Virus record (IMG/VR): IMGVR_UViG_3300010354_000002
Location: 1 to 64,000 of that record
Length of the DNA stretch: 64,000 bases
Strand: one strand, 5' to 3'
From: a virus
The notes under the pieces are model-generated. The model did not search any database and was not told the DNA's origin. It saw only the letters and a list, made by a program, of their open reading frames with translations. This document shows positions 1 through 64,000 of this stretch, piece by piece (the first letter of the stretch is position 1; every line of letters begins with the position of its first letter). A program made the translations under genes and the position numbers.

Positions 1-174
1 CCAGAGTCTCTTGCGGAAAACGACACTTTGGACAAAGCAGTCCGAATCCATTCCAAACCGTTGGATGAAACCGATCCTGACAAAATTAACGCTGAGTTGT
101 CGGATCTGATCCATAACGATGCGTTTCAGCGTAGAATTTTGCGTGGACTTTTGGCGTCCGTTGCGAAGGATTGA
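1..174 (+). CDS. 3-prime end of an unrecognised phage protein (partial)
   Basis: The frame starting at base 1 is open through the first 57 codons and stops at the TGA at 172-174, so the gene begins outside the window. The visible tail is acidic and helical-looking (KPLDETDPDKINAELSDLI). Nothing identifies a family. Its stop overlaps or abuts the start of the giant module protein, so it is the upstream member of the same plus-strand operon. Confidence 0.6.
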   Translation, partial: PESLAENDTLDKAVRIHSKPLDETDPDKINAELSDLIHNDAFQRRILRGLLASVAKD

Positions 175-176
175 AA

Positions 177-3100
177 ATGGGTAACGACAAGACATTCAAG
201 CCTACTTCGTCAATGATTGCGGCAGCGAAGCGGGCTTTGGCATGGAAAGATCAAGGGCATCCCGGTGGTACGCGTATTGGATTGACTCGTGCTAATCAAA
301 TTGCTTCAGGTCGCCCATTGAGTCTCTCCACCGTGAAACGGATGCATTCATTCTTCAGTCGCCATGCTGTTGATCGCAAGGCTACGGGATTCAAAACCGG
401 TGAAGAAGGGTTCCCGTCGCCGGGGCGAGTGGCGTGGGATTTGTGGGGCGGGAATGCTGGTCGAACGTGGGCTGCTCGGATTAGTCAATCATCAGACATT
501 GTAAAAGCGGAAACCCCCGAGCCAATCGGAAATGTTCAGTTCGGCAAAGGTGGCAAACAGTTCGACCCATCAAAGGTTTTGCCGCGTGGAAATCCTGCGG
601 ATTATGCAGGAGTTACCCCCGGGCATCAAGGTTACTTCCCCCAACACTTGCCAGATAATGCTTCACAAGATAAATGGCATTCACGCCAACCCACTTCTGA
701 TCTGATCCGAGCAAGCGCACGCCTTGAAGACAGGGCACGATCAGAAGGCAAGGCGATGGAACTTATTACGCCTGAAAAATACCATAACCTATTGGCAAGC
801 CGTGGCGTTCATCCAGACGAGATGGCGTTGTTTGGTGTTCACAAGGAACAATCGGATTTCCACCCGTCCAAAGGTCGAACCGCCATAGGCTGGCATAACG
901 AGGTTCTCAACCGGGGTGTTGGGTATGCCACTCGTCAATTCCCACAAGATGGCCCGGTTAGTCTTGGTCACCTAAGCGTGAACACTATGCATAACGGCGA
1001 TCAAGTTCCGTATGGAGAAAGCCTGTTTTCAATTTCGGCACCACACCACACATTTTCCAATAACGTTTTCCCAAAGTCTTATCATCATATGTCTGGAAAT
1101 GGCATGCTCCTTTTCTGGCATAGGTTTGAAACATTGCCCGATCCCGAAAAACCAAACGGGAAAACCATCTTTACGCAAGAGGTGCAGTCCGATGCCAATC
1201 AAGGTTGGCGCAAGGAAGGCGATCCTCAGGCTTATGGTCGCCAATCATGGAATGAAAAAGATTATGCCCCTCTAACCGATGTGTTGTGGAGGAGTGATGA
1301 GGATGCGCAAAGGCGAGCCGGACATAAAGAGAATAATGGCGAAATAGCCCATCCCGAAACCTACAGCCCTAATCATGTTGTGCCGCCGTTTGGCGACAAT
1401 TGGGAGGAAGAGGCTGTCCCTTGGATGTTGCATGACGCCATTGTAAATCATGGTGCCAGTGGAATTATTCTGCCTCCTCACGATCCAGATGCTGGAATGA
1501 TTCACAACGGAGAAGTTGAGCAAGGTCCTGATGAACACATTGCGCGTCGGTATGGCAAGACTATTCCCGACATAATCAAGGCTATTCATGCCGCATGGGG
1601 TGGCGATCTTAAGGAACGCACGGTTTCTGACTTTGTAAGTAGTAAGAAGAAGTCAGTGCCGGAATATCGCAATCTGCTCCAACGACTGCCCGATGTATCC
1701 AATCTTGTTACATACAACATAGCCGACGAGGCGTCTGCGCATGCGGATAGCATTATTGGGGATGGTTCGGCGGAGCAAGTATACAGACTCTTGCGATTGC
1801 TAGGGCGTCGAAAAGATCTCGATCCAGACGAAATGCATCCTCAAGGGACTACAGATAACCCTCACGCCATAACGCCAAGTGCCTTTGATATGCAACGGTT
1901 GTTGCATCTACTTATGATGCGTTCAAGGGCAGAGTCACCGCAGACCGACAACCTTGAAATAAGAATGACCGATCCGAAATCAGGCGACAGGATAAATCAT
2001 GGGCCTTACAGGCTAACCTCTCCGCACTCACTCGGTCTTGAAGGTCGTGCGACTCGTCATAGGTTCAATGAAAACGAATTTTCTAGGTCATATACGAGAT
2101 GGCTGCCCAACAAAGACTTGGGTTTGGATGGACATGCCTATGATTTGAATTATCTCAACGATCATGCACGTGATCATAACTCAGTGCAACAATCCATGTA
2201 CAACATGGTATTGAACCATCTCGCCAACACCAAGGCGTTTGGGGGCAACAACGAAAACGTTGATCATATAGATGTGTCTGTAAAACCACATCGTATTGCA
2301 AGTGGCCTTGGCCTTCTTGACCTCAAAGATCAAAATGGGCATTCTTACAGGTTGGACCCAAGCATTCTGACCTACAAGCGCAGATATCAGGCATATGAAT
2401 TAGCAAATCTTTTGAGCCAACAATCTAGGGGCGATGCGGACATTCCAATGCAATTGGCATCTGATGCACGCCGCGTGTTTGGCAATTACAAGACGCGTTA
2501 CGATGACAAATACTCTCAAGATCATACTGGACTGCCCGTTTATCACTATCGTTTTCCGCAGGAGATGGTTGACTACTTCCAACAACACAAGTACTCGCCG
2601 TTCCGAGGCTTGAAACGGTTCCTCCGCGCCGGCGATCACCTGCGTAACGTAGTCAAGTCTGCAAAGCCGCGTCCCATAATTATTGCCATCAAGGCAACTC
2701 CTGCGGATGAAAATGTAACACCCGTTAAATTCGGGAAGGGAGGGAAGCCATTTGATCCATCACAAATTGTTCCAAAAGGTAATCCCAACGACTACGGAGG
2801 GCACACTTCTCCGTTCAGTTTGAGTGGTGATCCAAGGTCGGACTTGCTACGCGCGTCTCAACGTATTGTTGACCGTGCCAAACTGTCCGGTACGGAGCAC
2901 TCTCCACTCAATCCGTCTCAATACCATAATCTGTTGCTAAGTCGCGGTGTTGACCCATATGAGATAGCCCTCCATGGAGTACACAAGGATCAGCATCCGA
3001 CAGATTCGCTTCATACCCCAAGCGGTTGGAACGACATTGTAAAAAACAACGGTCTTCAATACATCACAAAAGTCCATTCAAGCAACAACAAATATGGCGA

Positions 3101-6100
3101 AGCGATTCCAAACGACAGCGCACAGCACGGCGCGGCTCGTAAGCCGCGCCTATTCCAATATAGTTTCACGACAAAAGTGCATCAAAAAACAATTCCCTAC
3201 TACGAAGATGTCCTTCAGTTTGGGACTACGCATCCCGGCAAAGAAATAAATCAGTCTCTATTTCCGCATTCCAGACATCATTACGGTGGCACGAACGATA
3301 GCCTGATGCTGACCCATGCCCGCTACGAGGTTATCCCGGACAGTAAGAACCCGGGCAAGAACATAGTTGTCATCCAAGAAGTTCAATCAGACCCAAATCA
3401 AAATTGGAGAAAATCCGCTAGCAAGTCGTCCGGTCGCCGTGCCGTCGAAACGGACTTTGCGCCTCCCGAAGATGTATTTCATCGCAATGGATACGAGAGG
3501 ATGACAATAGGAAAAGAGCGAATCGCAAATGGCGATGTGAAAGATCCTGCTAACTATAATTCGCAAGCGACTGTGCCGCCGTTTGGTGACCAATGGGAGG
3601 AAGAGGCTGTCCCGTGGATACTTCACAATGCGGTAGTGCGTCACAACGCCAGTGCGGTCATGTTCCCGCATCAAGATTGGCAGAATGGTCAGATCGGCAA
3701 CACTGACGATCATGTTGCTCGGCGTAATGGACAAACACTGCCGTCAATTGTCAATCAAATTCAAAAGGCTTGGGGAGGAAACGTTAGTCAAGAATCAATT
3801 GACGATCACCTTGACACTGAGTATGTGCCTAAAGAGTTATATGACTTACTGGAAGACGTGCGTTTTCAATGGCCAATTCATAAACTCCTGAAAACAGCCA
3901 ACATTGGCTTGCATAAAAAAATGCATGGCTCCACGTTGTCAAATTTGTCTGACAGCCGCGACGAATTGTTTAATTTCGTCACTGAAAATGCCAATATAGT
4001 CAACTCAAATGGCGAAATCACTTCGCGGAAACCCGTATTAACGGATCGTGTCATTGATAACATTACTCAGTGGTTAAATTCTCGGGACGACACCGAACGA
4101 AATGATTTGCAAATCAAATTCATTGATCCTGACAAAGGCCAAGTGTTTTCAGGATATATACCTGCCATTTTTGATTGGGGGGTCAGGTCAATAAAGGATC
4201 ACATCCGTAACGACGGTGCAGACAGTTATAGGGTTTTGCCGCATCCAACATCTGCACATAATGAAAAATCAGTGGTAGTGCCTGATGGCGATGTTGATGC
4301 AAATTATATTTATGACTATTATCCAGAACTTTTGTCATTTCACAACAGAATGGCAGATCAAATGACGCAACCTGTACAAGACAGATATAGTGCGCATATT
4401 CGTGACAGCAGCCCAATTAAACAACAAATGACAGATCCCAATGTCTTTCAAGACTCAGGTCAATATGACAAGTTGCTCAAACAACTACAAGACCTCATCG
4501 AAAACAATTCGTGGGAAATGCATACTTCTTCGCCATGGCTGGACAATTTCTTCAATACAAATCGGTTCGTAGACGCAAATGGCGAATTATTTACTATCGC
4601 AAGTCCAGTATACAAAGAAAAAATTTCGCCTACTGACATGCAGAGACGACTTTCTGATATGAATAACCCCGGTCAATTGTCAGGCCTTCCTGCGTTGGAA
4701 AGACTACAAGATATGAGGGATGATCTTCAAAAGAATGGTTTGCCTCAACAACCACATGCAACGATGCCTTTGGTCACATACCGCATTCCTGATGAGATGA
4801 GCGACTTTTTCCGTACGCATGGATATTCTCCATTTGGCGGTATCAAAAAGTTTTTGAATGCCTCTCCTAACCTGCAACGGCTGGTCAAGGGGTTGCATAA
4901 CAACGCCAAGGCCGTCGTCATTGTGAAAGCAAATCCAGAGAATGAACCGAATCAACCGTCGCAATTTGGCAAGGGCGGAAAGCCATTTGATCCATCCAAA
5001 ATCATTGCTCGCGGCGAACCGTCCGATTATCCGGGGAAAACAATAGATCCGTCTGCACACCACGATTTTCAATGGATGGGTTTCAGGCCGTTTAATCCCG
5101 ACAACTCACAACGTTTGAAGTCATCTTCTCATCATGTCAGCCTTCAAACGATACACAGGAGTGACCTATTGCGTGCCGTGGATCGCATTGCGAACCGTTC
5201 TATAAAGCAGGGGACTGCCAACAGTCTTATTACCGCAGACAAGTACCACGATCTATTGGCTAGCAGAGGCGTCCATCCTGAAGAAATGGCTCTGCACGGA
5301 GTTCACAAGGGGCAATCAAATATTCACCCCGCCGAAGGCAGGACGGCGATTGGCTGGGCGCAGCAAGCACGAAAAAGCCCAGTTTCGTATTTCAACATTG
5401 ACACGCATCAAATGCCCAACATTGCGTTTCACGATTCGTCGCCAGATACGCGTTACCGAGAAATCGTTTTTCACATGATGCCTATAGAACATTATACGTG
5501 GCCCACCGATTTGCATCAGTTTTCTACGTCTGGTGCGCATTACCGTTCATATGGTCAGGGATTGCCATTGCACCACGCTCGTCTTGAAGAAGAGCATTGG
5601 CCGGATCATGGAAAAACATGGGTCGTTCAGGAAATTCAGAATGACGTTGCGCAGAAATACATACGCAACGCCCAGAAAACAAAGGCAGAGGTTGATGGTG
5701 TTGTTTACGACAAAAACAATCCTCCAACGGTTAACCATGATGACTTTGCCCCATTGCATGACGTCGCTCATCAGACACCAGAGGAGGCTACAGAGCGAGC
5801 AAAACTAGGCAATAGGCTGATGCGGGGTAGACATGGCCAGTTGTCAGTAGTTCCGTTGTTGATGCCTCCAATGGCGGACACATGGGACACACATGAAGTG
5901 TTGCCATGGCTTGTTGCGTCTGCCATTGACTCTGGAGCGACCGGGATGACATTGCCCCATGAATCATGGGAAAACGGCCAGATCGTTGACAAATCTGCAA
6001 TCAAGCCTCATCTCAAGCGTCGTTACGGCACTACCTTGCCTGAATCGCTGAGGGAGTTGCACAAGCAATGGGGCGGCATATTGCAGACGTCGTCGCTCAA

Positions 6101-7067
6101 GGAGTTGAGCGGGAACCGCTATCCTGAGTCTAGACGTCGTGCTGAAGTAGAAGAGGCATTCAAAGAACTGGACAAAAACCCGATTGTTGGAGTGCTTGAA
6201 GAAGGTGGACGTAAACTTCACGAAAAGTTCAATGACAAGGACAACCTTAGGGGAAATGTCACCGTTCATAAACGGGTTGATGGCGATCTTGAACAACACC
6301 AGTTGGATTTGACAGACGACGAAGTTGATCAAGTGCATCGCGAATTGCAAAACGAGATTGGAGACGAGATCGGCCATCACAACTCAGGCTATGTTCGTGT
6401 TCTGATACCAAATAAGAACATTGAACTAAGCCGAATCTGGGGAGTACGTCCATACGGTTTGGCGGAAAACGACATTAGAGATCGCATCGCTAATCGGAGT
6501 CAAACCAAAGAGGAAACAGAACATGCGCATCGCATGTCCTTGCCCGAGCGTGCCACTGATTTGGCTCATGCATCTATGGATGCACATTACGGCGTACTGA
6601 ACAACTTGTCTGCGGAAATTGAGGATCACAACGACTGGAATCCCGACAATCAGATTGAAGATGATGATGACATGGTTTTTGAGTTTGGTTGGCCGCACCA
6701 GTTAGAGTCAACATGGATTTCTCCAATAAAGTCAAGAACACTTCTAGAAATCAACCGCGCCCCATATTCAGTGCAGGTAAAGCGGAAAGTTGGCGACATA
6801 TGGAATGCCAGACCTAGTACGAATGCACGTCAGGATGCCTATTCTTTGATGCTGAGACTTCAGAACAAAGAGCATCCTTACCGTGAGTCTCCAGTTATGT
6901 ATTGGAAGTTCCCACCGGAACTGATAGATCATGTAACCAAACATGGCTACGCCCCATGGTCTGGAGCGCGATTTGGCAGGGCATTTGACCACTTGCGGAA
7001 CGTCGTAAAATCCGTTGGCAAACAGTCGGTTGTGATCATGGCGGGAAGTAGTGGTAGACGAAAATGA
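177..7067 (+). CDS. Giant three-module polyvalent-type virion protein (about 2296 aa)
   Basis: I chose ATG 177 because GAAGGA lies 7 bases upstream; a TTG at 171 is also in frame. Residues 1-105 form a domain common in phage head or packaged proteins, with GGTRIGLTRANQIASG, SFFSRHAVD and RVAWDLWGG. Three homologous modules of about 700-735 residues follow, at roughly 120-845, 850-1585 and 1594-2296. Each opens with FGKGG(K)xFDPS and contains RSDLLRA, a SRGVHPxE..GVHKxQ block, an E-[VI]-Q-[SN]-D-x-x-Q motif, a VPW...HNGQI/RRxGxTLP/AWGG block and a C-terminal HGYxPxxG..HLRNVVK block. The EVQSD motif and C-terminus resemble the QSDWHQ...MPLF domain of phage polyvalent proteins. A role as a packaged, ejected protein is inferred; the enzymatic activity is unknown. 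Confidence 0.75.
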   Translation: MGNDKTFKPTSSMIAAAKRALAWKDQGHPGGTRIGLTRANQIASGRPLSLSTVKRMHSFFSRHAVDRKATGFKTGEEGFPSPGRVAWDLWGGNAGRTWAARISQSSDIVKAETPEPIGNVQFGKGGKQFDPSKVLPRGNPADYAGVTPGHQGYFPQHLPDNASQDKWHSRQPTSDLIRASARLEDRARSEGKAMELITPEKYHNLLASRGVHPDEMALFGVHKEQSDFHPSKGRTAIGWHNEVLNRGVGYATRQFPQDGPVSLGHLSVNTMHNGDQVPYGESLFSISAPHHTFSNNVFPKSYHHMSGNGMLLFWHRFETLPDPEKPNGKTIFTQEVQSDANQGWRKEGDPQAYGRQSWNEKDYAPLTDVLWRSDEDAQRRAGHKENNGEIAHPETYSPNHVVPPFGDNWEEEAVPWMLHDAIVNHGASGIILPPHDPDAGMIHNGEVEQGPDEHIARRYGKTIPDIIKAIHAAWGGDLKERTVSDFVSSKKKSVPEYRNLLQRLPDVSNLVTYNIADEASAHADSIIGDGSAEQVYRLLRLLGRRKDLDPDEMHPQGTTDNPHAITPSAFDMQRLLHLLMMRSRAESPQTDNLEIRMTDPKSGDRINHGPYRLTSPHSLGLEGRATRHRFNENEFSRSYTRWLPNKDLGLDGHAYDLNYLNDHARDHNSVQQSMYNMVLNHLANTKAFGGNNENVDHIDVSVKPHRIASGLGLLDLKDQNGHSYRLDPSILTYKRRYQAYELANLLSQQSRGDADIPMQLASDARRVFGNYKTRYDDKYSQDHTGLPVYHYRFPQEMVDYFQQHKYSPFRGLKRFLRAGDHLRNVVKSAKPRPIIIAIKATPADENVTPVKFGKGGKPFDPSQIVPKGNPNDYGGHTSPFSLSGDPRSDLLRASQRIVDRAKLSGTEHSPLNPSQYHNLLLSRGVDPYEIALHGVHKDQHPTDSLHTPSGWNDIVKNNGLQYITKVHSSNNKYGEAIPNDSAQHGAARKPRLFQYSFTTKVHQKTIPYYEDVLQFGTTHPGKEINQSLFPHSRHHYGGTNDSLMLTHARYEVIPDSKNPGKNIVVIQEVQSDPNQNWRKSASKSSGRRAVETDFAPPEDVFHRNGYERMTIGKERIANGDVKDPANYNSQATVPPFGDQWEEEAVPWILHNAVVRHNASAVMFPHQDWQNGQIGNTDDHVARRNGQTLPSIVNQIQKAWGGNVSQESIDDHLDTEYVPKELYDLLEDVRFQWPIHKLLKTANIGLHKKMHGSTLSNLSDSRDELFNFVTENANIVNSNGEITSRKPVLTDRVIDNITQWLNSRDDTERNDLQIKFIDPDKGQVFSGYIPAIFDWGVRSIKDHIRNDGADSYRVLPHPTSAHNEKSVVVPDGDVDANYIYDYYPELLSFHNRMADQMTQPVQDRYSAHIRDSSPIKQQMTDPNVFQDSGQYDKLLKQLQDLIENNSWEMHTSSPWLDNFFNTNRFVDANGELFTIASPVYKEKISPTDMQRRLSDMNNPGQLSGLPALERLQDMRDDLQKNGLPQQPHATMPLVTYRIPDEMSDFFRTHGYSPFGGIKKFLNASPNLQRLVKGLHNNAKAVVIVKANPENEPNQPSQFGKGGKPFDPSKIIARGEPSDYPGKTIDPSAHHDFQWMGFRPFNPDNSQRLKSSSHHVSLQTIHRSDLLRAVDRIANRSIKQGTANSLITADKYHDLLASRGVHPEEMALHGVHKGQSNIHPAEGRTAIGWAQQARKSPVSYFNIDTHQMPNIAFHDSSPDTRYREIVFHMMPIEHYTWPTDLHQFSTSGAHYRSYGQGLPLHHARLEEEHWPDHGKTWVVQEIQNDVAQKYIRNAQKTKAEVDGVVYDKNNPPTVNHDDFAPLHDVAHQTPEEATERAKLGNRLMRGRHGQLSVVPLLMPPMADTWDTHEVLPWLVASAIDSGATGMTLPHESWENGQIVDKSAIKPHLKRRYGTTLPESLRELHKQWGGILQTSSLKELSGNRYPESRRRAEVEEAFKELDKNPIVGVLEEGGRKLHEKFNDKDNLRGNVTVHKRVDGDLEQHQLDLTDDEVDQVHRELQNEIGDEIGHHNSGYVRVLIPNKNIELSRIWGVRPYGLAENDIRDRIANRSQTKEETEHAHRMSLPERATDLAHASMDAHYGVLNNLSAEIEDHNDWNPDNQIEDDDDMVFEFGWPHQLESTWISPIKSRTLLEINRAPYSVQVKRKVGDIWNARPSTNARQDAYSLMLRLQNKEHPYRESPVMYWKFPPELIDHVTKHGYAPWSGARFGRAFDHLRNVVKSVGKQSVVIMAGSSGRRK

Positions 7068-9871
7068 GTCAGGATGCAATCAGGGTCAACGCAAGCGCGT
7101 GTTGCAAGTTCTTTGACTATGAGGACGCGCTCGTTCAGATGATTTCCAAAAGTGTCAATGAGGGCGTGGACCCTATTGGCTCTCGCATTGACCCTGACAC
7201 AGGTATTCGCTACGCTGCGTACGAACCCGCAAAGTGGAAAGATGTCTCGTCTAAGACAGGACGATCACGGCTTGCTGACAACAAGGCATTCAAGCAAAAA
7301 TTTGGCAAGTTGATTGATCTCTCCAAGGGCGACCCCATTGGGGTTCGGCTCAACATCAACTTCCTAAACAATTTCGGTGTTCCAGTCCAATCTGTGCATC
7401 AAGCCAAGACGGCCAATCCATGGTCCGAGCCAGTTGTTGCGTATTCCCATGCAGTAACTGTTCGTAATCCAGAGTTTCAAGTGCATCAGAAAGGCGTGTA
7501 TGAAATAGCGAATCGCATAAAATCTAAATATCCAATGGCGGCAGTTGTTGGTGAATATGTGCCTACGCCTCCAGACATGCATCGCGTGGAAGGCGAAATC
7601 GTTTCCTTCAACCCAATGCGTTCGCACCTATTCACTACTGTTGTCAATGACAGGCATGTACCGGTCAAATCTGTGCGCGGCACAGTCACGATCCATGGCA
7701 CACGAGTTTATGTACACCCGGGTAGCACAGTTGAATATTGGGGAGATGATGCGCCCGAACCGTATCGCCCAGTTGTCAAGGCAGTAGAGAATGCCAATGA
7801 ACAGGCGGGAAACGCAATAAAATTTGGCAAAGGGGGCAAACCCTTTGACCCATCGCAGATTGTGCCACGTGGCAACCCCTTGAATTATCCCGGCAGAACG
7901 TCCTACCCGTCTAGAGGAGTCGCCGCTGGATCGAGTCTATTATCCACACACCGATCCGATCTACTACGTGCGGCAGGGAGACTTAGTAGTCTAGCCGATA
8001 TAAAGGGCACCACTCACGAACTCATAACGCCTCACAAATATTTCAATCTTTTGACCAGCCGGGGCGTTCACCCAGACGAAGCCGCCATTTTTGGCGTTCA
8101 CAAAGGACAAGCCAACTTGCATCCCGCCGAAGGCATGACGGCCAAGGACTGGGAGAAATCCGTATATGACAGGGGAATCAGTTATGCTACGTCTGAATAT
8201 ACTGGCGACGACATCCAACTTCCCGGCATGCATTTTAAAACCATGGACACTTCGTTGCGTCCTGAATACAAAGAATGGTCCAAGACACTTGGATCAAACA
8301 AATACGCAAGCAATTTAAAAGCAGAAGGCATTCTGTCTGCGGCAAATTTAGCCCATTTTCCACATCCCACAGTGGGAATGTCGTTGCAACACGCTCGTTT
8401 TACAGATGAAACATGGCCTGAAAAGGGTCGCACGTTAGTCCTTCAAGAGGCGCAAAACGACGTTGCGCAAAAATGGAAAAAAACCGCAAGCCGTATCAAA
8501 GAGGCTACGTCTGGGGTTCGGGATGCAAAAGCCACCGAAGCCGACTTGTTGCCATTGCATGACGTACTATGGCAACCCGGAAGTCATTTTATGAATTTGG
8601 GGGGCCTTCAACGCACCCTTAGCGGCATGCCGGTAGTAGTGCCTCCAATGGCAGAGTCAAATGGAGGCTGGGACTATGCAGAATTTATGCCTTGGCTAGT
8701 GTCCACGGCAATTGAGCATGGTTATAAAGGTGTCACATTGCCGCATCCTAAATGGATGAATGGATACGTTGAGGATCGTCCCGAGCAACATGTCAGCCGT
8801 AGAGCCGAGCGTCTTGCCGAGGCTATGCAAGCAATGCATCAGGCATGGGGAGGGGAACTGACAAAGGATTCATTGGAGAACCTAAGTGGTCGCCCTGCGC
8901 TTACGGGTGATTTGAACGGTTACTACAACGCTATGCGCGAACGTCCAATCTTAAGTTGGCTTGGGGATGCATCAAAGGAAATCCATCAGAAAGCGAATGA
9001 CCAAGAATGGGTTTCGTCTCAGTTGAAAAAGTCAAGGCCCGATGATGCTTCTGGAGAGTTGGATGATCGCGTCTGGTCTGATTGGCAAAAAAACGTCCTC
9101 AACAAACCGATTAGTTTCAACCTTGCTATTGAGTTGCCCACGAAAACAGGTCAAATAGCAAAACCCATATCATTGAGCACAGACCAATGGGGCAATATAA
9201 TATCGTGGCATGACGACCAATTTAGTTTGCCGATAAATCCAAGTGGACGCCTTGCAGATCCATTGGGGCCGTTTGAAGGGCATGTATACGGTCCGGGCGA
9301 AAATATGAGCGTGGGGCAGATTGAGAGTTGGAACGACAAATTTGAAAGACTTCAAATCGCTGTACATAAGGCGATTGCCAGACATAACAATGAAGCATTT
9401 CAGAATCCATCTTCTGACAATGTGCCGTTGTCACCTGAAGATCATGTGACTCTTCAATTGCATATGGCTGAACCGTTCGTAAGTCAGGACAAGGGCGATC
9501 TTGTCGTGGGGCCGTTGGTGCCTTTTGCCTCAACCAAAGTCAAAGTTTCAGATTTGGCAAACCTTAATCCAACTCCCTACCCGGATCTGATGAAGCGCAA
9601 TAACCCATTAGTCGAACCTATCAGTTGGAAGGATGTTGGCTGGAGAACCATGCCTGTGTGGCACTGGCAATTCCCTCAAGAATTGATTGATCATGTTATG
9701 ACGCACGGCTACGCGCCATTCCGCGGCTTGGAAAAGTTCAATCGCGCCAACGAGCATCTGCGCAATGTAACGAAGGCAGTTCGACAAAACACTTCAAGGA
9801 TGCGCCGCAGGCCGGTGATCATACACTGGAACAGCCCTGTACAATCGTCATACGCATCCCGCTCCCGATGA
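7064..9871 (+). CDS. Single-module paralogue of the giant polyvalent-type protein (935 aa)
   Basis: ATG 7064 overlaps the previous stop by 4 bases (ATGA). Residues 1-245 are unrelated to the upstream protein and unrecognised, with a patch GTVTIHGTRVYVHPGSTVEYW that looks beta-rich. Residues 248-935 are a fourth copy of the module: FGKGGKPFDPSQIVPRGNP, RSDLLRAAGR, SRGVHPDEAAIFGVHKGQ, LQEAQNDVAQKW (the QSD motif changed to QND), LPHPKWMNGYVED, MHQAWGG and a C-terminal HGYAPFRG...HLRNVTK. The closest relative is module C of the upstream protein, which also has QND. Co-translation with it is likely. Function unknown; probably the same class of ejected protein. Confidence 0.75.
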   Translation: MSQDAIRVNASACCKFFDYEDALVQMISKSVNEGVDPIGSRIDPDTGIRYAAYEPAKWKDVSSKTGRSRLADNKAFKQKFGKLIDLSKGDPIGVRLNINFLNNFGVPVQSVHQAKTANPWSEPVVAYSHAVTVRNPEFQVHQKGVYEIANRIKSKYPMAAVVGEYVPTPPDMHRVEGEIVSFNPMRSHLFTTVVNDRHVPVKSVRGTVTIHGTRVYVHPGSTVEYWGDDAPEPYRPVVKAVENANEQAGNAIKFGKGGKPFDPSQIVPRGNPLNYPGRTSYPSRGVAAGSSLLSTHRSDLLRAAGRLSSLADIKGTTHELITPHKYFNLLTSRGVHPDEAAIFGVHKGQANLHPAEGMTAKDWEKSVYDRGISYATSEYTGDDIQLPGMHFKTMDTSLRPEYKEWSKTLGSNKYASNLKAEGILSAANLAHFPHPTVGMSLQHARFTDETWPEKGRTLVLQEAQNDVAQKWKKTASRIKEATSGVRDAKATEADLLPLHDVLWQPGSHFMNLGGLQRTLSGMPVVVPPMAESNGGWDYAEFMPWLVSTAIEHGYKGVTLPHPKWMNGYVEDRPEQHVSRRAERLAEAMQAMHQAWGGELTKDSLENLSGRPALTGDLNGYYNAMRERPILSWLGDASKEIHQKANDQEWVSSQLKKSRPDDASGELDDRVWSDWQKNVLNKPISFNLAIELPTKTGQIAKPISLSTDQWGNIISWHDDQFSLPINPSGRLADPLGPFEGHVYGPGENMSVGQIESWNDKFERLQIAVHKAIARHNNEAFQNPSSDNVPLSPEDHVTLQLHMAEPFVSQDKGDLVVGPLVPFASTKVKVSDLANLNPTPYPDLMKRNNPLVEPISWKDVGWRTMPVWHWQFPQELIDHVMTHGYAPFRGLEKFNRANEHLRNVTKAVRQNTSRMRRRPVIIHWNSPVQSSYASRSR

Positions 9872-11124
9872 TAGACTCTGACAAACGGAACTCAGGTGAC
9901 ATGATGGAAAACATTCCAACGCAAATTTCTCCGATGCATCTCGGGGAACTGTCTCGGCTTACAAAAATCCCGCTGTGGAATCCAGACGATCCGCTTTATT
10001 CCGTGCAGGATTCCACATTGATGAACAACCCTTGGCTGCGGGATTCCACGAGGATTCACATTCCTCTCGGCTCTCTATTCGCCGAAAAAGCCATTTCGGT
10101 GCCATCCTTTGCTCCGTCTATCCCAGAGTCTAATATTGACCCGGTAGGCCGCGTGGGTAGTCAGCCGTCTACGGCTCGTGTTAAGACCGGCACAACCCCC
10201 GGCGGGTTGTCTGCCGCACTGGAAGACCCAGACAAAGTTGCAATGGCAAACCATCTTCTAGCGGCGTTGGAGGTTGATCCTCGCACGCAGAGCAGCGCAT
10301 TGTTGCACCGTGCTGGCATTGGCCCTCACCGCATTCGATTCCGCCCGAAATTTGGCGGTTGGGAGGAGGAAGGCAGGCCGCATGTTGACCCGTACCTTGC
10401 GGTTGACGTTCCTTCGGACAGACAAGGCAATCCCGAAGACCATATCATTCAACGTCTGCGGCATATCTTTGGCCAGACTGCTGTTGGAACTGAAAAAGCC
10501 ACGCATGCCGCAGGCAATCCGAATGCAATTGGTATTCGTGGTGATTTTGACAGGCCGTTTAGCGAGCGAGAGGCTCTGGAATTGACGCAAAAAATGGTGC
10601 AGGGCGGTGGTGGTTTTGCGCCGGACGTGTATCCCGGTGACAGTCATGCCCGGTCAATTTTGTATCCATCTTCAAGCCACCCCAGCAATCCAACACTGTC
10701 GGAAGCCACGGGTGGCGATCAAGGTTATCGTGGTGGAGTAATCCCATATCATCATATGGCGTCCATTCAACAGGCCGCCGATGCGGCCGACAGGGTTCTC
10801 CGTGACCATGGGGCACGCAACACTCGTATTTTCGGCCTGAAGACGGGATATTTCGATCCCGAGATCGCACCGGACATCATGGGACATCCCGGTGTACAGG
10901 AAGCAGTTGAACGACTGGCTGCAATTCGTCAGGGACGATACGGCCTTGCGAAGGGCGTGGAAGATGCACCGGAATCCGAGGATGACATGAATGCAAAAGT
11001 CGCCAAGGTGATGCAAGAATTCAAGGATGGGACATTGAAAACCAGTTCTGGCGAGACTGTTACAGACCGAGATCAGGCAATTGCGATTGCCTTGTCCGAG
11101 GCTGGTAACTCCCGCAAGGGGTAA
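9868..11124 (+). CDS. Phage protein with C-terminal DUF6496-like domain
   Basis: The frame can start at ATG 9868 (ATGA overlap with the upstream stop, no SD). ATG 9904 is also plausible because AGGTG lies 5 bases before it. The last 40 residues (VMQEFKDGTLKTSSGETV then DRDQAIAIALSEAG) match the DUF6496-type domain, frequent at the end of phage and environmental proteins and predicted to bind nucleic acid. The middle is unrecognised, with GGWEEEGRPHVDPYLAVDVPSD and a glycine-rich stretch. It sits inside the operon of giant module proteins, which suggests a virion or ejected role, but this is inference. Confidence 0.7.
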   Translation: MIDSDKRNSGDMMENIPTQISPMHLGELSRLTKIPLWNPDDPLYSVQDSTLMNNPWLRDSTRIHIPLGSLFAEKAISVPSFAPSIPESNIDPVGRVGSQPSTARVKTGTTPGGLSAALEDPDKVAMANHLLAALEVDPRTQSSALLHRAGIGPHRIRFRPKFGGWEEEGRPHVDPYLAVDVPSDRQGNPEDHIIQRLRHIFGQTAVGTEKATHAAGNPNAIGIRGDFDRPFSEREALELTQKMVQGGGGFAPDVYPGDSHARSILYPSSSHPSNPTLSEATGGDQGYRGGVIPYHHMASIQQAADAADRVLRDHGARNTRIFGLKTGYFDPEIAPDIMGHPGVQEAVERLAAIRQGRYGLAKGVEDAPESEDDMNAKVAKVMQEFKDGTLKTSSGETVTDRDQAIAIALSEAGNSRKG

Positions 11125-11126
11125 TC

Positions 11127-11771
11127 ATGTATTCCGTATTCGTTCGGACGGGGAGGGTTGGCAATCAACCCTCCCTTCAATATGGAAGGCCAGTCTATGG
11201 CGACGCCAAGCGACCTGCCGATGTAAGGTGGCTCGGGGTCAATGACCATGACTGTGCTATGTCTATCAAACGGACTCTAGAGCGAGTGGGCGACATGATT
11301 CGCAATGTGGATCATTCATTGTTCGTAGAACTGTTGCGTTGGGCATTGTTGGATTCCAAAGAGATTGGGGTATCCGAGAATGTTGGCCATGCAGTAGCAA
11401 AGCAGATATGGGACGAGTGGACGAAGTCCAAGCGGAATCGCATTGCCCACAAGGCCGACTCATTCACTGACGAACAACGGCTGGAACTTGCCATGGCATA
11501 TGTACACGGTCGCGCTGGAGCATTTCAGTTGCAACCTGTGCACATACCGCACAACAAGATTTTGACTCTTGCGACTCCAATCGGAGTTTTATATAAGAAC
11601 AACAGAGAGTCAAATGTTGCAGATTTGCAAAAAAACTTGACGCCGGAAGGGATCAAGGTTGTCAGGTTGACTATAGGTAAGCATCAAGTTGAACAGCCTG
11701 ACTTGGCTGGCGATCAGAGATTTGCGGTCATCAACCCGACTGCGGGGAAAAAAAACCATGCGACGTACTAA
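11127..11771 (+). CDS. Hypothetical protein, 214 aa
   Basis: ATG 11127 is preceded by AAGGGG at a good distance and lies two bases after the previous stop. I do not recognise the protein. Residues 50-130 are rich in Trp, Leu and charged residues with a helical look (LFVELLRWALLDSKEIGVS, IWDEWTKSKRNRIAHK). The C-terminal 60 residues contain hydrophobic beta-type stretches (KILTLATPIGVLYK, IKVVRLTIGKHQVEQP). No membrane segment or metal motif is visible. Its 3-prime end overlaps the next gene's start by 14 bases, so it belongs to the operon. Confidence 0.6.
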   Translation: MYSVFVRTGRVGNQPSLQYGRPVYGDAKRPADVRWLGVNDHDCAMSIKRTLERVGDMIRNVDHSLFVELLRWALLDSKEIGVSENVGHAVAKQIWDEWTKSKRNRIAHKADSFTDEQRLELAMAYVHGRAGAFQLQPVHIPHNKILTLATPIGVLYKNNRESNVADLQKNLTPEGIKVVRLTIGKHQVEQPDLAGDQRFAVINPTAGKKNHATY

Positions 11772-13785
11772 AAAGCGTCTGCTGATCATCACAAAATCCC
11801 ACACGAATCCTGTGATGCATGAGCCGAAAGAAGGGCCGATTTCTGGTCTCGGTTCTCTGGAAGTCTTGCTGGCGTCTACCGTTCCAGACAACGAAAGGCA
11901 TGCCTCGCATCCGGTCATTGCCAAGGGAATACGCGTTGCGCCGATAGTCAAATCTGTCATTGGGGACAATCCTGACAATGGTGGACGTTATTTTGGTGCG
12001 CCACAACATGCATCTCCTCCAAGATATGGCGATCTGGATCGCGAAGCATCAATGCACCTCGCACCGCCATCGCATATGTCATCAAATTTGATGCGTTTTG
12101 TTCACTCATACATTAATAACTTTGTGCAGGAACAGCCGGGTAAAAAGATAACGCCATCCGATGTGTTGAAGAAGGTTTCGGAGTCCAAACTGTTTTCCAC
12201 TCCTGAAATCAAAACCGTTCTTGGCCATCATGGTTTTTCAGCCGAAAAGCCTGTTCATCCACAAGAATTCCTGACGCATATTGACGAAGGCAGGTTTGAC
12301 GGAGAAAATCCCCATCCTGAAAAAATACATCTTGAAACACGCATGATCCCCGGTCGTACAGATCGCTCGGGTCATTGGTACAACGACCGATTCAAGGATT
12401 TGCGCCCATGGTCGGAGCATGATCATCTGGAATTGGTAAATGGTGCAACTGGCAATATCTATCGCCCATATGTAGAAGACTCATACCGGGTCCATCTGTT
12501 GAGCGCGCCACACATAGGTCCCGAAGAATCACATTTTCCATTTGGCTCCTATGCCAACATGCCTCCCGGAACGCACAAAAACGGCGGTGTTGCGCATGCT
12601 CGCGGCTACGATGTAGAGGATGAGAATGGCAAAGTCTACAGTGTAACGTCTGAGCATCAATCTGATGTTTTGCAAGCAGGGCGGGGAAACACAAGATTCA
12701 AGACTCGTCCCAAAAAAGATCCCAGTGGCAATGTCATTGCTGGATCGGAGGAGGTCGTAACCGATCACTGGGGGTCGCCTCAGGTTGTATCCATTCCGCA
12801 AGAGACAGCCATAGGCGGAACTGATGATTGGCACAAAGCCATGCTCAATGCCACCATTGCCCATGCTCTGGAAACCGGCAAGGATGGCATCGAGTTTGGC
12901 GATCCGTCCATGATGAACGGTATGTGGGTTAGGCCGGATCATAGATCCGAAGCCATGAACGTGCATTACGACAGCAAGGCACGGAAGCATCTTGAGCAGT
13001 TTGCAAAACAATTCGGTGCGTCGGTTGAATATGTTCCCTATATGCTGAATTACCATGAGGCCGACAAGGCATTGGGCGAGGGACGCCAGTCGGTGACAGA
13101 CGAGGCTGCATATAGGCGTCAAGGTACTACTGATCGGTTTCGCAATACGCTGAAATTGCTTGCCGCACGTCAAAAATTGCCAAATGTTGACCCCAACAAC
13201 GTCTTTGGGATGAATGTACATTCTTTGGTTGACAGCCTAACCGAGTCCCGTGCACCGGGGCGAAACAGGACGCATCTTTTTACTCCCGAGCAATTAGCGC
13301 AACAGGCCAATGAAAACGGAGTTACCAATGTAAATGGTCAACCTATGAAGCCGGAGGACGTTATGACTGCTGTGGATTTCTGGCAGGTACTACATCAGAT
13401 GTATCACGATCATTCGCGAATGTATGATCGTGATAGCCAACCAGATCCACGGCTGGAACTCCTGAAAGAAAAAAACCCCGATGCCTACGAGGCCGTGAAA
13501 TCATGGCCGAAAGACAGGCCGGTAATCGTTCGCCCACGGCTTACATTTACTCCCGAAATGAAGGCGTTTCATCAGAAACAGGGGGTTGGGTTATGGGGCG
13601 TCAGCGGACCTGAAATGAACAACAAGATTGAAAATGCCATATCTAACTCGCCAGACAAGAAAAAAGATGGAAAGCAACCAACCCCTGAGGAATGGGTGAC
13701 GATACGTCAGAAAGCATCCTCGATGGGTGTTGATGTCAATACATTGTTGCGCCAAGGCATCTTGCGGGAATTGCGTGGCTTGTAG
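11758..13785 (+). CDS. QSD-module protein of the polyvalent family (675 aa)
   Basis: I placed the start at ATG 11758, with GGGGA about nine bases upstream, rather than the longer in-frame start at 11689 that lies inside the preceding gene. The protein is a divergent, single-module relative of the giant protein. It has SEHQSDVLQAGRG near residue 300, an aromatic-helix block GTDDWHKAMLNATIAHALE with GIEFGDPSMMNG near 350-380, and FTPEMKAFHQKQGVGLWG near 600. The FGKGGKPFDPS opening is absent. The order QSD motif, W..A...A..G helix, then TPEM...G matches the known polyvalent QSDW domain more closely than the fused modules do. Confidence 0.7.
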   Translation: MRRTKKRLLIITKSHTNPVMHEPKEGPISGLGSLEVLLASTVPDNERHASHPVIAKGIRVAPIVKSVIGDNPDNGGRYFGAPQHASPPRYGDLDREASMHLAPPSHMSSNLMRFVHSYINNFVQEQPGKKITPSDVLKKVSESKLFSTPEIKTVLGHHGFSAEKPVHPQEFLTHIDEGRFDGENPHPEKIHLETRMIPGRTDRSGHWYNDRFKDLRPWSEHDHLELVNGATGNIYRPYVEDSYRVHLLSAPHIGPEESHFPFGSYANMPPGTHKNGGVAHARGYDVEDENGKVYSVTSEHQSDVLQAGRGNTRFKTRPKKDPSGNVIAGSEEVVTDHWGSPQVVSIPQETAIGGTDDWHKAMLNATIAHALETGKDGIEFGDPSMMNGMWVRPDHRSEAMNVHYDSKARKHLEQFAKQFGASVEYVPYMLNYHEADKALGEGRQSVTDEAAYRRQGTTDRFRNTLKLLAARQKLPNVDPNNVFGMNVHSLVDSLTESRAPGRNRTHLFTPEQLAQQANENGVTNVNGQPMKPEDVMTAVDFWQVLHQMYHDHSRMYDRDSQPDPRLELLKEKNPDAYEAVKSWPKDRPVIVRPRLTFTPEMKAFHQKQGVGLWGVSGPEMNNKIENAISNSPDKKKDGKQPTPEEWVTIRQKASSMGVDVNTLLRQGILRELRGL

Positions 13786-13797
13786 AATGGTAGTGTC

Positions 13798-16700
13798 ATG
13801 CCCAATCCATCCGCAATAAATGCCCATAGGCAGTGGTGGCGACAAAATCGTCCTGCGCGTGTTGCCCGCGAAGAGTTCGTACCAATCATCATCCGACACG
13901 GCAAGGATGATGAGATTGGCAGTTTGGCATATGCCGCTCGTATCCACGGGCCACAGGATCAAATTGCGCGTGCGTTTGCCAGTGCAGGCACAGTGGAGAA
14001 AGCGATCTCGGACGGTCGTTGGATTACCCTCCATCCAAATGGCAAAGACGAAGCAGGACATCCTGTTTTGATCAAGGACAACCCAGACGGTACGGCCACC
14101 ATTGTTGGTGGAATTGGTGGGAAACTCAATGGGTTTCGCATGTCTCTGGTGCGATCCGAAGATGATTACAAGGCCGAGATTGCCAGCCGTGGGAAAGAAG
14201 AGCGCGCTCGCCTGAAAGCCGAAAAGGAGGCCATCATTGCCGCCCAAGGCGCGGAGGAATACAACCGCCATCAAGAGGAATTGGCCTTTGACAAGGAGCA
14301 ACGAAAGGCTAAAAAACTAGAAGCCGCAGAGCATCTGGCGCGAACCGTACTGACGGCGCAAGGCATCAATGCAGACTCTGTTCTGGAAGTCCCTGACGAG
14401 GTTATGGCGGCCGCCAAGAGTCCCAAACAGGCCGAGCGAATCAAGGAGGCGCATGTGCTTGGTGTCGCCAAGCATGCTCGCCAAGTAGCCCAAGAGGTAC
14501 GTCAGAGGGTAGTCACAGCACTTGAGGCCCAGCAGCCCGTCGAAGGCGTCGCATTTGCGGATATCGTGCGAGAGGCATTGTCTGGGAAGACGCCGGGATA
14601 TGCAGTGAATCCTGAACGCATTGCGGTATCCCGAGGAATTGCGCCAAGCCCCGAATCAATCGGTGATATCCGTGAACAAAGTTTCCTGCTACGCGCAGAC
14701 AATGACGAGGCACTTGCGGCGCAACGCATGGCCAGCGTTGCCAAATTGCAGGCCGGGGCGGCTTCTGCTAGGGCCGCAATAAAAGATGCGCTAGAGGCGT
14801 CTGCTGTCCACGGAGCGGGGCCGCACGCCCTCGGTGGCATGAATGCCAAGCCGGTGGACGTGGAGAATGCTGGTGCCATTCTTGCGGCTGCAAATGCCTA
14901 CCGCGAGGCGAGCAGATCCAAGCCGCCTGCTGGCATGCGCTCCGTTGCGCCAGTGACGTTCCATCCAGATCACGAAGGCGAGGATATTCCAGTCCAGTCG
15001 CTAATGGATGAATTGCGAACCCGGGCAGTTTCCAAACTTGTTGACATAAGCAACAAAGAGGAAGCAGCAGGGAACTCGTTATATTCGCACATCTCATCCG
15101 GGCGGTATGCAGAACTAGCCGGAATCACCGGACAGTTGCTTCCGGGCGCAACAGTTGACCCTGCCTTGGTGGACTTCCTCGGGTCGGAAGGTGCATCGCA
15201 TCTTGTGGCACTAGCGGCCTTGGAAACCGTGGGGCAGGAAGGTCTCGCAAAATACCGGGACGGCCTTGTGCAGAGTCATCTGGATAGGCAAGTCGCACAA
15301 TGCGACAAGGCTGTAGATGATGCCAGTGTCCTGATGAACAGGGCTGGTGCTCCGCTGTCGTTCGATGCGGACAATGCGCAGTCCATGATTGCTACGTGGG
15401 GTGCGATTGCCGAACGCAACCAACTGCTTTCAACTGCGCGTGAGCATCTCGGCAAAGCCCGGGGACGTCTGGAGGCTACGGCGTCTGCCATCAAGGCAAT
15501 TGATGGAGTATTGATTAATCCCGACAGGGGGCTGTCGGTCACCGTGCCGGGGTCATACAAGCAAGTTGCAACCATGGCGGCCGTCATGTTGCCGGGGTTG
15601 GAATTGGGGCGAGACTATACTCTGGTCTCCCCCGAATCCAATCTTATGGCGTTGGATATCACCGCAGATGGCGTCCGTAAACTGGCGTCGTCATCTGGCC
15701 TTTCAATCTCCGACGATGTGGCGAAGAGGCTTGAAGTTGTGCGTCAATCCGCAAATACGAGTGGCAAACTGCCACTTGGCCTTCGCAGGGAGATTGATGC
15801 GAAAGGCCCCGTGCACGGAGCCGCGACAACGGAATATGGCGAGTTGTCCGATAAAGAGCACGCCATGATTCGATCCTATTGGTGCGAAAGCCAAGGCATT
15901 GAAGCGGCGCAGGAATGCGATCCGTTTGGAGTACTGAAGCCAGATCAGGAACCAGTGTGGCGTCGTTATCAGGATGCTGTGAACAACGGCAATGAAGTTG
16001 AGATGATGCAGTCTGATTTGGCTGGGCGTTTTGACGCCCTTTCCAAGTTGGACTTGGATGACAACAAGGCGGTGATCGGATTCGGCAGCCGTATGGCTGA
16101 CATCTTGGGTCTGGATGTGGTTGCCGATGCGAATGGCAATCCTATCTCCATTCCGCAATTGGATGCACGCAAGACCGAGTACAACAAAGCCAGATTCATG
16201 CGTCCGCGCATCATCAAGTTTATGCGCACCTTTTGGGCCGCGACCCAAGGGGCAGACTATTTCGACCCGGCAAACATCAAGCCTGTGTCGAAGGCTTGGG
16301 CGTCGTTTGTCCAGCGTAGCGGTGGCGATATGGCCGCTGTAGCCAGCGTGCAAGATCAAATGAAGCAAGACCCGGATGTCATGGTCATGCAAGGCAAACC
16401 ACTTCGCCTTACCGATGGCCAAGAGCGCATGATCGGGATGATCATTGGAAACCGCAGGATGGCGGCTGGCCTTGGCGCAGGTGCTGGCAAAACCTTGGTT
16501 ATGATGGGGTCGTTTGCCCAATTGCGAAACGATGGGCAAGCGCAACGAGCATTGATCGCTGTCCCATCTGCTGTGGTCGGTCAGTTTGAATCCGAGTGGA
16601 ACAAGTTCGTAGATCCGCAATATGGCATGACCATGCATGCGGCTACCGGTAACGCCGCTAAGACGTCCGAGGCGATGGGCGGGGCGGCTGATTTTGTGGT

Positions 16701-17904
16701 GATGACGCACGAGGGTCTGCGTAAGCGGCTGTTGGATGCGTGTGCGGATGAGATGGGTACAACGTCAGATCGTGCTGGTGATGCATTGCTCAACATGCCT
16801 CCAGCCGAGGTTGACCAAGTGCTCCACAAGGCGATGCACCGTAACAACTGGGACTTCGACTACGTTGCCTATGACGAAGGACACAAAACGCTAGGGCGTG
16901 CTGGCAAAGAGGAGTCGTTGCTCTCCACGCTTCTGGACTCTGCCGCTCGCTTGCGGACACAGGACGGAAAACTTCCCTACTACGTGTTCGCAACTGCCGA
17001 CCCGGCGAAAAACGACGTCAGCGAATTGCATAGCCTGCTTGGCAAGATTGACCCCGAGCGGTTTACGCCCGAGAATCGTGACCAGTTCGTGCGTTCTTAC
17101 GGGCGTAACACCGAAGATTGTGCGGTTGCCCTGCGCAACATGATGTCCCCGTACATCTATACGCAACCAGCAGAGGTGCCTGTGAAGCAAACCCGGGATG
17201 ACGTGATCGTGCCATTGACTGAAGAAGAACGCCAGACGCACGACTCCATCCAACAGGCTTATCAGGCGGCCCGTCTCGGAAGAGCCATGGGAACGCCTAA
17301 TGTGGAGGCAGAGAAGATTCTAGGGGCGACCAATCCCAAGGCCTTGGCACTGTCGCGGGACAATGCCATCAGCCGAGCATTGCTCTGGAGTCCGTCCAGC
17401 AGCAAGGCAAACTGGGTGAGGAAAAAACTCCAGCAAGAGCAAGGGCGTGGCACGGTGATCTTCGCTCGTAATCGTGCATCGGTAGAAGCCCTCAAGAAGA
17501 TTTTGGAATCGGACGGGCATCGTGTTGACACTCTGACGGGTGCGGACAGCGGTGTGGGCAAGCGTAAGAAACGCGAGGCATTTCAGAACGAGGAACATGA
17601 CATTCTCATCTGCACCGATGCGGCAGAGGCTGGAATGAACCTTCAACGTGGCAATCTGATGATCAACTTTGACGTACCTATGACGGCAAAGACGCTGGAG
17701 CAACGTATAGCCCGACAAGTTCGCATGGGTCAGCAGCGAGACGTTGATGTATTCAACCTTGTCTCCGATTGCCATTGGGATCGTCGAAACCTGCAACGGC
17801 TGAAGGGCAAAGGCACGTTGCGCGAAATCATTACCAGCCCGTTTGAGTTGTCCGACGATACAGGCCGTGTGGAAGAGCGAGTGCGGACGGAGGCTGGCGT
17901 ATGA
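13798..17904 (+). CDS. SNF2-like superfamily 2 helicase with N-terminal head-type domain (1368 aa)
   Basis: ATP-dependent DNA translocase of the SNF2 type. Residues 60-120 carry the SDGRWITLHPNGKDE...GGIGGKLNG segment found at the N-terminus of several phage head or packaged proteins. Residues 130-850 are mostly helical and Ala/Glu-rich. The helicase core occupies 880-1350: motif I GAGAGKT near 893 (unusual; many SNF2 proteins have DxGxGKT), motif II YDEGH near 1024, motif III-like ATADP, and motif VI EQRIARQVRMGQQR near 1300. As the last large gene of the module-protein operon, it is compatible with an ejected anti-restriction or genome-entry motor, as in DarB-like polyvalent proteins. The helicase call is firm; the role is inferred. 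Confidence 0.85.
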   Translation: MPNPSAINAHRQWWRQNRPARVAREEFVPIIIRHGKDDEIGSLAYAARIHGPQDQIARAFASAGTVEKAISDGRWITLHPNGKDEAGHPVLIKDNPDGTATIVGGIGGKLNGFRMSLVRSEDDYKAEIASRGKEERARLKAEKEAIIAAQGAEEYNRHQEELAFDKEQRKAKKLEAAEHLARTVLTAQGINADSVLEVPDEVMAAAKSPKQAERIKEAHVLGVAKHARQVAQEVRQRVVTALEAQQPVEGVAFADIVREALSGKTPGYAVNPERIAVSRGIAPSPESIGDIREQSFLLRADNDEALAAQRMASVAKLQAGAASARAAIKDALEASAVHGAGPHALGGMNAKPVDVENAGAILAAANAYREASRSKPPAGMRSVAPVTFHPDHEGEDIPVQSLMDELRTRAVSKLVDISNKEEAAGNSLYSHISSGRYAELAGITGQLLPGATVDPALVDFLGSEGASHLVALAALETVGQEGLAKYRDGLVQSHLDRQVAQCDKAVDDASVLMNRAGAPLSFDADNAQSMIATWGAIAERNQLLSTAREHLGKARGRLEATASAIKAIDGVLINPDRGLSVTVPGSYKQVATMAAVMLPGLELGRDYTLVSPESNLMALDITADGVRKLASSSGLSISDDVAKRLEVVRQSANTSGKLPLGLRREIDAKGPVHGAATTEYGELSDKEHAMIRSYWCESQGIEAAQECDPFGVLKPDQEPVWRRYQDAVNNGNEVEMMQSDLAGRFDALSKLDLDDNKAVIGFGSRMADILGLDVVADANGNPISIPQLDARKTEYNKARFMRPRIIKFMRTFWAATQGADYFDPANIKPVSKAWASFVQRSGGDMAAVASVQDQMKQDPDVMVMQGKPLRLTDGQERMIGMIIGNRRMAAGLGAGAGKTLVMMGSFAQLRNDGQAQRALIAVPSAVVGQFESEWNKFVDPQYGMTMHAATGNAAKTSEAMGGAADFVVMTHEGLRKRLLDACADEMGTTSDRAGDALLNMPPAEVDQVLHKAMHRNNWDFDYVAYDEGHKTLGRAGKEESLLSTLLDSAARLRTQDGKLPYYVFATADPAKNDVSELHSLLGKIDPERFTPENRDQFVRSYGRNTEDCAVALRNMMSPYIYTQPAEVPVKQTRDDVIVPLTEEERQTHDSIQQAYQAARLGRAMGTPNVEAEKILGATNPKALALSRDNAISRALLWSPSSSKANWVRKKLQQEQGRGTVIFARNRASVEALKKILESDGHRVDTLTGADSGVGKRKKREAFQNEEHDILICTDAAEAGMNLQRGNLMINFDVPMTAKTLEQRIARQVRMGQQRDVDVFNLVSDCHWDRRNLQRLKGKGTLREIITSPFELSDDTGRVEERVRTEAGV

Positions 17905-18110
17905 ACATGGATTCCATGTTGAAACAACTGTTTGACGTCATGGACGAAGCCATGGCCAAGTGCCATCGTTGCCAGACTGGTATTGACCACACCGCAAAAT
18001 CCATACGCGTGCTAGCCGATGAGAAGGCGGGACGTATGCCAGACACTGACAAGAACACATATATCCGTGCGGCTCTGTCGCAGATCGCATCTGCGCCCAT
18101 TGACGAATGA
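17901..18110 (+). CDS. Small hypothetical protein, 69 aa
   Basis: ATG 17901 overlaps the helicase stop (ATGA) and has GGAGG about eight bases upstream, which favours it over the ATG at 17907. The protein has a CxxC-like KCHRCQTG near residue 21, an otherwise helical composition and no recognised family. It is translationally coupled to the helicase and to the next small gene. Confidence 0.6.
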   Translation: MNMDSMLKQLFDVMDEAMAKCHRCQTGIDHTAKSIRVLADEKAGRMPDTDKNTYIRAALSQIASAPIDE

Positions 18111-18310
18111 GAATTCTTGTACGCAATGACGAACGCATCGTGGCACGCTGTCCGCATTGTCATGCTGTCGTATTGCGTCGAAGTGGGGACGGGCTTCAGA
18201 CAGTCGGCCAAAGCATTGTCCTAAAACAAGGCAAGATCGGCGGAGAATGCCGATCTTGCTTGCGACGATGGCTGGTTGCGATACCTGATTTTGTCATGCA
18301 GGTGGCGTAG
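18107..18310 (+). CDS. Small zinc-ribbon-like protein, 67 aa
   Basis: Begins at ATG 18107, overlapping the previous stop by four bases. CPHC near residue 15 and CRSC near residue 48 form a two-knuckle Zn-ribbon pattern (CxxC-x29-CxxC) of the Com type. Mu-like Com proteins control translation and have the same size and layout, but the resemblance is only in the cysteine pattern. Last gene of the first plus-strand operon; it converges on the minus-strand gene 18294-18626 with a 17-base tail overlap. Confidence 0.6.
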   Translation: MRILVRNDERIVARCPHCHAVVLRRSGDGLQTVGQSIVLKQGKIGGECRSCLRRWLVAIPDFVMQVA

Positions 18311-18626
18311 TGGGCCATACACCCCAAGCATCCCACTCGCAGTCATAGCCGAATATATGGTCGGGGCCGCAACAGTCGGATGTCAGGATTCCTGCCGCGC
18401 TCTGCGCTTCGGTCTTCAGATCGTCAAAGGACAGGTTGCGCAATAGGTTGCAAAGGATTGGCAACTTGCCGTCCTTGATCCATTGATCGTCGTCCCACCA
18501 TCCAACAGGGTATCCACGGGCTGAGGCCAACAAGACAACACCAAGCCATGACTCGGGGCCATCTCCCACAAAGTATGGCCCCTGTGACAACATATGATGT
18601 GAATAGACAGGTCGTTGAATATACAT
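18294..18626 (-). CDS. Hypothetical protein, 110 aa, with duplicated start region
   Basis: I chose the ATG at 18626 because AGGCG precedes it by about seven bases; an in-frame ATG at 18641 is possible. The protein is Trp-rich (GYPVGWWDDDQW, CEWDAWGVWP) with a CCGP motif and no recognised family. Its first codons (MYIQRPV) and upstream bases are an imperfect copy of a segment 43 bases further upstream that encodes MYIKRPV and then stops, so the translation start region has been duplicated. Converges with the zinc-ribbon gene. Confidence 0.6.
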   Translation of the reverse strand: MYIQRPVYSHHMLSQGPYFVGDGPESWLGVVLLASARGYPVGWWDDDQWIKDGKLPILCNLLRNLSFDDLKTEAQSAAGILTSDCCGPDHIFGYDCEWDAWGVWPTTPPA

Positions 18627-18676
18627 ATGTTTACGCCTCATATATACAAACAGGTCGTTTGATATACATATGGTTA
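18607..18676. repeat. Imperfect direct repeat of about 27 bp covering a gene start
   Basis: Copies at about 18607-18633 and 18650-18676 share CAGGTCGTT-GATATACATATG-type sequence with two or three mismatches. On the minus strand both copies contain ATG TAT AT- -AA CGA CCT GT-, encoding MYI[KQ]RPV. The outer copy opens a 12-codon ORF (18631-18669) that ends TAA just before the SD of the inner copy. Confidence 0.75.
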
Positions 18677-18910
18677 CACATTCTGTTGATACTGATAGGT
18701 CAAATCCAAGATTTGACTATATGTGAGATACGGAAAACTCGCTTCTATCTCATCAAGAATTTCGCTAGAATGGTCAGAGGCGGCTTCAAGGGCGTACTCC
18801 GAAACAGGAAACCCACGATCGCGCCGTAGCAACAGTCGCTGTTCTTTGCGGTCAGCCTTTCCGAAAGCCTTGATCAATTGTTCCAACTCAGGGGTGATGT
18901 CAGTGCTCAT
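18674..18910 (-). CDS. Small acidic helical protein, 78 aa
   Basis: ATG 18910 has AAGGAC about eight bases upstream. The protein is charged and helical (ITPELEQLIKAFGKADRKEQ then SSEILDEIEASFPYLTYSQI), with no family recognised. The leader contains a GGCCCGG/CCGGGCC hairpin of the same class seen before other minus-strand genes. It probably belongs to the operon started by the promoter at 19488-19516. Confidence 0.55.
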   Translation of the reverse strand: MSTDITPELEQLIKAFGKADRKEQRLLLRRDRGFPVSEYALEAASDHSSEILDEIEASFPYLTYSQILDLTYQYQQNV

Positions 18911-18938
18911 AATTCTGTGTCCTTGATCTTGATAAGGT

Positions 18939-18961
18939 GGCCCGGATCTTAGGCCCGGGCC
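18939..18961 (-). promoter_or_regulatory. Intercistronic GC hairpin before SD
   Basis: GGCCCGG and CCGGGCC pair over seven bases with a nine-base loop, lying between two minus-strand genes and upstream of an ATCAAGATCAAGGA SD region. There is no U-tract, so it is not an obvious terminator. Related hairpins occur at 28185-28200, 33073-33090 and 33379-33396. Confidence 0.5.
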
Positions 18962-18982
18962 TTGGTGTCATCGTTTGAGGGG

Positions 18983-19183
18983 TTACTGCAAATAGCCTTG
19001 TCGTTTCAACTGAAGCGTCAAAGTTTCATGCGATTTCGCATGATCGCAATGCACGCAGTCGCCATCTTCGCAAGGTCGCCACACTCCGTCATTGCCAGTG
19101 TGTCGTTCGTGTTCCACAATTTCCTGTTCCCATTCCTTGGGGATTTCAAGCATCAGCCCCGTGGTCGCAGTCGTGGTCGTCAT
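18983..19183 (-). CDS. Small protein with CxxC/H motif, 66 aa
   Basis: Start at ATG 19183 with AAGGAG eight or nine bases upstream; a longer frame from 19240 lacks an SD. The protein carries WRPCEDGDCVHCDHAKSHE, a Cys/His cluster that could bind zinc, and a Thr-rich N-terminus (MTTTTATTG). No family recognised. Second gene of the four-gene minus-strand cluster. Confidence 0.55.
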   Translation of the reverse strand: MTTTTATTGLMLEIPKEWEQEIVEHERHTGNDGVWRPCEDGDCVHCDHAKSHETLTLQLKRQGYLQ

Positions 19184-19236
19184 GGTTCGTTTCTCCTTAA
19201 TCTTGATGAGATGTCCCGAGTTTTCTTGGCTTTGAA

Positions 19237-19446
19237 TCAATACAACAAAAACGTCCTGTCAAAAGCCCCGGGTGTTTCACCAACACGGAACCACGTTCCA
19301 TCCTTCCGCAGGGAGATTGCGAATTCCAAACCACAATCATCGCGCTTGACCACAACCTTACGATTGGTCTTGACTTCCACTACCGTGTAGTCAACGTACG
19401 ACGAATAAAATTGAATATGAAACTTGGTGCCGATCTTGATATCCAT
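19237..19446 (-). CDS. Small beta-rich paralogue family protein, 69 aa
   Basis: ATG 19446 follows an AAGGAG SD and a GGGCA-GAA-TGCCC hairpin. The pattern YTVVEVKTNRKVVVKRDD...LRKDGTWFRVG is shared with the proteins at 29619-29942 and 56619-56975 (Y-x-I-V-x-V-x-x-x-x-R-x-I-V-V, then R-x-[ND]-G-x-W-x-x-[KR]-G). It is therefore one of three paralogues in the window, each apparently a small beta barrel or SH3-like fold. The function is unknown; placement next to strong promoters suggests early expression. Confidence 0.65.
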   Translation of the reverse strand: MDIKIGTKFHIQFYSSYVDYTVVEVKTNRKVVVKRDDCGLEFAISLRKDGTWFRVGETPGAFDRTFLLY

Positions 19447-19465
19447 CTTAGTTTCTCCTTGATGT

Positions 19466-19516
19466 GGGCATTCTGCCCTACGCAGGTAGAGTACAACATC
19501 AGTTCTGTGTTGTCAA
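19466..19516 (-). promoter_or_regulatory. sigma70 promoter plus leader hairpin
   Basis: On the minus strand: -35 TTGACA (19511-19516), 17-bp spacer, -10 TACTCT (19488-19493), then a GGGCA/TGCCC hairpin at about 19466-19476 directly before the SD of gene 19237-19446. An A/T tract lies upstream of the -35 box. Confidence 0.7.
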
Positions 19517-19593
19517 CACCAAGCACACAAAAATTCCAAGTTTTTTTGGCATCCCCGCTACCGTCCGAAATGTGATAAAAAAGCGTTGTCATT

Positions 19594-19633
19594 GCCGCCC
19601 TGATGTTCCTGAGGGAGTGTCGGGTGGCTTTTT
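19594..19633 (+). terminator. Possible terminator or attenuator before the head operon
   Basis: GCCGCCC (19594-19600) can pair with GGGTGGC (19622-19628, one G-U pair), followed by TTTTT. It lies only 20 bases before the protease start, so it would either stop read-through into the head operon or attenuate its own leader. The long 21-base loop makes this weak. Confidence 0.35.
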
Positions 19634-19652
19634 GTCGTTTGGGGATAACGCT

Positions 19653-20612
19653 ATGGCGCAAATGTTGCCGTTTGAAACAACCATTGCCATCAAGGCCATG
19701 CCCGATGATTACAACGGGTCGTGGGTTATTGACGGCCCTGTAGGGTCGGACGAAAAAGACTACGATGGCGAGACCATGGAACCGCACGGCGTGTGGAAGG
19801 GCATGGACATGTTTGACCTGCTTGGTCGGCATGTGGACTACGAGCACCAGTATCGAAAAAGCCTGAACCCTCGCTTTCTGATCGGAGTCGGTGTTGATCG
19901 GCGTCTTGAAAAGGGCGTCTGCCACCTTCGGGCCGAACTCTACAAGGACAAGGAACTGGCAAAGTCCTTGTGGGAGCACTTGAACACCAAGACGGCTGCT
20001 GGCGAAAATGGCTACGCTGGCTACAGCATCGAAGGCCGTGTGCTGGAGCGAGACCCGAAAGATCGCAACATCATCAAGAATGTTGAGGTCCACCGTGTCA
20101 CTGTGTCCATGTCTCCCAAGGGTTTCGGCAAGACTCGTGTCCTGCCCGTGCAATCGGTAATCAAGGCTGCTCTGGACGAGGATGGAGTCAAGAGCATTGC
20201 CCCGGAATCGTGGGTTGGCGAGGACGCATGGGATGCGTTCCATGCGGTTCTGACATCCGAGGAGATTCCGCTTCCCCGATATTCCCAGATCGGTACGATC
20301 ATCAAGGCGTACATGACTGGGTCCGAGATTGTCGCACCGGGTGCTGGAGACATCGCCCCGTTGCGTCAGCAGTCACTGATTGGTCCTCCGGTGGTCCAGA
20401 AAGCCTCGGAGGCGACCAAGAAGCCGTCGCGCCCCACAGCGCGGCAGACGAAGCCGACGTCGTCAAAACCCCGCCCGACGACGTCTACGGTGCGCAAGGC
20501 CGACGAAACCGAAAAGGCCGTTGCGTGCTGGGGTGACTGGCTTGCCAGTCGCGGCATGGACACACGACTCGCTCGCGTGATCCACAAAAAACTGGAGAAG
20601 ACCTATGCCTAA
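19653..20612 (+). CDS. Prohead (head maturation) protease, 319 aa
   Basis: Serine protease that cleaves scaffold and capsid N-termini during prohead maturation. The ATG at 19653 has GGGGA seven bases upstream. The N-terminal half has the family layout: DGPVGSDEKDYDGE, then a candidate catalytic His in LLGRHVDYEH near residue 60, and GYAGYSIEGRVLE near 122 with the candidate nucleophile Ser, followed by VEVHRVTVSMSPKG. The C-terminal third is low-complexity, rich in Lys, Thr and Pro, and ends in a short helical segment WGDWLASRGMDTRLARVIHKK. It is directly followed by the acidic scaffold-like gene and the capsid gene, the usual order. Confidence 0.8.
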   Translation: MAQMLPFETTIAIKAMPDDYNGSWVIDGPVGSDEKDYDGETMEPHGVWKGMDMFDLLGRHVDYEHQYRKSLNPRFLIGVGVDRRLEKGVCHLRAELYKDKELAKSLWEHLNTKTAAGENGYAGYSIEGRVLERDPKDRNIIKNVEVHRVTVSMSPKGFGKTRVLPVQSVIKAALDEDGVKSIAPESWVGEDAWDAFHAVLTSEEIPLPRYSQIGTIIKAYMTGSEIVAPGAGDIAPLRQQSLIGPPVVQKASEATKKPSRPTARQTKPTSSKPRPTTSTVRKADETEKAVACWGDWLASRGMDTRLARVIHKKLEKTYA

Positions 20613-21273
20613 GCGACCGATGCCTCCGATGGAGGACGAAGAAGAGGAAATGCCCGACGGCGAACCCGAGGCTCCGATGCCTCCGATGGCCATGGCACCG
20701 GATGGTGACCCCACCGCTGCCCAAGGTTCGGAAGAGGAAGAGGAAGAGGAAGAGGAAGAGCCGGGTGAAGGGGAAGAGGACGAGGATGAAGACTACGGAC
20801 GCAAGTCCATGGACTTCGATCCTGATGACGCCCTTGCCACCGACACCGAAATCCTCAAGGGCATTGTGAACAATGCGGTGCGCGACGCTGTCGCCCCGCT
20901 TCACGCCAAGATCAAGCGACTTGAAACCCTTGTCAAGGCCGTGCCGAATTCGGTGCGTCAGTTGACGGAGGATGCGGTCGCCAAAAGTCTTGCCGCTGCC
21001 GAAGAGACCGAGGCTGTCAAGCCGACCGTCGCTGCGGCGTCCATTGGCCAGTCCACTCCTGATGTCCAGAAGGGCATTATCGCCCAACCGGGCGAGGACA
21101 ACCGTGGCCGTGCGCGTAATGCGTGCGCCAAGGCTCTTTCGCTCATGCGGGACAAACGGGCCGCAATCCCGGCATTCAACGACGTAGACTATGCGCTTCG
21201 TCAGGGCGGAAACGTTCCTGATGTTACGCTCAAGGCTTTGATTGAACAGATCGAAGCCGCTGAAACCCTTTGA
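20605..21273 (+). CDS. Acidic scaffold-like protein, 222 aa
   Basis: ATG 20605 overlaps the protease gene by eight bases. Residues 1-70 are Pro/Met/Glu-rich with a run of about ten Glu near 42-52. Residues 80-140 look like a coiled coil (NNAVRDAVAPLHAKIKRLE). The position between prohead protease and major capsid protein, the acidity and the coiled coil fit a head scaffold. There is no sequence motif that proves this. Confidence 0.6.
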   Translation: MPKRPMPPMEDEEEEMPDGEPEAPMPPMAMAPDGDPTAAQGSEEEEEEEEEEPGEGEEDEDEDYGRKSMDFDPDDALATDTEILKGIVNNAVRDAVAPLHAKIKRLETLVKAVPNSVRQLTEDAVAKSLAAAEETEAVKPTVAAASIGQSTPDVQKGIIAQPGEDNRGRARNACAKALSLMRDKRAAIPAFNDVDYALRQGGNVPDVTLKALIEQIEAAETL

Positions 21274-21284
21274 GGTAAATAGAC

Positions 21285-22922
21285 ATGCTTAGTGGAAACA
21301 TGGGCATTCTTCCTTTGGAAGAAGTCCGCCAACTTCAGACTATCAATGATGAACTGGCCAAAGCCTACATCACCAACCAAGACATCGTCACTACGACCAA
21401 CGATGGCGATGCCTCCTCGCTTCGCAAGCAGTTCCTATTTGGGAACCTTGTCAGCACGATTTACTCGCAGGACGACGCTGCTTTCCTGAAGAAGTTGCGC
21501 GTTGAAAACGTGGGTTCGACCGTGGTCGAATTCTCGCGCTTTGACCTCGTCAACGGTGGTGACGGATTTGTGCCGGAGTCCGGTACTGATGGCGTGTTTG
21601 GCACCTCTTATGGTGAGGATGCCTTCTCCCGTCACACCCGCACCGTCAAGTTCATGGCGGCGGCTCGCCGTGTCGGCCTTGTGACCCAGTCGGTCAACAA
21701 CATCGCCAATCCGATGCGCATTGCCGAACAAGCCGCCAGCCTTGAAATCGTTCGCAACATGAACCTTGCGGCCATGTACGGTGACTCCGGTTTCAACACG
21801 CTGTCGTTTGACGGAATTGAAAAGCAGTTGCGAGATTACGTTGATGACGCCAACGACCCGGGCATTCTGATTGACATGCGTGGTGGCGTTGTGGATATTG
21901 AAGCGATTATGACGGCGGCAACGTCTATCCTGAAGCGATTCGGCAATCCTTCTCTGCTTTTGCAATCACCTGATTCGTACAACGACACTGAAGCCGAGTT
22001 GCTCTCCAACCTTCGGTCGCCCTATGGCTACTCTGGCATTGGCGGCATCAGCGTGGACAAGGTTCGCACTGCTGGTGGTGAAATCACCCGCATGTACGAC
22101 AAGATGCTCCGCGCCAATCGCCCGATCAACGTGCTCGGTGCCGCTGCGTCTGGTGGCCCTCGGACTACGGCTGACACGGGTGCGCTTTCGTTCACCGGAA
22201 CGCCGTGGGCTAGTCGTGCTGCTGGGCCGCCGGTCGTGAACAACACGGTTGCGGCTGGCAGTGGGTCGTATTGGCAGAACGTGACGCGCAACACGGCTGC
22301 CGCGCTTACCACCATCCCGGCTGTACCGGTTTCCGTGGATGGCAATAACGCTCAGAACAATCTTGCCACTGGACAATATCAGTACGCTGCTTCGATTGTC
22401 TATCAAGGCAAGGAGTCCCTGCCGTGGGTGTTTGCTCGTAGCGCAGTCGGTCTGTCTGGTGGTTCTGCTGATGGCACTGTTGCAAACAACTACTGGAACA
22501 CGACCCTTGGCGATGTCAATGCGCTAAGGCTCAATACCAGCGCAATTTCGGGCTATGCTGCTGCCACTCACCAGAAGACGGCATATTTCCGCATTTATCG
22601 GAAACTTTATTCTGAAGGCGCATCAGCGTGGAAGTTCCTCACGAACGTGGGAATTGGCACGGATGATATCGCCCTTGCCTATGACAACGGTTTCAAAATT
22701 CCCGGGACTGTGGACAACTTCCTGTTGACCGAGCAGCGTGACGGACGTGCGTCCATTGTCCTCGCCGAACTCTTGGCGATGATGAAGCGGCCGTTGCCGA
22801 ACCTGCCGTTGGCCGATGTGTTTGCGATGCTTGCCTTCGCAACCCCCATCGTCTTCTTCGGTGGTTTCCATGTTCAGTTCTACAACGTTCGCGCTATGCG
22901 ACCGGGCTACAACCCCACGTAG
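21285..22922 (+). CDS. Major capsid protein, HK97-like, with inserted Fn3/Ig-like domain (545 aa)
   Basis: Forms the icosahedral shell. The N-terminal part (AITNQDIVTT-type through FVPESGTDG, and EIVRNMNLAAMYGDSGFN) follows the pattern of large-phage capsid proteins, with a P-loop-like DIEAIMTAATSILKRFGNPS segment. Residues about 310-480 look like an inserted beta-sandwich: QYQYAASIVYQGKESLPW, TAYFRIYRKLY, AWKFLTNVG and ALAYDNGFKIPGT are typical of fibronectin-type or Ig-like repeats. The last 60 residues (LLAMMKRPLPNLPLADVF...GGFHVQFYNVRAMRPG) return to the capsid fold. It is the third gene of the head operon and is followed by a strong terminator. Confidence 0.8.
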   Translation: MLSGNMGILPLEEVRQLQTINDELAKAYITNQDIVTTTNDGDASSLRKQFLFGNLVSTIYSQDDAAFLKKLRVENVGSTVVEFSRFDLVNGGDGFVPESGTDGVFGTSYGEDAFSRHTRTVKFMAAARRVGLVTQSVNNIANPMRIAEQAASLEIVRNMNLAAMYGDSGFNTLSFDGIEKQLRDYVDDANDPGILIDMRGGVVDIEAIMTAATSILKRFGNPSLLLQSPDSYNDTEAELLSNLRSPYGYSGIGGISVDKVRTAGGEITRMYDKMLRANRPINVLGAAASGGPRTTADTGALSFTGTPWASRAAGPPVVNNTVAAGSGSYWQNVTRNTAAALTTIPAVPVSVDGNNAQNNLATGQYQYAASIVYQGKESLPWVFARSAVGLSGGSADGTVANNYWNTTLGDVNALRLNTSAISGYAAATHQKTAYFRIYRKLYSEGASAWKFLTNVGIGTDDIALAYDNGFKIPGTVDNFLLTEQRDGRASIVLAELLAMMKRPLPNLPLADVFAMLAFATPIVFFGGFHVQFYNVRAMRPGYNPT

Positions 22923-22936
22923 TCGTTAGACTGACG

Positions 22937-22977
22937 GGCGGTCGGTCGGCGGGTGACCGTTGGCCGACCGCCTTTTT
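22937..22977 (+). terminator. Rho-independent terminator after the capsid gene
   Basis: GGCGGTCGG (22937-22945) pairs perfectly with CCGACCGCC (22964-22972), followed by TTTTT. Fifteen bases after the capsid stop; it should reduce transcription into the neck genes relative to capsid. Confidence 0.8.
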
Positions 22978-22988
22978 AGGTTAATCTC

Positions 22989-23780
22989 ATGGCACAAATC
23001 AGTGTAGAACAAGTAATCCCTCGCCTTATCGGTCTTGGCGACTGGCGTCGTCGTGCCGCCGAGGACGGGTATACCGACGCCTACATTGATGCCGAAGTGA
23101 TCCCTGCCGCAATCCGTCATTTTGAGCGACACGCACAGTTCCGCATCGAACCCGTGCGTGTTGTTATGGCACCCGATGGTGCCTACCCTCAGGCTTCCTC
23201 CGCATACCCCGTGGTTGAACTGGAAATGCTTCCCTACGTTCGACCCAATGCACAGGCCTATCTACGATTTCATGTTCCCGAGCCGCCTATTCGCCAAATT
23301 CTGCGAGTCCGGGTGATGCTCAACAAGACTAGCCAGATTTTTGAGATTCCCAGCCAATGGCTTGAGCATAGCCCCACAAGCGGCGATGTCTGGATTCAGC
23401 CTACTGCGGGTTCTTTGACTGCCGCAGCCGCCTTCGGATTCAACATCCTGAACCTTGCGTTTGGCGTGCGAGACGATATCCCGCACAGTTTTGCTATTGA
23501 CTACGATGCCGGTCTGCCAGATGGCTGGACTGACATGCGTGAGTGGAAAGACGTTGCTCGGGCAGTGACATGCCGCGCTGCAATTATGATTCTGTCAGAC
23601 TGGGCACAAGCGTTCGATGCTGGCCGCGCTACCAAGAACGTTGGTGGCTTGGGGGTGTCCATCTCTACACAGTTGACCCGTTTTGAGGATCGGATCAACA
23701 GGCTGGAGATGGAAGAGAAAGAGATCATTGATCAGTTGCGAGCACAGGCTGGACGCAACGTCAACGTAGGATTCATCTGA
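22989..23780 (+). CDS. Head-tail adaptor or neck protein candidate, 263 aa
   Basis: Begins at ATG 22989, 12 bases after the capsid terminator. I do not recognise the family securely. The N-terminal helical region (YTDAYIDAEVIPAAIRHFER), the central beta segments and the C-terminal helix (RFEDRINRLEMEEKEIIDQL) resemble the size and position of head-completion or adaptor proteins. The stop overlaps the next ATG. The role is inferred from position between capsid and tail genes. Confidence 0.55.
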   Translation: MAQISVEQVIPRLIGLGDWRRRAAEDGYTDAYIDAEVIPAAIRHFERHAQFRIEPVRVVMAPDGAYPQASSAYPVVELEMLPYVRPNAQAYLRFHVPEPPIRQILRVRVMLNKTSQIFEIPSQWLEHSPTSGDVWIQPTAGSLTAAAAFGFNILNLAFGVRDDIPHSFAIDYDAGLPDGWTDMREWKDVARAVTCRAAIMILSDWAQAFDAGRATKNVGGLGVSISTQLTRFEDRINRLEMEEKEIIDQLRAQAGRNVNVGFI

Positions 23781-24721
23781 TGAATCAGTATGGATCTGGT
23801 TTTAAATTCGGAAACGGTCTGCCACTTCGTCTAGATTTTGGCGACCTGCTGGATTTGATTCAGGTCCATCCCGGGCGGCAATTCTGTCGCTGGTACAAGG
23901 CCTATCCGCAGATTCCAACCAATGTTACTACCGTGACTCTGCCTACGGATGCGAAGAAGTTCATCCGCGTTGAGCAGGAGTTTCCGAGCACCGAACTGCG
24001 CCCGATGATTGTGTTTGACGCTAGTGGCTTCAACCGGACTTATCGGGAGATGTTGGGCATGGTGGAAGAAGGCGGGATGGCAATGGTCTACCTGCCTGAT
24101 GAAGTTGACATTGCACAAGACGATTGGGTCACGCCATGGGGTCTTGTAGGTGACGGGTCCGATGCTCCCAATCGTGTGGTAAGCGAAGTGCTGCCTCGGG
24201 GTCGAAAGCGCATTGCGGGTACAGGCACTGTAACCATTGCCGGGTCTACCGCCACGTTCAGCACCACAAGCCATGGTGCGCGGTATGGGGACGTGTTGAT
24301 GGCCGCTGGCCGTCAGGTAACTCTTGGGACGCCTACGGGAGCGACTGTGCCCATCATTGGTACTATCGTTGCTTCAACCACGCCAGTTACGAATGCAAGG
24401 TATGAAATTGGGCGGGATGCTCTCATGCACCCCGGTGCATCCAACTTCATGGAAATGATGACCGCTTCGGGCACTGTCATTCCCGGTGGGCTTCGGGCCA
24501 ACATTGCCAATCAGGAACTGGTATGGCTTGATATGACAGGCATTGCCGATGCACCGGCTTTGAGCGTGCGTTACCGGGCAACGCCTACCTACGCCATCAA
24601 GTCGTCGTGGGTGCGTATCCCGGGCTACGACTACGACGCTCCTAGTGTGCCGATTGGGCGTTTGCCACATATGGCGCAGGGTATGCACGTCATTCCCGAA
24701 AACCATAGGGGGTGGCTGTAA
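23780..24721 (+). CDS. Structural protein of the neck region, 313 aa
   Basis: The start ATG overlaps the previous TGA (ATGA arrangement). The protein looks beta-rich, with alternating hydrophobic stretches (GTVTIAGSTATFSTTSHG), a GGLRANIANQELVWLDMTG segment and no membrane or metal motifs. The family is not recognised. Tight coupling (TGATG and TAATG junctions) with genes on both sides puts it in the head-tail joining set. Confidence 0.5.
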   Translation: MNQYGSGFKFGNGLPLRLDFGDLLDLIQVHPGRQFCRWYKAYPQIPTNVTTVTLPTDAKKFIRVEQEFPSTELRPMIVFDASGFNRTYREMLGMVEEGGMAMVYLPDEVDIAQDDWVTPWGLVGDGSDAPNRVVSEVLPRGRKRIAGTGTVTIAGSTATFSTTSHGARYGDVLMAAGRQVTLGTPTGATVPIIGTIVASTTPVTNARYEIGRDALMHPGASNFMEMMTASGTVIPGGLRANIANQELVWLDMTGIADAPALSVRYRATPTYAIKSSWVRIPGYDYDAPSVPIGRLPHMAQGMHVIPENHRGWL

Positions 24722-25479
24722 TGGTGCATCTTGACGCAGCCACAGACGCCAGTTCTGGCGGTACGTTCCGCATTGCCATGCAGTTGTCCGGCACCCCGAA
24801 TGGGGCTGTCACCACAACGGTGTCGCGCTATCCGTCAAAAACCGTCGGCTCTTATGCCACGCCTACGGTAACGGGTACGTTCCCCACGCTGACGGCGACT
24901 GTTTCCGGTGGTGGGTATTGGTATGTTTGGTTGTCTGACAGCGATGGCGAGACGGGTCCATTTGGCGTGTCTGCGTTGCTCACGTGCAGCCCGTGGCTTG
25001 TCTCCATTGGAGAGTCTGTGCGCAACATTCTTGTTGCGAACAAATCTAGAATTGATGCAGTGCTGCAACTGTTTCACCCGGACGCAGAGATCAACTCAAT
25101 TGAGTACGGGTTTTCAAACTCGCAGGTCAACGCTCCGTTTATTGTGGTTACTGCACCAAGAGTCGAAAGCGAACCCGTCGCTCTTAGCAACACTTACGAG
25201 TATCGGTTCGGCCTTACGATTGCTGTGGTCACGGCGCGTGCCAACGACGAAACGGACGAAACTAAAGGCGCGGCGGCGGTCGTTCAGGAGATATCGCGCA
25301 TCCTGAATCAGGTTGGATACAGCACTATCAACTTGTGCGACGGTTGTACAGCGTATTTCTGTCACGCCTCTGGGGGCAAGGCCGAGATGACGGTTGTTCC
25401 CGTGCAGGACGGCTACCTGTGGTTTGCCGTGGGCGATATTAGTTGGTCTGGCAACCTCCTTGTGTCGGAGGGTTACTAA
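24721..25479 (+). CDS. Tail terminator or neck protein candidate, 252 aa
   Basis: I chose ATG 24721 (TAATG overlap, with AGGGGG eight bases before) over an in-frame GTG at 24712. Residues 1-75 are a beta-type domain with many Thr and Gly. Residues 85-252 (VSIGESVRNILVANKSRIDA, then YEYRFGLTIAVVTAR) resemble the minor tail or tail-terminator size class. It lies directly upstream of a virion morphogenesis gene. Family not proven. Confidence 0.5.
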   Translation: MVHLDAATDASSGGTFRIAMQLSGTPNGAVTTTVSRYPSKTVGSYATPTVTGTFPTLTATVSGGGYWYVWLSDSDGETGPFGVSALLTCSPWLVSIGESVRNILVANKSRIDAVLQLFHPDAEINSIEYGFSNSQVNAPFIVVTAPRVESEPVALSNTYEYRFGLTIAVVTARANDETDETKGAAAVVQEISRILNQVGYSTINLCDGCTAYFCHASGGKAEMTVVPVQDGYLWFAVGDISWSGNLLVSEGY

Positions 25480-26144
25480 TGCCCGTATCCATCAATATAG
25501 AACCACTCCCTAATACCGTTAGGGCGGTAACGTTGGTATTTGACTTTCAGATTGACGACGACGATCTTGGTCAACTAGAGGATCGGCTTGGCAATGTAGA
25601 GCCATTGCTGAATCGCATTGCTCGGATCATGCGTCGTGCCGCCGCCGCAAGGTTTCGAGAAGGTGGGCCGGGTTGGCGTCCATTGGCTGAATCCACTATT
25701 GCAGACAAATTGGCTGCCGGTGCGCCTCCCACAATGGCGAACGGCAGGGTATTCCCCCGGTTCCGTCAAGCGGGTGCTTTGAATGCTCCTGCCACCACCA
25801 TCCTGATCCGTAGCGGTGCGTTGCGCGACTCGTGGGTGCGCAAACGGGACAAGTACCACTACGAGCAGATTGATTCAGATAGCGGAACCGTGGAGATCGG
25901 TTCTGAACTGCCGTATGCATCTGCGCATCAGATGGGTACTGCACCGAGGCTGATCACTCCGGTCAACGCCCTTGCTTTGCGGTTTATGACTGCCTCCGGC
26001 AACTACATCTTCCGCAAATACGTCAACCACCCCGGCTTGCCGCCTCGCCCGGTGCAACTCCTGCCCCATGACGAGGTTCGCATCAAGGAGGAAATCCAGC
26101 ATTATCTGAATGTCCATCGCATTCAGGTCGAAGAGCCGGATTGA
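25479..26144 (+). CDS. Virion morphogenesis / tail completion protein, gpS-like, 221 aa
   Basis: Starts at ATG 25479 overlapping the previous TAA. It matches the phage virion morphogenesis (P2 gpS, Mu gpG-like) family layout. There is an N-terminal helical region with RRAAAARFREGGPGWRPLA (residues about 50-68), a central GALRDSW segment, and EIGSELPYASAHQMGT near 145-160, the usual position of the conserved Y-A-x-x-H-Q motif. These proteins complete the head-tail joint or tail shaft. It is followed by the tail tube candidate. Confidence 0.75.
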   Translation: MPVSINIEPLPNTVRAVTLVFDFQIDDDDLGQLEDRLGNVEPLLNRIARIMRRAAAARFREGGPGWRPLAESTIADKLAAGAPPTMANGRVFPRFRQAGALNAPATTILIRSGALRDSWVRKRDKYHYEQIDSDSGTVEIGSELPYASAHQMGTAPRLITPVNALALRFMTASGNYIFRKYVNHPGLPPRPVQLLPHDEVRIKEEIQHYLNVHRIQVEEPD

Positions 26145-26173
26145 CTCCAAAGCCAACGCATCAACTGTACAAT
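26141..26173 (+). promoter_or_regulatory. Weak candidate promoter before tail tube gene
   Basis: TGTACAAT (-10 TACAAT at 26168-26173, TG just upstream) and TTGACT at 26141-26146 with a long 21-base spacing. An SD GGGAGAA follows at about 26187. The spacing is wrong for a strong sigma70 promoter, so this is tentative. Confidence 0.3.
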
Positions 26174-26197
26174 ATTTCGTAATCTGGGAGAACTATC

Positions 26198-27202
26198 ATG
26201 GCGGCAACCCCTCAAACTCAAGGCTTTCTTGGTGGAGTCACCATCGCTGGGCGAAAATTTACCGTGCGGGGAAATCCTCAATTTCGAGCAAACCGCAATA
26301 TTGACGTCACAGGGATGATTGGGACTGGATATCCATACCTGTATGCCGAGGGTGTTCAGACTCCCACAATCACGATGTCCATCGTGCCTCGCGCCTCCGG
26401 TGATGGATGTCCTTTTCTCGAATCATTCCTTGCTTGTTTTTTGACAAGATCGGCAGGAATACCTACAGCCCCGGTATGGGAAACGCCTCTTGTCATTGCC
26501 GTTGGTGCAACTGATCCGGCTCCCGGGAGTGTTTCAGGTCTGAATTTGGCAACAGCCATGGCCAATGCTGGAATTGTTTTTTCCGACGGGGAAACAATCA
26601 CATGCATGTTTGGGGTTAAGGCAGAGTCCGTACGCATCAGTACTGCAAAAGGCCAAGACCTAATGTTTGATGTGACTTTTGTAGGCACTTGCTACAAGCA
26701 GTTCCGGTGGACCAATGATAATGCCTTCATCACTGCGTTGAACACGCTACGATTTACAGCGTCCGACTGCATCGCCCCACTGAGATTTCAATCGGTTACT
26801 GTTAGTGGAGACTTTGCGGATAAGGTTTTTGGCATCAATCTGTCTTGGTCTAACAATCACACTCCAAACATGGGTCTTGATGGAACGGTGTTTCCTATTG
26901 CACAAAATGCAGGGATGCCAAATGCGGGTTTGTCGTTGACACTTCAGGCTCTAGACTCAATTCCCGGAGACCTGCTTACGCCGTCTTCGTTTTCGTTCAC
27001 CGTACTTAGTATTGGTATTGGATCGGTAACGTTCACAATGCCAAAGCCTGTTGTTTACAACCCATATGACCGGTCTGCGCCTATGGGACGTGTATTGCGA
27101 AACTACAATTACACCTTGCTGGGAGATTGTACTCAGCCGAACGTATTCGCAGGGTCTATGGTAATTCCAACTTATACAGGCAATTTTAATGATGTAGCCT
27201 AA
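26198..27202 (+). CDS. Tail tube protein candidate, 334 aa
   Basis: ATG 26198 with GGGAGAA about five bases upstream. The beta-rich sequence has VTIAGRKFTVRGNPQFRANR near the N-terminus, an ITMSIVPRASGDG segment and repeated Thr/Val strands, and ends in an antiparallel-looking region. Position after the virion morphogenesis gene, size and composition fit a major tail tube or tail-shaft protein. A terminator follows. The identification is by position and composition only. Confidence 0.5.
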   Translation: MAATPQTQGFLGGVTIAGRKFTVRGNPQFRANRNIDVTGMIGTGYPYLYAEGVQTPTITMSIVPRASGDGCPFLESFLACFLTRSAGIPTAPVWETPLVIAVGATDPAPGSVSGLNLATAMANAGIVFSDGETITCMFGVKAESVRISTAKGQDLMFDVTFVGTCYKQFRWTNDNAFITALNTLRFTASDCIAPLRFQSVTVSGDFADKVFGINLSWSNNHTPNMGLDGTVFPIAQNAGMPNAGLSLTLQALDSIPGDLLTPSSFSFTVLSIGIGSVTFTMPKPVVYNPYDRSAPMGRVLRNYNYTLLGDCTQPNVFAGSMVIPTYTGNFNDVA

Positions 27203-27228
27203 TATTGTTGTCCATAACATAATCTGCA

Positions 27229-27266
27229 AAGCCTCCCCAGTCAAAAGACCGAGGAGGCTTCTGTTT
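27229..27266. terminator. Terminator between head/tail operon and early minus-strand genes
   Basis: AAGCCTCC (27229-27236) pairs with GGAGGCTT (27253-27260), then CTGTTTG. It sits between the 3-prime ends of the converging tail tube gene and gene 27286-27696, so it may serve both directions. Confidence 0.7.
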
Positions 27267-27285
27267 GATTTGAAGCGATGGCTTC

Positions 27286-27696
27286 CTAGTCAATCCACGT
27301 CCAGACATAGGACTTGATACCGGCCTTGTTCAGGACGTCAACCCACGCCTGTGCACGGGCTTCGTTGACGGCGAGGCTTTGCGTGAGCGAGGGCGGGTTG
27401 AACGTCTCGCACTCGAAATCCAAAACGTAGTAGGTCACAGAGTTCTGATATCCCAGAGCCTTCTTGGTCTTGAGGTATTGGGCGAAGCCCGTGCGTCCAG
27501 AGTCCAACCGAATGGACGCCATGCCATAGGGATAACCGCAGACGACGTACTTCCTCTTGGTCCAGTGATCAACCACGATGGACTTCTGGCCACGAGCCGC
27601 CTCACGAGCCGCCTTGGCTGCCGCCTTGCGACCGGCCTTGATGGCCCGGGCGACCAAGCGGTCGTAACGGGCGATGGTGGCGTTGCTAATAGTCAT
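27286..27696 (-). CDS. Basic hypothetical protein, 136 aa
   Basis: ATG 27696 follows AGGAGA and the class I leader hairpin. The N-terminus is a Lys/Arg/Ala-rich helix (RLVARAIKAGRKAAAKAARE) that could bind nucleic acid. The remainder contains Tyr/Val strands (SVTYYVLDFECETFNPP) and a C-terminal AWVDVLNKAGIKSYVWTWID. Family not recognised. It is transcribed from its own promoter at 27732-27760. Confidence 0.6.
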   Translation of the reverse strand: MTISNATIARYDRLVARAIKAGRKAAAKAAREAARGQKSIVVDHWTKRKYVVCGYPYGMASIRLDSGRTGFAQYLKTKKALGYQNSVTYYVLDFECETFNPPSLTQSLAVNEARAQAWVDVLNKAGIKSYVWTWID

Positions 27697-27710
27697 GTCA
27701 AATCTCCTGT

Positions 27711-27760
27711 ATCGGTTCTTCCGATGAGCCTAGTTTACCGTTCGTGTTACGGGTTGTCAA
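27711..27760 (-). promoter_or_regulatory. Class I promoter-hairpin cassette
   Basis: Minus strand: -35 TTGACA (27755-27760), 17-bp spacer, -10 TAAACT (27732-27737), hairpin ATCGG-AAGAA-CCGAT at 27711-27725, then CAGGAGA before the ATG of gene 27286-27696. The -35 lies 8 bases inside the 3-prime end of the upstream gene. Confidence 0.8.
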
Positions 27761-28163
27761 CAGTATCCAGATTGCGTTGTGCGATGGAGGCGAATGTCCG
27801 CAGGATCACCAGTTGGGCGATTGCCTCGCGGACAAAGTTGCTGCCACTACCGATGAAGATTCGTCGCTTTTCACGGTCATCGGTGGATCGGGCGTCCCGG
27901 GCTGTTGCCAAAGCGCATTCCAAGTTTCCTTGCACGGTCTGAAGTCCGAGGCCAAGCCCGATAAGGACATCATCCTCCAAGCCTGCCGACCATATGGCAT
28001 TGGCGTAGCCCTTGATGCGGTCAACCGCATTGCGCAGGTCTGTACAAACAGCGTCAAGATCAGCCCATCCACGCCAACTCAGGTCTTCGATGTGACGAAA
28101 GTCGGGGAGGCGATATTCCGCAACGTTGTCCAAGACTGTCTTCAGGGTAAAAGGTGCATTCAT
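27747..28163 (-). CDS. Hypothetical protein, 138 aa; paralogue of gene 28641-29051
   Basis: ATG 28163 with AAAGGAG upstream and a GCCCG/CGGGC hairpin in the leader. It is an all-helical protein with IEDLSWRGWADLDAVCTDL and LGLQTVQGNLECALATARD. These align with IKDLTWKSWDDINAVAEII and ALECQITSNLRCALSVAQD of the gene at 28641-29051, so the two are tandem paralogues separated by one gene. Function unknown. Confidence 0.65.
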   Translation of the reverse strand: MNAPFTLKTVLDNVAEYRLPDFRHIEDLSWRGWADLDAVCTDLRNAVDRIKGYANAIWSAGLEDDVLIGLGLGLQTVQGNLECALATARDARSTDDREKRRIFIGSGSNFVREAIAQLVILRTFASIAQRNLDTVDNP

Positions 28164-28184
28164 TCTAGTTCTCCTTTGTCAGTA

Positions 28185-28200
28185 GCCCGATTGCCCGGGC
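28185..28200 (-). promoter_or_regulatory. Class II intercistronic hairpin
   Basis: GCCCG (28185-28189) and CGGGC (28196-28200) with a six-base loop, between the stop of 28215-28580 and the SD of 27747-28163. The surrounding minus-strand sequence GAACGACAACACGAAGG resembles the leader before gene 33113-33358. Confidence 0.55.
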
Positions 28201-28214
28201 CTTCGTGTTGTCGT

Positions 28215-28580
28215 TCAGGCAATGCCCAATTCGGTAGAAATCCGGTTGATTTTGGCCGCCAATGCTTGACGCTTGGCAATCAACCATTCGTCCGCAGGAA
28301 TGTCAGAAAAGGCGACAGAAGCGACGATCCCGCGATATTCAAAAATCGCATTGTTCAGACGCTTGATTTCCCGAGCCAAAACAAAATCGCGCAACGGATC
28401 GCCAATCCCCAATGTGTTGGCGAGTGTCGCAACCTCCTGCTCAAGCCGCACTGATGTTGAGATTCGGAAATCGCAATAATCGCCATTGAGATCCTTGTCA
28501 GTCCAATTGCGGAGATCGTTGATGCGATTGGCGATCTTCTTGATCGCGGTGATGGTGTCGTTGTTCAGGTTGATGTTCAT
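28215..28580 (-). CDS. Hypothetical helical protein, 121 aa
   Basis: Start at ATG 28580 (CAGGAGAACTACG upstream); the longer frame to 28631 would include the promoter. N-terminal NLNNDTITAIKKIANRINDL and several heptad-like stretches suggest a coiled coil. No family recognised. Expressed from the class I promoter at 28616-28644. Confidence 0.6.
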   Translation of the reverse strand: MNINLNNDTITAIKKIANRINDLRNWTDKDLNGDYCDFRISTSVRLEQEVATLANTLGIGDPLRDFVLAREIKRLNNAIFEYRGIVASVAFSDIPADEWLIAKRQALAAKINRISTELGIA

Positions 28581-28594
28581 CGTAGTTCTCCTGT

Positions 28595-28644
28595 ATCGGT
28601 TCTTCCGATGGGGTGATTGTACAACTCGCACACTGCGTTGTCAA
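28595..28644 (-). promoter_or_regulatory. Class I promoter-hairpin cassette
   Basis: Minus strand: -35 TTGACA (28639-28644), 17-bp spacer, perfect-looking -10 TACAAT (28616-28621), hairpin ATCGG-AAGAA-CCGAT at 28595-28609, then CAGGAGAACTACG before ATG 28580. Confidence 0.85.
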
Positions 28645-29051
28645 GCAAGATTGAGTTCGCGCAAGGCATGTCCTGCAAAGACCCCGATCACGTCCAGTTG
28701 AGCGAGGGCAGAGCGAAGGAGGTCGCGGACACACGCATTTCGTGAGCACGCATCAATTTGATTGGGACTGTCTCGGATATCCTGTGCAACTGACAGGGCA
28801 CATCGCAGGTTGCTGGTTATCTGGCACTCCAATGCAATAAACAATCCACATGCGTACCCATTTTCGTGAATGATCGGCTTCAGGGCGTTTTTGTATGCGG
28901 TGATGGTGCCAAGCGCATCATTTATGATTTCGGCTACAGCATTGATATCGTCCCACGATTTCCACGTCAAGTCCTTGATTGGTGCGAGGGATTCAATGCT
29001 GTGCCCATAGAGAATCTGCAATACTGCGGTTGCGGGCAAAGTGGTGTCCAT
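28641..29051 (-). CDS. Hypothetical protein, 136 aa; paralogue of gene 27747-28163
   Basis: ATG 29051 is preceded by AGGAGAACTTAG. It aligns along most of its length with the gene at 27747-28163 (shared [IL]x[DP][LI][ST]W[KR]xWxD[IL][ND]AV and C[AR][LC]A-type helices). Each copy has its own leader hairpin; this one has a full promoter. Function unknown. Confidence 0.65.
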   Translation of the reverse strand: MDTTLPATAVLQILYGHSIESLAPIKDLTWKSWDDINAVAEIINDALGTITAYKNALKPIIHENGYACGLFIALECQITSNLRCALSVAQDIRDSPNQIDACSRNACVRDLLRSALAQLDVIGVFAGHALRELNLA

Positions 29052-29065
29052 CTAAGTTCTCCTGT

Positions 29066-29116
29066 ATCGGTTCTTCCGATGGGGTGATTGTACAAGCGTT
29101 GCAACGGCGTTGTCAA
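29066..29116 (-). promoter_or_regulatory. Class I promoter-hairpin cassette
   Basis: Minus strand: T6 tract, CGCCC, -35 TTGACA (29111-29116), 18-bp spacer, -10 TACAAT (29087-29092), hairpin ATCGG-AAGAA-CCGAT at 29066-29080, CAGGAGA, then ATG 29051. The leader is almost identical to that at 28595-28644. Confidence 0.85.
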
Positions 29117-29133
29117 GGGCGCACAGGAAAAAA

Positions 29134-29622
29134 TTACAAGCCTTCCAGCCACTGATCCAGTTCGGTGTGATCAAGCCGGGGGTCGTCCAACGAAACGCCG
29201 TCTTGCGTTTTGTTGTAGCCAAAGTACCGAAGTTTTTCTCGCGCCTCCGTCCACGATTCAGATCGGCGAACAGCACGGTACAGGGCTTCTGTGTTGCCTA
29301 CCCACAACGTTACGTTCCATGTTTCGTAGTTTGCCCATCCGTTGTAGGTTTCATCATCCAATGACGTTGCGTCTTTATCTGCTTCGACCGTATCCGTTCC
29401 GCAATCGCTTGGACATCCGTGTTTGTGGCAAAGGTTGCCATAGATTAGTTTGGCCGCTTCTGAATCCGGGCCGTTGGACATAGGCCCGGGGCGAAAACCC
29501 ATCCTGATGCATTGGCACAAACGCCTGTACTCGCGGCTGGCCTGACCGTCGTGATGATCGGTGTACCACCAGTAATGCGCCTCAACGATATCGAACCTTG
29601 TGTAGTCGTAACCGATTGTCAT
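29134..29622 (-). CDS. Phage protein with NYETWNV domain (DUF7249-like), 162 aa
   Basis: ATG 29622 has AGGAG ten bases upstream and overlaps the stop of the next upstream gene by four bases. The C-terminal half contains YNGWANYETWNVTLWVGNTE, the hallmark of a small domain spread widely in phages (NYETWNVALWI). The N-terminal half has LCHKHGCPSDCGTD, a Cys/His cluster that may bind metal. Function of the domain is not established. Confidence 0.7.
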   Translation of the reverse strand: MTIGYDYTRFDIVEAHYWWYTDHHDGQASREYRRLCQCIRMGFRPGPMSNGPDSEAAKLIYGNLCHKHGCPSDCGTDTVEADKDATSLDDETYNGWANYETWNVTLWVGNTEALYRAVRRSESWTEAREKLRYFGYNKTQDGVSLDDPRLDHTELDQWLEGL

Positions 29623-29942
29623 GTTGCTGCTCCTGCGTGAATGTAGTTGTCGTGTTCCCCAACCAGATATGGCGTTGCATTCATGGGTTGACCACGTCGA
29701 ACCCAACGTCCATTTTTCCTGCGTGTCACTATGACGCAATTCCCAACCCCGAGGCATACTGTCTTCCCATCAATGACCTTGTTTGATCTAACGACGATGC
29801 AACGGCGAGACCGAACTTGAACGATGATGTAACTATGCCGATCAGTCCATAGCAGGTGGGTAACTGAATCTCCCACCTGCGGCACGTGATCCAAGGGACT
29901 ATGGATTGCAATCAGGTTCAGTAGGCTCCAATCAAATCTCAT
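29619..29942 (-). CDS. Small beta-rich paralogue family protein, 107 aa
   Basis: Start uncertain: ATG 29942 overlaps the upstream stop, and ATG 29969 is another choice; neither has a clear SD. The core (VGDSVTHLLWTDRHSYIIVQ, CIVVRSNKVIDG, RRKNGRWVRRGQP, YLVGEHDNY) aligns with gene 56619-56975 and more loosely with 19237-19446. Function unknown; probably a small beta barrel. Confidence 0.55.
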   Translation of the reverse strand: MRFDWSLLNLIAIHSPLDHVPQVGDSVTHLLWTDRHSYIIVQVRSRRCIVVRSNKVIDGKTVCLGVGNCVIVTRRKNGRWVRRGQPMNATPYLVGEHDNYIHAGAAT

Positions 29943-30216
29943 GGAATGAGAGAGACCAGTGATAGTCATGTTGATACCAGAATCCATGTCGTTGACAAAT
30001 GGCACGCAGTTCGTTGGCGGCCTGCCATTCATCATCGCCATAGTTCAACAAGGTGTATAGCGGCGACCCTTCGATCGTCATAATGAAGGCAGAATTGCTT
30101 CCCCATTCCTCGCCACGCCTTTTCCATTCGGCAATAGACACAATCTTTGCCTCGCCGTCCCTTCTCTTTTCCAGCCATTTACGGATTTCGTTTTTCAATG
30201 CAGTACTGCTTCTCAT
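29932..30216 (-). CDS. Hypothetical protein, 94 aa
   Basis: Start at ATG 30216 with AAGGAG eight bases upstream; a longer frame lacks an SD. Basic N-terminal helix (ALKNEIRKWLEKRRDGEAK), then FIMTIEGSPLYTLLNYGDDE and a His/Trp-rich end. Family not recognised. Operon with gene 30227-30433. Confidence 0.6.
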   Translation of the reverse strand: MRSSTALKNEIRKWLEKRRDGEAKIVSIAEWKRRGEEWGSNSAFIMTIEGSPLYTLLNYGDDEWQAANELRAICQRHGFWYQHDYHWSLSFHEI

Positions 30217-30226
30217 TGGATTCTCC

Positions 30227-30433
30227 TTAGATTGCTCGAAATACAAACGTGTTGTTGTACTCACGGTACAGGAACAGATTGTCCCGATGCAACGACTTCT
30301 CAAACAGATGCTTGGCTTCGGTGATGGTTATCCGAGCCTCAACGCCTTCGCACAACTCAACGTAATATGTGCCCGAACCCGGGAAATGCAGGTTGACAAC
30401 CTGAGGCTTGGTATCGGTGTGCAAAACTTTCAT
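30227..30433 (-). CDS. Small hypothetical protein, 68 aa
   Basis: ATG 30433 follows CAGGAACCATAG. It is a beta-type protein (TYYVELCEGVEARITITEAK) with no recognised family. First gene of an operon driven by the class I promoter at 30468-30496. Confidence 0.6.
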   Translation of the reverse strand: MKVLHTDTKPQVVNLHFPGSGTYYVELCEGVEARITITEAKHLFEKSLHRDNLFLYREYNNTFVFRAI

Positions 30434-30446
30434 CTATGGTTCCTGT

Positions 30447-30496
30447 ATCGGTGGTTCCGATGAGTACATCATACACGCCATGTTCTTGGTTGTCAA
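30447..30496 (-). promoter_or_regulatory. Class I promoter-hairpin cassette
   Basis: Minus strand: -35 TTGACA (30491-30496), 17-bp spacer, -10 TATGAT (30468-30473), hairpin ATCGG-AACCA-CCGAT at 30447-30461, then CAGGAAC before ATG 30433. The loop differs from the other copies while the stem is kept. Confidence 0.85.
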
Positions 30497-30513
30497 GAAG
30501 AACGTCAAAATTG

Positions 30514-30924
30514 TTACACAGGCCAGATGACGGATTCAACAGCACGGTCGCTCCAACCGTACTGGCCATAGTGAAGCGGGTTTTTGTGCAACAACACGCC
30601 CCTATGGCTTGCATGCAGGTCGCCGTCTCCAAGCCATTGCGGGATTGTGTAGTTGCCGGTCGTATACGCCAAAATCTTGGCCTTGCAGGTGTCGTTGTAG
30701 CCACGTGCAACCCACTCGTCGCAAACTGCCACTCCGTAGGCCACCAGAGCGTCTACATGACCACGCCACTGCTTGGCGCAGGGATGATTAACCCAGCCTC
30801 TGGCTTCTGGGTCGGTGATCGCTTTCAGCAGTTGCAGTGTTTCAACTCGCTGCTTACCAAGACGCTGGCGATCAAGCACTCGTGCGGAAGCCGTGAAATC
30901 GGCGAATGGAAGAAACGTTTGCAT
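30514..30924 (-). CDS. Pyrimidine-dimer DNA glycosylase-like protein (MSMEG_6728 type), 136 aa
   Basis: Likely acts on UV-damaged or other altered DNA. The whole length follows the family: MQTFLPFADFTASARVLDRQ, RLGKQRVETLQLLKAI, WVNHPCAKQWRGH, AYGVAVCDEWVARGYND, PQWLGDGDLHASHRGVLL. The start at ATG 30924 is fixed by GAGGT six bases upstream and by the conserved MQTFLP opening. Family members are annotated as pyrimidine dimer DNA glycosylases, but biochemical proof for this branch is limited. Confidence 0.8.
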   Translation of the reverse strand: MQTFLPFADFTASARVLDRQRLGKQRVETLQLLKAITDPEARGWVNHPCAKQWRGHVDALVAYGVAVCDEWVARGYNDTCKAKILAYTTGNYTIPQWLGDGDLHASHRGVLLHKNPLHYGQYGWSDRAVESVIWPV

Positions 30925-30962
30925 TGTGTACCTCGTACAGGTTTACCGGTGTCCGGTTGGTC

Positions 30963-31016
30963 GCACCACCGCCGTATCAATTGCCATTTCCGAGAAGTTT
31001 CGGCGACGGTGGTGCA
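30963..31016. repeat. Long inverted repeat between early genes
   Basis: GCACCACCG and CGGTGGTGC (nine bases each, with extra CG pairs) flank about 35 bases that contain a smaller CCGA/TCGG pairing. There is no U-run on either side, so it is not a standard terminator. It lies in the leader of the glycosylase gene, downstream of gene 31026-31451. Confidence 0.5.
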
Positions 31017-31025
31017 GGGAAGATT

Positions 31026-31451
31026 TTACGCTTGCTTTTCGGCTTTGTCAATGATGCCGTCAATGTCCCGCAGGAGTCGTGTCAGGTAGATCGCCAAATC
31101 CAACGACTCTTCAACCGCCATGCGCACCCAGAATTCTGGCGGGACGTCAGTCCTGTCCACGGTGCATTTGTAGTGATCCAGTCCGACCTTTTCGCGTCTG
31201 CGCATCAGATGGATGATTGAGTCAAGCGTTGCGCTGTTGCGCTTCAAACGTCCACGCCCAGACAGCAGGTTCCACGCCTCGATTGCCATCCTACGTTGGT
31301 GATGCCACCGTCCGCTTGTGCCACAGACCTCGTCCGAGCATACGACGCGCCACCATTGCGACCCGTCTGTTGCCCATTGAGGAGTCTCCTCAACGGGACA
31401 AGCCTCTGTCATGCAGACAGGACACGGCAGAGGCAGGTCCTCATTCTCCAT
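31026..31451 (-). CDS. Protein with CxxC zinc-finger N-terminus, 141 aa
   Basis: ATG 31451 has GGAGAAGG about nine bases upstream and overlaps the end of a small membrane protein gene. Residues 8-40 hold CPVC and VCSDEVCG, the pattern of the Lar-like restriction-alleviation fold (CPxC ... V.C..C), followed by WHHQRRMAIEAWNL, where Lar-type proteins have A-I-x-x-W-N. The second half is an unrelated helical region (VEESLDLAIYLTRLLRDIDG). A Lar-like role against host restriction is possible but not proven. Confidence 0.65.
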   Translation of the reverse strand: MENEDLPLPCPVCMTEACPVEETPQWATDGSQWWRVVCSDEVCGTSGRWHHQRRMAIEAWNLLSGRGRLKRNSATLDSIIHLMRRREKVGLDHYKCTVDRTDVPPEFWVRMAVEESLDLAIYLTRLLRDIDGIIDKAEKQA

Positions 31452-31593
31452 ATTGGGTAGCCTTCTCCAGCAATGCATCGCGGTAGGCAAATTCGGCATC
31501 CAGAACACCGATCTGCGACCATGCGAATATTGCGATTACCGCAATCCCGAACAAGACTTCAAGCACCTGTTTCAAGAATTTGTATCTGTTCAT
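31441..31593 (-). CDS. Small single-pass membrane protein, 50 aa
   Basis: A 51-codon frame beginning ATG 31593 with AGGGAAA upstream and ending TGA 31441, overlapping the next ATG by 11 bases. Residues 11-30 (LEVLFGIAVIAIFAWSQIGV) form one transmembrane helix preceded by Lys and Arg, so the N-terminus should be cytoplasmic. Unknown role; holin-like or inhibitor proteins have this size. Confidence 0.5.
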   Translation of the reverse strand: MNRYKFLKQVLEVLFGIAVIAIFAWSQIGVLDAEFAYRDALLEKATQYGE

Positions 31594-31609
31594 TCTGTTT
31601 CCCTATGAG

Positions 31610-32014
31610 TTAGCCGCGAGCGGCAGACAGGTATGCGTTGACGGCATCCCGCACAATAACCGACCTGTTTCGCCCAGTTTCGGCAGCATGTCGGTTGAGG
31701 TCGCCCATCAGATCAGTGTCCATGGCAAACGTGATCGCAACCACTCGCCGGGTTGTCTGCGGGACAATCGGAGTGAACGCAACCGGTTCCGCAATGTCCA
31801 CCACGGTGCAACCAAGCACATTGGCAAGGCGATCTGCCGTACCGGGGAGCACATTGCCAATTCCCCGCAGGGCAACGGACAGGCTATTTGTGGACACACC
31901 GGAAGCGGCTGCAATGTCACGCAGTACAGGACGGCCCTTCTCTGGGAACACTTCGGCCCAACGCCGGTAAATCTCGGGCGTTTTCAGTTTGTAACGTCGA
32001 ACTGTATCATTCAT
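31610..32014 (-). CDS. HTH plus ribbon-helix-helix regulator, 134 aa
   Basis: Likely transcriptional repressor. Residues 30-75 form an XRE/Cro-type helix-turn-helix (LRDIAAASGVSTNSLSVALR then TADRLANVLGC). Residues 92-134 resemble an Arc/MetJ-type ribbon-helix-helix (AITFAMDTDLMGDLNRHA, GRNRSVIVRDAVNAYL). It faces the divergent nuclease gene at 32130, with a GTTATTAAC palindrome in the shared promoter region, so autoregulation is likely. The SD AGGAGA is preceded by a GCCC/GGGC hairpin. Confidence 0.75.
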   Translation of the reverse strand: MNDTVRRYKLKTPEIYRRWAEVFPEKGRPVLRDIAAASGVSTNSLSVALRGIGNVLPGTADRLANVLGCTVVDIAEPVAFTPIVPQTTRRVVAITFAMDTDLMGDLNRHAAETGRNRSVIVRDAVNAYLSAARG

Positions 32015-32026
32015 TCAATGTCTCCT

Positions 32027-32076
32027 GCCCAAGAACGGGCCTTGGCATAATATCGTTATTAACACGGCACTGCAAT
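32027..32076 (-). promoter_or_regulatory. Promoter, operator-like palindrome and leader hairpin of the HTH-RHH gene
   Basis: Minus strand: -35 TTGCAG (32071-32076), 17-bp spacer, -10 TATTAT (32048-32053), then GCCC-GTTCTT-GGGC hairpin at 32027-32040 and AGGAGA. The spacer contains GTTAATAAC (32056-32064, arms GTTA/TAAC), a reasonable operator between the two divergent genes. Confidence 0.55.
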
Positions 32077-32129
32077 GTACGCACGGGCATCCCGTTGTCA
32101 CAAGCCACGGCTGATGGTAACACAAGGGC

Positions 32130-32621
32130 ATGTACAGACAGCCCAAATACGAACAAGAACGAGACCGAGCGGTGCAAACCGTTGTGCAGGATTTCCTTCA
32201 AATACAGACCAGTTGGCACTGCCCAGACCTGCGGTTGACTCAGACACCGGTAGGTGCACACGTGGATTACATGTGGCACCGTGGCGATCAACTGGTGCAT
32301 GTCGGCGAGTTGAAACGCAGGAATTTCACCCATGATCATTGGCCTGAATACATGATCAGCGCAAGCAAGGTTCATGCGATCCAGCGTTACGCAGAACTGG
32401 GCTGGATTCTAGTTCTGTTCAAGGACGGCTTGTTCCGCATCCCGGTGCGTAGAGGCATGGATGTAGTGATGAAGCGTGGAGGGCGCACAACCCAGTCTCG
32501 TGACTCTTGGGAGGCAGGAGGTGAACTGTGCGCCTATTTCACGCCATTGGATATGCACCGTTTCCACATGTGGACTGATATGTGGCAAAGAAGAGCGCAG
32601 AAAGCCCTCAGGGCTTCTTGA
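32130..32621 (+). CDS. PD-(D/E)XK nuclease-like protein, 163 aa
   Basis: The core has Asp46 in VGAHVDYMWH and E60-x-K62 in HVGELKRRN, the D...ExK arrangement of PD-(D/E)XK nucleases, followed by a helix with ISASKVHAIQRYAELGWILV. This resembles the restriction-like phage recombination nucleases that recognise DNA structures, but the specific family is not assigned. The only plus-strand gene in the early block; divergent from the HTH-RHH regulator. The SD before ATG 32130 is weak. It converges with the next minus gene with a 14-base overlap. Confidence 0.6.
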   Translation: MYRQPKYEQERDRAVQTVVQDFLQIQTSWHCPDLRLTQTPVGAHVDYMWHRGDQLVHVGELKRRNFTHDHWPEYMISASKVHAIQRYAELGWILVLFKDGLFRIPVRRGMDVVMKRGGRTTQSRDSWEAGGELCAYFTPLDMHRFHMWTDMWQRRAQKALRAS

Positions 32622-33048
32622 TCCACTCGCCCGGGACCCATCCATCTTTGGCATAATGCTGGCCCTCAAGCACCCTGACATGCGTCAATCCAGACAGGAA
32701 TCCGCCGTATCCCAGAATGCGCACACGGGTTCGGGATGGAGTCTCAAACATGCCGCCCTGAAGCCAGATGTTGAGTGCGCCTTCCTTGTCCTTGCGCCCC
32801 ATGGCTCCAAGAAAGTCCGAGGCAATCTTCTCAGATGCAAACACTGTGACTGGAGCGGACTCAATTCCATTATGGAGGTTGACGACGTCACCGATCTTTG
32901 CCGACACATTCGTCACGGTCTGTGTATTTGTGCTGCCACTGCTTGGCAGGAATACGCTTGCCACACAACCACCGAACAGGACTACCGGGATGGCGCATAC
33001 GATCAAGCAGCCTATCCCGGTAGCACCCAAACAATTCACGTCAGACAT
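32608..33048 (-). CDS. Membrane-anchored or lipoprotein, 146 aa
   Basis: Start at ATG 33048 with AAAGGAG upstream. Residues 9-33 (TGIGCLIVCAIPVVLFGGCV) are hydrophobic and end in a lipobox-like FGGC, so it is either a lipoprotein or N-anchored. The C-terminal domain ends GWVPGEWIKK, an SH3-like hallmark, after VRILGYGGFLSGLTHVRVLE. Function unknown; an exclusion or envelope role is speculative. Confidence 0.6.
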   Translation of the reverse strand: MSDVNCLGATGIGCLIVCAIPVVLFGGCVASVFLPSSGSTNTQTVTNVSAKIGDVVNLHNGIESAPVTVFASEKIASDFLGAMGRKDKEGALNIWLQGGMFETPSRTRVRILGYGGFLSGLTHVRVLEGQHYAKDGWVPGEWIKKP

Positions 33049-33072
33049 TGATTTACTCCTTTCAAAAGAACA

Positions 33073-33090
33073 GGCCCGGTTGCCCGAGCC
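33073..33090 (-). promoter_or_regulatory. Class II intercistronic hairpin
   Basis: GGCCCG and CGAGCC pair (one G-U on the minus-strand RNA) with a TTGCCC loop region, between the stop of 33113-33358 and the SD of 32608-33048. Same core GCCCG-GTTG-CCCG as at 33379-33396. Confidence 0.5.
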
Positions 33091-33112
33091 TTTGACATCA
33101 ACAATCTTGGCA

Positions 33113-33358
33113 TTAGCCTTTGTGCTTTTTGCCAACCTCCAGAATGGGCTTCCAACTAAACTCGCCATAAGGCAGCCACCAAATGCAAACATAGGACCAG
33201 CCGTTGTCCTGAAGTTCCTTGTTCCACCCCATGCACAGTGCAACCATGTCGTCGTGCGTACCTTCAAAGTGTTGCTCCCGGTATCTCGTGATAAGGCCAC
33301 AGTTCACTTGGGCGAAAACTGTGCCTTTGATTGTCTCAATGGTGGTCGTGGTGCTCAT
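33113..33358 (-). CDS. Hypothetical protein, 81 aa
   Basis: ATG 33358 follows CAGGAGAACTACG. The protein is Trp-rich (ALCMGWNKELQDNGWSYVCI, WWLPYGEFSWKPIL) and mixed alpha/beta, and belongs to no family I recognise. Expressed as second gene behind the promoter at 33737-33765. Confidence 0.55.
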   Translation of the reverse strand: MSTTTTIETIKGTVFAQVNCGLITRYREQHFEGTHDDMVALCMGWNKELQDNGWSYVCIWWLPYGEFSWKPILEVGKKHKG

Positions 33359-33378
33359 CGTAGTTCTCCTGTATGGGT

Positions 33379-33396
33379 AGCCCGGTTGCCCGGGCT
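33379..33396 (-). promoter_or_regulatory. Class II intercistronic hairpin
   Basis: AGCCCG (33379-33384) and CGGGCT (33391-33396) with a six-base loop, followed on the minus strand by ACCCATACAGGAGA. It stands in the same position relative to the SD as the class I hairpins, but without a recognisable promoter. Confidence 0.6.
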
Positions 33397-33420
33397 GTAT
33401 TGTCGTCGTTTCAATATCTG

Positions 33421-33702
33421 CTACTTGCGATACCGGGCTTGGCGGAGTGCGTCACCCAACTTCTCATTGTAGTAATCGTAATCGTCTTCAACCTTTTCCT
33501 CCTGTGCCTGAATCGGCCTAATGCCCAAGACTGAGCGATGCCGTCCAAAGTTCTGCTTGAAGGTAAACGCAATCTGAATCGCTCGGGCTTGCTCAGGTGT
33601 CAAGGTTTCAAGAACGGCGATCACGTTTTCAAGGTCTTGGTCGTTGTCGCTGAATTGGAGGGTCGGCTTGAAGTTCGGGTCGGTTGCTCGCAGAATGCTC
33701 AT
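33421..33702 (-). CDS. Hypothetical protein, 93 aa
   Basis: Start at ATG 33702 after CAGGAGAACTACG; a longer frame would cross the promoter. N-terminal PTLQFSDNDQDLENVIAVLE and TLTPEQARAIQIAFTFKQNF helices; C-terminal DYDYYNEKLGDALRQARYRK. No family recognised. First gene of its transcript. Confidence 0.6.
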   Translation of the reverse strand: MSILRATDPNFKPTLQFSDNDQDLENVIAVLETLTPEQARAIQIAFTFKQNFGRHRSVLGIRPIQAQEEKVEDDYDYYNEKLGDALRQARYRK

Positions 33703-33716
33703 CGTAGTTCTCCTGT

Positions 33717-33765
33717 ATCGGTGATCCGATGAAATGACTATACGCCCAAGACAAAGTGTTGTCAA
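33717..33765 (-). promoter_or_regulatory. Class I promoter-hairpin cassette
   Basis: Minus strand: TCTTTTTTCTGTACGCCC, -35 TTGACA (33760-33765), 17-bp spacer, -10 TATAGT (33737-33742), hairpin ATCGG-ATCA-CCGAT at 33717-33730, CAGGAGA. The upstream T-tract and CGCCC match the promoter at 29066-29116. Confidence 0.85.
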
Positions 33766-33803
33766 GGGCGTACAGAAAAAAGACGATAAGTTTTTTTGGC
33801 GTG

Positions 33804-34106
33804 TCAGACGTCGTTGTTGTCGCCGTCCCATACGACACGTGATAGCGGAATGGAGTACACGGTCGTACCTGCGGAAGAGGCATTCTCCACGACGCAGTAC
33901 GTTGCGTCCTTCAGCCGGTATGTTGCCAAGCATGTGATAGACACGTTCTTCCCGGCCTTCATGTACGACCCTTTTAGGCCGTTGTAGCGAGTCAGGGCAT
34001 GCAGTTTGCCTTCAAGGTGTTTGACCCTCCCCTGAAGCAGCAACGAGACATACGTGGTTGCCAGCACAAACGCAGTGAAGATCAACGTGGTTATGGTGTC
34101 CAGCAT
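33804..34106 (-). CDS. N-anchored small protein, 100 aa
   Basis: ATG 34106 has a perfect GGAGG five bases upstream. Residues 3-26 (TTLIFTAFVLATTYVSLLLQ) form a transmembrane helix, followed by a short coiled segment and a beta-rich soluble end (NVSITCLATYRLKDATYCVV). Family not recognised. Inner-membrane location predicted. Confidence 0.6.
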   Translation of the reverse strand: MLDTITTLIFTAFVLATTYVSLLLQGRVKHLEGKLHALTRYNGLKGSYMKAGKNVSITCLATYRLKDATYCVVENASSAGTTVYSIPLSRVVWDGDNNDV

Positions 34107-34115
34107 GTCAACCTC

Positions 34116-34565
34116 CTACGCAAACGTCACCTCTCGCTTGCTGATGGCCTGCTGTGCAGTCGCCATGATGTCCCGGAAGTCCTCTTCGTGCAGGATCTCA
34201 CGGGCCGCATGGTAGAACGCAATGCGGATGTCGTACTGCTCGGGCGTAGATGCGGACGTGATAATAGGACGTGCGTTCTCGGCTGTCCGGGCATCGTACA
34301 GGGCGCGATTCAGTTTGTCGTGCTGGGTCTGCTTGATTCGCAACGCCTTTTGCGCCGACCGAAACCAGCCTTCGTCGGATTTGATTCCATCCTCGCGCAA
34401 ACGCCTTGCCGCGATATCAATCTGATTGCGGATATCCAGCATATCGTTGTCCAGTTTGGATAGTAGTTGCCGAATTCGTGCCGATCCTACCGCAACAGGA
34501 TCTAGGCAAGCCTCTTCCACCACATCTGGTGTCACCATCAATTCCGGACCTGATTCAACGTACAT
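34116..34565 (-). CDS. Hypothetical helical protein, 149 aa
   Basis: I place the start at ATG 34565, where AGGGGG lies eight bases upstream; an in-frame ATG at 34652 has no SD and overlaps the upstream gene by 56 bases. The protein is strongly helical, probably a coiled coil (RIRQLLSKLDNDMLDIRNQI and ALRIKQTQHDKLNRALYDAR). Family not recognised. Confidence 0.55.
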   Translation of the reverse strand: MYVESGPELMVTPDVVEEACLDPVAVGSARIRQLLSKLDNDMLDIRNQIDIAARRLREDGIKSDEGWFRSAQKALRIKQTQHDKLNRALYDARTAENARPIITSASTPEQYDIRIAFYHAAREILHEEDFRDIMATAQQAISKREVTFA

Positions 34566-34596
34566 AACGTACCCCCTCTGTTTTAGGTAATGAATG

Positions 34597-34998
34597 CTAT
34601 CCCGAAACCACTTCCCTGTCAACGCATGATGCGCACATTTCAAGCCATGCATCAGGATGGATTCGTAATTGGACGATGCGATGCTTCTGCCTGATCAATT
34701 CGACTAGCCCCGCAGCCTCGCACGCAACGGCTATGTCGTGCGCCCGTGGTGCACCGCAATGATCTGCCAAAACGGACGGCACATACCTCGCCCACACTGT
34801 TTCGGTTGACACCAATGCGGTTGCAGTTGAAGTGCCACGGTATGCCCGTGTCTGATGTTGCGCCAGCCATGTCAGCAGACGGATTGATGCGTACATCCGA
34901 TTTCTGGCGTATGGGATTTTCGGCACCTGCTTGATTCGATCCAGCACCATCTCCGGCAATCGCCTTGGAATCCACATACCGTCAACCCAGACGTCCAT
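34597..34998 (-). CDS. Winged-helix-like hypothetical protein, 133 aa
   Basis: Start at ATG 34998, with GGGGAG about nine bases upstream and inside the end of the nuclease gene (17-base overlap). RMYASIRLLTWLAQHQTRAY, then VWARYVPSVLADHCGAPRAH and ACEAAGLVELIRQKHRIVQL, reads like a helix-turn-wing DNA-binding fold, but no family is recognised. Operon with VRR-NUC-like nuclease. Confidence 0.55.
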   Translation of the reverse strand: MDVWVDGMWIPRRLPEMVLDRIKQVPKIPYARNRMYASIRLLTWLAQHQTRAYRGTSTATALVSTETVWARYVPSVLADHCGAPRAHDIAVACEAAGLVELIRQKHRIVQLRIHPDAWLEMCASCVDREVVSG

Positions 34999-35398
34999 CC
35001 AGCAACTCCCCGATGCGTTTGCATATGTTTGGCCATTGCGGCATCGCAAGGCATCTGGTGGCAACGTAGGCGGCTTGCAGTGCCTGATCGGCATTCCACA
35101 CCACCCACGATCCTCCACGCTTCCATATTTCAGTCTGTGCTATTCCTCGTGCGTCTGCCTGATGCAGCATGGATTCGGCCTCTTTCTCGCCTCGCTTGAA
35201 TTCCAACGCAAGCCAGATTCCACGGGGCCAAGTTCGATGCCGAACCAGTTTGTCGGGTATTCCCACTGTGTTTCCAACGTATCCCCGTTGCCCTTGTGGA
35301 CGAGAGCCACCTACCGTCACAACCTCGAAACCGCAGGCACACAACAATTGGGTCGCAACTGACTCAACCTGTTTCTCAGTCGGTCGTGGCGTTTTCAT
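34982..35398 (-). CDS. VRR-NUC-like nuclease, 138 aa
   Basis: Structure-selective nuclease of the PD-(D/E)XK group. GIPDK (Pro48-Asp49) followed by WLALEFKRG (Glu66-x-Lys68) and a downstream HQADARGI (Q and G of the family pattern) match the VRR-NUC arrangement G-x-P-D ... E-x-K ... Q...G. ATG 35398 has GGGGT six bases upstream. In phages these nucleases resolve junctions or act in recombination. It lies between an unknown helical gene and the winged-helix-like gene. Confidence 0.7.
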   Translation of the reverse strand: MKTPRPTEKQVESVATQLLCACGFEVVTVGGSRPQGQRGYVGNTVGIPDKLVRHRTWPRGIWLALEFKRGEKEAESMLHQADARGIAQTEIWKRGGSWVVWNADQALQAAYVATRCLAMPQWPNICKRIGELLDGRLG

Positions 35399-36014
35399 CA
35401 ATACCCCGTATCAGATGCGCTAGTTCATCCAGTGCGCTGATGCTCAACGTGTTTGCAACACGTTCTGGTGCCGGTCTGCCAGACGACATGGCTGCCTCTA
35501 CGTCTTCACCAGCATCCATTGCGGATATGACCGCTTCGTCCTGCCTGATTGCCTCTGCCAGTTTGATCAGTGTTGCGGATCGGTCATGGTCGCCCATATA
35601 CACAGCCTCGGCGACTGCATCAAATGCCTTGGACAGGGCCTTGCCCCGCTGCACCGCGCCCACGCTGGTTTCCTCCAACAACATGCGTCTGGCGACGACG
35701 TGGGACGGCAGCCCAGAGCCGGATTCTGCAAGGCGGCGCATGCCATACCAATAAGTCGCAGGTATGTATGCATCGTCGTCCAGAACTCCCTCGTCCCGCA
35801 AGATTATTTCAGCGTCCACCTTGGTCAGGCCGTTGGCAGCCATGCCGACCAATGCCGGTCGAACTTCCTCCGGGGGCGGTGTCATGCCACGCAACCACGA
35901 TTCCACGTCGTCGTGCAATTTGCGCTTCTGTGCATCGGACAGGTAACGGAAATAGTTCGGTCGCATTGTTGTCAGCCCATGCATATCATAAAACGCACGG
36001 TCATACGATGACAT
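35376..36014 (-). CDS. Hypothetical protein, 212 aa
   Basis: ATG 36014 lacks a clear SD. The protein is helical and acidic (AQKRKLHDDVESWLRGM, KLAEAIRQDEAVISAMDAGE) with no membrane segment. Ends 23 bases into the nuclease gene, so the two are coupled. I do not recognise a family; a partner role for the VRR-NUC-like nuclease is only a guess from position. Confidence 0.55.
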   Translation of the reverse strand: MSSYDRAFYDMHGLTTMRPNYFRYLSDAQKRKLHDDVESWLRGMTPPPEEVRPALVGMAANGLTKVDAEIILRDEGVLDDDAYIPATYWYGMRRLAESGSGLPSHVVARRMLLEETSVGAVQRGKALSKAFDAVAEAVYMGDHDRSATLIKLAEAIRQDEAVISAMDAGEDVEAAMSSGRPAPERVANTLSISALDELAHLIRGIDENATTD

Positions 36015-36036
36015 CGTTTAGCAAAACACGGTTTGT

Positions 36037-36696
36037 CTAACTATGTTTGGAGAACACCAGTTGCATGATTGTTGGGAAACATTCATCCAGAATTGCCTTG
36101 ACCGCCTGAGCGACCTCCCTGTGCTCCTTCTGTGTAGTCTCATCCAGACGCAATTTTAGGTAATGAATCCAAGAGCGCACGTTGCCAGTCATATACATGC
36201 GCGTCGGCGTACACAGTGGCAGTACCGACCTTGCCGACTCAGGCGCAACTCCCATGACGACCATGTCAACATAGGCCTCATAGGTTCGATGCATCAAACA
36301 CTCAGCACGTTCAACCGATGCCTTTTGCCCCGGTGTAAGTTCCTGCGAAATACTGGACTGACGATTCGTTGTTCCAGCAATACGCATTTCCGGCAAGGCA
36401 GGAGGCTTTATCTTGGAGGAGTATCGTTGCGAAAACTCCTGAAAGCAAAAACTCCGATGCCGCAGTATTTGCGCGGCCACGTCCCGTGTCGTGTTGATTT
36501 CAATGCATGCTGTGGCGTGTTCAAAAGGCGACCAATGGTTATGTTCTACAAGATATTTGAACAGGCGAGAGTATTCAGGGTTTTCCTGATTGGACGAACT
36601 AACCCGCGCAATGTAGGCGATTAGTGCCTCCGCATTAGGCGTCGCCCACACCAAAGACGCAGTGCGCCCGTCTGAATTACCCCAGTTTCCGTTCAT
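36037..36696 (-). CDS. thyX: Flavin-dependent thymidylate synthase, 219 aa
   Basis: Converts dUMP to dTMP using FAD, NADPH and methylene-tetrahydrofolate. The ThyX signature RHRx7S is intact (residues 79-89, RHRSFCFQEFS, then QRYS). The N-terminal NPEYSRLFKYLVEHNHWSPFEH matches the family, as do the C-terminal GNVRSWIHYLKLR and EVAQAVKAIL segments. Length is typical. ATG 36696 overlaps the stop of the upstream Tad2-like gene (ATGA). With the dUTPase three genes upstream it supplies dTTP for phage DNA. Confidence 0.95.
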   Translation of the reverse strand: MNGNWGNSDGRTASLVWATPNAEALIAYIARVSSSNQENPEYSRLFKYLVEHNHWSPFEHATACIEINTTRDVAAQILRHRSFCFQEFSQRYSSKIKPPALPEMRIAGTTNRQSSISQELTPGQKASVERAECLMHRTYEAYVDMVVMGVAPESARSVLPLCTPTRMYMTGNVRSWIHYLKLRLDETTQKEHREVAQAVKAILDECFPTIMQLVFSKHS

Positions 36697-36920
36697 TCCA
36701 CAACCTGCCATTCGTCTTCCATCAGTTCACCGAGGATGTAAGGTCCGCCATGAAGCACTGTGCGTTCCTCTGTGACCCCATCTATTTCGGAATGCATGTA
36801 GAACGCCCAGCACTGGTAGTATTTTTCGGGCTTTGCCAACAGGTATTGGCCATCGGGCCAGTATTCCCGCCGTATCCGTTTTCCCTCCCGAAGGGCTTGC
36901 AGGGCTTCCGGTCCAGTCAT
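36693..36920 (-). CDS. Tad2-like (DUF2829-type) anti-Thoeris candidate, copy 1, 75 aa
   Basis: The N-terminus MTGPEALQALREGKRIRREYW and the end LMEDEWQVVE match the Tad2 pattern (EAL.ALK.GK.[VI].R..W ... W....D.L..DW.VV). Tad2 proteins bind and sequester the Thoeris signalling cyclic ADP-ribose isomer. The middle is divergent. ATGA overlap with gene 36917-37174 and with thyX, so it is co-translated. Copies 2 and 3 follow the same plan. Confidence 0.65.
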   Translation of the reverse strand: MTGPEALQALREGKRIRREYWPDGQYLLAKPEKYYQCWAFYMHSEIDGVTEERTVLHGGPYILGELMEDEWQVVE

Positions 36921-37174
36921 TTGTCAACCTCCACTACTTCCCAGTCGTCGTACATCAACAATTCAGAGAGGAATATTCCTTTGGCATATGAAGTTATGAC
37001 TACACCTTTGTCATCAATCCAATCTATTGAGTTTGGATTCCATTCATCCGTGCCATACAGGATGCATCCTTCTCCATGGAAGCAAACAGCATTGGCATGA
37101 ACTCCTTCACCCCAATGTTGCCTCTTGATTTTCTTGCCGTTGCGCAGGGCTTGCAATGCTTCCGGCCCAGTCAT
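36917..37174 (-). CDS. Tad2-like anti-Thoeris candidate, copy 2, 85 aa
   Basis: Start at ATG 37174, overlapping the end of copy 3 by four bases; a longer frame is unlikely. MTGPEALQALRNGKKIKRQHW and FLSELLMYDDWEVVE give the Tad2 ends; the middle has WNPNSIDWIDDKGVVITSYA. About 65 per cent of the first 20 residues are identical to copy 1. Part of a tandem array. Confidence 0.65.
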   Translation of the reverse strand: MTGPEALQALRNGKKIKRQHWGEGVHANAVCFHGEGCILYGTDEWNPNSIDWIDDKGVVITSYAKGIFLSELLMYDDWEVVEVDK

Positions 37175-37425
37175 TCCGCCAACTCCACTACTTCCCAGTC
37201 GTCGTGCAGGAACGAGGCCGCAATCCAACCGGGGTAGTTATGTGCGTCGTCCATGAAGATCGCCGATCCGTGAATTACGATATCAAAATCGCAAGGGCCT
37301 CCGTCCAAATCTTCGGCCCCTTCCTCGTCCCAAGTAAACGCTTTGAAATGCGTTCCCGGCGTCCACATGCACCGTCGAACGGCTTTGCCTCGCTTAAGGG
37401 CTTCTATCGCTTCTGATCCGGTCAT
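37171..37425 (-). CDS. Tad2-like anti-Thoeris candidate, copy 3, 84 aa
   Basis: ATG 37425 lies two bases after the stop of the upstream gene. MTGSEAIEALKRGKAVRRCMW and AASFLHDDWEVVE match the Tad2 ends. Middle: FTWDEEGAEDLDGGPCDFDI. Three copies with diverged middle regions and conserved ends suggest diversification of the binding site. Confidence 0.65.
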   Translation of the reverse strand: MTGSEAIEALKRGKAVRRCMWTPGTHFKAFTWDEEGAEDLDGGPCDFDIVIHGSAIFMDDAHNYPGWIAASFLHDDWEVVELAE

Positions 37426-37427
37426 CC

Positions 37428-37667
37428 TCACGGATTCTCCTCCCAGACGACTGTATCCGGGTCTACCAACTCCCATTTCTCCAGAATCGTCTCGCAATGC
37501 GGCTCCCAGAGACACCCTCCCCTCATGCCCGGTCTGCTGACCTGTGGCATCTCAACGATATATCCATGTTCGTTGATGCCGTACGCCCATCCAGCCCCGC
37601 GCAGCGACTTGGGTCGAAACCACTCTCCCGAGTAGACAGCCCGCTTGATGCATTTCCGCATTGTCAT
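37428..37667 (-). CDS. Small protein upstream of Tad2-like array, 79 aa
   Basis: ATG 37667 overlaps the dUTPase stop (ATGA). Basic N-terminus (MTMRKCIKRAVYSGEWFRP) and a C-terminal LWEPHCETILEKWELV that faintly recalls the W....D.L..DW.VV end of the Tad2-like neighbours; the N-terminal EAL..GK motif is absent. Family otherwise unknown. Confidence 0.55.
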   Translation of the reverse strand: MTMRKCIKRAVYSGEWFRPKSLRGAGWAYGINEHGYIVEMPQVSRPGMRGGCLWEPHCETILEKWELVDPDTVVWEENP

Positions 37668-38131
37668 TTAGTACCCGTGCTCCCAAACCCGCCATTGCCA
37701 CGTTCCGTGGCATCAAGTTCCTCAACAAGCGTCAATTCAGCAATCAGAATAGGCGTCAGCACCATTTGGGCAATTCGGTCGCCTCGCACCATTATGAACG
37801 GCTTGTCACTTGTGTTGTGCATGATTACCTTGATCTCGCCCCGGTAGTCGGAATCAATTGTTCCCGGCGAGTTCAGGACATGTACGCCATGTCTGTATGC
37901 CAACCCACTCCGAGATCTAATCTGAATTTCGGTCTGCCTTGGCAAACCAGCAAGCCTGATTCCTGTCGGAATTGCCTTCGTTTCGTGTGGCTCCAAAACA
38001 CAAGAATCCGATGCCCTGATGTCCATTCCTGAACTACCGGGTGTCTCGTAGGATGGCAACCCGTAGAGGTTGACCATCTCCTTGTCCATCTGGATGAGTA
38101 TGTTCATCATCCCTGATTTGCGGTTGCTCAT
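37664..38131 (-). CDS. dut: dUTPase (trimeric type), 155 aa
   Basis: Hydrolyses dUTP to dUMP and pyrophosphate, keeping uracil out of DNA and feeding ThyX. All five motifs are present: SGMDIRA (34-40), RSRSGLA (72-78), NSPGTIDSDYRGEIKV (87-102), RIAQMV (119-124) and ERGNGGFGSTG (143-153). ATG 38131 overlaps the previous stop (TAATG), with GGGGAG close upstream. The P-loop-like motif V is complete, so the enzyme should be active. Confidence 0.95.
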   Translation of the reverse strand: MSNRKSGMMNILIQMDKEMVNLYGLPSYETPGSSGMDIRASDSCVLEPHETKAIPTGIRLAGLPRQTEIQIRSRSGLAYRHGVHVLNSPGTIDSDYRGEIKVIMHNTSDKPFIMVRGDRIAQMVLTPILIAELTLVEELDATERGNGGFGSTGTK

Positions 38132-38784
38132 TACTCCCCTTTCGTCTGTAGATGGCGTACGGCCTTTTTCAGACGTGACTCGTATGCATCCTGATCGCTT
38201 CGGTCGTACTTGGGCTTGTTGGCGGCTTCCCTCTTTTCCCGTTCCCATTTATCATTTTCGGCTTTGATGATCCTGCACGCCTTGCGAGCCTCGTAATCAG
38301 ACAGTTTCAACAGTGGCCGAAGCAGAATCTGATCAAACGGTCCGCCATGGTCCTTGCTTGGGAACTCTTCAAGCCATGCTGGTAGTTCCTCCGACCCTGC
38401 GGCCTGCCCAAGCATAGGCTGCGAAGGCGACTCAAGTTGCCTGTTGGCCGGTGGGGCCGGGGCGATCACATGGCGGCGAACATCTGCTTCGTTTCCCGCC
38501 ATTACCTGCATCCTGTACACCTCGCGAACCTTGTTCTCAAGGGCGTCCCATTTGGGTCGAAACTGGCTGTTTCGGATGAAAAACATTACCTGCCAACCCT
38601 CGGCATTCCATCCTGTGCCGTGCGAGTCCCTAAACCGAATCCCCCGGTCGCTGATCCGCTTGCACAGTTCGATCAATAGCCGCCATGCCTCTTCGTCCAC
38701 ATCGCACCATTCAGGGCCGGGAGCATGTTCCATTAGTTTGCGGATCTCCGTGCAGAATGCACGGATGTCATTCATTTCCCGCAT
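38131..38784 (-). CDS. Hypothetical protein, 217 aa
   Basis: ATG 38784 or ATG 38775 may start it; the latter overlaps the previous stop. N-terminal half helical (AWRLLIELCKRISDRGIRFR, WQVMFFIRNSQF), a Pro/Ala-rich linker near 110-125, then a charged helix rich in Lys and Glu (RKACRIIKAENDKWEREKRE). No family recognised. Co-translated with dUTPase. Confidence 0.55.
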   Translation of the reverse strand: MREMNDIRAFCTEIRKLMEHAPGPEWCDVDEEAWRLLIELCKRISDRGIRFRDSHGTGWNAEGWQVMFFIRNSQFRPKWDALENKVREVYRMQVMAGNEADVRRHVIAPAPPANRQLESPSQPMLGQAAGSEELPAWLEEFPSKDHGGPFDQILLRPLLKLSDYEARKACRIIKAENDKWEREKREAANKPKYDRSDQDAYESRLKKAVRHLQTKGE

Positions 38785-39035
38785 ATACGCTTTGACTTCT
38801 TGAACTCATCAACATCCAAAGCGGAAATGCAGTTGTTCGCCAACACGCCTAAATCGGCGCGAGTCAGTCGCATCTGTTGCGTTTGGCGTGCAAACGATTG
38901 CGCTTGCGGATTATGTGGCTCTTCCGCAACCCAGTGTTTGCCTAGTGCCTCCAAATCACGAATTGCCACACATATGCTTGTGGTTATCTGGGAAACCTCC
39001 AACAACCTACCGCGTACGATATCTCTGTTCTTCAT
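38772..39035 (-). CDS. Small helical protein, 87 aa
   Basis: ATG 39035 with a strong GGAGG seven bases upstream. Helical (QITTSICVAIRDLEALGKHW, DLGVLANNCISALDVDEFKK). Unknown family. First gene of the long dUTPase-Tad2-ThyX transcript started at 39064-39092. Confidence 0.55.
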   Translation of the reverse strand: MKNRDIVRGRLLEVSQITTSICVAIRDLEALGKHWVAEEPHNPQAQSFARQTQQMRLTRADLGVLANNCISALDVDEFKKSKRICGK

Positions 39036-39045
39036 ATCAACCTCC

Positions 39046-39092
39046 TGCGCTATGGCGCAAACAACACTATCGCAATACCACTATGTTGTCAA
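39046..39092 (-). promoter_or_regulatory. Class I promoter-hairpin cassette for the dut/thyX operon
   Basis: Minus strand: -35 TTGACA (39087-39092), 17-bp spacer, -10 TAGTGT (39064-39069), hairpin TGCGC-CATA-GCGCA at 39046-39059, GGAGG. The stem sequence is unrelated to the ATCGG/CCGAT copies but the geometry is the same. The -35 overlaps the end of the replication initiator gene. Confidence 0.75.
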
Positions 39093-40057
39093 GCGTCTGG
39101 GCTGAACGAAAGCGCATGGATTACGCCGTCCTGTGCGTTGTCCACCCAGTCAATCCCGTCCAACAATCGTAGCCGTATGTCCCATTCAACGTGCGAGATG
39201 ATCTTTCGCTGATCTTCGTCCGAAAGGACAAGGAAACTCGCCTGATCGCCTCGCAATGCGTTCATCCGGGCACGCTTGAGGCCGTTCGCTTCAGCCGTCG
39301 CAATCTTCTGTGCCTTGGTTGGTTCGGCTTGCTTGGCTTGCTCCTCAAGGAGCGCATCAAAATGCCCAACGACGCTGCGGAACGTAACCATCGCTGGACT
39401 AGACCACCGCTGAAGGGCATTGCGGGTGGCAGCGGCAACTTCGGCTGGGGTCCGTCTCGCCTCAATCAGATAGTCCAGTTCGGCACGGAACTTGTCCAGT
39501 ACGGACAGAGGGAACCTCTCGCCAACAATGTGGCGTGCTGTCGAGAATGCACGGTACAGGGCTTTTCGATCCGGGGTGTACTCGTGCTCGTCCTGATCGT
39601 TATCGGGCCTAGGTAAGCCTTCTAGTATAGTTTTACGTTGTAGATTACTATCTATTTCATTTCGTCTATTTATGTGCGCCAAATTTGACACTGGGGGGGC
39701 GTCAAATTTGCTCCCCCCCGTGTCGTTTTTGACGCTGGGGGCGAAGTCTGCTGGAGTGCACACGACGACCTCGTTTGTCCTTTGTGCGCCGTCCTCCGAA
39801 AAGCGATTTGAACGTTGGATCAGGCCAAGGGATTCCAGTTCGTCGTTGGCCCTGTCAAGGGTCCGGAGCGAGCAACCGACCATCTCCGACAGCCGCTTGC
39901 GACTCGGAAATACACAGTTCCCAGACCATGCATGCGACTTATAGGCAAGCCAAAGCAGACGTGCCGCCATTGAAATTTCAGCGTCGAACATGACACTGTT
40001 GTGTGCTACCGTCCACGGCTCTTGCGTGGACAAACGTACATTGGTAACGTCTTGCAT
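39089..40057 (-). CDS. Replication initiator-like protein with winged-helix domain, 322 aa
   Basis: Likely starts phage DNA replication. Residues 25-110 look like the phage helix-turn-helix replication domain (ISMAARLLWLAYKSHAWSGN, CVFPSRKRLSEMVGCSLRTL, ELESLGLIQRSNRF). The C-terminal part is helical and charged (PTKAQKIATAEANGLKRARM). ATG 40057 has AGGAC seven bases upstream. The upstream 128 bases hold two hairpins with identical loops. Located between the recombination operon and the dut/thyX operon. Confidence 0.75.
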   Translation of the reverse strand: MQDVTNVRLSTQEPWTVAHNSVMFDAEISMAARLLWLAYKSHAWSGNCVFPSRKRLSEMVGCSLRTLDRANDELESLGLIQRSNRFSEDGAQRTNEVVVCTPADFAPSVKNDTGGSKFDAPPVSNLAHINRRNEIDSNLQRKTILEGLPRPDNDQDEHEYTPDRKALYRAFSTARHIVGERFPLSVLDKFRAELDYLIEARRTPAEVAAATRNALQRWSSPAMVTFRSVVGHFDALLEEQAKQAEPTKAQKIATAEANGLKRARMNALRGDQASFLVLSDEDQRKIISHVEWDIRLRLLDGIDWVDNAQDGVIHALSFSPDA

Positions 40058-40080
40058 TCTGTCCTGCCATAAAAATCAAT

Positions 40081-40149
40081 CCCCTCCCAGCGGAAAGGAT
40101 AAAACACTAGGAGGGGAGAACCACGGCGCGGAAAGGAGGAAACACGCCG
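40081..40149. repeat. Twin hairpins with the same loop and different stems
   Basis: Hairpin 1: CCCCTCC (40081-40087) with GGAGGGG (40110-40116). Hairpin 2: CGGCG (40124-40128) with CGCCG (40145-40149). The enclosed 18-mers GCGGAAAGGATAAAACAC (40090-40107) and GCGGAAAGGAGGAAACAC (40128-40145) differ at two bases, 38 bases apart. On the minus-strand RNA the loops read GUGUUUxxUCCUUUCCGC; the second contains CCUCCUUUC, as in the 3-prime end of many 16S rRNAs. Confidence 0.8.
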
Positions 40150-40185
40150 TAGTATGTAGGCCGCCAACGGTGGCCGATATTGTTA

Positions 40186-40458
40186 TCAGCGTTTCTTGGC
40201 TGCTGGACTGGCAACCGCAACAGGCTCAGGGCGGGGATCAAGGTACACCACGTGTGCGTTCGTCCAGTCGCCGTCAGGCATCCTCCACGGCGTAGTGTCT
40301 GCCGTCAGAGCCTTCCAGCAGTCCTCCGAGGCACGAAACTCATCGGACAAAAAAGCGCAGACCGAGAGCGATTGACTCTGCAGCGCTTTATAGGACTCGC
40401 AAAGTTCCTCCACCGACTTCACGTCATTCAGATGGACGTTGAAACGTCGTTCAATCAT
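40186..40458 (-). CDS. Hypothetical protein, 90 aa
   Basis: ATG 40458 overlaps the previous gene's stop (CATGATTGA) and has GGAGG seven bases upstream. Helical N-terminus (VKSVEELCESYKALQSQSLS) and a basic tail (VASPAAKKR). No family recognised. Last gene of the recombination operon. Confidence 0.55.
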   Translation of the reverse strand: MIERRFNVHLNDVKSVEELCESYKALQSQSLSVCAFLSDEFRASEDCWKALTADTTPWRMPDGDWTNAHVVYLDPRPEPVAVASPAAKKR

Positions 40459-40582
40459 GCCAATCCTCCATATCGGGATGATCCCGTTGTTCCCACCAGC
40501 CAGCCACCCTGATCACACATGCGATCAGGATGGCCAGCGCAACGATTGGTACGGCGATAACTGCCATGGCTAAGTTATACAT
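40451..40582 (-). CDS. Small single-pass membrane protein, 43 aa
   Basis: A 44-codon frame starting at ATG 40582, overlapping the stop of the Gp157-like gene, and ending TGA 40451 inside the next start. Residues 4-26 (LAMAVIAVPIVALAILIACV) are a transmembrane helix, followed by RVAGWWEQRDHPDME. The overlap of both ends with real neighbours supports translation. Role unknown. Confidence 0.45.
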   Translation of the reverse strand: MYNLAMAVIAVPIVALAILIACVIRVAGWWEQRDHPDMEDWHD

Positions 40583-41144
40583 CCTTATCCAGAGTTTTGA
40601 TTTTGGCTATGGTATAGCCGTCTTCGATCACGAAGCCGCTTGGGCAACGCCCCTCGGCAATCCATTCCTTTGTCGGCAATTGGCTGATCAGAACCTTCTT
40701 GGTAACCTTTACAGCCTCGGGCACGTTTTGCTCTGCCCAAGCAATCGCATCTCCCTCGGCGTCGTTGATGGCAACGCTCTGCCCTCGCGTGACAAACGAG
40801 ATCGTGCCGAACGGGGTTTTGTGCGTCTTGGATGCGTATGAGCCATCGGCCTTTCGGGGCAACAGGCTATCGGCGACGTGCTTGGCCTGTTGCTCGTAAC
40901 GCTCAAGCCACCAATCACGTTTCCGCTCGCGTTCAACAATGATCTTCTCCGCATTTGCGATAATCGTTTGCAACTCGGCTTTTGCCGCCGCCACATCCGA
41001 CTCATACCGCAACAGGCGACGCATGAAAACAAGCAAATCATCTTCGGTCTGAACGCCGGTGGCGTCCAATGCGCCGTCTACTGGCCCAGCGTACTCGCCG
41101 GTCTCCTCGTCCCACAAATCCTCTCCAATCCGTACGATTCCCAT
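40575..41144 (-). CDS. Gp157-like recombination-associated protein, 189 aa
   Basis: Resembles the siphovirus Gp157 family: a coiled-coil half (KAELQTIIANAEKIIVERER), then KTHKTPFGTISFVTRGQSVA and PEAVKVTKKVLISQLP, the K-T-x-x-T...F-S-F / K-K-x-L-x-x-x-x pattern. In other phages Gp157 genes lie beside single-strand annealing proteins, as here one base downstream of the putative annealing gene. Function is not established biochemically. Confidence 0.65.
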   Translation of the reverse strand: MGIVRIGEDLWDEETGEYAGPVDGALDATGVQTEDDLLVFMRRLLRYESDVAAAKAELQTIIANAEKIIVERERKRDWWLERYEQQAKHVADSLLPRKADGSYASKTHKTPFGTISFVTRGQSVAINDAEGDAIAWAEQNVPEAVKVTKKVLISQLPTKEWIAEGRCPSGFVIEDGYTIAKIKTLDKDV

Positions 41145-41145
41145 C

Positions 41146-41712
41146 TTATTTCCCTTCCTTCGTCAGTTTTACAATCAGATCCTGAAGTGTCTGTGCATTC
41201 ACCGGGCGGTCTTTCAGCATCATCTTGACCACCTTGTTCTGCTCCGCATGATCATCCGCTTTTGCAAGGCCCTGCTCCACAATCAGCGTGCGAACTGCCT
41301 GAGCCAACCGTTGAACATCTTCCTTCTTGTCCGGCTCGGCAGCCCGTGTCCGTTGCACCGGCGCATCTGCCAATCGGTCTCGCTCGTCCAGTTCGTCTGC
41401 CATGAACTGTGTCCCGTATCCCGCAATCCCTAGTGCTCGTCCAATGGCACCGGTCTCGCATTTCTCCAAAAAGTCGGGGAAGTCCTTGCGCGATTCCTGC
41501 TTGGTGCCAGTGGCTAAAAGGTTGCCGTCGGCGTCGTAGACCGATGCGCGGCAGACGGCAAATCCGCCCTCTATGTCAATCTGAAGAAAATCAGATTCAA
41601 TCCGTCCCCCGGGGTGTGCATTTCGGAACCACACCAACCTGAACGCTACGGGCAGATAATCCTTGCCCTTGAGTTTCATAACTCCAACCTTGACGCTATC
41701 TGGTATCTGCAT
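41146..41712 (-). CDS. Putative ssDNA-annealing-type recombination protein, 188 aa
   Basis: Start at ATG 41712 after CAGGAGAACAGAG. DFPDFLEKCETGAIGRALGIAGYGTQF contains the ETxAxGRALxxxGY motif common in phage recombination proteins of the annealing type. The first 75 residues are beta-rich (SDFLQIDIEGGFAVCRASVY); the C-terminal part is Lys/Glu/Asp-rich. Family name uncertain (Sak/Erf/RecT-like). Next to the Gp157-like gene, an arrangement typical of such proteins. Confidence 0.6.
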   Translation of the reverse strand: MQIPDSVKVGVMKLKGKDYLPVAFRLVWFRNAHPGGRIESDFLQIDIEGGFAVCRASVYDADGNLLATGTKQESRKDFPDFLEKCETGAIGRALGIAGYGTQFMADELDERDRLADAPVQRTRAAEPDKKEDVQRLAQAVRTLIVEQGLAKADDHAEQNKVVKMMLKDRPVNAQTLQDLIVKLTKEGK

Positions 41713-41732
41713 TCTCTGTTCTCCTGTGCGAA

Positions 41733-41787
41733 GACCCCGTAGCCGGGGCCACGAGGTCTTTGTACCATGCGTTGACAAAACTGTCAA
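41733..41787 (-). promoter_or_regulatory. Class I promoter-hairpin cassette for the recombination operon
   Basis: Minus strand: -35 TTGACA (41782-41787), 17-bp spacer, -10 TACAAA (41759-41764), hairpin GGCCCC-GGCTAC-GGGGTC at 41733-41750 (one G-U), CAGGAGA. A TTGACA/TGTCAA inverted pair lies around the -35 box (41772-41787). Confidence 0.75.
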
Positions 41788-41797
41788 ATCGCAAACA

Positions 41798-42145
41798 CTA
41801 CCCCTTGTTACGCTTGATATTGGTCGGGATGGTCTTGCATTGCAGCGTCTTGATCGGCGCAATGCCGACAATCTGCAATTCGACCAAAAACGCCTCTTGA
41901 TCTTCACGCAGGTCGTCAAACGCATGGCGTATGCAACTGCCGATCACGCTAGATCGAATTTCGTCCACGGTATGCGAAGCGAGCATCTGCCGTGCCGATC
42001 CCTTGCCGTCCTTGTTCGTGCTCTCGATAAACGACTCAGCGAACTCATGCACCTCGCTGTCAGCAAGATTCGACATGGTAATAACCATGCCCAGCCATTT
42101 CAGCCCAATCGGTATCTGAAACCGAGTTTCTGGTATCTCTTCCAA
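41798..42145 (-). CDS. Hypothetical protein, 115 aa
   Basis: Probably starts at TTG 42145, with AAAGGA about eight bases upstream, since the inner ATGs lack SDs. Mixed alpha/beta, with SNLADSEVHEFAESFIES, VIGSCIRHAFDDLREDQEAF and LVELQIVGIAPIKTLQC. No family recognised. It overlaps the preceding small gene by 46 bases if this start is used. Confidence 0.5.
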   Translation of the reverse strand: MEEIPETRFQIPIGLKWLGMVITMSNLADSEVHEFAESFIESTNKDGKGSARQMLASHTVDEIRSSVIGSCIRHAFDDLREDQEAFLVELQIVGIAPIKTLQCKTIPTNIKRNKG

Positions 42146-42291
42146 CGTTCCATCCTTTCTTCGTATCCCGGTGCTTCATGTCTGCCGTGCGGAGACCGGT
42201 CATCCATTGCACGGGCGAGTCTTGCGTTGTCGGACGCCTGCTGTAGCACCCACAACTCGGCATAGCCTAGTGCGCAATCCTGTGTTTTCAT
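42100..42291 (-). CDS. Small hypothetical protein, 63 aa
   Basis: ATG 42291 with GAGGAAATT upstream, overlapping the stop of gene 42288-42497. Residues include LGYAELWVLQQASDNARLAR and a basic EERMERWKRYQKLGFRYRLG end. No family recognised. Confidence 0.5.
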   Translation of the reverse strand: MKTQDCALGYAELWVLQQASDNARLARAMDDRSPHGRHEAPGYEERMERWKRYQKLGFRYRLG

Positions 42292-42497
42292 AATTTCCTC
42301 TTGCCGGATGGTAATCCTTCGCGGCGTGCCAATTCGCTAAAACAATAAGCGACCTCGTCAAGGTAGTAGTCTGTGTTGATCCCCTCTGGATTCGCCTTGG
42401 CCGCCTCAGCGGCGTCTCGGGCAATCCACTTGATCCGATCCGACGACAACCGTCGCAGAAAGCGTTGGTACATAGCGTGGTCCATTACTTTCCGCAT
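42288..42497 (-). CDS. Small hypothetical protein, 69 aa
   Basis: Start at ATG 42497, with GGAGG eight bases upstream inside the end of gene 42485-42895. Helical and basic: SSDRIKWIARDAAEAAKANP and DEVAYCFSELARREGLPSGK. No family recognised. Confidence 0.55.
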   Translation of the reverse strand: MRKVMDHAMYQRFLRRLSSDRIKWIARDAAEAAKANPEGINTDYYLDEVAYCFSELARREGLPSGKRKL

Positions 42498-42895
42498 TGA
42501 TATCGCCTCCATTCGTTCACATCGAACGTCCATTGCTCTGCCTGATTCTGCAAAAATATGCGCGTTTCAGACTCGTTGCCGAATCGTGCCACATTGTTGT
42601 TGCCGTCCCACACGGTTTCGTACGCTGCGCTGATCCGTGTGATTTCGTCTGCATGGTTGCGCAGGAAATCAACAGCAGACGCATGCGCTCGCAGGTTCGG
42701 CCTGTCAACCAGCAAGACATGGCCATGGAACTCACGGAACGTCGAAGTGCCAGCAGGGCTGTACCCTACGATGATGCTTTTGGTGTCCCAGCAAAATGCG
42801 ATGGTGGGCACCTCTTGGCGCACTTTGTTTTTTGCGTCGCCACTGTAGGTCTCAAACTCCACCTTGAGATCGCCGATCAAAATCTGTTTAGCCAA
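42485..42895 (-). CDS. Hypothetical protein, 136 aa, TTG start
   Basis: I place the start at TTG 42895, seven bases after GGAGA and just downstream of the class I cassette; longer frames would cross the promoter. Beta-rich with QEVPTIAFCWDTKSIIVGYS and HGHVLLVDRPNLRAHASAVD, and a helical end. Family not recognised. Confidence 0.55.
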   Translation of the reverse strand: MAKQILIGDLKVEFETYSGDAKNKVRQEVPTIAFCWDTKSIIVGYSPAGTSTFREFHGHVLLVDRPNLRAHASAVDFLRNHADEITRISAAYETVWDGNNNVARFGNESETRIFLQNQAEQWTFDVNEWRRYQCGK

Positions 42896-42910
42896 TGTCT
42901 TTCTCCTTGC

Positions 42911-42963
42911 GGGGTATTCTGCCCCGACACCAAGATGATACCGGGGCTGTACGGGGTTGTCAA
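42911..42963 (-). promoter_or_regulatory. Class I promoter-hairpin cassette
   Basis: Minus strand: -35 TTGACA (42958-42963), 17-bp spacer, -10 TATCAT (42935-42940), hairpin GGGG-CAGAATA-CCCC at 42911-42925, AAGGAGA, then TTG 42895. Confidence 0.8.
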
Positions 42964-42966
42964 TGG

Positions 42967-43191
42967 TTACGGCAAATTTGTCCCAGTGTATTCGGCACCG
43001 GCAATCCAGCCATCCAGCCATAGGGATGCTTCCCTGATTCCCAACGCCTTGCCTACATGGTTGCCGCTGTGGTAATCAGACGGGCCGAGGTGGAAGCGGT
43101 AACGAATGACGCCGTCACCGGGCCTCCACTCGGTGACATACAGCCCGGCTCGTTGCGCTCGGGCAAGCAATTCAGTCTTGGTAACTCGCAT
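42967..43191 (-). CDS. Small hypothetical protein, 74 aa
   Basis: ATG 43191 has AAGGAG about nine bases upstream and an extremely stable hairpin in the leader (43211-43238). Sequence RVTKTELLARAQRAGLYVTE, then RYRFHLGPSDYHSGNHVGKA and EASLWLDGWIAG. The shape recalls small DUF-type phage proteins that bind nucleic acid, but no family is recognised. Confidence 0.6.
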   Translation of the reverse strand: MRVTKTELLARAQRAGLYVTEWRPGDGVIRYRFHLGPSDYHSGNHVGKALGIREASLWLDGWIAGAEYTGTNLP

Positions 43192-43210
43192 GATTTGTTC
43201 TCCTTGATTT

Positions 43211-43238
43211 GCCGGGAGATGGCGAACCACCTCCCGGC
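43211..43238 (-). promoter_or_regulatory. Very stable leader hairpin with UUCG loop
   Basis: On the minus-strand RNA a 12-bp stem (GCCGGGAGGUGG / CCAUCUCCCGGC, one G-U) closes a UUCG tetraloop. It lies between the stop of gene 43247-43606 and the SD of gene 42967-43191. A second UUCG hairpin is at 57376-57401. Confidence 0.8.
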
Positions 43239-43246
43239 TACAGTGA

Positions 43247-43606
43247 CTATCGGTAGTTCGTAGGGTTGTGAACTTGGTGGGACAACCGCAACGCTTCATG
43301 GTACGCAAGGGCGGCATTGAACCCAATCTCTGCCTCTTTGGCCAAACGGCGCAAGGCAGCCTTCTTCTTGGCGTCAGTAGCGGCGGTGTTGTGTGCCACA
43401 ACCTCGTCGTCGCAAGCCTTCAGGTACGCTTTTACAAACTGAAACACGGATTCACTGAGAATGCTATCTGCCGCAAAGTTGGCCATTTGAAGGTGGAAAT
43501 TGGCCGACTCAGGACTCTTGACAGCGTGTTGCGCAACGCCCTTCAGATTGCGCACAACCTTGAACAACGGCTCCACAGACGAGCCAAGCGAGTGCTTGTT
43601 ATCCAT
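43247..43606 (-). CDS. Hypothetical helical protein, 119 aa
   Basis: Start at ATG 43606 after AAAGGAGAATTACG. All-helical: SVEPLFKVVRNLKGVAQHAV, SVFQFVKAYLKACDDEVVAH, KKAALRRLAKEAEIGFNAAL. Family not recognised. First gene transcribed leftward from the divergent promoter region at 43648-43730. Confidence 0.6.
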   Translation of the reverse strand: MDNKHSLGSSVEPLFKVVRNLKGVAQHAVKSPESANFHLQMANFAADSILSESVFQFVKAYLKACDDEVVAHNTAATDAKKKAALRRLAKEAEIGFNAALAYHEALRLSHQVHNPTNYR

Positions 43607-43624
43607 CGTAATTCTCCTTTGCAA

Positions 43625-43676
43625 GGGCGTTCTGCCCTGACACGACCATGTTACTACCAGTTCCCGGCGTTGTCAA
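43625..43676 (-). promoter_or_regulatory. Class I promoter-hairpin cassette (leftward)
   Basis: Minus strand: -35 TTGACA (43671-43676), 17-bp spacer, -10 TAACAT (43648-43653), hairpin GGGC-AGAAC-GCCC at 43625-43637, AAAGGAGA. An A/T tract (43681-43694) lies directly upstream and is shared with the rightward promoter. Confidence 0.85.
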
Positions 43677-43701
43677 GCCCAAAGAAAAAAAAGATTGGGC
43701 C

Positions 43702-43753
43702 TTGACAACATGGGCAGGCGGTTGTATCATTCAGCCGTCCCCGCACTACGGGG
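43702..43753 (+). promoter_or_regulatory. Class I promoter-hairpin cassette (rightward)
   Basis: Plus strand: -35 TTGACA (43702-43707), 17-bp spacer, -10 TATCAT (43725-43730), hairpin CCCCG-CACTA-CGGGG at 43739-43753, CAAGGAGAACCC, then ATG 43767. Mirror image of the leftward cassette; together they form an inverted repeat around an AAAGAAAAAAAAGA centre. Confidence 0.9.
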
Positions 43754-43766
43754 CAAGGAGAACCCA

Positions 43767-44249
43767 ATGCATAGCCTACATCTGACACCCGAGCAAGCCG
43801 AGCGAATCGGCGAGGTCTCGAACGGTACGTTGCGCACCCGAGATCTGTTGCAACGTTTTACAATTGCGTTGACTGCTGTTGTCAACTTGCTGACGACTCC
43901 CGAGACCGAAGGCTTCGTTGAAATCGTCGTCAATCGCATCCAGTTGGAAAACATCAAAAAGTTCATTGACAGCACCGATCCGTCCGATGCATATTTTGAA
44001 AACAACCAAGAGCATCAGGACGAGGCGTCGCAATGGATTGACCTGCTCTACGACTACCTCAACGGATTTGCGCCCGAGGGCTGGTATTTTGGATCGCATG
44101 AGGGCGACGGCGCGTGCTTCGGCTACTGGCAGTTAAGCGAGGACAGTGAAGCCGACCATGAACTGGTACGAGCAGATCCTAGGCAATGTCATTCCGAATA
44201 CGAACCCGTATGGGCTGATCCACGCGAAGGTTATCCCGAAGGGCTGTAG
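43767..44249 (+). CDS. Phage conserved protein with GWYFGSHEGDGACFGYW motif, 160 aa
   Basis: ATG 43767 with AAGGAG seven bases upstream. The segment FAPEGWYFGSHEGDGACFGY near residues 98-117 matches a small conserved phage family (PEGxYFGxHxGDGxxFGFW). The first 60 residues are helical. Function of this family is not known. It begins a six-gene run (43767-45829) with overlapping or nearly touching genes. Confidence 0.6.
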   Translation: MHSLHLTPEQAERIGEVSNGTLRTRDLLQRFTIALTAVVNLLTTPETEGFVEIVVNRIQLENIKKFIDSTDPSDAYFENNQEHQDEASQWIDLLYDYLNGFAPEGWYFGSHEGDGACFGYWQLSEDSEADHELVRADPRQCHSEYEPVWADPREGYPEGL

Positions 44250-44257
44250 GAAAAACC

Positions 44258-44635
44258 ATGAAGACAATCATCCCGCCTAAATCTTCAGTTGGAACCATCG
44301 TCATTGATGGCGTCGCCACGGACTTCCACGTGGCGACGACCATGGGCGACTATGACACCGATCAGGGCTACAACCATTACATTGCCTGCCATTGCCGTGA
44401 GGAGGGCTACCAACCCGTAGTCAATGCGCAGCCACGATCAACCTTCATCGAAGCCGAGGCCGATGCGCTAAACACGATTGTGCGCTACGGACAAATGATT
44501 GAAATGCAGTCGGAACTTGCAGTTCACCATGTCAGGTTCGTGGTGCTTCAAAACGAAATCGCCAACATCAAGATCGTTCAAGTGCGACTTGAAACAACAG
44601 AAAGCGAAGAGGAAAAAAACAATGACCTTCGGTAA
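44258..44635 (+). CDS. Hypothetical protein, 125 aa
   Basis: ATG 44258 is preceded by AGGAAAAACC. Beta-rich N-terminus (VGTIVIDGVATDFHVATTMG), then a helical end rich in Lys, Glu and Ile. No family recognised. Ends inside the next gene. Confidence 0.55.
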   Translation: MKTIIPPKSSVGTIVIDGVATDFHVATTMGDYDTDQGYNHYIACHCREEGYQPVVNAQPRSTFIEAEADALNTIVRYGQMIEMQSELAVHHVRFVVLQNEIANIKIVQVRLETTESEEEKNNDLR

Positions 44636-44954
44636 TTTTGAACTGAATAGTGACCAGTATGGTTTGATTCCGTCACACACATTGCATGCTCTGGAGCAGT
44701 TCCTGAGCGATGGGCAACCGGTCGGCGGGTTTCTGACGGCGGTGCTGGACAACGACCTCAAAAATGCAATCGGGCGGGCCGACCGGGAAAACCTGTCGGC
44801 CTTGGAGCAGATCGTAAAGTTGATCTACAACTACTTCCCCGCTTTCTTCTTGCGGGAGAACTCCGTGGATGACTACCTCAATCAGGAGGCACGTTACACA
44901 CTAGGCGCAAATGGTGCCATCATCCGCGCAAACATCAAGGAGGTTGCGGTATGA
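44622..44954 (+). CDS. Phage conserved protein (PxGGFLxAVLxNDL family), 110 aa
   Basis: Start at ATG 44622 after GAAGAGG. The central stretch LSDGQPVGGFLTAVLDNDLK then AIGRADRENLSALEQIVKLI matches a small family common in phage accessory regions (ippGgFLtAVLsNDL..A..rADxxN). Its function is not known. Ends with the next gene starting at ATGA. Confidence 0.65.
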   Translation: MTFGNFELNSDQYGLIPSHTLHALEQFLSDGQPVGGFLTAVLDNDLKNAIGRADRENLSALEQIVKLIYNYFPAFFLRENSVDDYLNQEARYTLGANGAIIRANIKEVAV

Positions 44955-45328
44955 CCCTCAAAATCCCACTAGACGTGCAACACAAATACGGTTTGGCATT
45001 GTGCCAATCCATTGTGCAGTCGTACAAACGACGACCAGCCGAGGATAGGCTAGACGACAGTCCAGTCGCCCACGTCGTAGCCAAACTGTCAAACAACGAG
45101 ATTGGCATACTAGTAGACGTGACTCCGCAATGGTGGGACGATCTTGTACTAGTTGACGTGGAGGTCACGACACACGCCGCCTACGGTTTGCGCACCATGC
45201 TAATTGAAATGATCAATGCACGGCTTCGTCAGGCCGATCTATGGGTGGACACCGACGAAGGAGTAGTACTACCGGAAGATCTGTACGAGAGGCTTTTCCC
45301 GGGCACAGAGGTTGCAAGCGATGGCTAA
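44951..45328 (+). CDS. Hypothetical protein, 125 aa
   Basis: ATG 44951 overlaps the previous stop (ATGA). Mixed alpha/beta: VAHVVAKLSNNEIGILVDVT, DLVLVDVEVTTHAAYGLRTM. No family recognised. Confidence 0.55.
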   Translation: MTLKIPLDVQHKYGLALCQSIVQSYKRRPAEDRLDDSPVAHVVAKLSNNEIGILVDVTPQWWDDLVLVDVEVTTHAAYGLRTMLIEMINARLRQADLWVDTDEGVVLPEDLYERLFPGTEVASDG

Positions 45329-45566
45329 TATTGAAGAGATTTCGGAAACATTTCGGACACTGACCAAGCAGGCGTTCGACTGCCTTGCCAAGGACACTGA
45401 TGCATACGGCGATCTACGTCATCGTTGGGAAGACGATTGGGTTCCCAATGTCCTGTATGCGCAACAAGAGACAAACGCAACTCCGGCTTCTGCCGGTCAT
45501 GCAATCTTTTTCGCCGCCTATTGCGTGGAGGCAGCACTAAGGCAATTTGAGGAGTTGGTGCGATGA
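45321..45566 (+). CDS. Small hypothetical protein, 81 aa
   Basis: Start at ATG 45321, eight bases before the previous stop, with AGAGG about nine bases upstream. Helical (EEISETFRTLTKQAFDCLAK), ending AYCVEAALRQFEELVR. No family recognised. Confidence 0.55.
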   Translation: MANIEEISETFRTLTKQAFDCLAKDTDAYGDLRHRWEDDWVPNVLYAQQETNATPASAGHAIFFAAYCVEAALRQFEELVR

Positions 45567-45829
45567 GATGTTATGCGGTTTTCTACGGTGGTGGCTCGTA
45601 CAGCCACCCTTATGCCGATGAAGCGGAAGAGTTTCAGTCGCTCGCTGCCGTGAAGCGCAAGTACGCCGATGCTTTACGTGGACGTGATCGCCGGTATCCT
45701 TGTGTGGATGAAAACGCCCGTGTAACGGTATGGTTTTACGATCCCACAGCGGACGATGTGCGCGATCCGTATCCCGATGCAATGATTCGCGTGGGCAAGC
45801 GTGATGGGTTGCGCGTTGACAGGGTGTAA
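45563..45829 (+). CDS. Small hypothetical protein, 88 aa
   Basis: ATG 45563 overlaps the previous stop (ATGA). Acidic and aromatic N-terminus (MRCYAVFYGGGSYSHPYADE), then EFQSLAAVKRKYADALRGRD. No family recognised. End of the small-gene run before the tail fibre region. Confidence 0.5.
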   Translation: MRCYAVFYGGGSYSHPYADEAEEFQSLAAVKRKYADALRGRDRRYPCVDENARVTVWFYDPTADDVRDPYPDAMIRVGKRDGLRVDRV

Positions 45830-45878
45830 GATCAGGCCGAGTTTGTTGTGGCGTATACTTGAAAGGTGAGGTGAACTG

Positions 45879-46304
45879 ATGAGCGCATTTTCCAATTACA
45901 TGGAAGAGAAGGTTGTCAAGTGGTCTTTTTCGGCTAGCAACTCAATGCCTACCCAGCCGACCAGCGTGTGGATTTCATTGCATACGGCCGACCCGGGCGA
46001 GACCGGTGCAAGCAACGAGGTAAGTGGTGGCAATTATGCGAGACGTGACGTCTCGCTAACTGGTGGATGGACTGTGGATCAGGATGGAAATGGAGACTGG
46101 CGTGCTCGGAACGCAAACACTATTCAATTTCCTTCCAGCGGAACTGTCACATGGACGGCGACAGTTAGTCATTTTGCAATCTGGGATGCAAACAGCGGAA
46201 CGCCTAATTGTCTGTACAAAGGCGTGTTGCAGGCGTCCAAGTCAGTCTCAAGCGGGGATATCTTTCAGTTCCTTGCGAACAACCTGACAATTACGCTTCA
46301 GTAG
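45879..46304 (+). CDS. Phage tail fibre-like protein, 141 aa
   Basis: ATG 45879, with AAAGGTGAGGTG upstream. The protein follows a common tail-fibre or tail-collar pattern: VWISLHTADPGETGASNEVS, then GGNYARRDVSL, TIQFPSSGTVTW, VSHFAIWDANSG and LYKGVLQASKSVSSGD. These proteins take part in host attachment. It is the first gene of the tail surface module. Confidence 0.75.
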   Translation: MSAFSNYMEEKVVKWSFSASNSMPTQPTSVWISLHTADPGETGASNEVSGGNYARRDVSLTGGWTVDQDGNGDWRARNANTIQFPSSGTVTWTATVSHFAIWDANSGTPNCLYKGVLQASKSVSSGDIFQFLANNLTITLQ

Positions 46305-46311
46305 GTAGATT

Positions 46312-49300
46312 ATGCCTAGCACGGGGGCGACTTTCCCAGCCTCGGGATCGGCTACGTCGCCCCCGTCTCCGGGTGGAGCGACGTGGTCCAATCCCGGCAA
46401 CATAGTTGCAGACGATACAAGCAATGCAACGCTTTCGTCGGGCAATGGAATATCAGGACGCCTAGTTGCAACCCAGTTTGGTTTCAACATAGGATCGGTA
46501 ACTGTTCAGGGCATAACGGTCACCATCCGTGGTGGTTACGTTGGGCTATCCAACCCTGACGAAGTTTTTAAAGCCCAACTACGCAATGCAAATGGCAACA
46601 CGGTAGGCGATGCGAAAACCTTCAGCATCCCGTCAAACGAAGAACAAACTTTTACTCTTGGCGGAACATCCGATACATGGGCGGCAGGTCTTACGTCCAC
46701 TGATATCAACGATTCCGATTTCGGCGTTGAAATCTGGTGCGAGGCCGCAGATCAGCCAAACTACTCCGTAAATGTTGATTATGTCAACATAGATGTTACC
46801 TACTCCGGTAGCACGACGGTTGACGGCACGGCATTCAGCACATCAACGGCAACAACGCAGGCCACTGGGGTTCCAGTCAAGACAGGCTCTGCGACTCCTT
46901 CTTCAATCGCCACACCCAGCGCGTCTGCAAGCCTGACGAACATCGCGGCGGCCTCGTCAGGAAGTATTTCTACAGCACAAGCACTCGTTGTGCGCGTCGC
47001 TACTGGTGCGGCTGTAGCAACGCCGGGCGCATCTGCTAGTGTGTCTGGCACAAGGCTGCAAAACGCAACGGCAGACAGCGGTGCATCGGCATTTAGGGAA
47101 GCCACGGGTGTTCGACTTCAGAATGCGCAAGGCGACGCAAATGGTCAAGCCCTTGCAGTATCTAACGCTGTCAAAGTGCCCACCGCAGATGCCAGTGTGC
47201 AGTCATCGGCATCGGCAAGCGCGGATGCCCTCCGGCTTCAAAACGCAACAGCAAACGCAACAAGTGCCGCAATCTTTGACACCACGGGCACTCGATTGCA
47301 GAACGCTGAGGCCGATGCCCAATGCATGGCGACGGCAAGCGCGTCTACGCAGAACACCGCCAACGCAGACGCATCCATCAGCAGTGCCGCCTTTGCTGAC
47401 TCTCTTGGTGTACGGGGAGCCGTCACCTCCGCAGACATCAGCGCAGGTGCTACTGCTATCACTGCCGCGCAGGTTATTGTGCAACCAACCAGCAGTGGAA
47501 ACGCAACGGCCACGGCGACAGCCACTGCGGTGCGCATACGCACGGGGCTTGTCTCGCGTCAGGGGCGAGCCAATGCGAACGTCTCCGGGATGGTGGTGCA
47601 TCGGTCCGTCGTAAACACATTTGCGAACAGCACGGCGTTAGTAACACCAACAATTAGTAAAACAGGCACCGCAGCAGCGTATGGGCTGGTAGCCACGTCC
47701 GCCGAGGCAAACCTCGCCAACGGAGCCAGTGCCAGCGTCACCGGATCGGCTATAGCCTCGGTCAATGCAGTGTTGGAGGGATACCGGTTTGGCTCTCTTG
47801 TTCAAATTCAAGAGAGCAATGCGAACCTGCTAACGGGCGAGACTTGCGAGGGTGGCGTTACCGTCCTGCGTGAAGAGCGAATGGTGGGTGGGGGCACATT
47901 TGGCGGGCGCACAATGGATACGCAGTGGGCTGGATTGTTGCCGCCTGAAGAGTGCTCCTTCCCGGTGCGAAGAGTTAGATGCAGTGGTTCTCTCAGTGTT
48001 CCATTCGGGTCGCTAAACTGGTACGACTTTATGATCGGGCCTCCCGTGCCTCCCGGTGGCACCAATCCTGATCCTGCAATATACGAATATGGTTTCAGGG
48101 CTACGTTTTCAACAATATGGGAAAGTCGCACTGTTGAGGAAAAGGAGACATTTGTAGCGTCTAACAGTGGTACGAACCCATTGCAAGCCGATGTCACACG
48201 CAATGGAAAATGGAAGGCTGAGTTTGACGCCGAACTTTGTATTGCGCACAACGAGGGAGGCTCGTCAGGCACTGGCGCAAACTTTGATGCTGATCCACCA
48301 CACAACTCTTCGGTACGCATTTTTTATCGTCTAAAGCGAGGTGGCACTTACCTATACGAGGTTGAACTTGGAGAGACAAAGGCGATCATGTCGGGCACGA
48401 TTACGACACGTCCTGAACTTCCGTTGCCTGATGGAATTACTCTCAATGCGACAATCCAAGGAGCCACTTCTTGCAGCCATCCGCAGATCACCGCCACGGC
48501 ATATACGAGTGGAACTTGGCGTGGAGCGGACATTGCCGCCGACAAATCGGTTAGTGCGCCCAGTGGCAATGCAACAGCATCAAACGGGAGCGGAACCAGC
48601 GCAACTATTGTCCTTCGTGCGCTAACGCCGGACCCAAGCGGATTTTGGGCCGACCTTGCGCAAGCCAACGCATATATGTGGAAAGCGGTGCGCCTTGACT
48701 ATGACCTGCAAGCAAAACGCAACGCCATGGAGTCTCCATTCCCTGATGCTTCAAGCGACAAGTATTTCAGGGCAAACGAACTGGTAGACACTCCACCGTT
48801 TCAAACTACCTTTGGAGAGTCTCGCACCCTTAGATACGAAAACAGCATTGTACAGGTGCTCACAGGTGACCCATTGGCGGTCGTAGCCGAAGCCTCTCAT
48901 AGCATCCCGAACCAATTCGGTGCAATCTATATGTACGATCCCGCCATCAGCAAGATGGACAAGTACTATCTTGTCAAAGACCGCAAGATGGCTGGGCTGT
49001 CCCTCTCGATACCACAGGCGACAACCAACTTTACGGGAACGGATACGGCAGTCACCGGTGGCCCGTATGGCGTTCAGAGGTCGTTTGCAGGCACAACCTT
49101 GCAGTATCAGCCATTGATGGGTTACAGATACCTTGAGGTCGCCATCACGGAGACTGGAAGCAATAGTCCCGGGACACCGATTAAAGTCATTGTGGAACGA
49201 ACAGCGGAAACCGAGGGGGAAGTTCCGCCAACCAAGGAATACACAAAGGATCGGCTAGGCAATGCCTTGGAATCACCGGGAGGCGGGGCCACAGCCACTT

Positions 49301-51033
49301 TTGTGATTGACATGTGTTCTCCAAGCAACAGTGCCCAAGCAGTAGACGCACAGGAAACCACATATCCATATGACGAGGACTGGACATCGCAGGGTGGCTC
49401 AGAGGATTCCTACCGCCGCATAGGGGAGGGGTATCTAACAGGATTGTTGTATGCGTCGAACATCAAGATTGTCTCGGACGCAAATCGCTCGTACACCATC
49501 AATCACATCAAATGTCGCCGCATAGGTGAGACCGTGCGTGTATCTAACCTGCCGAGCCGACCAATCCCCGACGTTCCCGATCCTGACCGAGACAAGGGCA
49601 GTTACTGGTTCAAGCAACGACCTGACACCATCTTCCACGATCCAGATGAGCCACCACCGCCACCGGGTGAGGAAGATCCGTTTGCGACCACGACGAAGCA
49701 CTATGTGCGTCATTGTTTCACCTGCGACCTAGACGGCAGACTGATTGCCGCAGAATGGTCGGATTGTGAATGGCAACAAACTACTGGTGGTGTTAGTGGC
49801 GTTGTAACCAATACGTTGTTGCAGAACTCCATTACGTGGCTTGCGGATCGCATCAACTCCAACTCGTTGCTGCCCGGTTGGGCTGCGACAATCGCCGCGC
49901 CCATGCCGGGATCTTCTGGCCCATTGTGTTACTACAACCGCAATAGGAAAATGGTGGGGTTGCTGGGTGGAGGTTTGTATTGGGACCCGCCAAGCATCTA
50001 TGCGGCGCAAGGCCAATGGGTCACAGGGCTTGACCGTATTGCCTACGACCCGAACCCTGATATTGATCAAGGCATTCCGTGGCAAGGTGGCTATGATCGT
50101 CTTGAATCCTGCCCCGGCAAAGTCGGCGATGTCTTCCAGCATAAGAATGACATCACCAAACCAGAGGCACTTGTTCTACGGCTCGGGCAAGTCCGACGAG
50201 CACAGGCCGTAGGAATGGTTCTTGACCAGAATGGGCTTGCGGAGGTTGACGCCCGTCTAAATCTAAATCAGACAATCAACGGAACGTTGGAACTGCGAGG
50301 CACCGGTCTGAGCGATGCATTTGGTTATGCGCAGACGCTTCTTCCGCACGCAATTACCGGGCCGGACACCTCTACCGTTTCGTTTGAGCAAGGCGGCTCT
50401 GCGGATTACGATACGGTACGGCGTAAACGTTTCTATTTCCGTTGCGGTGTTGTTCAGGTTGGCGAGAGTACCTACATTGCGCTGTATCGGCATGGGCAAG
50501 ATCGGGCGTGCCTATACCATTACGTTGCAAACACGGGGTTGGTAGTCTGGGATTACCTTGGACAGCCGACCGATCCCGCATCAGCCAAGACGGAGACGGT
50601 CATTGACGACGCTACGGACGCCAGAATGCCATCTGCGTGGTTGCGCCCCGAAGAGTTCCACGAGGTTGTATATTTGCGAGGGACTAAACCTGTTTATGGA
50701 AAGTCAAACCAATTTGTGCGGAGTTGGAGATTGACCGAGATACCCGGCTCGGCTGAAGCCATCGCTGCTTGTCATCAAAACGGGCGACTCATCGTGGCTG
50801 CGTACCATGACAATCGCTGGTACGTTCGCGTTGGCAAAATGAATAAGGCCACTGGAGCCTATACGTTCAGTGCAGAATCCCCAATACTTGCCCAGAACGC
50901 CGCAAAACCACATGGACATCTCTATACAAGGGCAGATAACGTCATAGAATTTGCGTATCTCAATAGCAGCAATCAGCCGCGAGTGGTCAGATGTCATTCT
51001 CTATCGCTTGACGGGACAGGTACATGGGCATGA
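46312..51033 (+). CDS. Giant tail surface protein with Ala-rich repeat region, 1573 aa
   Basis: Starts at ATG 46312, seven bases after the fibre gene. Residues 1-165 form a beta-sandwich-like domain (AATWSNPGNIVADD-type, NVDYVNIDVTYSGS). Residues 165-490 are Ala/Ser/Thr/Asn-rich with repeats of [VR]RLQNAxA[DN]A (for example GTRLQNATADSG, GVRLQNAQGDAN, ALRLQNATANAT), suggesting a fibrous repeat. The remainder is beta-rich with many Trp, Tyr and Pro and an acidic Pro-run (PDEPPPPPGEEDPF). Position beside the tail fibre points to a receptor-binding or tail-needle role. Confidence 0.65.
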   Translation: MPSTGATFPASGSATSPPSPGGATWSNPGNIVADDTSNATLSSGNGISGRLVATQFGFNIGSVTVQGITVTIRGGYVGLSNPDEVFKAQLRNANGNTVGDAKTFSIPSNEEQTFTLGGTSDTWAAGLTSTDINDSDFGVEIWCEAADQPNYSVNVDYVNIDVTYSGSTTVDGTAFSTSTATTQATGVPVKTGSATPSSIATPSASASLTNIAAASSGSISTAQALVVRVATGAAVATPGASASVSGTRLQNATADSGASAFREATGVRLQNAQGDANGQALAVSNAVKVPTADASVQSSASASADALRLQNATANATSAAIFDTTGTRLQNAEADAQCMATASASTQNTANADASISSAAFADSLGVRGAVTSADISAGATAITAAQVIVQPTSSGNATATATATAVRIRTGLVSRQGRANANVSGMVVHRSVVNTFANSTALVTPTISKTGTAAAYGLVATSAEANLANGASASVTGSAIASVNAVLEGYRFGSLVQIQESNANLLTGETCEGGVTVLREERMVGGGTFGGRTMDTQWAGLLPPEECSFPVRRVRCSGSLSVPFGSLNWYDFMIGPPVPPGGTNPDPAIYEYGFRATFSTIWESRTVEEKETFVASNSGTNPLQADVTRNGKWKAEFDAELCIAHNEGGSSGTGANFDADPPHNSSVRIFYRLKRGGTYLYEVELGETKAIMSGTITTRPELPLPDGITLNATIQGATSCSHPQITATAYTSGTWRGADIAADKSVSAPSGNATASNGSGTSATIVLRALTPDPSGFWADLAQANAYMWKAVRLDYDLQAKRNAMESPFPDASSDKYFRANELVDTPPFQTTFGESRTLRYENSIVQVLTGDPLAVVAEASHSIPNQFGAIYMYDPAISKMDKYYLVKDRKMAGLSLSIPQATTNFTGTDTAVTGGPYGVQRSFAGTTLQYQPLMGYRYLEVAITETGSNSPGTPIKVIVERTAETEGEVPPTKEYTKDRLGNALESPGGGATATFVIDMCSPSNSAQAVDAQETTYPYDEDWTSQGGSEDSYRRIGEGYLTGLLYASNIKIVSDANRSYTINHIKCRRIGETVRVSNLPSRPIPDVPDPDRDKGSYWFKQRPDTIFHDPDEPPPPPGEEDPFATTTKHYVRHCFTCDLDGRLIAAEWSDCEWQQTTGGVSGVVTNTLLQNSITWLADRINSNSLLPGWAATIAAPMPGSSGPLCYYNRNRKMVGLLGGGLYWDPPSIYAAQGQWVTGLDRIAYDPNPDIDQGIPWQGGYDRLESCPGKVGDVFQHKNDITKPEALVLRLGQVRRAQAVGMVLDQNGLAEVDARLNLNQTINGTLELRGTGLSDAFGYAQTLLPHAITGPDTSTVSFEQGGSADYDTVRRKRFYFRCGVVQVGESTYIALYRHGQDRACLYHYVANTGLVVWDYLGQPTDPASAKTETVIDDATDARMPSAWLRPEEFHEVVYLRGTKPVYGKSNQFVRSWRLTEIPGSAEAIAACHQNGRLIVAAYHDNRWYVRVGKMNKATGAYTFSAESPILAQNAAKPHGHLYTRADNVIEFAYLNSSNQPRVVRCHSLSLDGTGTWA

Positions 51034-52304
51034 ACGAGCAGGACAACCCCGGGCAACTGCCAAAATTTGAGCATTACGATTTGCGTGATGCGAACTGGCA
51101 ACAAGCAAGCGACCAGCATCATGGCGCAGTGGTGAATCCCGATCAATTTGTATCCGCTGATCCAAAGATGCATGTCATGTCGTCCGACAACGGGCACATT
51201 AGGTTCAACTCAATGCGATTTGCACAGGCGTTGCAACGCAAAGGCGTTCGATCCATGTCTGGAGAGGAGTTTCACCGACAGGCTGTTGCCCGTGGGATTT
51301 CTCCAGAGGAACTTGCATGGGGCGGTTTGCATCCCAACCGATGGAAATATGCACCATTAATGACCCCAAGGGGTTGGCAACAGTATCTACAAATCAATCT
51401 GCCTTCCCTATTGATGAAAGATCAAGATGGCCTGAATCTTGGCGTCGTAGGGAATTTGGGTCCATTGGATCACGAAAAATTGCAGCGTCGCGGTTTCCAC
51501 GTTGAATCTCATGGTTTAGACAGGAACAAGGCAGATGGTGCAGTAGGTCTGAAAATTGATTTTACCCGTGGGCCGATGCGTACTATTCACGATGATGCTC
51601 AACATGAAGAGGTAGAGGGTCACGGATCGCCTCATATATTGCATTACAAAGGGTTTGACGTCACCGGGCCGAATGGTGACAAGACGTTGGCGGTAGAGCA
51701 GGTTCAAAGCGATTGGCATCAGAAGAAAAACGGCGGGTCAAGCAGTTCATTTACACCAAGTGGCAAACGCATCGTAAACATTGAGGATGAAAACTGGCCT
51801 GCGCATGATCCATATAAAAAAATAGGCCGACCTTCTTTCCTAGATTTGCCATTCGGTCAACGGGACAATGGCGAATGGGAGAACCTAGCATTGCGTATGG
51901 CTCTCCATGTCGCCGCTCACAAGGGGTTTGATCGTATTGCCCTACCGTATGCGGACGTGGCGGATAAAACGTGGTGGCAAAACGGTCGAGAGCAAAAACT
52001 GTATGGCGATGGTTGGACGCACGTCTTGAAGCGCAACGGCGTAACTCTACCCCGGGAAGCAGACAAGATCGCTCGCTCACTGAAGGATCTCGGTGTAGTG
52101 CGCGGACAATGGAAGATGCCTATTGGAGTTGGTGGCGGTCCTGAACGAACCCTGTCAACGCTGGAACTTACACCAGCCGCGCGAGAGCACTTGATTCGCA
52201 ATGGCCTGACTCCTTGGGGTTCAGACAATCCTCGCGACATGGTACGCGCAATGAAGGCATTGCCCATTCGTGTTTCAATGAGAGGAAACTTTTGGAATGG
52301 ATAA
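51030..52304 (+). CDS. QSDW-module protein of polyvalent family, 424 aa, copy 6
   Basis: ATG 51030 gives an ATGA overlap with the previous stop and aligns exactly with its paralogue (MNEQDNPGQLP versus MDNEATPGQLP), so I prefer it to ATG 51024. VEQVQSDWHQKKN near residue 222, LALRMALHVAAHKGFDRIAL near 290 and LTPAAREHLIRNGLTPWG near 380 reproduce the classic polyvalent QSDW domain better than the large fused modules. It sits between tail fibre and baseplate genes. Confidence 0.75.
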   Translation: MNEQDNPGQLPKFEHYDLRDANWQQASDQHHGAVVNPDQFVSADPKMHVMSSDNGHIRFNSMRFAQALQRKGVRSMSGEEFHRQAVARGISPEELAWGGLHPNRWKYAPLMTPRGWQQYLQINLPSLLMKDQDGLNLGVVGNLGPLDHEKLQRRGFHVESHGLDRNKADGAVGLKIDFTRGPMRTIHDDAQHEEVEGHGSPHILHYKGFDVTGPNGDKTLAVEQVQSDWHQKKNGGSSSSFTPSGKRIVNIEDENWPAHDPYKKIGRPSFLDLPFGQRDNGEWENLALRMALHVAAHKGFDRIALPYADVADKTWWQNGREQKLYGDGWTHVLKRNGVTLPREADKIARSLKDLGVVRGQWKMPIGVGGGPERTLSTLELTPAAREHLIRNGLTPWGSDNPRDMVRAMKALPIRVSMRGNFWNG

Positions 52305-53574
52305 CGAGGCTACGCCGGGACAACTTCCACGGTTTGAACGATTTGATTCATCTGATTCCAACTGGTCGCAAACAGCCTCAGCCCATCCGGGAGCCGTGCG
52401 TTCCAAGTTGGGAGGTATGCGATTTCATTCATTGCGTGTCGCAGAGGGCTTGAGGCGTAAAAACGTCGGTCCTATTTCCGCGCCCGACATGTATCGCCAG
52501 ATGATTGGGCGTGGCGTCTCCAAACAAGAAGCGGCATTTGCCGGTCTTCATCCAAATATGCATGACAATCTGCCTGCCATGACACCGTCTCAATGGCATC
52601 AATATATGTCGCAAAAGTTGCCTAAATTGTCAATGCAGAATCAAGATGGACTAAATTCAGGAATCTACGGCAACCTGTTGACGCAACAATATGGAATGCG
52701 AACGCCGATGGAGAGGATGTGGCAAAAGGGATATATGCCGTCACGTCATGGCGTTGGAGGCAATAAGACCGAACATACGGGTGCAGTCAGCATGACGATG
52801 GATGACCCAAGGTTGTCGTATTTTGGAATTCATCACCAAGCCGTTAAGGGGCATGGTGACCCTCACATTGTCCACTACAAAGGATTCAATGTGGTAGATC
52901 CGCATGGCGGCATCTCCGTCGTGTTGGATCAAGTTCAATCCGATTGGCATCAAAAGAAGCACAATGTGCAGGAGGAAGACTTCGACCCTTGGGACATGGC
53001 CGATAAAAAGGACATGCGCAAGCACAAGGAAAAGAAAGCGGAACTGCGAGACAACGTCAGGACATTTGAGCATGCGGATTGGCCTACGCATGATTTGTTT
53101 GACGCACACTTCCCCACTTACTTGGATTTGCCATTCGGGCATAGTGACAATGGAGAGTGGGAAAACCTTGCCCTGCGTATGGCTTTGCACAATGCTGCTC
53201 ATCAGGGAGCCGACCGTATTGCATTGCCGTTGGCCGATCACGATCAAGATCGTTTTTGGCAAAATGGACTTCAAGTGCCACTTCGACAGGCGGATGACAA
53301 TGTTGTTCGCAGGAACTCAGTCACCCTGCCGCGTGAGGCGGCAAAAATTGCCCAGACGTTGCGTGATCAGGGAGTAAAGACCGGCACATGGAATTTTCCT
53401 GTTCCGCTATATGGCAAATCAGTTCAGTTGAATACAATTGAGTTGACGCCCGAGGCCCGTAGAACGCTTATCATGCATGGCCTTGCGCCATTTTCAACCA
53501 TGAACCCGCGAGATATTCATCGTGCTATCAAAGCATTGCCCGTCGTGATCCGCAGGCGCAAGGAATCTTTGTAA
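52297..53574 (+). CDS. QSDW-module protein of polyvalent family, 425 aa, copy 7
   Basis: Starts at ATG 52297, eight bases before the previous stop. PGQLPRFERFDSSDSNWSQ, VLDQVQSDWHQKKH (about residue 210), LALRMALHNAAHQGADRIAL and LTPEARRTLIMHGLAPF match the upstream paralogue throughout, so these two are a tandem duplication. Both may be structural or packaged. Enzyme activity is not known. Confidence 0.75.
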   Translation: MDNEATPGQLPRFERFDSSDSNWSQTASAHPGAVRSKLGGMRFHSLRVAEGLRRKNVGPISAPDMYRQMIGRGVSKQEAAFAGLHPNMHDNLPAMTPSQWHQYMSQKLPKLSMQNQDGLNSGIYGNLLTQQYGMRTPMERMWQKGYMPSRHGVGGNKTEHTGAVSMTMDDPRLSYFGIHHQAVKGHGDPHIVHYKGFNVVDPHGGISVVLDQVQSDWHQKKHNVQEEDFDPWDMADKKDMRKHKEKKAELRDNVRTFEHADWPTHDLFDAHFPTYLDLPFGHSDNGEWENLALRMALHNAAHQGADRIALPLADHDQDRFWQNGLQVPLRQADDNVVRRNSVTLPREAAKIAQTLRDQGVKTGTWNFPVPLYGKSVQLNTIELTPEARRTLIMHGLAPFSTMNPRDIHRAIKALPVVIRRRKESL

Positions 53575-56558
53575 TGCCAGACCCTCCGCTTATGCCGCTC
53601 CAGACATCTGGCAAGGTCTCCGTGACGGGGGCTATTGCATTTGGGGACATTCACGCCATTCATGGGAATCAACTTCAACCGTCATTTGTCTGGGTGGATC
53701 ACATGGGTGGCACGATCATGGACACCCTCACCGACCCGACTAATATGAAGGCCGACCGAGTTTTGGGAGTGTCTCACGCTGCACCGGTATTTGTTCCATT
53801 CCATCAAAAGATAGAATCTTCCAACGTCACCTTGCCAGTTGACAACACGCAATACATTCCGGGGATGGCAATCCCCATTGTCTCGTGGACCTGTACAAAC
53901 ACAGGCTCCGTGACGCCTAAGCAAACTGCATATGCGGATCGTTATTTCGGGTTTGAATATTTCGAGACGGTGCTGCCGGAAGCGGCCAACCTAAGCGACG
54001 CCACTAATCTCTGGCAAATCTATGAGGCTAGCCAGTATCGCAATACCGACGGTGGTTCCGTCGTGTCGTTTGATGAACAGGGCTTTACGTTGTTCATCCA
54101 GAAGCAAAAACTTGGATATGTAAACACGGTTAACCCTACCAATATCTCAATCTCTTGGGAAGTCTACACAAAGGGCGCAGACAAGTCCGGCACGGAACCC
54201 GGCGTATTTGAACTCACCCTATACCAGAACAAGCCGCCTGAACTTACCCTTGATGGTCGCTCGCTGCGATCTGCTATGAGTTTTGGCACGCACCCGATTG
54301 GCATGATCGGCTCCATGGGCAATGCTGATCTGACGTTGCAACAGTTCGTTCAGGTCATGATTGTCGGTGGGAGAATGCAGGTAACTGTGCCGGGCACTGG
54401 AGTGCCGATTGTCGTACACCTTGAGCGCATTTGGCATGCGACCGTAAGTGGAATTCCAGTCAACAAAGATCAAGAGCCACAAATCGCATACGCCTACGTG
54501 CCAAAGGGTGTTGCGGATCGCCTTCCTGCGTCTCTTGGCGGGTATTCCGACATTGATATCTATCGTTGGCCATCCGGGCAGCACCCAATCATGGGTGTCG
54601 GCGGCAACGCGACCAAGTTCATCGTTACGGATCGGTGGCCAGCAGGAACGTGTCCTGACATCCCTGCAGAGACGCTATCGGACGAGTTTGACGTTATCAA
54701 GAGCAATACCAACCTTGAAGCCGGGATCGAAATTGGAATCCTAGAGCCTCGCATTGGCAAGGTGACATTGTCGGTAAAGGGCTTTAGCCAATACTCGTTC
54801 TCACTGCATCCGATGCGTTTTGCGAACAACTTTTCCTATACATCCATCCAGCAACAGTTGGGCTTCACGCCAAGCGTCACCACGCCGCCGACGTTTGACC
54901 TGCATATGCATGCCGATATCGCCAAGAACCTTGATTCTGGCGAGACGCATACCTGCAAGCATATACCTACTGCTCAGGTCACGCTGACAGACGAGCACCT
55001 TGCCGGTTCACAGATAAGCCAATACAGCCTGTCCTGCGTTTCAACTGAAACGCCGTTTGCTTACGCTGGCATCAATACAGTGCGATACACGCCCGGTATT
55101 GAGCGCATCTCCATTCGTTACGCTGGGATCACCGAACTAGACCCTCCTGACGAGGAGACCTACAACATCTTCGCCGTAGGCGAGGGGCAAAATGGGTGTG
55201 CTGAATATTTGGTTTCGGTGACAGAAGAGTCATCGTTCGACTTCGGTGGCATGCGTGTGCATCAAAACCTTGGTGCTACTTTCAACAACTACTCCGGCAT
55301 CCAGCAATTTGCGCAGGATACCGGTGTGCGAGGGGCTGGGAATATCGCCCTCTGTTGGCGGTGGGGCTACAAGCATAGCGAGGGCATCAATGGGCAGGAA
55401 GGCCCAGCATGGTGGTCTACTGAGGAAGAGCCGGTCTACGGCCCCGGGTGGGGACGCCTATACGGATTCTGCGATACCTACGCCTTCTCTGGCACTACCG
55501 GGCGATACAGCCTGACGTTGCAGGGCAAGTCCATGATGGCTCGCCTTGACGACACTGTTTTCCACGCTCCGCCCAACATGGATGGCTGGAACCACTACCG
55601 GGCTGTGTACACGCTGCTATCCATGGCCGGAATACCGGACAGCCGAATTGGCTTCATGACCGAGGTGCCGGATGATCCCTATGGACTTGAGGCGACCGAC
55701 CCCGACTTTGATACGGGCGGCTATTTCTTGCCTGTAGGTGTCGGCTCCAACCCATGGACGCCGATTGCTCGCAGCATGACCGTGGGCCAGTTGATGGGCA
55801 TGATTCAGCAGGTCACGCAGTTCATTCTGTATGTGGACGACCTTGGGATTTGGCGTTACGAGCCATTCATGCGCGACGCAACCGGCAACCCGAAGCGTAT
55901 TTTTCGAGAGTATTATCCGTACGACTCAAATCAGGGCCTTACGCAAATGTGGGATGTGAATGTCACAATCTCAACTGCGGACGTCCGCAACGAGGTTATT
56001 CTGGTCGGTATTGACGCATATAACCCCTTGACGTTCCTTGACCCTATCTTCGCAGCCGAGCGCGACGAACTCTCCATAAATGCGAACCCAAGCCAGCAAC
56101 CGGCAAACTACATCGGCTGGAAGAAAAACTTCGCAATGACTGATTCACGCTTCGCCACAGCGGAGTTCGCCAAGAAAACGGCAAAGCGTCTGTTTGACAC
56201 CATGCGTCAACCAGCGGTGATTGTCACGTTCTCCTGTTGGGGACAGCCTGATATCTATCCTATGGATTTCATCGGAGTTGAATATCAGCGATCTGGATTG
56301 TCTGGATTCCCTGCGGTGCTTGGTGTCTCGGAGGAGGCAGACAATACCATTCCGCTGTTTGTCACCAAGATTTCCACAACCATCACTCGGACTGCCCGAG
56401 GGCTTATCCCAACGAGTCGCATTGAGGCTCGCTACATCCCGCTTGAGGCATATCAAGACCTTGGCGATGGAGTGAGTTCGCTAGGCAAAACAAAGGGCGA
56501 CAGTTCAATGAGTAACGGCAACAATACAGGTGGCGGTACAGGGCAAGTAGGCCCGTAA
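53574..56558 (+). CDS. Baseplate hub-like tail protein, 994 aa
   Basis: ATG 53574 overlaps the previous stop (TAATG). Residues 650-960 follow the pattern of tail hub proteins of the gpD/gp27 type: LMGMIQQVTQFILYVDDLGI, then STADVRNEVILVGIDAYNPL, SRFATAEFAKKTAKRLFDTM, DIYPMDFIGVEY and an end with KISTTITR. The N-terminal 640 residues are beta-rich and may form the outer plate. Followed by a strong terminator. Confidence 0.65.
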   Translation: MPDPPLMPLQTSGKVSVTGAIAFGDIHAIHGNQLQPSFVWVDHMGGTIMDTLTDPTNMKADRVLGVSHAAPVFVPFHQKIESSNVTLPVDNTQYIPGMAIPIVSWTCTNTGSVTPKQTAYADRYFGFEYFETVLPEAANLSDATNLWQIYEASQYRNTDGGSVVSFDEQGFTLFIQKQKLGYVNTVNPTNISISWEVYTKGADKSGTEPGVFELTLYQNKPPELTLDGRSLRSAMSFGTHPIGMIGSMGNADLTLQQFVQVMIVGGRMQVTVPGTGVPIVVHLERIWHATVSGIPVNKDQEPQIAYAYVPKGVADRLPASLGGYSDIDIYRWPSGQHPIMGVGGNATKFIVTDRWPAGTCPDIPAETLSDEFDVIKSNTNLEAGIEIGILEPRIGKVTLSVKGFSQYSFSLHPMRFANNFSYTSIQQQLGFTPSVTTPPTFDLHMHADIAKNLDSGETHTCKHIPTAQVTLTDEHLAGSQISQYSLSCVSTETPFAYAGINTVRYTPGIERISIRYAGITELDPPDEETYNIFAVGEGQNGCAEYLVSVTEESSFDFGGMRVHQNLGATFNNYSGIQQFAQDTGVRGAGNIALCWRWGYKHSEGINGQEGPAWWSTEEEPVYGPGWGRLYGFCDTYAFSGTTGRYSLTLQGKSMMARLDDTVFHAPPNMDGWNHYRAVYTLLSMAGIPDSRIGFMTEVPDDPYGLEATDPDFDTGGYFLPVGVGSNPWTPIARSMTVGQLMGMIQQVTQFILYVDDLGIWRYEPFMRDATGNPKRIFREYYPYDSNQGLTQMWDVNVTISTADVRNEVILVGIDAYNPLTFLDPIFAAERDELSINANPSQQPANYIGWKKNFAMTDSRFATAEFAKKTAKRLFDTMRQPAVIVTFSCWGQPDIYPMDFIGVEYQRSGLSGFPAVLGVSEEADNTIPLFVTKISTTITRTARGLIPTSRIEARYIPLEAYQDLGDGVSSLGKTKGDSSMSNGNNTGGGTGQVGP

Positions 56559-56565
56559 CACACAA

Positions 56566-56591
56566 AAGGCCATGGATTTCTCCATGGCCTT
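56566..56591. terminator. Terminator after the tail hub gene
   Basis: AAGGCCATGG (56566-56575) pairs perfectly over ten bases with CCATGGCCTT (56582-56591) with a six-base loop, 8 bases after the hub gene stop. It is symmetric and may also serve the converging gene 56619-56975. Confidence 0.8.
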
Positions 56592-56618
56592 CGTTGCGTC
56601 TATGATGCTCCAACCGGC

Positions 56619-56975
56619 TCAGAATGTCCAGTCGTAGTAGTAATCCCTAGCCCCAATCAGGAAACGTTGGCCGTTTTTCTGGCCCTGACCTTTGATCACC
56701 CACTTGCCATTGGAACGCAGGGTGACAATGATGCGGGGTGCGTTGGGGTTGGGGGTGATGATCCAATCCTGATGGCCAATCCCGAGAGGCTTCGTCTGGT
56801 CGGCTACCACATCGTCCTCTTGAACGACAATGGACCTGCCAGACTTGCTGACCTCAACGATGGTGTACACGCTGCGGTCGCTGTACCAAATGGCGGTGGC
56901 ACCGAGTCCAACCTCGGGAGTGGTCGTGTTCTTGCAGTTGGCGAACACCTGATTCTGAAGAGATCCGTAGTACAT
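56619..56975 (-). CDS. Small beta-rich paralogue family protein, 118 aa
   Basis: Start at ATG 56975 with AAAGG about nine bases upstream. VGLGATAIWYSDRSVYTIVE, RSIVVQEDDVVAD, TLRSNGKWVIKGQGQKNG and RFLIGARDYYYD align with gene 29619-29942 (shared SDRxxYxIVxV and NGxWVxxGQ blocks) and partly with 19237-19446. Function unknown. Confidence 0.65.
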   Translation of the reverse strand: MYYGSLQNQVFANCKNTTTPEVGLGATAIWYSDRSVYTIVEVSKSGRSIVVQEDDVVADQTKPLGIGHQDWIITPNPNAPRIIVTLRSNGKWVIKGQGQKNGQRFLIGARDYYYDWTF

Positions 56976-56990
56976 TTCAATCAACCTTTC

Positions 56991-57045
56991 GTGTGGCCGT
57001 TCTGGCCGACACACACAGGATACCTGCCCTGTTCTGCGTTGTCAA
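56991..57045 (-). promoter_or_regulatory. Class I promoter-hairpin cassette
   Basis: Minus strand: -35 TTGACA (57040-57045), 17-bp spacer, -10 TATCCT (57017-57022), hairpin GTGT..GGCC-AGAAC-GGCCACAC at 56991-57012, AAAGG. A T5 tract lies upstream of the -35. Confidence 0.8.
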
Positions 57046-57058
57046 GTACAGTCAAAAA

Positions 57059-57349
57059 TTAATCGTAGTCAGGCTGGCTGCGATAGTCGTCGTACTTGCG
57101 CACGGCTTCGTCTATGTCGTATTGATCTAGGTTTACGACTGCGAGTGCGGTATCCCATGGCAACGCTCGCTCGTCAGACCATCCATGCTCACGGCTATTT
57201 GGGGTGACGATGCAGTATTCGGCGACGGCCCTCAATTCCTTAGGGTAGAACGTCACCAGCATCAGCACCTTGTGGCTATTACCGGCTTCAGCCGTTGCCA
57301 CATATTGAAGATACTGCCCATCGAACCCGCCCACTGATTCTATAGTCAT
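57059..57349 (-). CDS. Hypothetical protein, 96 aa
   Basis: ATG 57349, with AGAGAGGATCACA upstream. Beta-rich (YLQYVATAEAGNSHKVLMLV), then VAEYCIVTPNSREHGWSDER and a helical acidic end. No family recognised. The leader has a C-UUCG-G hairpin at 57376-57401. Confidence 0.55.
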   Translation of the reverse strand: MTIESVGGFDGQYLQYVATAEAGNSHKVLMLVTFYPKELRAVAEYCIVTPNSREHGWSDERALPWDTALAVVNLDQYDIDEAVRKYDDYRSQPDYD

Positions 57350-57375
57350 ATTGTGATCCTCTCTTTGCCTGCAAA

Positions 57376-57401
57376 GGGCAGGAGGCCGAAGCCTCCTGCC
57401 C
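57376..57401 (-). promoter_or_regulatory. UUCG-capped leader hairpin
   Basis: GGGCAGGAGGC and GCCTCCTGCCC pair over 11 bases around TTCG on the minus-strand RNA (C-UUCG-G). It lies between genes 57408-57602 and 57059-57349. It could act as a terminator only weakly because just three U follow. Confidence 0.75.
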
Positions 57402-57407
57402 TGCCAT

Positions 57408-57602
57408 TCAGGCTTCGTCGTCTGCCGTGTGTTGCCCGGGCACGGTCACAAGACCGGCTTCGATGAGGGCTTGGGCAGTCCGCCCATAGTGCCCCTGCAA
57501 CGTCCACGCCAACCCCGAGTCCACGAGGGACTGGAACAGGGCGACGACCTCCTCTTCGTTCAGTTCGCCCTGCTCGTACGCAATGATGTCGTTGATAATC
57601 AT
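57408..57602 (-). CDS. Conserved small phage protein (YEQGEL...GHYGRTAQALIEAG), 64 aa
   Basis: Start at ATG 57602, since MIINDIIAYEQGELNEEEVV is the usual opening of this small family. VALFQSLVDSGLAWTLQGHY then GRTAQALIEAGLV follows the pattern in many phage genomes. All-helical. The function is unknown. Confidence 0.7.
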   Translation of the reverse strand: MIINDIIAYEQGELNEEEVVALFQSLVDSGLAWTLQGHYGRTAQALIEAGLVTVPGQHTADDEA

Positions 57603-57616
57603 GGTTCTTGCCTTTC

Positions 57617-57865
57617 TCAAATGTAGGGCAACGGCTTTACCAGCCCGTTGTCCCGAATAGCCTTGGCGATCTCTGCGGATGCCTGATTGCGGGGATCGAA
57701 GAAGTTGGCATCGTGATCCTCGGCGAGGTCTTCAACGATGGCCAGAAAATTACGGAACAGGTTCTGCTTCTCGGTGCGATGCAGCGCGCGGAAGCCGAAC
57801 TTGGCTTCGGTGGTAGACAGTCGGCTGGCCTCTGCCAGCAACTCGTACGAGTCTCTTGGTTCCAT
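57617..57865 (-). CDS. Small hypothetical protein, 82 aa
   Basis: ATG 57865 with AAAGGATTCTAGA upstream. Helical with charged ends (QNLFRNFLAIVEDLAEDHDA). No family recognised. First gene of the transcript from 57932-57960. Confidence 0.6.
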   Translation of the reverse strand: MEPRDSYELLAEASRLSTTEAKFGFRALHRTEKQNLFRNFLAIVEDLAEDHDANFFDPRNQASAEIAKAIRDNGLVKPLPYI

Positions 57866-57887
57866 TCTAGAATCCTTTCAGGTTACC

Positions 57888-57960
57888 GGGGCGATCAGCA
57901 ACTAAGTTCTGCGAATCGCCCCGTGGAGAGATACTACTACGCCTGTTCGGCGTTGTCAAG
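57888..57960 (-). promoter_or_regulatory. Class I promoter-hairpin cassette
   Basis: Minus strand: -35 TTGACA (57955-57960), 17-bp spacer, -10 TAGTAT (57932-57937), a nine-base-pair stem CGGGGCGAT/ATCGCCCCG at 57888-57924 with a longer 19-base loop, AAAGGATT. The -35 lies inside the 3-prime end of the methyltransferase gene. Confidence 0.75.
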
Positions 57961-59736
57961 GCCACGCTTGGAAAAATACAGGGAGATTTGCAACCCTATC
58001 CAATGCATCACGTTGACGGACATGGAGTTGCCCAAGGCCTTGTATCTACTGGAGTCGGCTGTGTTTTCCGCTATGGCGGTGTAGTTGTCCGGGAAACCTT
58101 GGAGGCGTTCGCACTCGACCGGGGTTAGGCGTCGCACCGCCATCGTCTGTTGAACATAGTTTGTCTGCTTCATTCCTGACTGTGCAGCCAGTGCCCCTAC
58201 TATTGATCCATCACCGTTTATATAACGTACTTCGTCTCTGGTGTTTTGCGTGAACGCCATCGGCTGTTGCACGGATTCGATGATTCCTATTCCCTGATGC
58301 GAGGTATCGGAATGGCCTCCAGCCGATAGGCAGTCGGTCCTATCTCCGGTGATCCATGCAGGCTGGTTTGAGTAGCCGGAATGGGTGAACGCCACGGGCT
58401 GTTGCACGGCTACGCCTTGAGTCGCCATGCTGTCCAGCGTGTAGGCTGGATCGCCTATGCTACCTATGCCCAATCCGTTTTGGTTTTTGTCCACGTCACG
58501 ACAATCCTGCAACGGGATCGCAACCGGCTGTGGCACCATAACGCCTACATGATGTCCAGCGTTGCCGCCTGACACGCCTCGTATGGTCGGCGACATGTCG
58601 TGCATCGGATCGGCAGTGCTACCGGTTGGGTCAAAGCCAATTACCGCATTGCCTTCGGAACCCTGCATATTGATCATGGCGACCGGCTGTGGCACCACAA
58701 CCGCTGGTTGGTGTCCATGCGTTTCACTCAGCAATGTCCCTGTGATGCCGTCCGTACTGACCTGCATCACACTACCGCCCTGATCCATCAAGCAAATCGG
58801 CTGTTGCACCAGAGGGGTGTTGTTCCCGCCGGTGCCCCATCGCGCCGCCACGGTTGGGCATTGTTCCACCGGTCCCGTGATCCGAGAGTCGGTCGGGTGC
58901 GATTCGTACACGGCGGATTCGATCACCCATGCAGGATTCTGCGTTTCACCGCCTCCGCCGGTATTGCGAATTATGGTCTTCGACAGTTCATCTTCTTTGA
59001 AGTCTCCGATGTTGGCAGTGAACGTGGCGCGAGATTCAGGCCATTTCATTGTTCCGGAGGCGTCGTCTTGACCATGCTTTCCAACGCATGCCGAAGCATC
59101 TCCGGCAAAGTCTTGTCCCTGCTCTCGGCCCGACGCAAGATGCCTGCGCAGGCTCGGGACGAGAGATAGTATTTCTGCGGCGTCTCGTGGGTCGCCTGAA
59201 GCACAGCCGACAACGAAGATCCTCCGGCGTCGTTGAGGCACTGGGTTTTCGTGCCGTGCCCCTCGGTGCATTGCACACCTTCCCACCCGTGGGCTGTCAA
59301 GCACTCGGTAGCACCACCCATACCCCAATTGCCCCAGCCCTGAGAGGAACGCAGCGAAATCTCGCCCCTTGTTACTGCTAAGGACTCCGGGCACGTTTTC
59401 CCATACGCAAACCTGTGGTCTAACGAGATCAACCAGCCCAAGATAGACAAGTGCGAGGTTTCCCCGGGGGTCTTCAAGTCCTTGTCGCAATCCTGCCACG
59501 CTGAAACTTTGGCAGGGCGTGCCTCCCACAATGACATCTGCTGATCCTTTTCCAATTCCCCACTCCTTGTATTTGGTCAAATCTCCGTAGTTCGGCACGT
59601 CTGGATAATAGTGTTTCAACACCTTGCACGGGAATGGCTCAATCTCGGAAAAACCGACAGGCTGCCAGCCCAGATGATGCCATGCCATCGTTGCCGCCTC
59701 AATGCCACTGCAAACGCTCAGATACCTAATTGACAT
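57937..59736 (-). CDS. DNA cytosine-C5 methyltransferase, 599 aa
   Basis: Methylates cytosine in DNA, probably to protect phage DNA from restriction. Motif I SVCSGIEAATMAW (7-19), motif IV GGTPCQSFS (72-80, catalytic Cys), motif VI ENVPG (113-117), motif VIII QRRRRIFVVG (168-177), motif IX RLTPVECERLQGFP (about 545) and motif X ALGNSMSVNV. Between VIII and IX lies an unusually long region with six repeats of V[QP]Q[PT][IVM][AC] spaced 27-54 residues apart. ATG 59736 overlaps the end of the next gene by 19 bases. Target site unknown. Confidence 0.95.
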   Translation of the reverse strand: MSIRYLSVCSGIEAATMAWHHLGWQPVGFSEIEPFPCKVLKHYYPDVPNYGDLTKYKEWGIGKGSADVIVGGTPCQSFSVAGLRQGLEDPRGNLALVYLGLVDLVRPQVCVWENVPGVLSSNKGRDFAAFLSGLGQLGYGWCYRVLDSPRVGRCAMHRGARHENPVPQRRRRIFVVGCASGDPRDAAEILSLVPSLRRHLASGREQGQDFAGDASACVGKHGQDDASGTMKWPESRATFTANIGDFKEDELSKTIIRNTGGGGETQNPAWVIESAVYESHPTDSRITGPVEQCPTVAARWGTGGNNTPLVQQPICLMDQGGSVMQVSTDGITGTLLSETHGHQPAVVVPQPVAMINMQGSEGNAVIGFDPTGSTADPMHDMSPTIRGVSGGNAGHHVGVMVPQPVAIPLQDCRDVDKNQNGLGIGSIGDPAYTLDSMATQGVAVQQPVAFTHSGYSNQPAWITGDRTDCLSAGGHSDTSHQGIGIIESVQQPMAFTQNTRDEVRYINGDGSIVGALAAQSGMKQTNYVQQTMAVRRLTPVECERLQGFPDNYTAIAENTADSSRYKALGNSMSVNVMHWIGLQISLYFSKRGLDNAEQA

Positions 59737-59996
59737 TCGACTAGAATCTCCTCCGATGGAACACCGTAGAAAGCCACGACGAACGCCTTGGCCTCATCTG
59801 CGGTGAAGTCGCAATACCGACGAATTGTCACCATATGATCATGGAAACCCTTGCAAATCTCGGCCTTGTTCTCTTCCGTCAGGATTTGCGGTTGCGCCAC
59901 ACAGCGTGGGCCGTACCGTAGCGTCGCCACCATGGGCCTGCCGTCGGAATCGTGAACTCGTGCCCCAATAATTGGAACGAATAGGCTCTCTTGCAT
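59718..59996 (-). CDS. Hypothetical protein, 92 aa
   Basis: ATG 59996 has GAGGG about eight bases upstream. SLFVPIIGARVHDSDGRPMV, then QPQILTEENKAEICKGFHDH and TADEAKAFVVAFYGVPSEEI. No family recognised. Overlaps the methyltransferase start by 19 bases and the preceding gene's 3-prime end by 118 bases. Confidence 0.6.
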   Translation of the reverse strand: MQESLFVPIIGARVHDSDGRPMVATLRYGPRCVAQPQILTEENKAEICKGFHDHMVTIRRYCDFTADEAKAFVVAFYGVPSEEILVECQLGI

Positions 59997-60235
59997 GTGG
60001 TGTCCCTCGTAATTCTTTCCTGCTCAATTGCGCACAGGATATAAGTCGCCCACACGCTGGCGGACGGATGCGTCGGGTCAGCCAGCAACTGGCGATAAAA
60101 CAAATCGGCTCGGTAACGACTCTTGTCGTTCGTCAGGCATGTCAACTTGAATCCAGACACTGCCTCCAGAACAGTAGCGACTGGTTTTGGAACGGAGATT
60201 GTGTCCCCGTCGGTTGAATTGTAGATAGTCCGCAT
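59879..60235 (-). CDS. Hypothetical protein, 118 aa, with an unusually long 3-prime overlap
   Basis: Start at ATG 60235 with GGAGG upstream. The first 75 residues look like a coding sequence (ISVPKPVATVLEAVSGFKLT, YRADLFYRQLLADPTHPSAS, VWATYILCAIEQERI). The last 43 residues, which overlap the next gene in another frame, are rich in Trp, Arg and His and look like non-coding translation (GPWWRRYGTAHAVWRNRKS). A lost stop codon or a frameshift near 60010 is possible. Family not recognised. Confidence 0.5.
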   Translation of the reverse strand: MRTIYNSTDGDTISVPKPVATVLEAVSGFKLTCLTNDKSRYRADLFYRQLLADPTHPSASVWATYILCAIEQERITRDTTCKRAYSFQLLGHEFTIPTAGPWWRRYGTAHAVWRNRKS

Positions 60236-60255
60236 AAGGTTCCTCCTTGGCAAGC

Positions 60256-60284
60256 AGCATACCACCGTTGTCAATATAGTGCAA
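60256..60284 (-). promoter_or_regulatory. Candidate promoter of the methyltransferase operon
   Basis: Minus strand: -35 TTGCAC (60279-60284), 17-bp spacer containing TTGACAACGG, -10 TATGCT (60256-60261), then AAGGAGG before ATG 60235. It lacks the 5-prime hairpin of class I cassettes. Confidence 0.5.
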
Positions 60285-60313
60285 TAGGCACGGTGTGAGT
60301 GTATGATGGCGTC

Positions 60314-60868
60314 ATGGCACAGTATTCACTAGACCTACCCGTCGTCACCATCCCCGAATCGGGGTCGAAGCACGTCCTGCCCACAGAGAAGGAGTTGCGT
60401 CTGGAAAGGGACGCAGCGGAAGGCAATATCAAGGATCTGGATCGTCGAATTGAGACCAACGAAGCAAAACTGGCTACCGCAGAGGGCGATGAGGTCAAGG
60501 CAACGAAAGAGGAAGCCGAACTGTTGCAACGTCAGCATAGGCTGGCTACGCAGATCAAGGACAAACTAGACGTTGCAATTGCCAATCGCGAGGCAATCAT
60601 TGCTACGGCGGAAGTAGTAACAGTGTCGGTTCGCGTGCCAACCTACGACGAACTGTCAAAGGCCGAGAGCCTGTATCGAACGTTGGAGGGTGATCGGTTC
60701 GTGACCGACCGTGGGAAGGTAATCCAGCATCTTATGAGGGCGTGTGCGCCTGATGTTGCTTCGCTGCACCCTGTCGTGGGCCGCCATGTTGAACGATGGC
60801 TCATGCGTGCAGTGTGGCCGGAGGAGGAACTGCTCCCTTTTTGGTACATCGCGCTCAACAGGTCTTAA
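60314..60868 (+). CDS. Tail assembly chaperone candidate, 184 aa
   Basis: I place the start at ATG 60314 rather than the GTG at 60299. N-terminal coiled coil (KELRLERDAAEGNIKDLDRR, EEAELLQRQHRLATQIKDKL), then a globular end (YDELSKAESLYRTLEGDRFV, VVGRHVERWLMRAVWPEEEL). Directly before the tape measure region, the place of gpG/gpGT-type chaperones. It contains a CCCTTTT slippery heptamer at 60835-60841 in the correct phase, from which ribosomes could slip by -1 into an open frame to 61035. Confidence 0.6.
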   Translation: MAQYSLDLPVVTIPESGSKHVLPTEKELRLERDAAEGNIKDLDRRIETNEAKLATAEGDEVKATKEEAELLQRQHRLATQIKDKLDVAIANREAIIATAEVVTVSVRVPTYDELSKAESLYRTLEGDRFVTDRGKVIQHLMRACAPDVASLHPVVGRHVERWLMRAVWPEEELLPFWYIALNRS

Positions 60869-61035
60869 AAGGCGAAGACGCAGGGGCTGAATTGCCATAT
60901 GAGGTTCACATGTTCCTTCAATGGATCAACAATAGTCTCCCCGTTGCAAGCCCTACACTGTTGGATGCGCGAACGGCGCAGATCATCGAACTGATTCGAC
61001 AGGAATGCGAACTGGAAGGACTGTTGCAGAAATGA
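60835..61035 (+). CDS. Candidate -1 frameshift extension of the tail chaperone (about 65 aa)
   Basis: The frame is open from 60796 and ends TGA 61035. Read after a -1 slip at C-CCT-TTT (60835-60841), it adds LVHRAQQVLKGEDAGAELPY and a helical end AQIIELIRQECELEGLLQK. It has no good SD of its own for a start after 60868. Such -1 pairs before the tape measure gene are the rule for lambda-type tail chaperones (gpG and gpGT). The evidence is heptamer, phase and position. Confidence 0.55.
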   Translation, partial: PFLVHRAQQVLKGEDAGAELPYEVHMFLQWINNSLPVASPTLLDARTAQIIELIRQECELEGLLQK

Positions 61036-61232
61036 AGACACCGCAACTTAGCCAACTAGCCAAATGGGCGATTCGACAGAGTCTCGGCACCGTGCGTGGA
61101 AATGAGATGATCTCGCTGATTGAACTTGTTATCAAGGCTGGAGAAAAGGCGGCTACCAGCACTGGCAACGGTGTAACGTCTGTACAATGTGTGTACACGC
61201 CGATTAATAACAATGACGAAAACGAAACTTGA
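61032..61232 (+). CDS. Small protein before the tape measure gene, 66 aa
   Basis: ATG 61032 overlaps the stop of the frameshift frame (ATGA). QLAKWAIRQSLGTVRGNEMI, then SLIELVIKAGEKAATSTGNG. Unknown family. Its stop codon lies inside the -35 box of the next promoter. Confidence 0.5.
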   Translation: MKTPQLSQLAKWAIRQSLGTVRGNEMISLIELVIKAGEKAATSTGNGVTSVQCVYTPINNNDENET

Positions 61233-61257
61233 CAACGGCTGGAAGATGCCGTAGAGT
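61229..61257 (+). promoter_or_regulatory. sigma70 promoter of the candidate small RNA
   Basis: Plus strand: -35 TTGACA (61229-61234), spacer of exactly 17 bases, -10 TAGAGT (61252-61257). The -35 neighbourhood CTTGACAACG is the same as in the class I early promoters. Start of transcription expected near 61264. Confidence 0.75.
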
Positions 61258-61263
61258 CTGGTC

Positions 61264-61332
61264 AGGGTTTGGTTCGCATTGATTCTGAGCGAGCCACTTA
61301 TTCGGGGTCGGCAATCGCCGGCCCCTTTTTTT
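61264..61332 (+). ncRNA. Candidate phage small RNA of about 70 nt
   Basis: A promoter at 61229-61257 is followed by a stem TGGTTCGC/GCGAGCCA (61270-61277 with 61289-61296, one G-U) and then by a strong terminator GGGGTCGGC/GCCGGCCCC with seven T (61304-61332). No ORF with an SD lies between. Alternatively the region is an attenuator in the leader of the tape measure gene. Confidence 0.55.
61304..61332 (+). terminator. Rho-independent terminator
   Basis: GGGGTCGGC (61304-61312) pairs with GCCGGCCCC (61317-61325, one G-U), loop AATC, then TTTTTTT. It separates the chaperone region from the tape measure gene. Confidence 0.85.
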
Positions 61333-61369
61333 GTCTTTAGGGCGTTGTTAGTATCGGTACAATGCGCTC

Positions 61370-64000
61370 ATGGCCGACATTCGTATTTCCACGCAGGTAG
61401 AGGGTCTGCAGCAGGCTCTGTCCGACATCCAGACGCTCCGCTCGCAGTTGGAAGCACTGGGCACCATGAATGTTGGTGGCGGTGGCGGGACTGGTGGCGG
61501 AGGTGGAATGCAGGGTGGCGGAGGAGGCGGTGCCGCTGGAACTTCTTCTGCGGGAACTGTGCCTATACCGCCGTCTTTCCCGGGTCAAAACAGCGCAGGA
61601 AATGGATCATCGACTCCAGCGCAACAAACCGGTCCTGCACCTACTAATACTCCAGTAAATACGCAGTCACAAAACCATTTGCAACAGGCTGTTCATGCCG
61701 ATCAGGTCCAAGCCAACATGCTTGCGGCAGGAGAGAATGTTGCCAAGGCTGCATTGCAAGGTGGACAAATGGTTGCCGGGGCCACTGGGATTGCAGGCGG
61801 CTTTGGCTTTCAAATGGCCGCTCAGTTCGGACAGCAGAGTTTCCTGCATATATCAGAGTCGGTGAATCATTTGAGAGATATGGCGTCCACGTTGCGTGAA
61901 CTGCGCGGGACGGGGGCAAATAGCATATCTTCTCTACTTACTGCACAACAATCGGCAACAGCGAATTTTCTTGCGGTTGAGGATGCCGCTCGAAAGGGCT
62001 GGGCCGATGGGCCAACCCTTGAGGCGGCACGGAAGGCAGAAATTGCGGCTATAGAGAAGTTAATGGCTGCCCGTGCCGGTGTAGGAGCGTCAACCATGGG
62101 GATGTTGCAAGGTGCTGCGGGGCTGGGCCTTGGCGTTCTCGGGGCAGGTGCGGCAATTGGAGCCGGTTATGTAGCAGGGAACATGGCCGCTGGTGCGTAT
62201 ACGGCAATGGAGATGGAAGCCGAAATGATTCGCGACGAGCCAAGTCGTGAATATATGAGGGCAGTAGGCAACAGGCTGGGACTTGGGCTGGATACAAGGG
62301 CCGAGGAGATTGCCATTGCGCGTAGTAGGCAGGGTTATGGGCAGCGAATCGCCAATATCAACGCCTTCGGGGCTAGTTTTGAAGGCAAATTTCTAGACTT
62401 CTTTTCAGGGGGGTTTACTGCGGCTAAAAGGCGCGAAAGAATCATTGAACTTGAGGATCGGCAAGCAAGGGAAGAGACACGCATTCTCGAAATTGAGGCT
62501 CCAACCATGGAGTTGCAACGCCTTTTCGCAAACGGTGGCAGCAAGGAAGACTGGAATCGCTATAGGCAACGTCTAGGTAGTGCTGGACCTCGTGGAAAAG
62601 ATGAGATCATCCGCAATCAAGCCGTTGCAATGATGGGGGCGGAGATAGGGCTTGGTGCCGAAGGAATGGTTGGCGCATTCACGAACTCTGGCCTGAGCGA
62701 TATAGATCGCCTGACCACAGAGGAACGTACAAAGGCACTCGCGAGCATTGGTGTCCAGTCATATACAAACCTCGGAATTCGCGGTTCGTTGAACACTATG
62801 GTCTCAGGCAATCTGAATGCCGCATTGGCCAGCCTAGACTTTGATGCAATACGGTCTTTTGGTGCAGTATCTGCTGGGCTGCAAGGAAAGCAAGGCACTG
62901 TTGCATCGGATACCGAATATCGCCGTATACAACAAATTCAAGAAGAGTTGGTAAAACTGGACTACAACCAAAACATAGGCATGGGCCAGCGGCAGGTCAA
63001 TCAATCCGAGATTGGTGCTATACGTTCCGGCGTTATGGGTGTTGGAGCATCAACTGACGCCGCAATCTTCAATATCTACGGTAAACAGGCCGCCACGTAT
63101 CAACCACAGATCGAAATGCTTCGGCGGCAAATCCAGTTGACTGCCGGGAATCCGCTTGTTCAACAACAATACATTGCGGAATTGAATAACGTCATGGGTG
63201 CGCAGTTGCAAGCCAATGATCAACAGTTCGGCTTTATGGATATGGTCGGTCGTCAACAGGAGCGGCTAACAGGTGCAGCAGCAGGAGCCGGGGTTACCGA
63301 GGCCATGCTGTTTGGCTCTATGGGCGACAGGGCTTCGGCGATCCGAGGGACCGTCGACCCATACCGTATGGCTGCAGGACGACTTGAGGCACAGATGCAA
63401 CGCATGATGACCGGGCAGGAATCCTACACCGAGGAAAAATACCGGGATGTAATGACGCAACTGATTCAGGCACAAGAAGGACTTGTCAAGAGCACGATTA
63501 ATGCCGAAAAGGCAGTATTTGGTCTGTCGTACACTTTTGAGCAATCCCGGCAACAGATTTCGGGTGCGCAAGCGTCAACGCAACTGATCAAGGGCTATGG
63601 TGGCGTCGGGGCGTCTTCGGACTACTTGGACATGCAAAACGCCAATCAGAACATACTCAGCACCGCTGAGTCGGAGTTGCAGAAATACCGATCCATGGGG
63701 CTTGCAGAGGACTCGCAAGAGGTCATGGGGGCAAAGCAACGCATTGCCAATGCCAAGATGGAAATTGCAAAGATGCCGCAAACCATCATCAATGCCCCGT
63801 TCAGGGCAGAAACCACCGAGGCGGTTGCTGAAAGCCAATTCGCCTTGCAGATGGTCGGCATGCTCCCCGGTGGGTTTGGCATTCGTCGTGAACTGATGGG
63901 GTCCGCGATTGGCGGTCTTGGGCGAGAGCGTCAAGAACTGGATCAGCAACTGGAAATTGCGCGTCAGGCTGCTGGGGGCGAGTTGTCTCCCGGTGACATG
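61370..64000 (+). CDS. Tail tape measure protein, 5-prime part (877 codons in window)
   Basis: Sets tail length and takes part in DNA ejection. ATG 61370 opens a frame without stops to the window end. Residues 1-36 are a helix (VEGLQQALSDIQTLRSQLEA), followed by a Gly-rich linker (about 37-65). The hydrophobic Gly/Ala segment near 243-275 (AAGLGLGVLGAGAAIGAGYV) is a membrane-inserting stretch typical of tape measure proteins. Many helical Gln/Ala/Glu stretches follow. The C-terminus lies outside. No SD is evident; the small RNA terminator lies 38 bases upstream. Confidence 0.75.
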   Translation, partial: MADIRISTQVEGLQQALSDIQTLRSQLEALGTMNVGGGGGTGGGGGMQGGGGGGAAGTSSAGTVPIPPSFPGQNSAGNGSSTPAQQTGPAPTNTPVNTQSQNHLQQAVHADQVQANMLAAGENVAKAALQGGQMVAGATGIAGGFGFQMAAQFGQQSFLHISESVNHLRDMASTLRELRGTGANSISSLLTAQQSATANFLAVEDAARKGWADGPTLEAARKAEIAAIEKLMAARAGVGASTMGMLQGAAGLGLGVLGAGAAIGAGYVAGNMAAGAYTAMEMEAEMIRDEPSREYMRAVGNRLGLGLDTRAEEIAIARSRQGYGQRIANINAFGASFEGKFLDFFSGGFTAAKRRERIIELEDRQAREETRILEIEAPTMELQRLFANGGSKEDWNRYRQRLGSAGPRGKDEIIRNQAVAMMGAEIGLGAEGMVGAFTNSGLSDIDRLTTEERTKALASIGVQSYTNLGIRGSLNTMVSGNLNAALASLDFDAIRSFGAVSAGLQGKQGTVASDTEYRRIQQIQEELVKLDYNQNIGMGQRQVNQSEIGAIRSGVMGVGASTDAAIFNIYGKQAATYQPQIEMLRRQIQLTAGNPLVQQQYIAELNNVMGAQLQANDQQFGFMDMVGRQQERLTGAAAGAGVTEAMLFGSMGDRASAIRGTVDPYRMAAGRLEAQMQRMMTGQESYTEEKYRDVMTQLIQAQEGLVKSTINAEKAVFGLSYTFEQSRQQISGAQASTQLIKGYGGVGASSDYLDMQNANQNILSTAESELQKYRSMGLAEDSQEVMGAKQRIANAKMEIAKMPQTIINAPFRAETTEAVAESQFALQMVGMLPGGFGIRRELMGSAIGGLGRERQELDQQLEIARQAAGGELSPGDM

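What the first reader, a model, noticed from the sequence alone, without database searches (positions are those of the whole stretch)
177..13785. Seven-copy expansion of one QSD-module family, including three fused copies in a single protein
Seen: modules share E-[VI]-Q-[SN]-D-x-x-Q, SRGVHPxE...GVHK, VPW..HxA, GxTLP...AWGG and a C-terminal HGYxPxxG in the genes at 177-7067 (three), 7064-9871 (one), 11758-13785 (one), 51030-52304 and 52297-53574 (two). Known: QSDWHQ-type domains ending in TPEM..G(M)PLF occur in phage polyvalent proteins, packaged with the genome and ejected. Inferred: this phage has expanded the family massively, with diverged QND versions in two copies. The activity is unknown.
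Basis: partly seen in the sequence, partly recalled or inferred. Interest (0 to 1): 0.78.

Follow-up and report, generated by a model that had tools for sequence, protein, structure and literature searches.

The report
Seven-copy phage effector-like domain family
This phage carries seven diverged copies, three of them fused in one giant protein, of a widespread but unnamed phage protein module that sits beside virion genes and looks structurally like an acetyltransferase, so it is probably an expanded set of packaged proteins aimed at the host cell; the activity itself is unproven.

Summary
Three modules lie in tandem in the gene at 177-7067, one at 7064-9871, one at 11758-13785 and two at 51030-53574. 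A profile built only from outside QSDWHQ relatives picks out exactly these five proteins (E 2.5e-16 to 0.008). The next ORF scores 0.68, the best reversed decoy 1.9, and no shuffle of P0001, P0002 or P0005 reaches the real score. The full motif list, however, fits only the four big modules. The genome has 123-bp identical ends, so the count of seven is complete, against one, rarely two or three, in 40 related virus records. The family is common (over 600 viral-contig matches) but has no Pfam or NCBIfam model. It occurs in large polyvalent proteins and beside portal or internal-virion genes; here it lies between portal and protease/capsid genes and among tail genes. A confident model (pLDDT 90) of a canonical member draws almost only GNAT acyltransferases from the PDB, at non-significant E-values (best 3e-3); profile-profile comparison gives no support. 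Best reading: an expanded, diverging set of virion-carried, GNAT-like effector domains. Family and expansion are shown; packaging is inferred; acyltransferase activity is a hypothesis.

The parts
177..539 (+). N-terminal domain of the triple-module protein (about residues 5-117); in Roseobacter phages the same domain opens the capsid-protein gene right after the portal gene
   Evidence: phrog_2859 E 1.4e-30; tblastn 55% identity E 3e-25
540..2729 (+). Module M1 (QSD), 730 aa, first of three fused copies
2730..4964 (+). Module M2 (QSD), 745 aa, second fused copy
4965..7067 (+). Module M3 (QND), 700 aa, third fused copy; closest relative is M4 in the next gene
7064..9871 (+). Gene with one module; residues 119-204 resemble mycobacteriophage L5 gp82
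   Evidence: PF25735 E 6.7e-6, just under cut-off; phrog_586 E 7e-6
7823..9868 (+). Module M4 (QND), 682 aa
11758..13785 (+). Module M5 (EHQSDVLQ), most diverged copy, 675 aa
   Evidence: profile E 2.7e-6, 21.5 bits against at most 3.3 in 1000 shuffles
51030..52304 (+). Module M6 (QSDWHQ), 424 aa
   Evidence: profile E 2.5e-16; AlphaFold2 model
52297..53574 (+). Module M7 (QSDWHQ), 425 aa, 43% identical to M6 in BLASTP
   Evidence: profile E 5.6e-11; blastp E 3e-115 with M6
540..611 (+). Repeated linker FGKGGKxFDPSxxxxRGxPxDYxG that opens each of M1-M4 (also at 2730, 4965, 7823)
13798..17904 (+). SNF2-type helicase directly downstream of the M1-M5 cluster (context)
   Evidence: PF00271 5.8e-17, PF00176 1.1e-9, phrog_62 2.5e-76
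19464..20612 (+). Head maturation protease (context)
   Evidence: phrog_1028 E 1e-15
21285..22922 (+). Major head protein (context)
   Evidence: phrog_752 E 8.7e-36
53574..56558 (+). Tail protein directly after M7 (context)
   Evidence: phrog_1887 E 2e-5

Best explanation
M1-M7 are paralogous members of an unnamed phage domain family (QSDWHQ family). Members are encoded with the structural proteins, are most likely carried in the virion and ejected into the host, and have a GNAT-like (acyl-CoA N-acyltransferase) core: a beta hairpin ending in E-x-Q-S-D-x-x-Q, a helix after P..W, then helix-strand-strand and a C-terminal TPEM..G.PLF helix. A small helical domain precedes the core and a variable insert lies in it. 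The phage amplified the family by tandem duplication inside one gene and by gene duplication, and the copies diverged at otherwise invariant positions, as expected if they now act on different host targets or if some are inactive binders. Shown: family membership, copy number, pairing of duplicates, gene context. Inferred: packaging and ejection. Hypothesis: GNAT fold and acylation of host proteins, tRNA or small molecules.
For: Family. Expansion: 7 copies against 1, rarely 2-3, in 40 related virus records; 2 of 209 module ORFs carry two copies, plus the Dolichospermum phage ORF. Complete genome: 123-bp identical ends. Duplicates: ((M1,M2),(M3,M4)) 99%, M6+M7 100% SH-aLRT. Virion context: M1-M5 between portal and protease/capsid; M7 next to a tail protein; relative gp34 of phage HTVC028P lies next to a putative internal virion protein; the relative in MW202675 lies after a head-tail connector gene. 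Polyvalent context: fused with LPD38 and ART-PolyVal. Fold: canonical member modelled at pLDDT 90, pTM 0.83. About 48 of the top 50 PDB matches are GNATs or GNAT-like, including the ICL2 C-terminal domain that binds acetyl-CoA; the best-ranked named viral matches beyond the family itself are N-acyltransferases (E 2.4e-3, prob 0.75; NAT_SF prob 0.90). The separate M6 model has a GNAT as its top match, at a non-significant E 0.69.
Against: No Foldseek PDB match reaches E 1e-3 (best 3.3e-3) and TM-scores are low (at most about 0.4 to the target). Profile-profile comparison with 28 GNATs is no better than with three decoy families, and Pfam and PDB sequence searches give nothing. The canonical GNAT pyrophosphate loop is not evident. 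Residues that are near-invariant in the outside family (W256, H257, G260, G264, Y399) are lost in several copies (the alignment around 399 is uncertain), so some copies may be inactive. Packaging has no direct evidence.
Confidence: 0.45

Rival explanations
1. The modules are ejected virion enzymes of a different, so far unrecognised alpha/beta fold; the GNAT resemblance is only a shared hairpin-helix-strand arrangement.
For: Foldseek E-values above 1e-3 and low TM-scores; hhalign no better than decoys; Q-x-D-x-x-Q, H and R are not GNAT signature residues.
Against: Nearly every top PDB match is a GNAT, from several unrelated GNAT subfamilies, for a model with pLDDT 90; the M6 model also has a GNAT on top.
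Confidence: 0.3
2. The modules are non-catalytic internal virion or ejection proteins; the copies are structural parts of the head or ejection apparatus.
For: Gene context in the head and tail operons and next to an internal virion protein in HTVC028P; several copies lost conserved residues.
Against: Polar residues (Y157, E159, H223, R234, Q253, D255, Q258) stand in 99-100 of 100 outside rows (partly biased by the seed motif), typical of enzymes; the family occurs as a mobile domain fused to ART-PolyVal and LPD38.
Confidence: 0.17
3. The modules are ordinary early or replication-related proteins that only happen to lie in the structural region.
For: No virion proteomics; an SNF2 helicase and a methyltransferase are also in the genome.
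Against: Both module clusters lie among head or tail genes, and two related phages show the same kind of neighbourhood.
Confidence: 0.08

Closest known systems
QSDWHQ domain family in uncultured phage proteins (no Pfam or NCBIfam model; inside PHROG 7348 at 1835-2104; BFVD entries such as A0A6J5QZ93)
   Same: Domain order: GVxxxE..GL helical part, H..N.aHxR, E.QSD..Q, P..W helix, TPEM..G.PLF; found by profile
   Different: Most viruses carry one copy; window copies lack parts of the canonical signature, and M1-M4 carry a 250-300 aa variable insert
Polyvalent proteins (Iyer et al. 2017, PMC5512222)
   Same: Large phage proteins presumed packaged and injected; relatives here fuse QSD with LPD38 or ART-PolyVal; the paper names two GNAT families among polyvalent domains
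GNAT superfamily, including the ICL2 C-terminal domain (PMC6788997) and phage GNAT Rac (PMC7552054)
   Same: Predicted order of elements and structural matches
   Different: No detectable sequence or profile similarity; larger, with a helical front domain and inserts
Dolichospermum phage Dfl-JY45 XAI97106.1 and IMG/VR loci L054, L111
   Same: Two QSD modules fused in one protein
   Different: Two copies, not three, and no seven-copy set

Membership tests
QSDWHQ phage domain family | Match to a profile built without window sequences | tested here: met
   nulls
QSDWHQ phage domain family | Complete canonical signature E-E-[IV]-QSDWHQ-x-GR | tested here: not met
   Only Q-x-D-x-x-Q is kept in all seven; no copy has the whole signature
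Polyvalent proteins | Several different effector or nucleic-acid domains in one polypeptide | tested here: not met
   No Pfam polyvalent domain in the module proteins
Polyvalent proteins | Encoded with virion genes | tested here: met
Polyvalent proteins | Packaged and injected with the genome | not testable with these tools
   needs virion mass spectrometry
GNAT superfamily | GNAT fold | tested here: inconclusive
   Foldseek matches nearly all GNAT but E at best 3e-3 and low TM-scores
GNAT superfamily | Sequence or profile match to GNAT families | tested here: not met
GNAT superfamily | Acyl-CoA binding and acyl transfer | not testable with these tools
   biochemistry needed

The most novel reading that the evidence does not exclude
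A large unannotated family of virion-carried phage proteins is a new GNAT-like acyltransferase clade, and this phage carries a seven-member set of it, including a three-headed fusion, with copies specialised for different host targets.
Probability: 0.33. Interest if true: 0.8.

Novelty: new variant of a known kind. Interest (0 to 1): 0.58.

Why it matters
The QSDWHQ family occurs in many hundreds of phage contigs and on contigs of genomes from many bacterial phyla, yet has no name, model or function in Pfam or NCBIfam. The structural lead gives it a testable activity, and this phage offers natural variants (QSD, QND, loss of WH) and a compact 424-aa member suited to biochemistry. If right, it adds a class of early host-modifying enzymes delivered with phage DNA.

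Tried and rejected
Close relatives of M1-M7 in 50,697 phage records and in IMG/VR: none for the modules themselves. Relatives of this phage through capsid, SNF2 and portal proteins: only one 10.9-kb contig starting inside the capsid gene, no module region. Pfam, NCBIfam and PDB sequence searches of the family: nothing convincing. Profile-profile comparison with GNAT, and with NUDIX, methyltransferase and glyoxalase families as decoys: no discrimination. Placement of M5 in the tree: saturated branch, not interpreted. The repeated FGKGGK linker as a protease site: considered; no further F.KGG element in the eleven window proteins translated by then, left open. The Pfam and tblastn probe with which the outside family was first reached was a consensus written from memory; all later statistics rest on the database sequences it brought in.

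Full report
Observation. The window is bases 1-64000 of an 83,161-base virus record. BLASTP among the seven modules links M1-M4 (E 1e-45 to 1e-89), M6-M7 (E 3e-115) and bridges M2 to M6 and M7 (E 2.5e-7 and 1.6e-6); M5 is not reached this way. To test membership without circularity I collected outside relatives of the QSDWHQ domain from IMG/VR, built a profile without any window sequence and searched every stop-to-stop ORF of the record. The five proteins come out on top (E 2.5e-16, 5.6e-11, 2.9e-8, 2.7e-6, 0.008), the sixth ORF is at 0.68, reversed decoys start at 1.9 (the first profile gave the same five). None of 1000 shuffles of the M5 or M4 protein, or 300 of the triple protein, comes near the real score. 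The finding is therefore real. The motif list is too generous: most listed motifs are specific to M1-M4. Residues common to all seven are H223, R/K234, Q253, D255, Q258, P275, W280 and A292 in the numbering of L169.

Copy number. The record starts and ends with the same 123 bases, so the genome is complete or terminally redundant and seven is the full count. In 40 related virus records the profile finds one module in most, two or three matches in a few, the extra hits often being fragments of one domain. Among 209 outside ORFs with the domain only two hold two copies; the Dolichospermum phage Dfl-JY45 also has two in one ORF. The tree gives ((M1,M2),(M3,M4)) at 99% and M6+M7 at 100% SH-aLRT; M5 sits on a saturated branch. 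So M3, the last copy of the fused protein, is sister to M4 in the next gene: the array grew by duplication across what is now a gene boundary. Each of M1-M4 begins with the same linker FGKGGKxFDPS. Most paralogue pairs match at both ends but not through the 250-300 aa between them (M3-M4 and M2-M3 do), so that insert evolves fast.

Context. Portal protein (record about 77.5-79.4 kb), then a leftward gene, then a gene that runs across the record end and stops just before base 177, then M1-M5, SNF2 helicase, head maturation protease and major head protein. M6 and M7 lie between a 1573-aa protein and a tail protein. The N-terminal domain of the triple protein is the same domain that opens the capsid-protein gene directly after the portal gene in Roseobacter phages. 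In Pelagibacter phage HTVC028P the family member gp34 is next to a putative internal virion protein; in MW202675 it follows a head-tail connector and an M15 peptidase gene and precedes a gene annotated as a type I restriction enzyme. Other members are fused to LPD38 or ART-PolyVal, domains of polyvalent proteins (PMC5512222). Packaging and ejection are thus a reasonable inference, not a shown fact.

Fold. The M6 model is good only in its core. A canonical member with 107 aligned sequences gives pLDDT 90.1 and pTM 0.83. Its order of elements (strand, two helices, hairpin, helix, strand, insert, helix, two strands, helix) resembles GNAT, though one strand before the hairpin seems to be missing. 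In the PDB about 48 of the first 50 matches are GNATs or GNAT-like domains: Mycobacterium tuberculosis ICL2, whose C-terminal domain is GNAT-like and binds acetyl-CoA (PMC6788997), a Bacillus acetyltransferase, SSAT, Eis, HAT1, GCN5. The best E-value is only 3.3e-3 and TM-scores are low. In the viral library 25 matches lie below 1e-3 (E down to 3.6e-31), which I take to be members of the family itself, and the next is an acyl-CoA N-acyltransferase. The M6 model on its own also has a GNAT first, at E 0.69. Against this, profile-profile comparison with 28 GNATs is no better than with NUDIX, methyltransferase or glyoxalase decoys, and GNAT is not among the Pfam families listed for 60 members. I rate the GNAT-like fold at about 0.6 and acyl transfer at about 0.4.

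Mechanism proposed. The proteins are made late, enter the head, are ejected with the DNA and modify host molecules by acyl transfer, as phage GNAT Rac and polyvalent GNATs are thought to act on host proteins (PMC7552054; PMC5512222). The copies have diverged: M1-M4 lost W256 and H257, M6 and M7 changed E251 to Q, M5 kept the QAGR part. This fits different targets or, for some, loss of catalysis. None of these steps beyond sequence and context is shown here. Conservation of the QSDWHQ stretch itself in the outside set is partly a product of the search patterns used.

Noticed in passing
window 1-123 and L004 19140-19262: Identical 123-bp ends: the record is a complete circular or terminally redundant genome; a gene reads across the junction and ends just before base 177.
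   Followed up: yes
window 57937-59736 (-): 599-aa DNA methyltransferase on the opposite strand, whose N-terminal part also matches DNA primase PHROG 864.
   Followed up: no
window 7418-7675: Region of the M4 gene resembles mycobacteriophage L5 gp82 (PF25735, E 6.7e-6, just below cut-off).
   Followed up: no
L111 4446-9398: IMG/VR protein of 1651 aa with two QSD modules and an ART-PolyVal domain; the second module is very diverged.
   Followed up: partly
window 21285-22922: Major head protein is distantly related to SPO1/Twort-type phage capsid proteins (25-28% identity over 40%), with only one closer relative found in IMG/VR (73%, L170).
   Followed up: partly
loci L179-L228: QSDWHQ relatives occur on contigs of 50 bacterial and archaeal genomes of many phyla, presumably prophages or stray phage contigs.
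   Followed up: no
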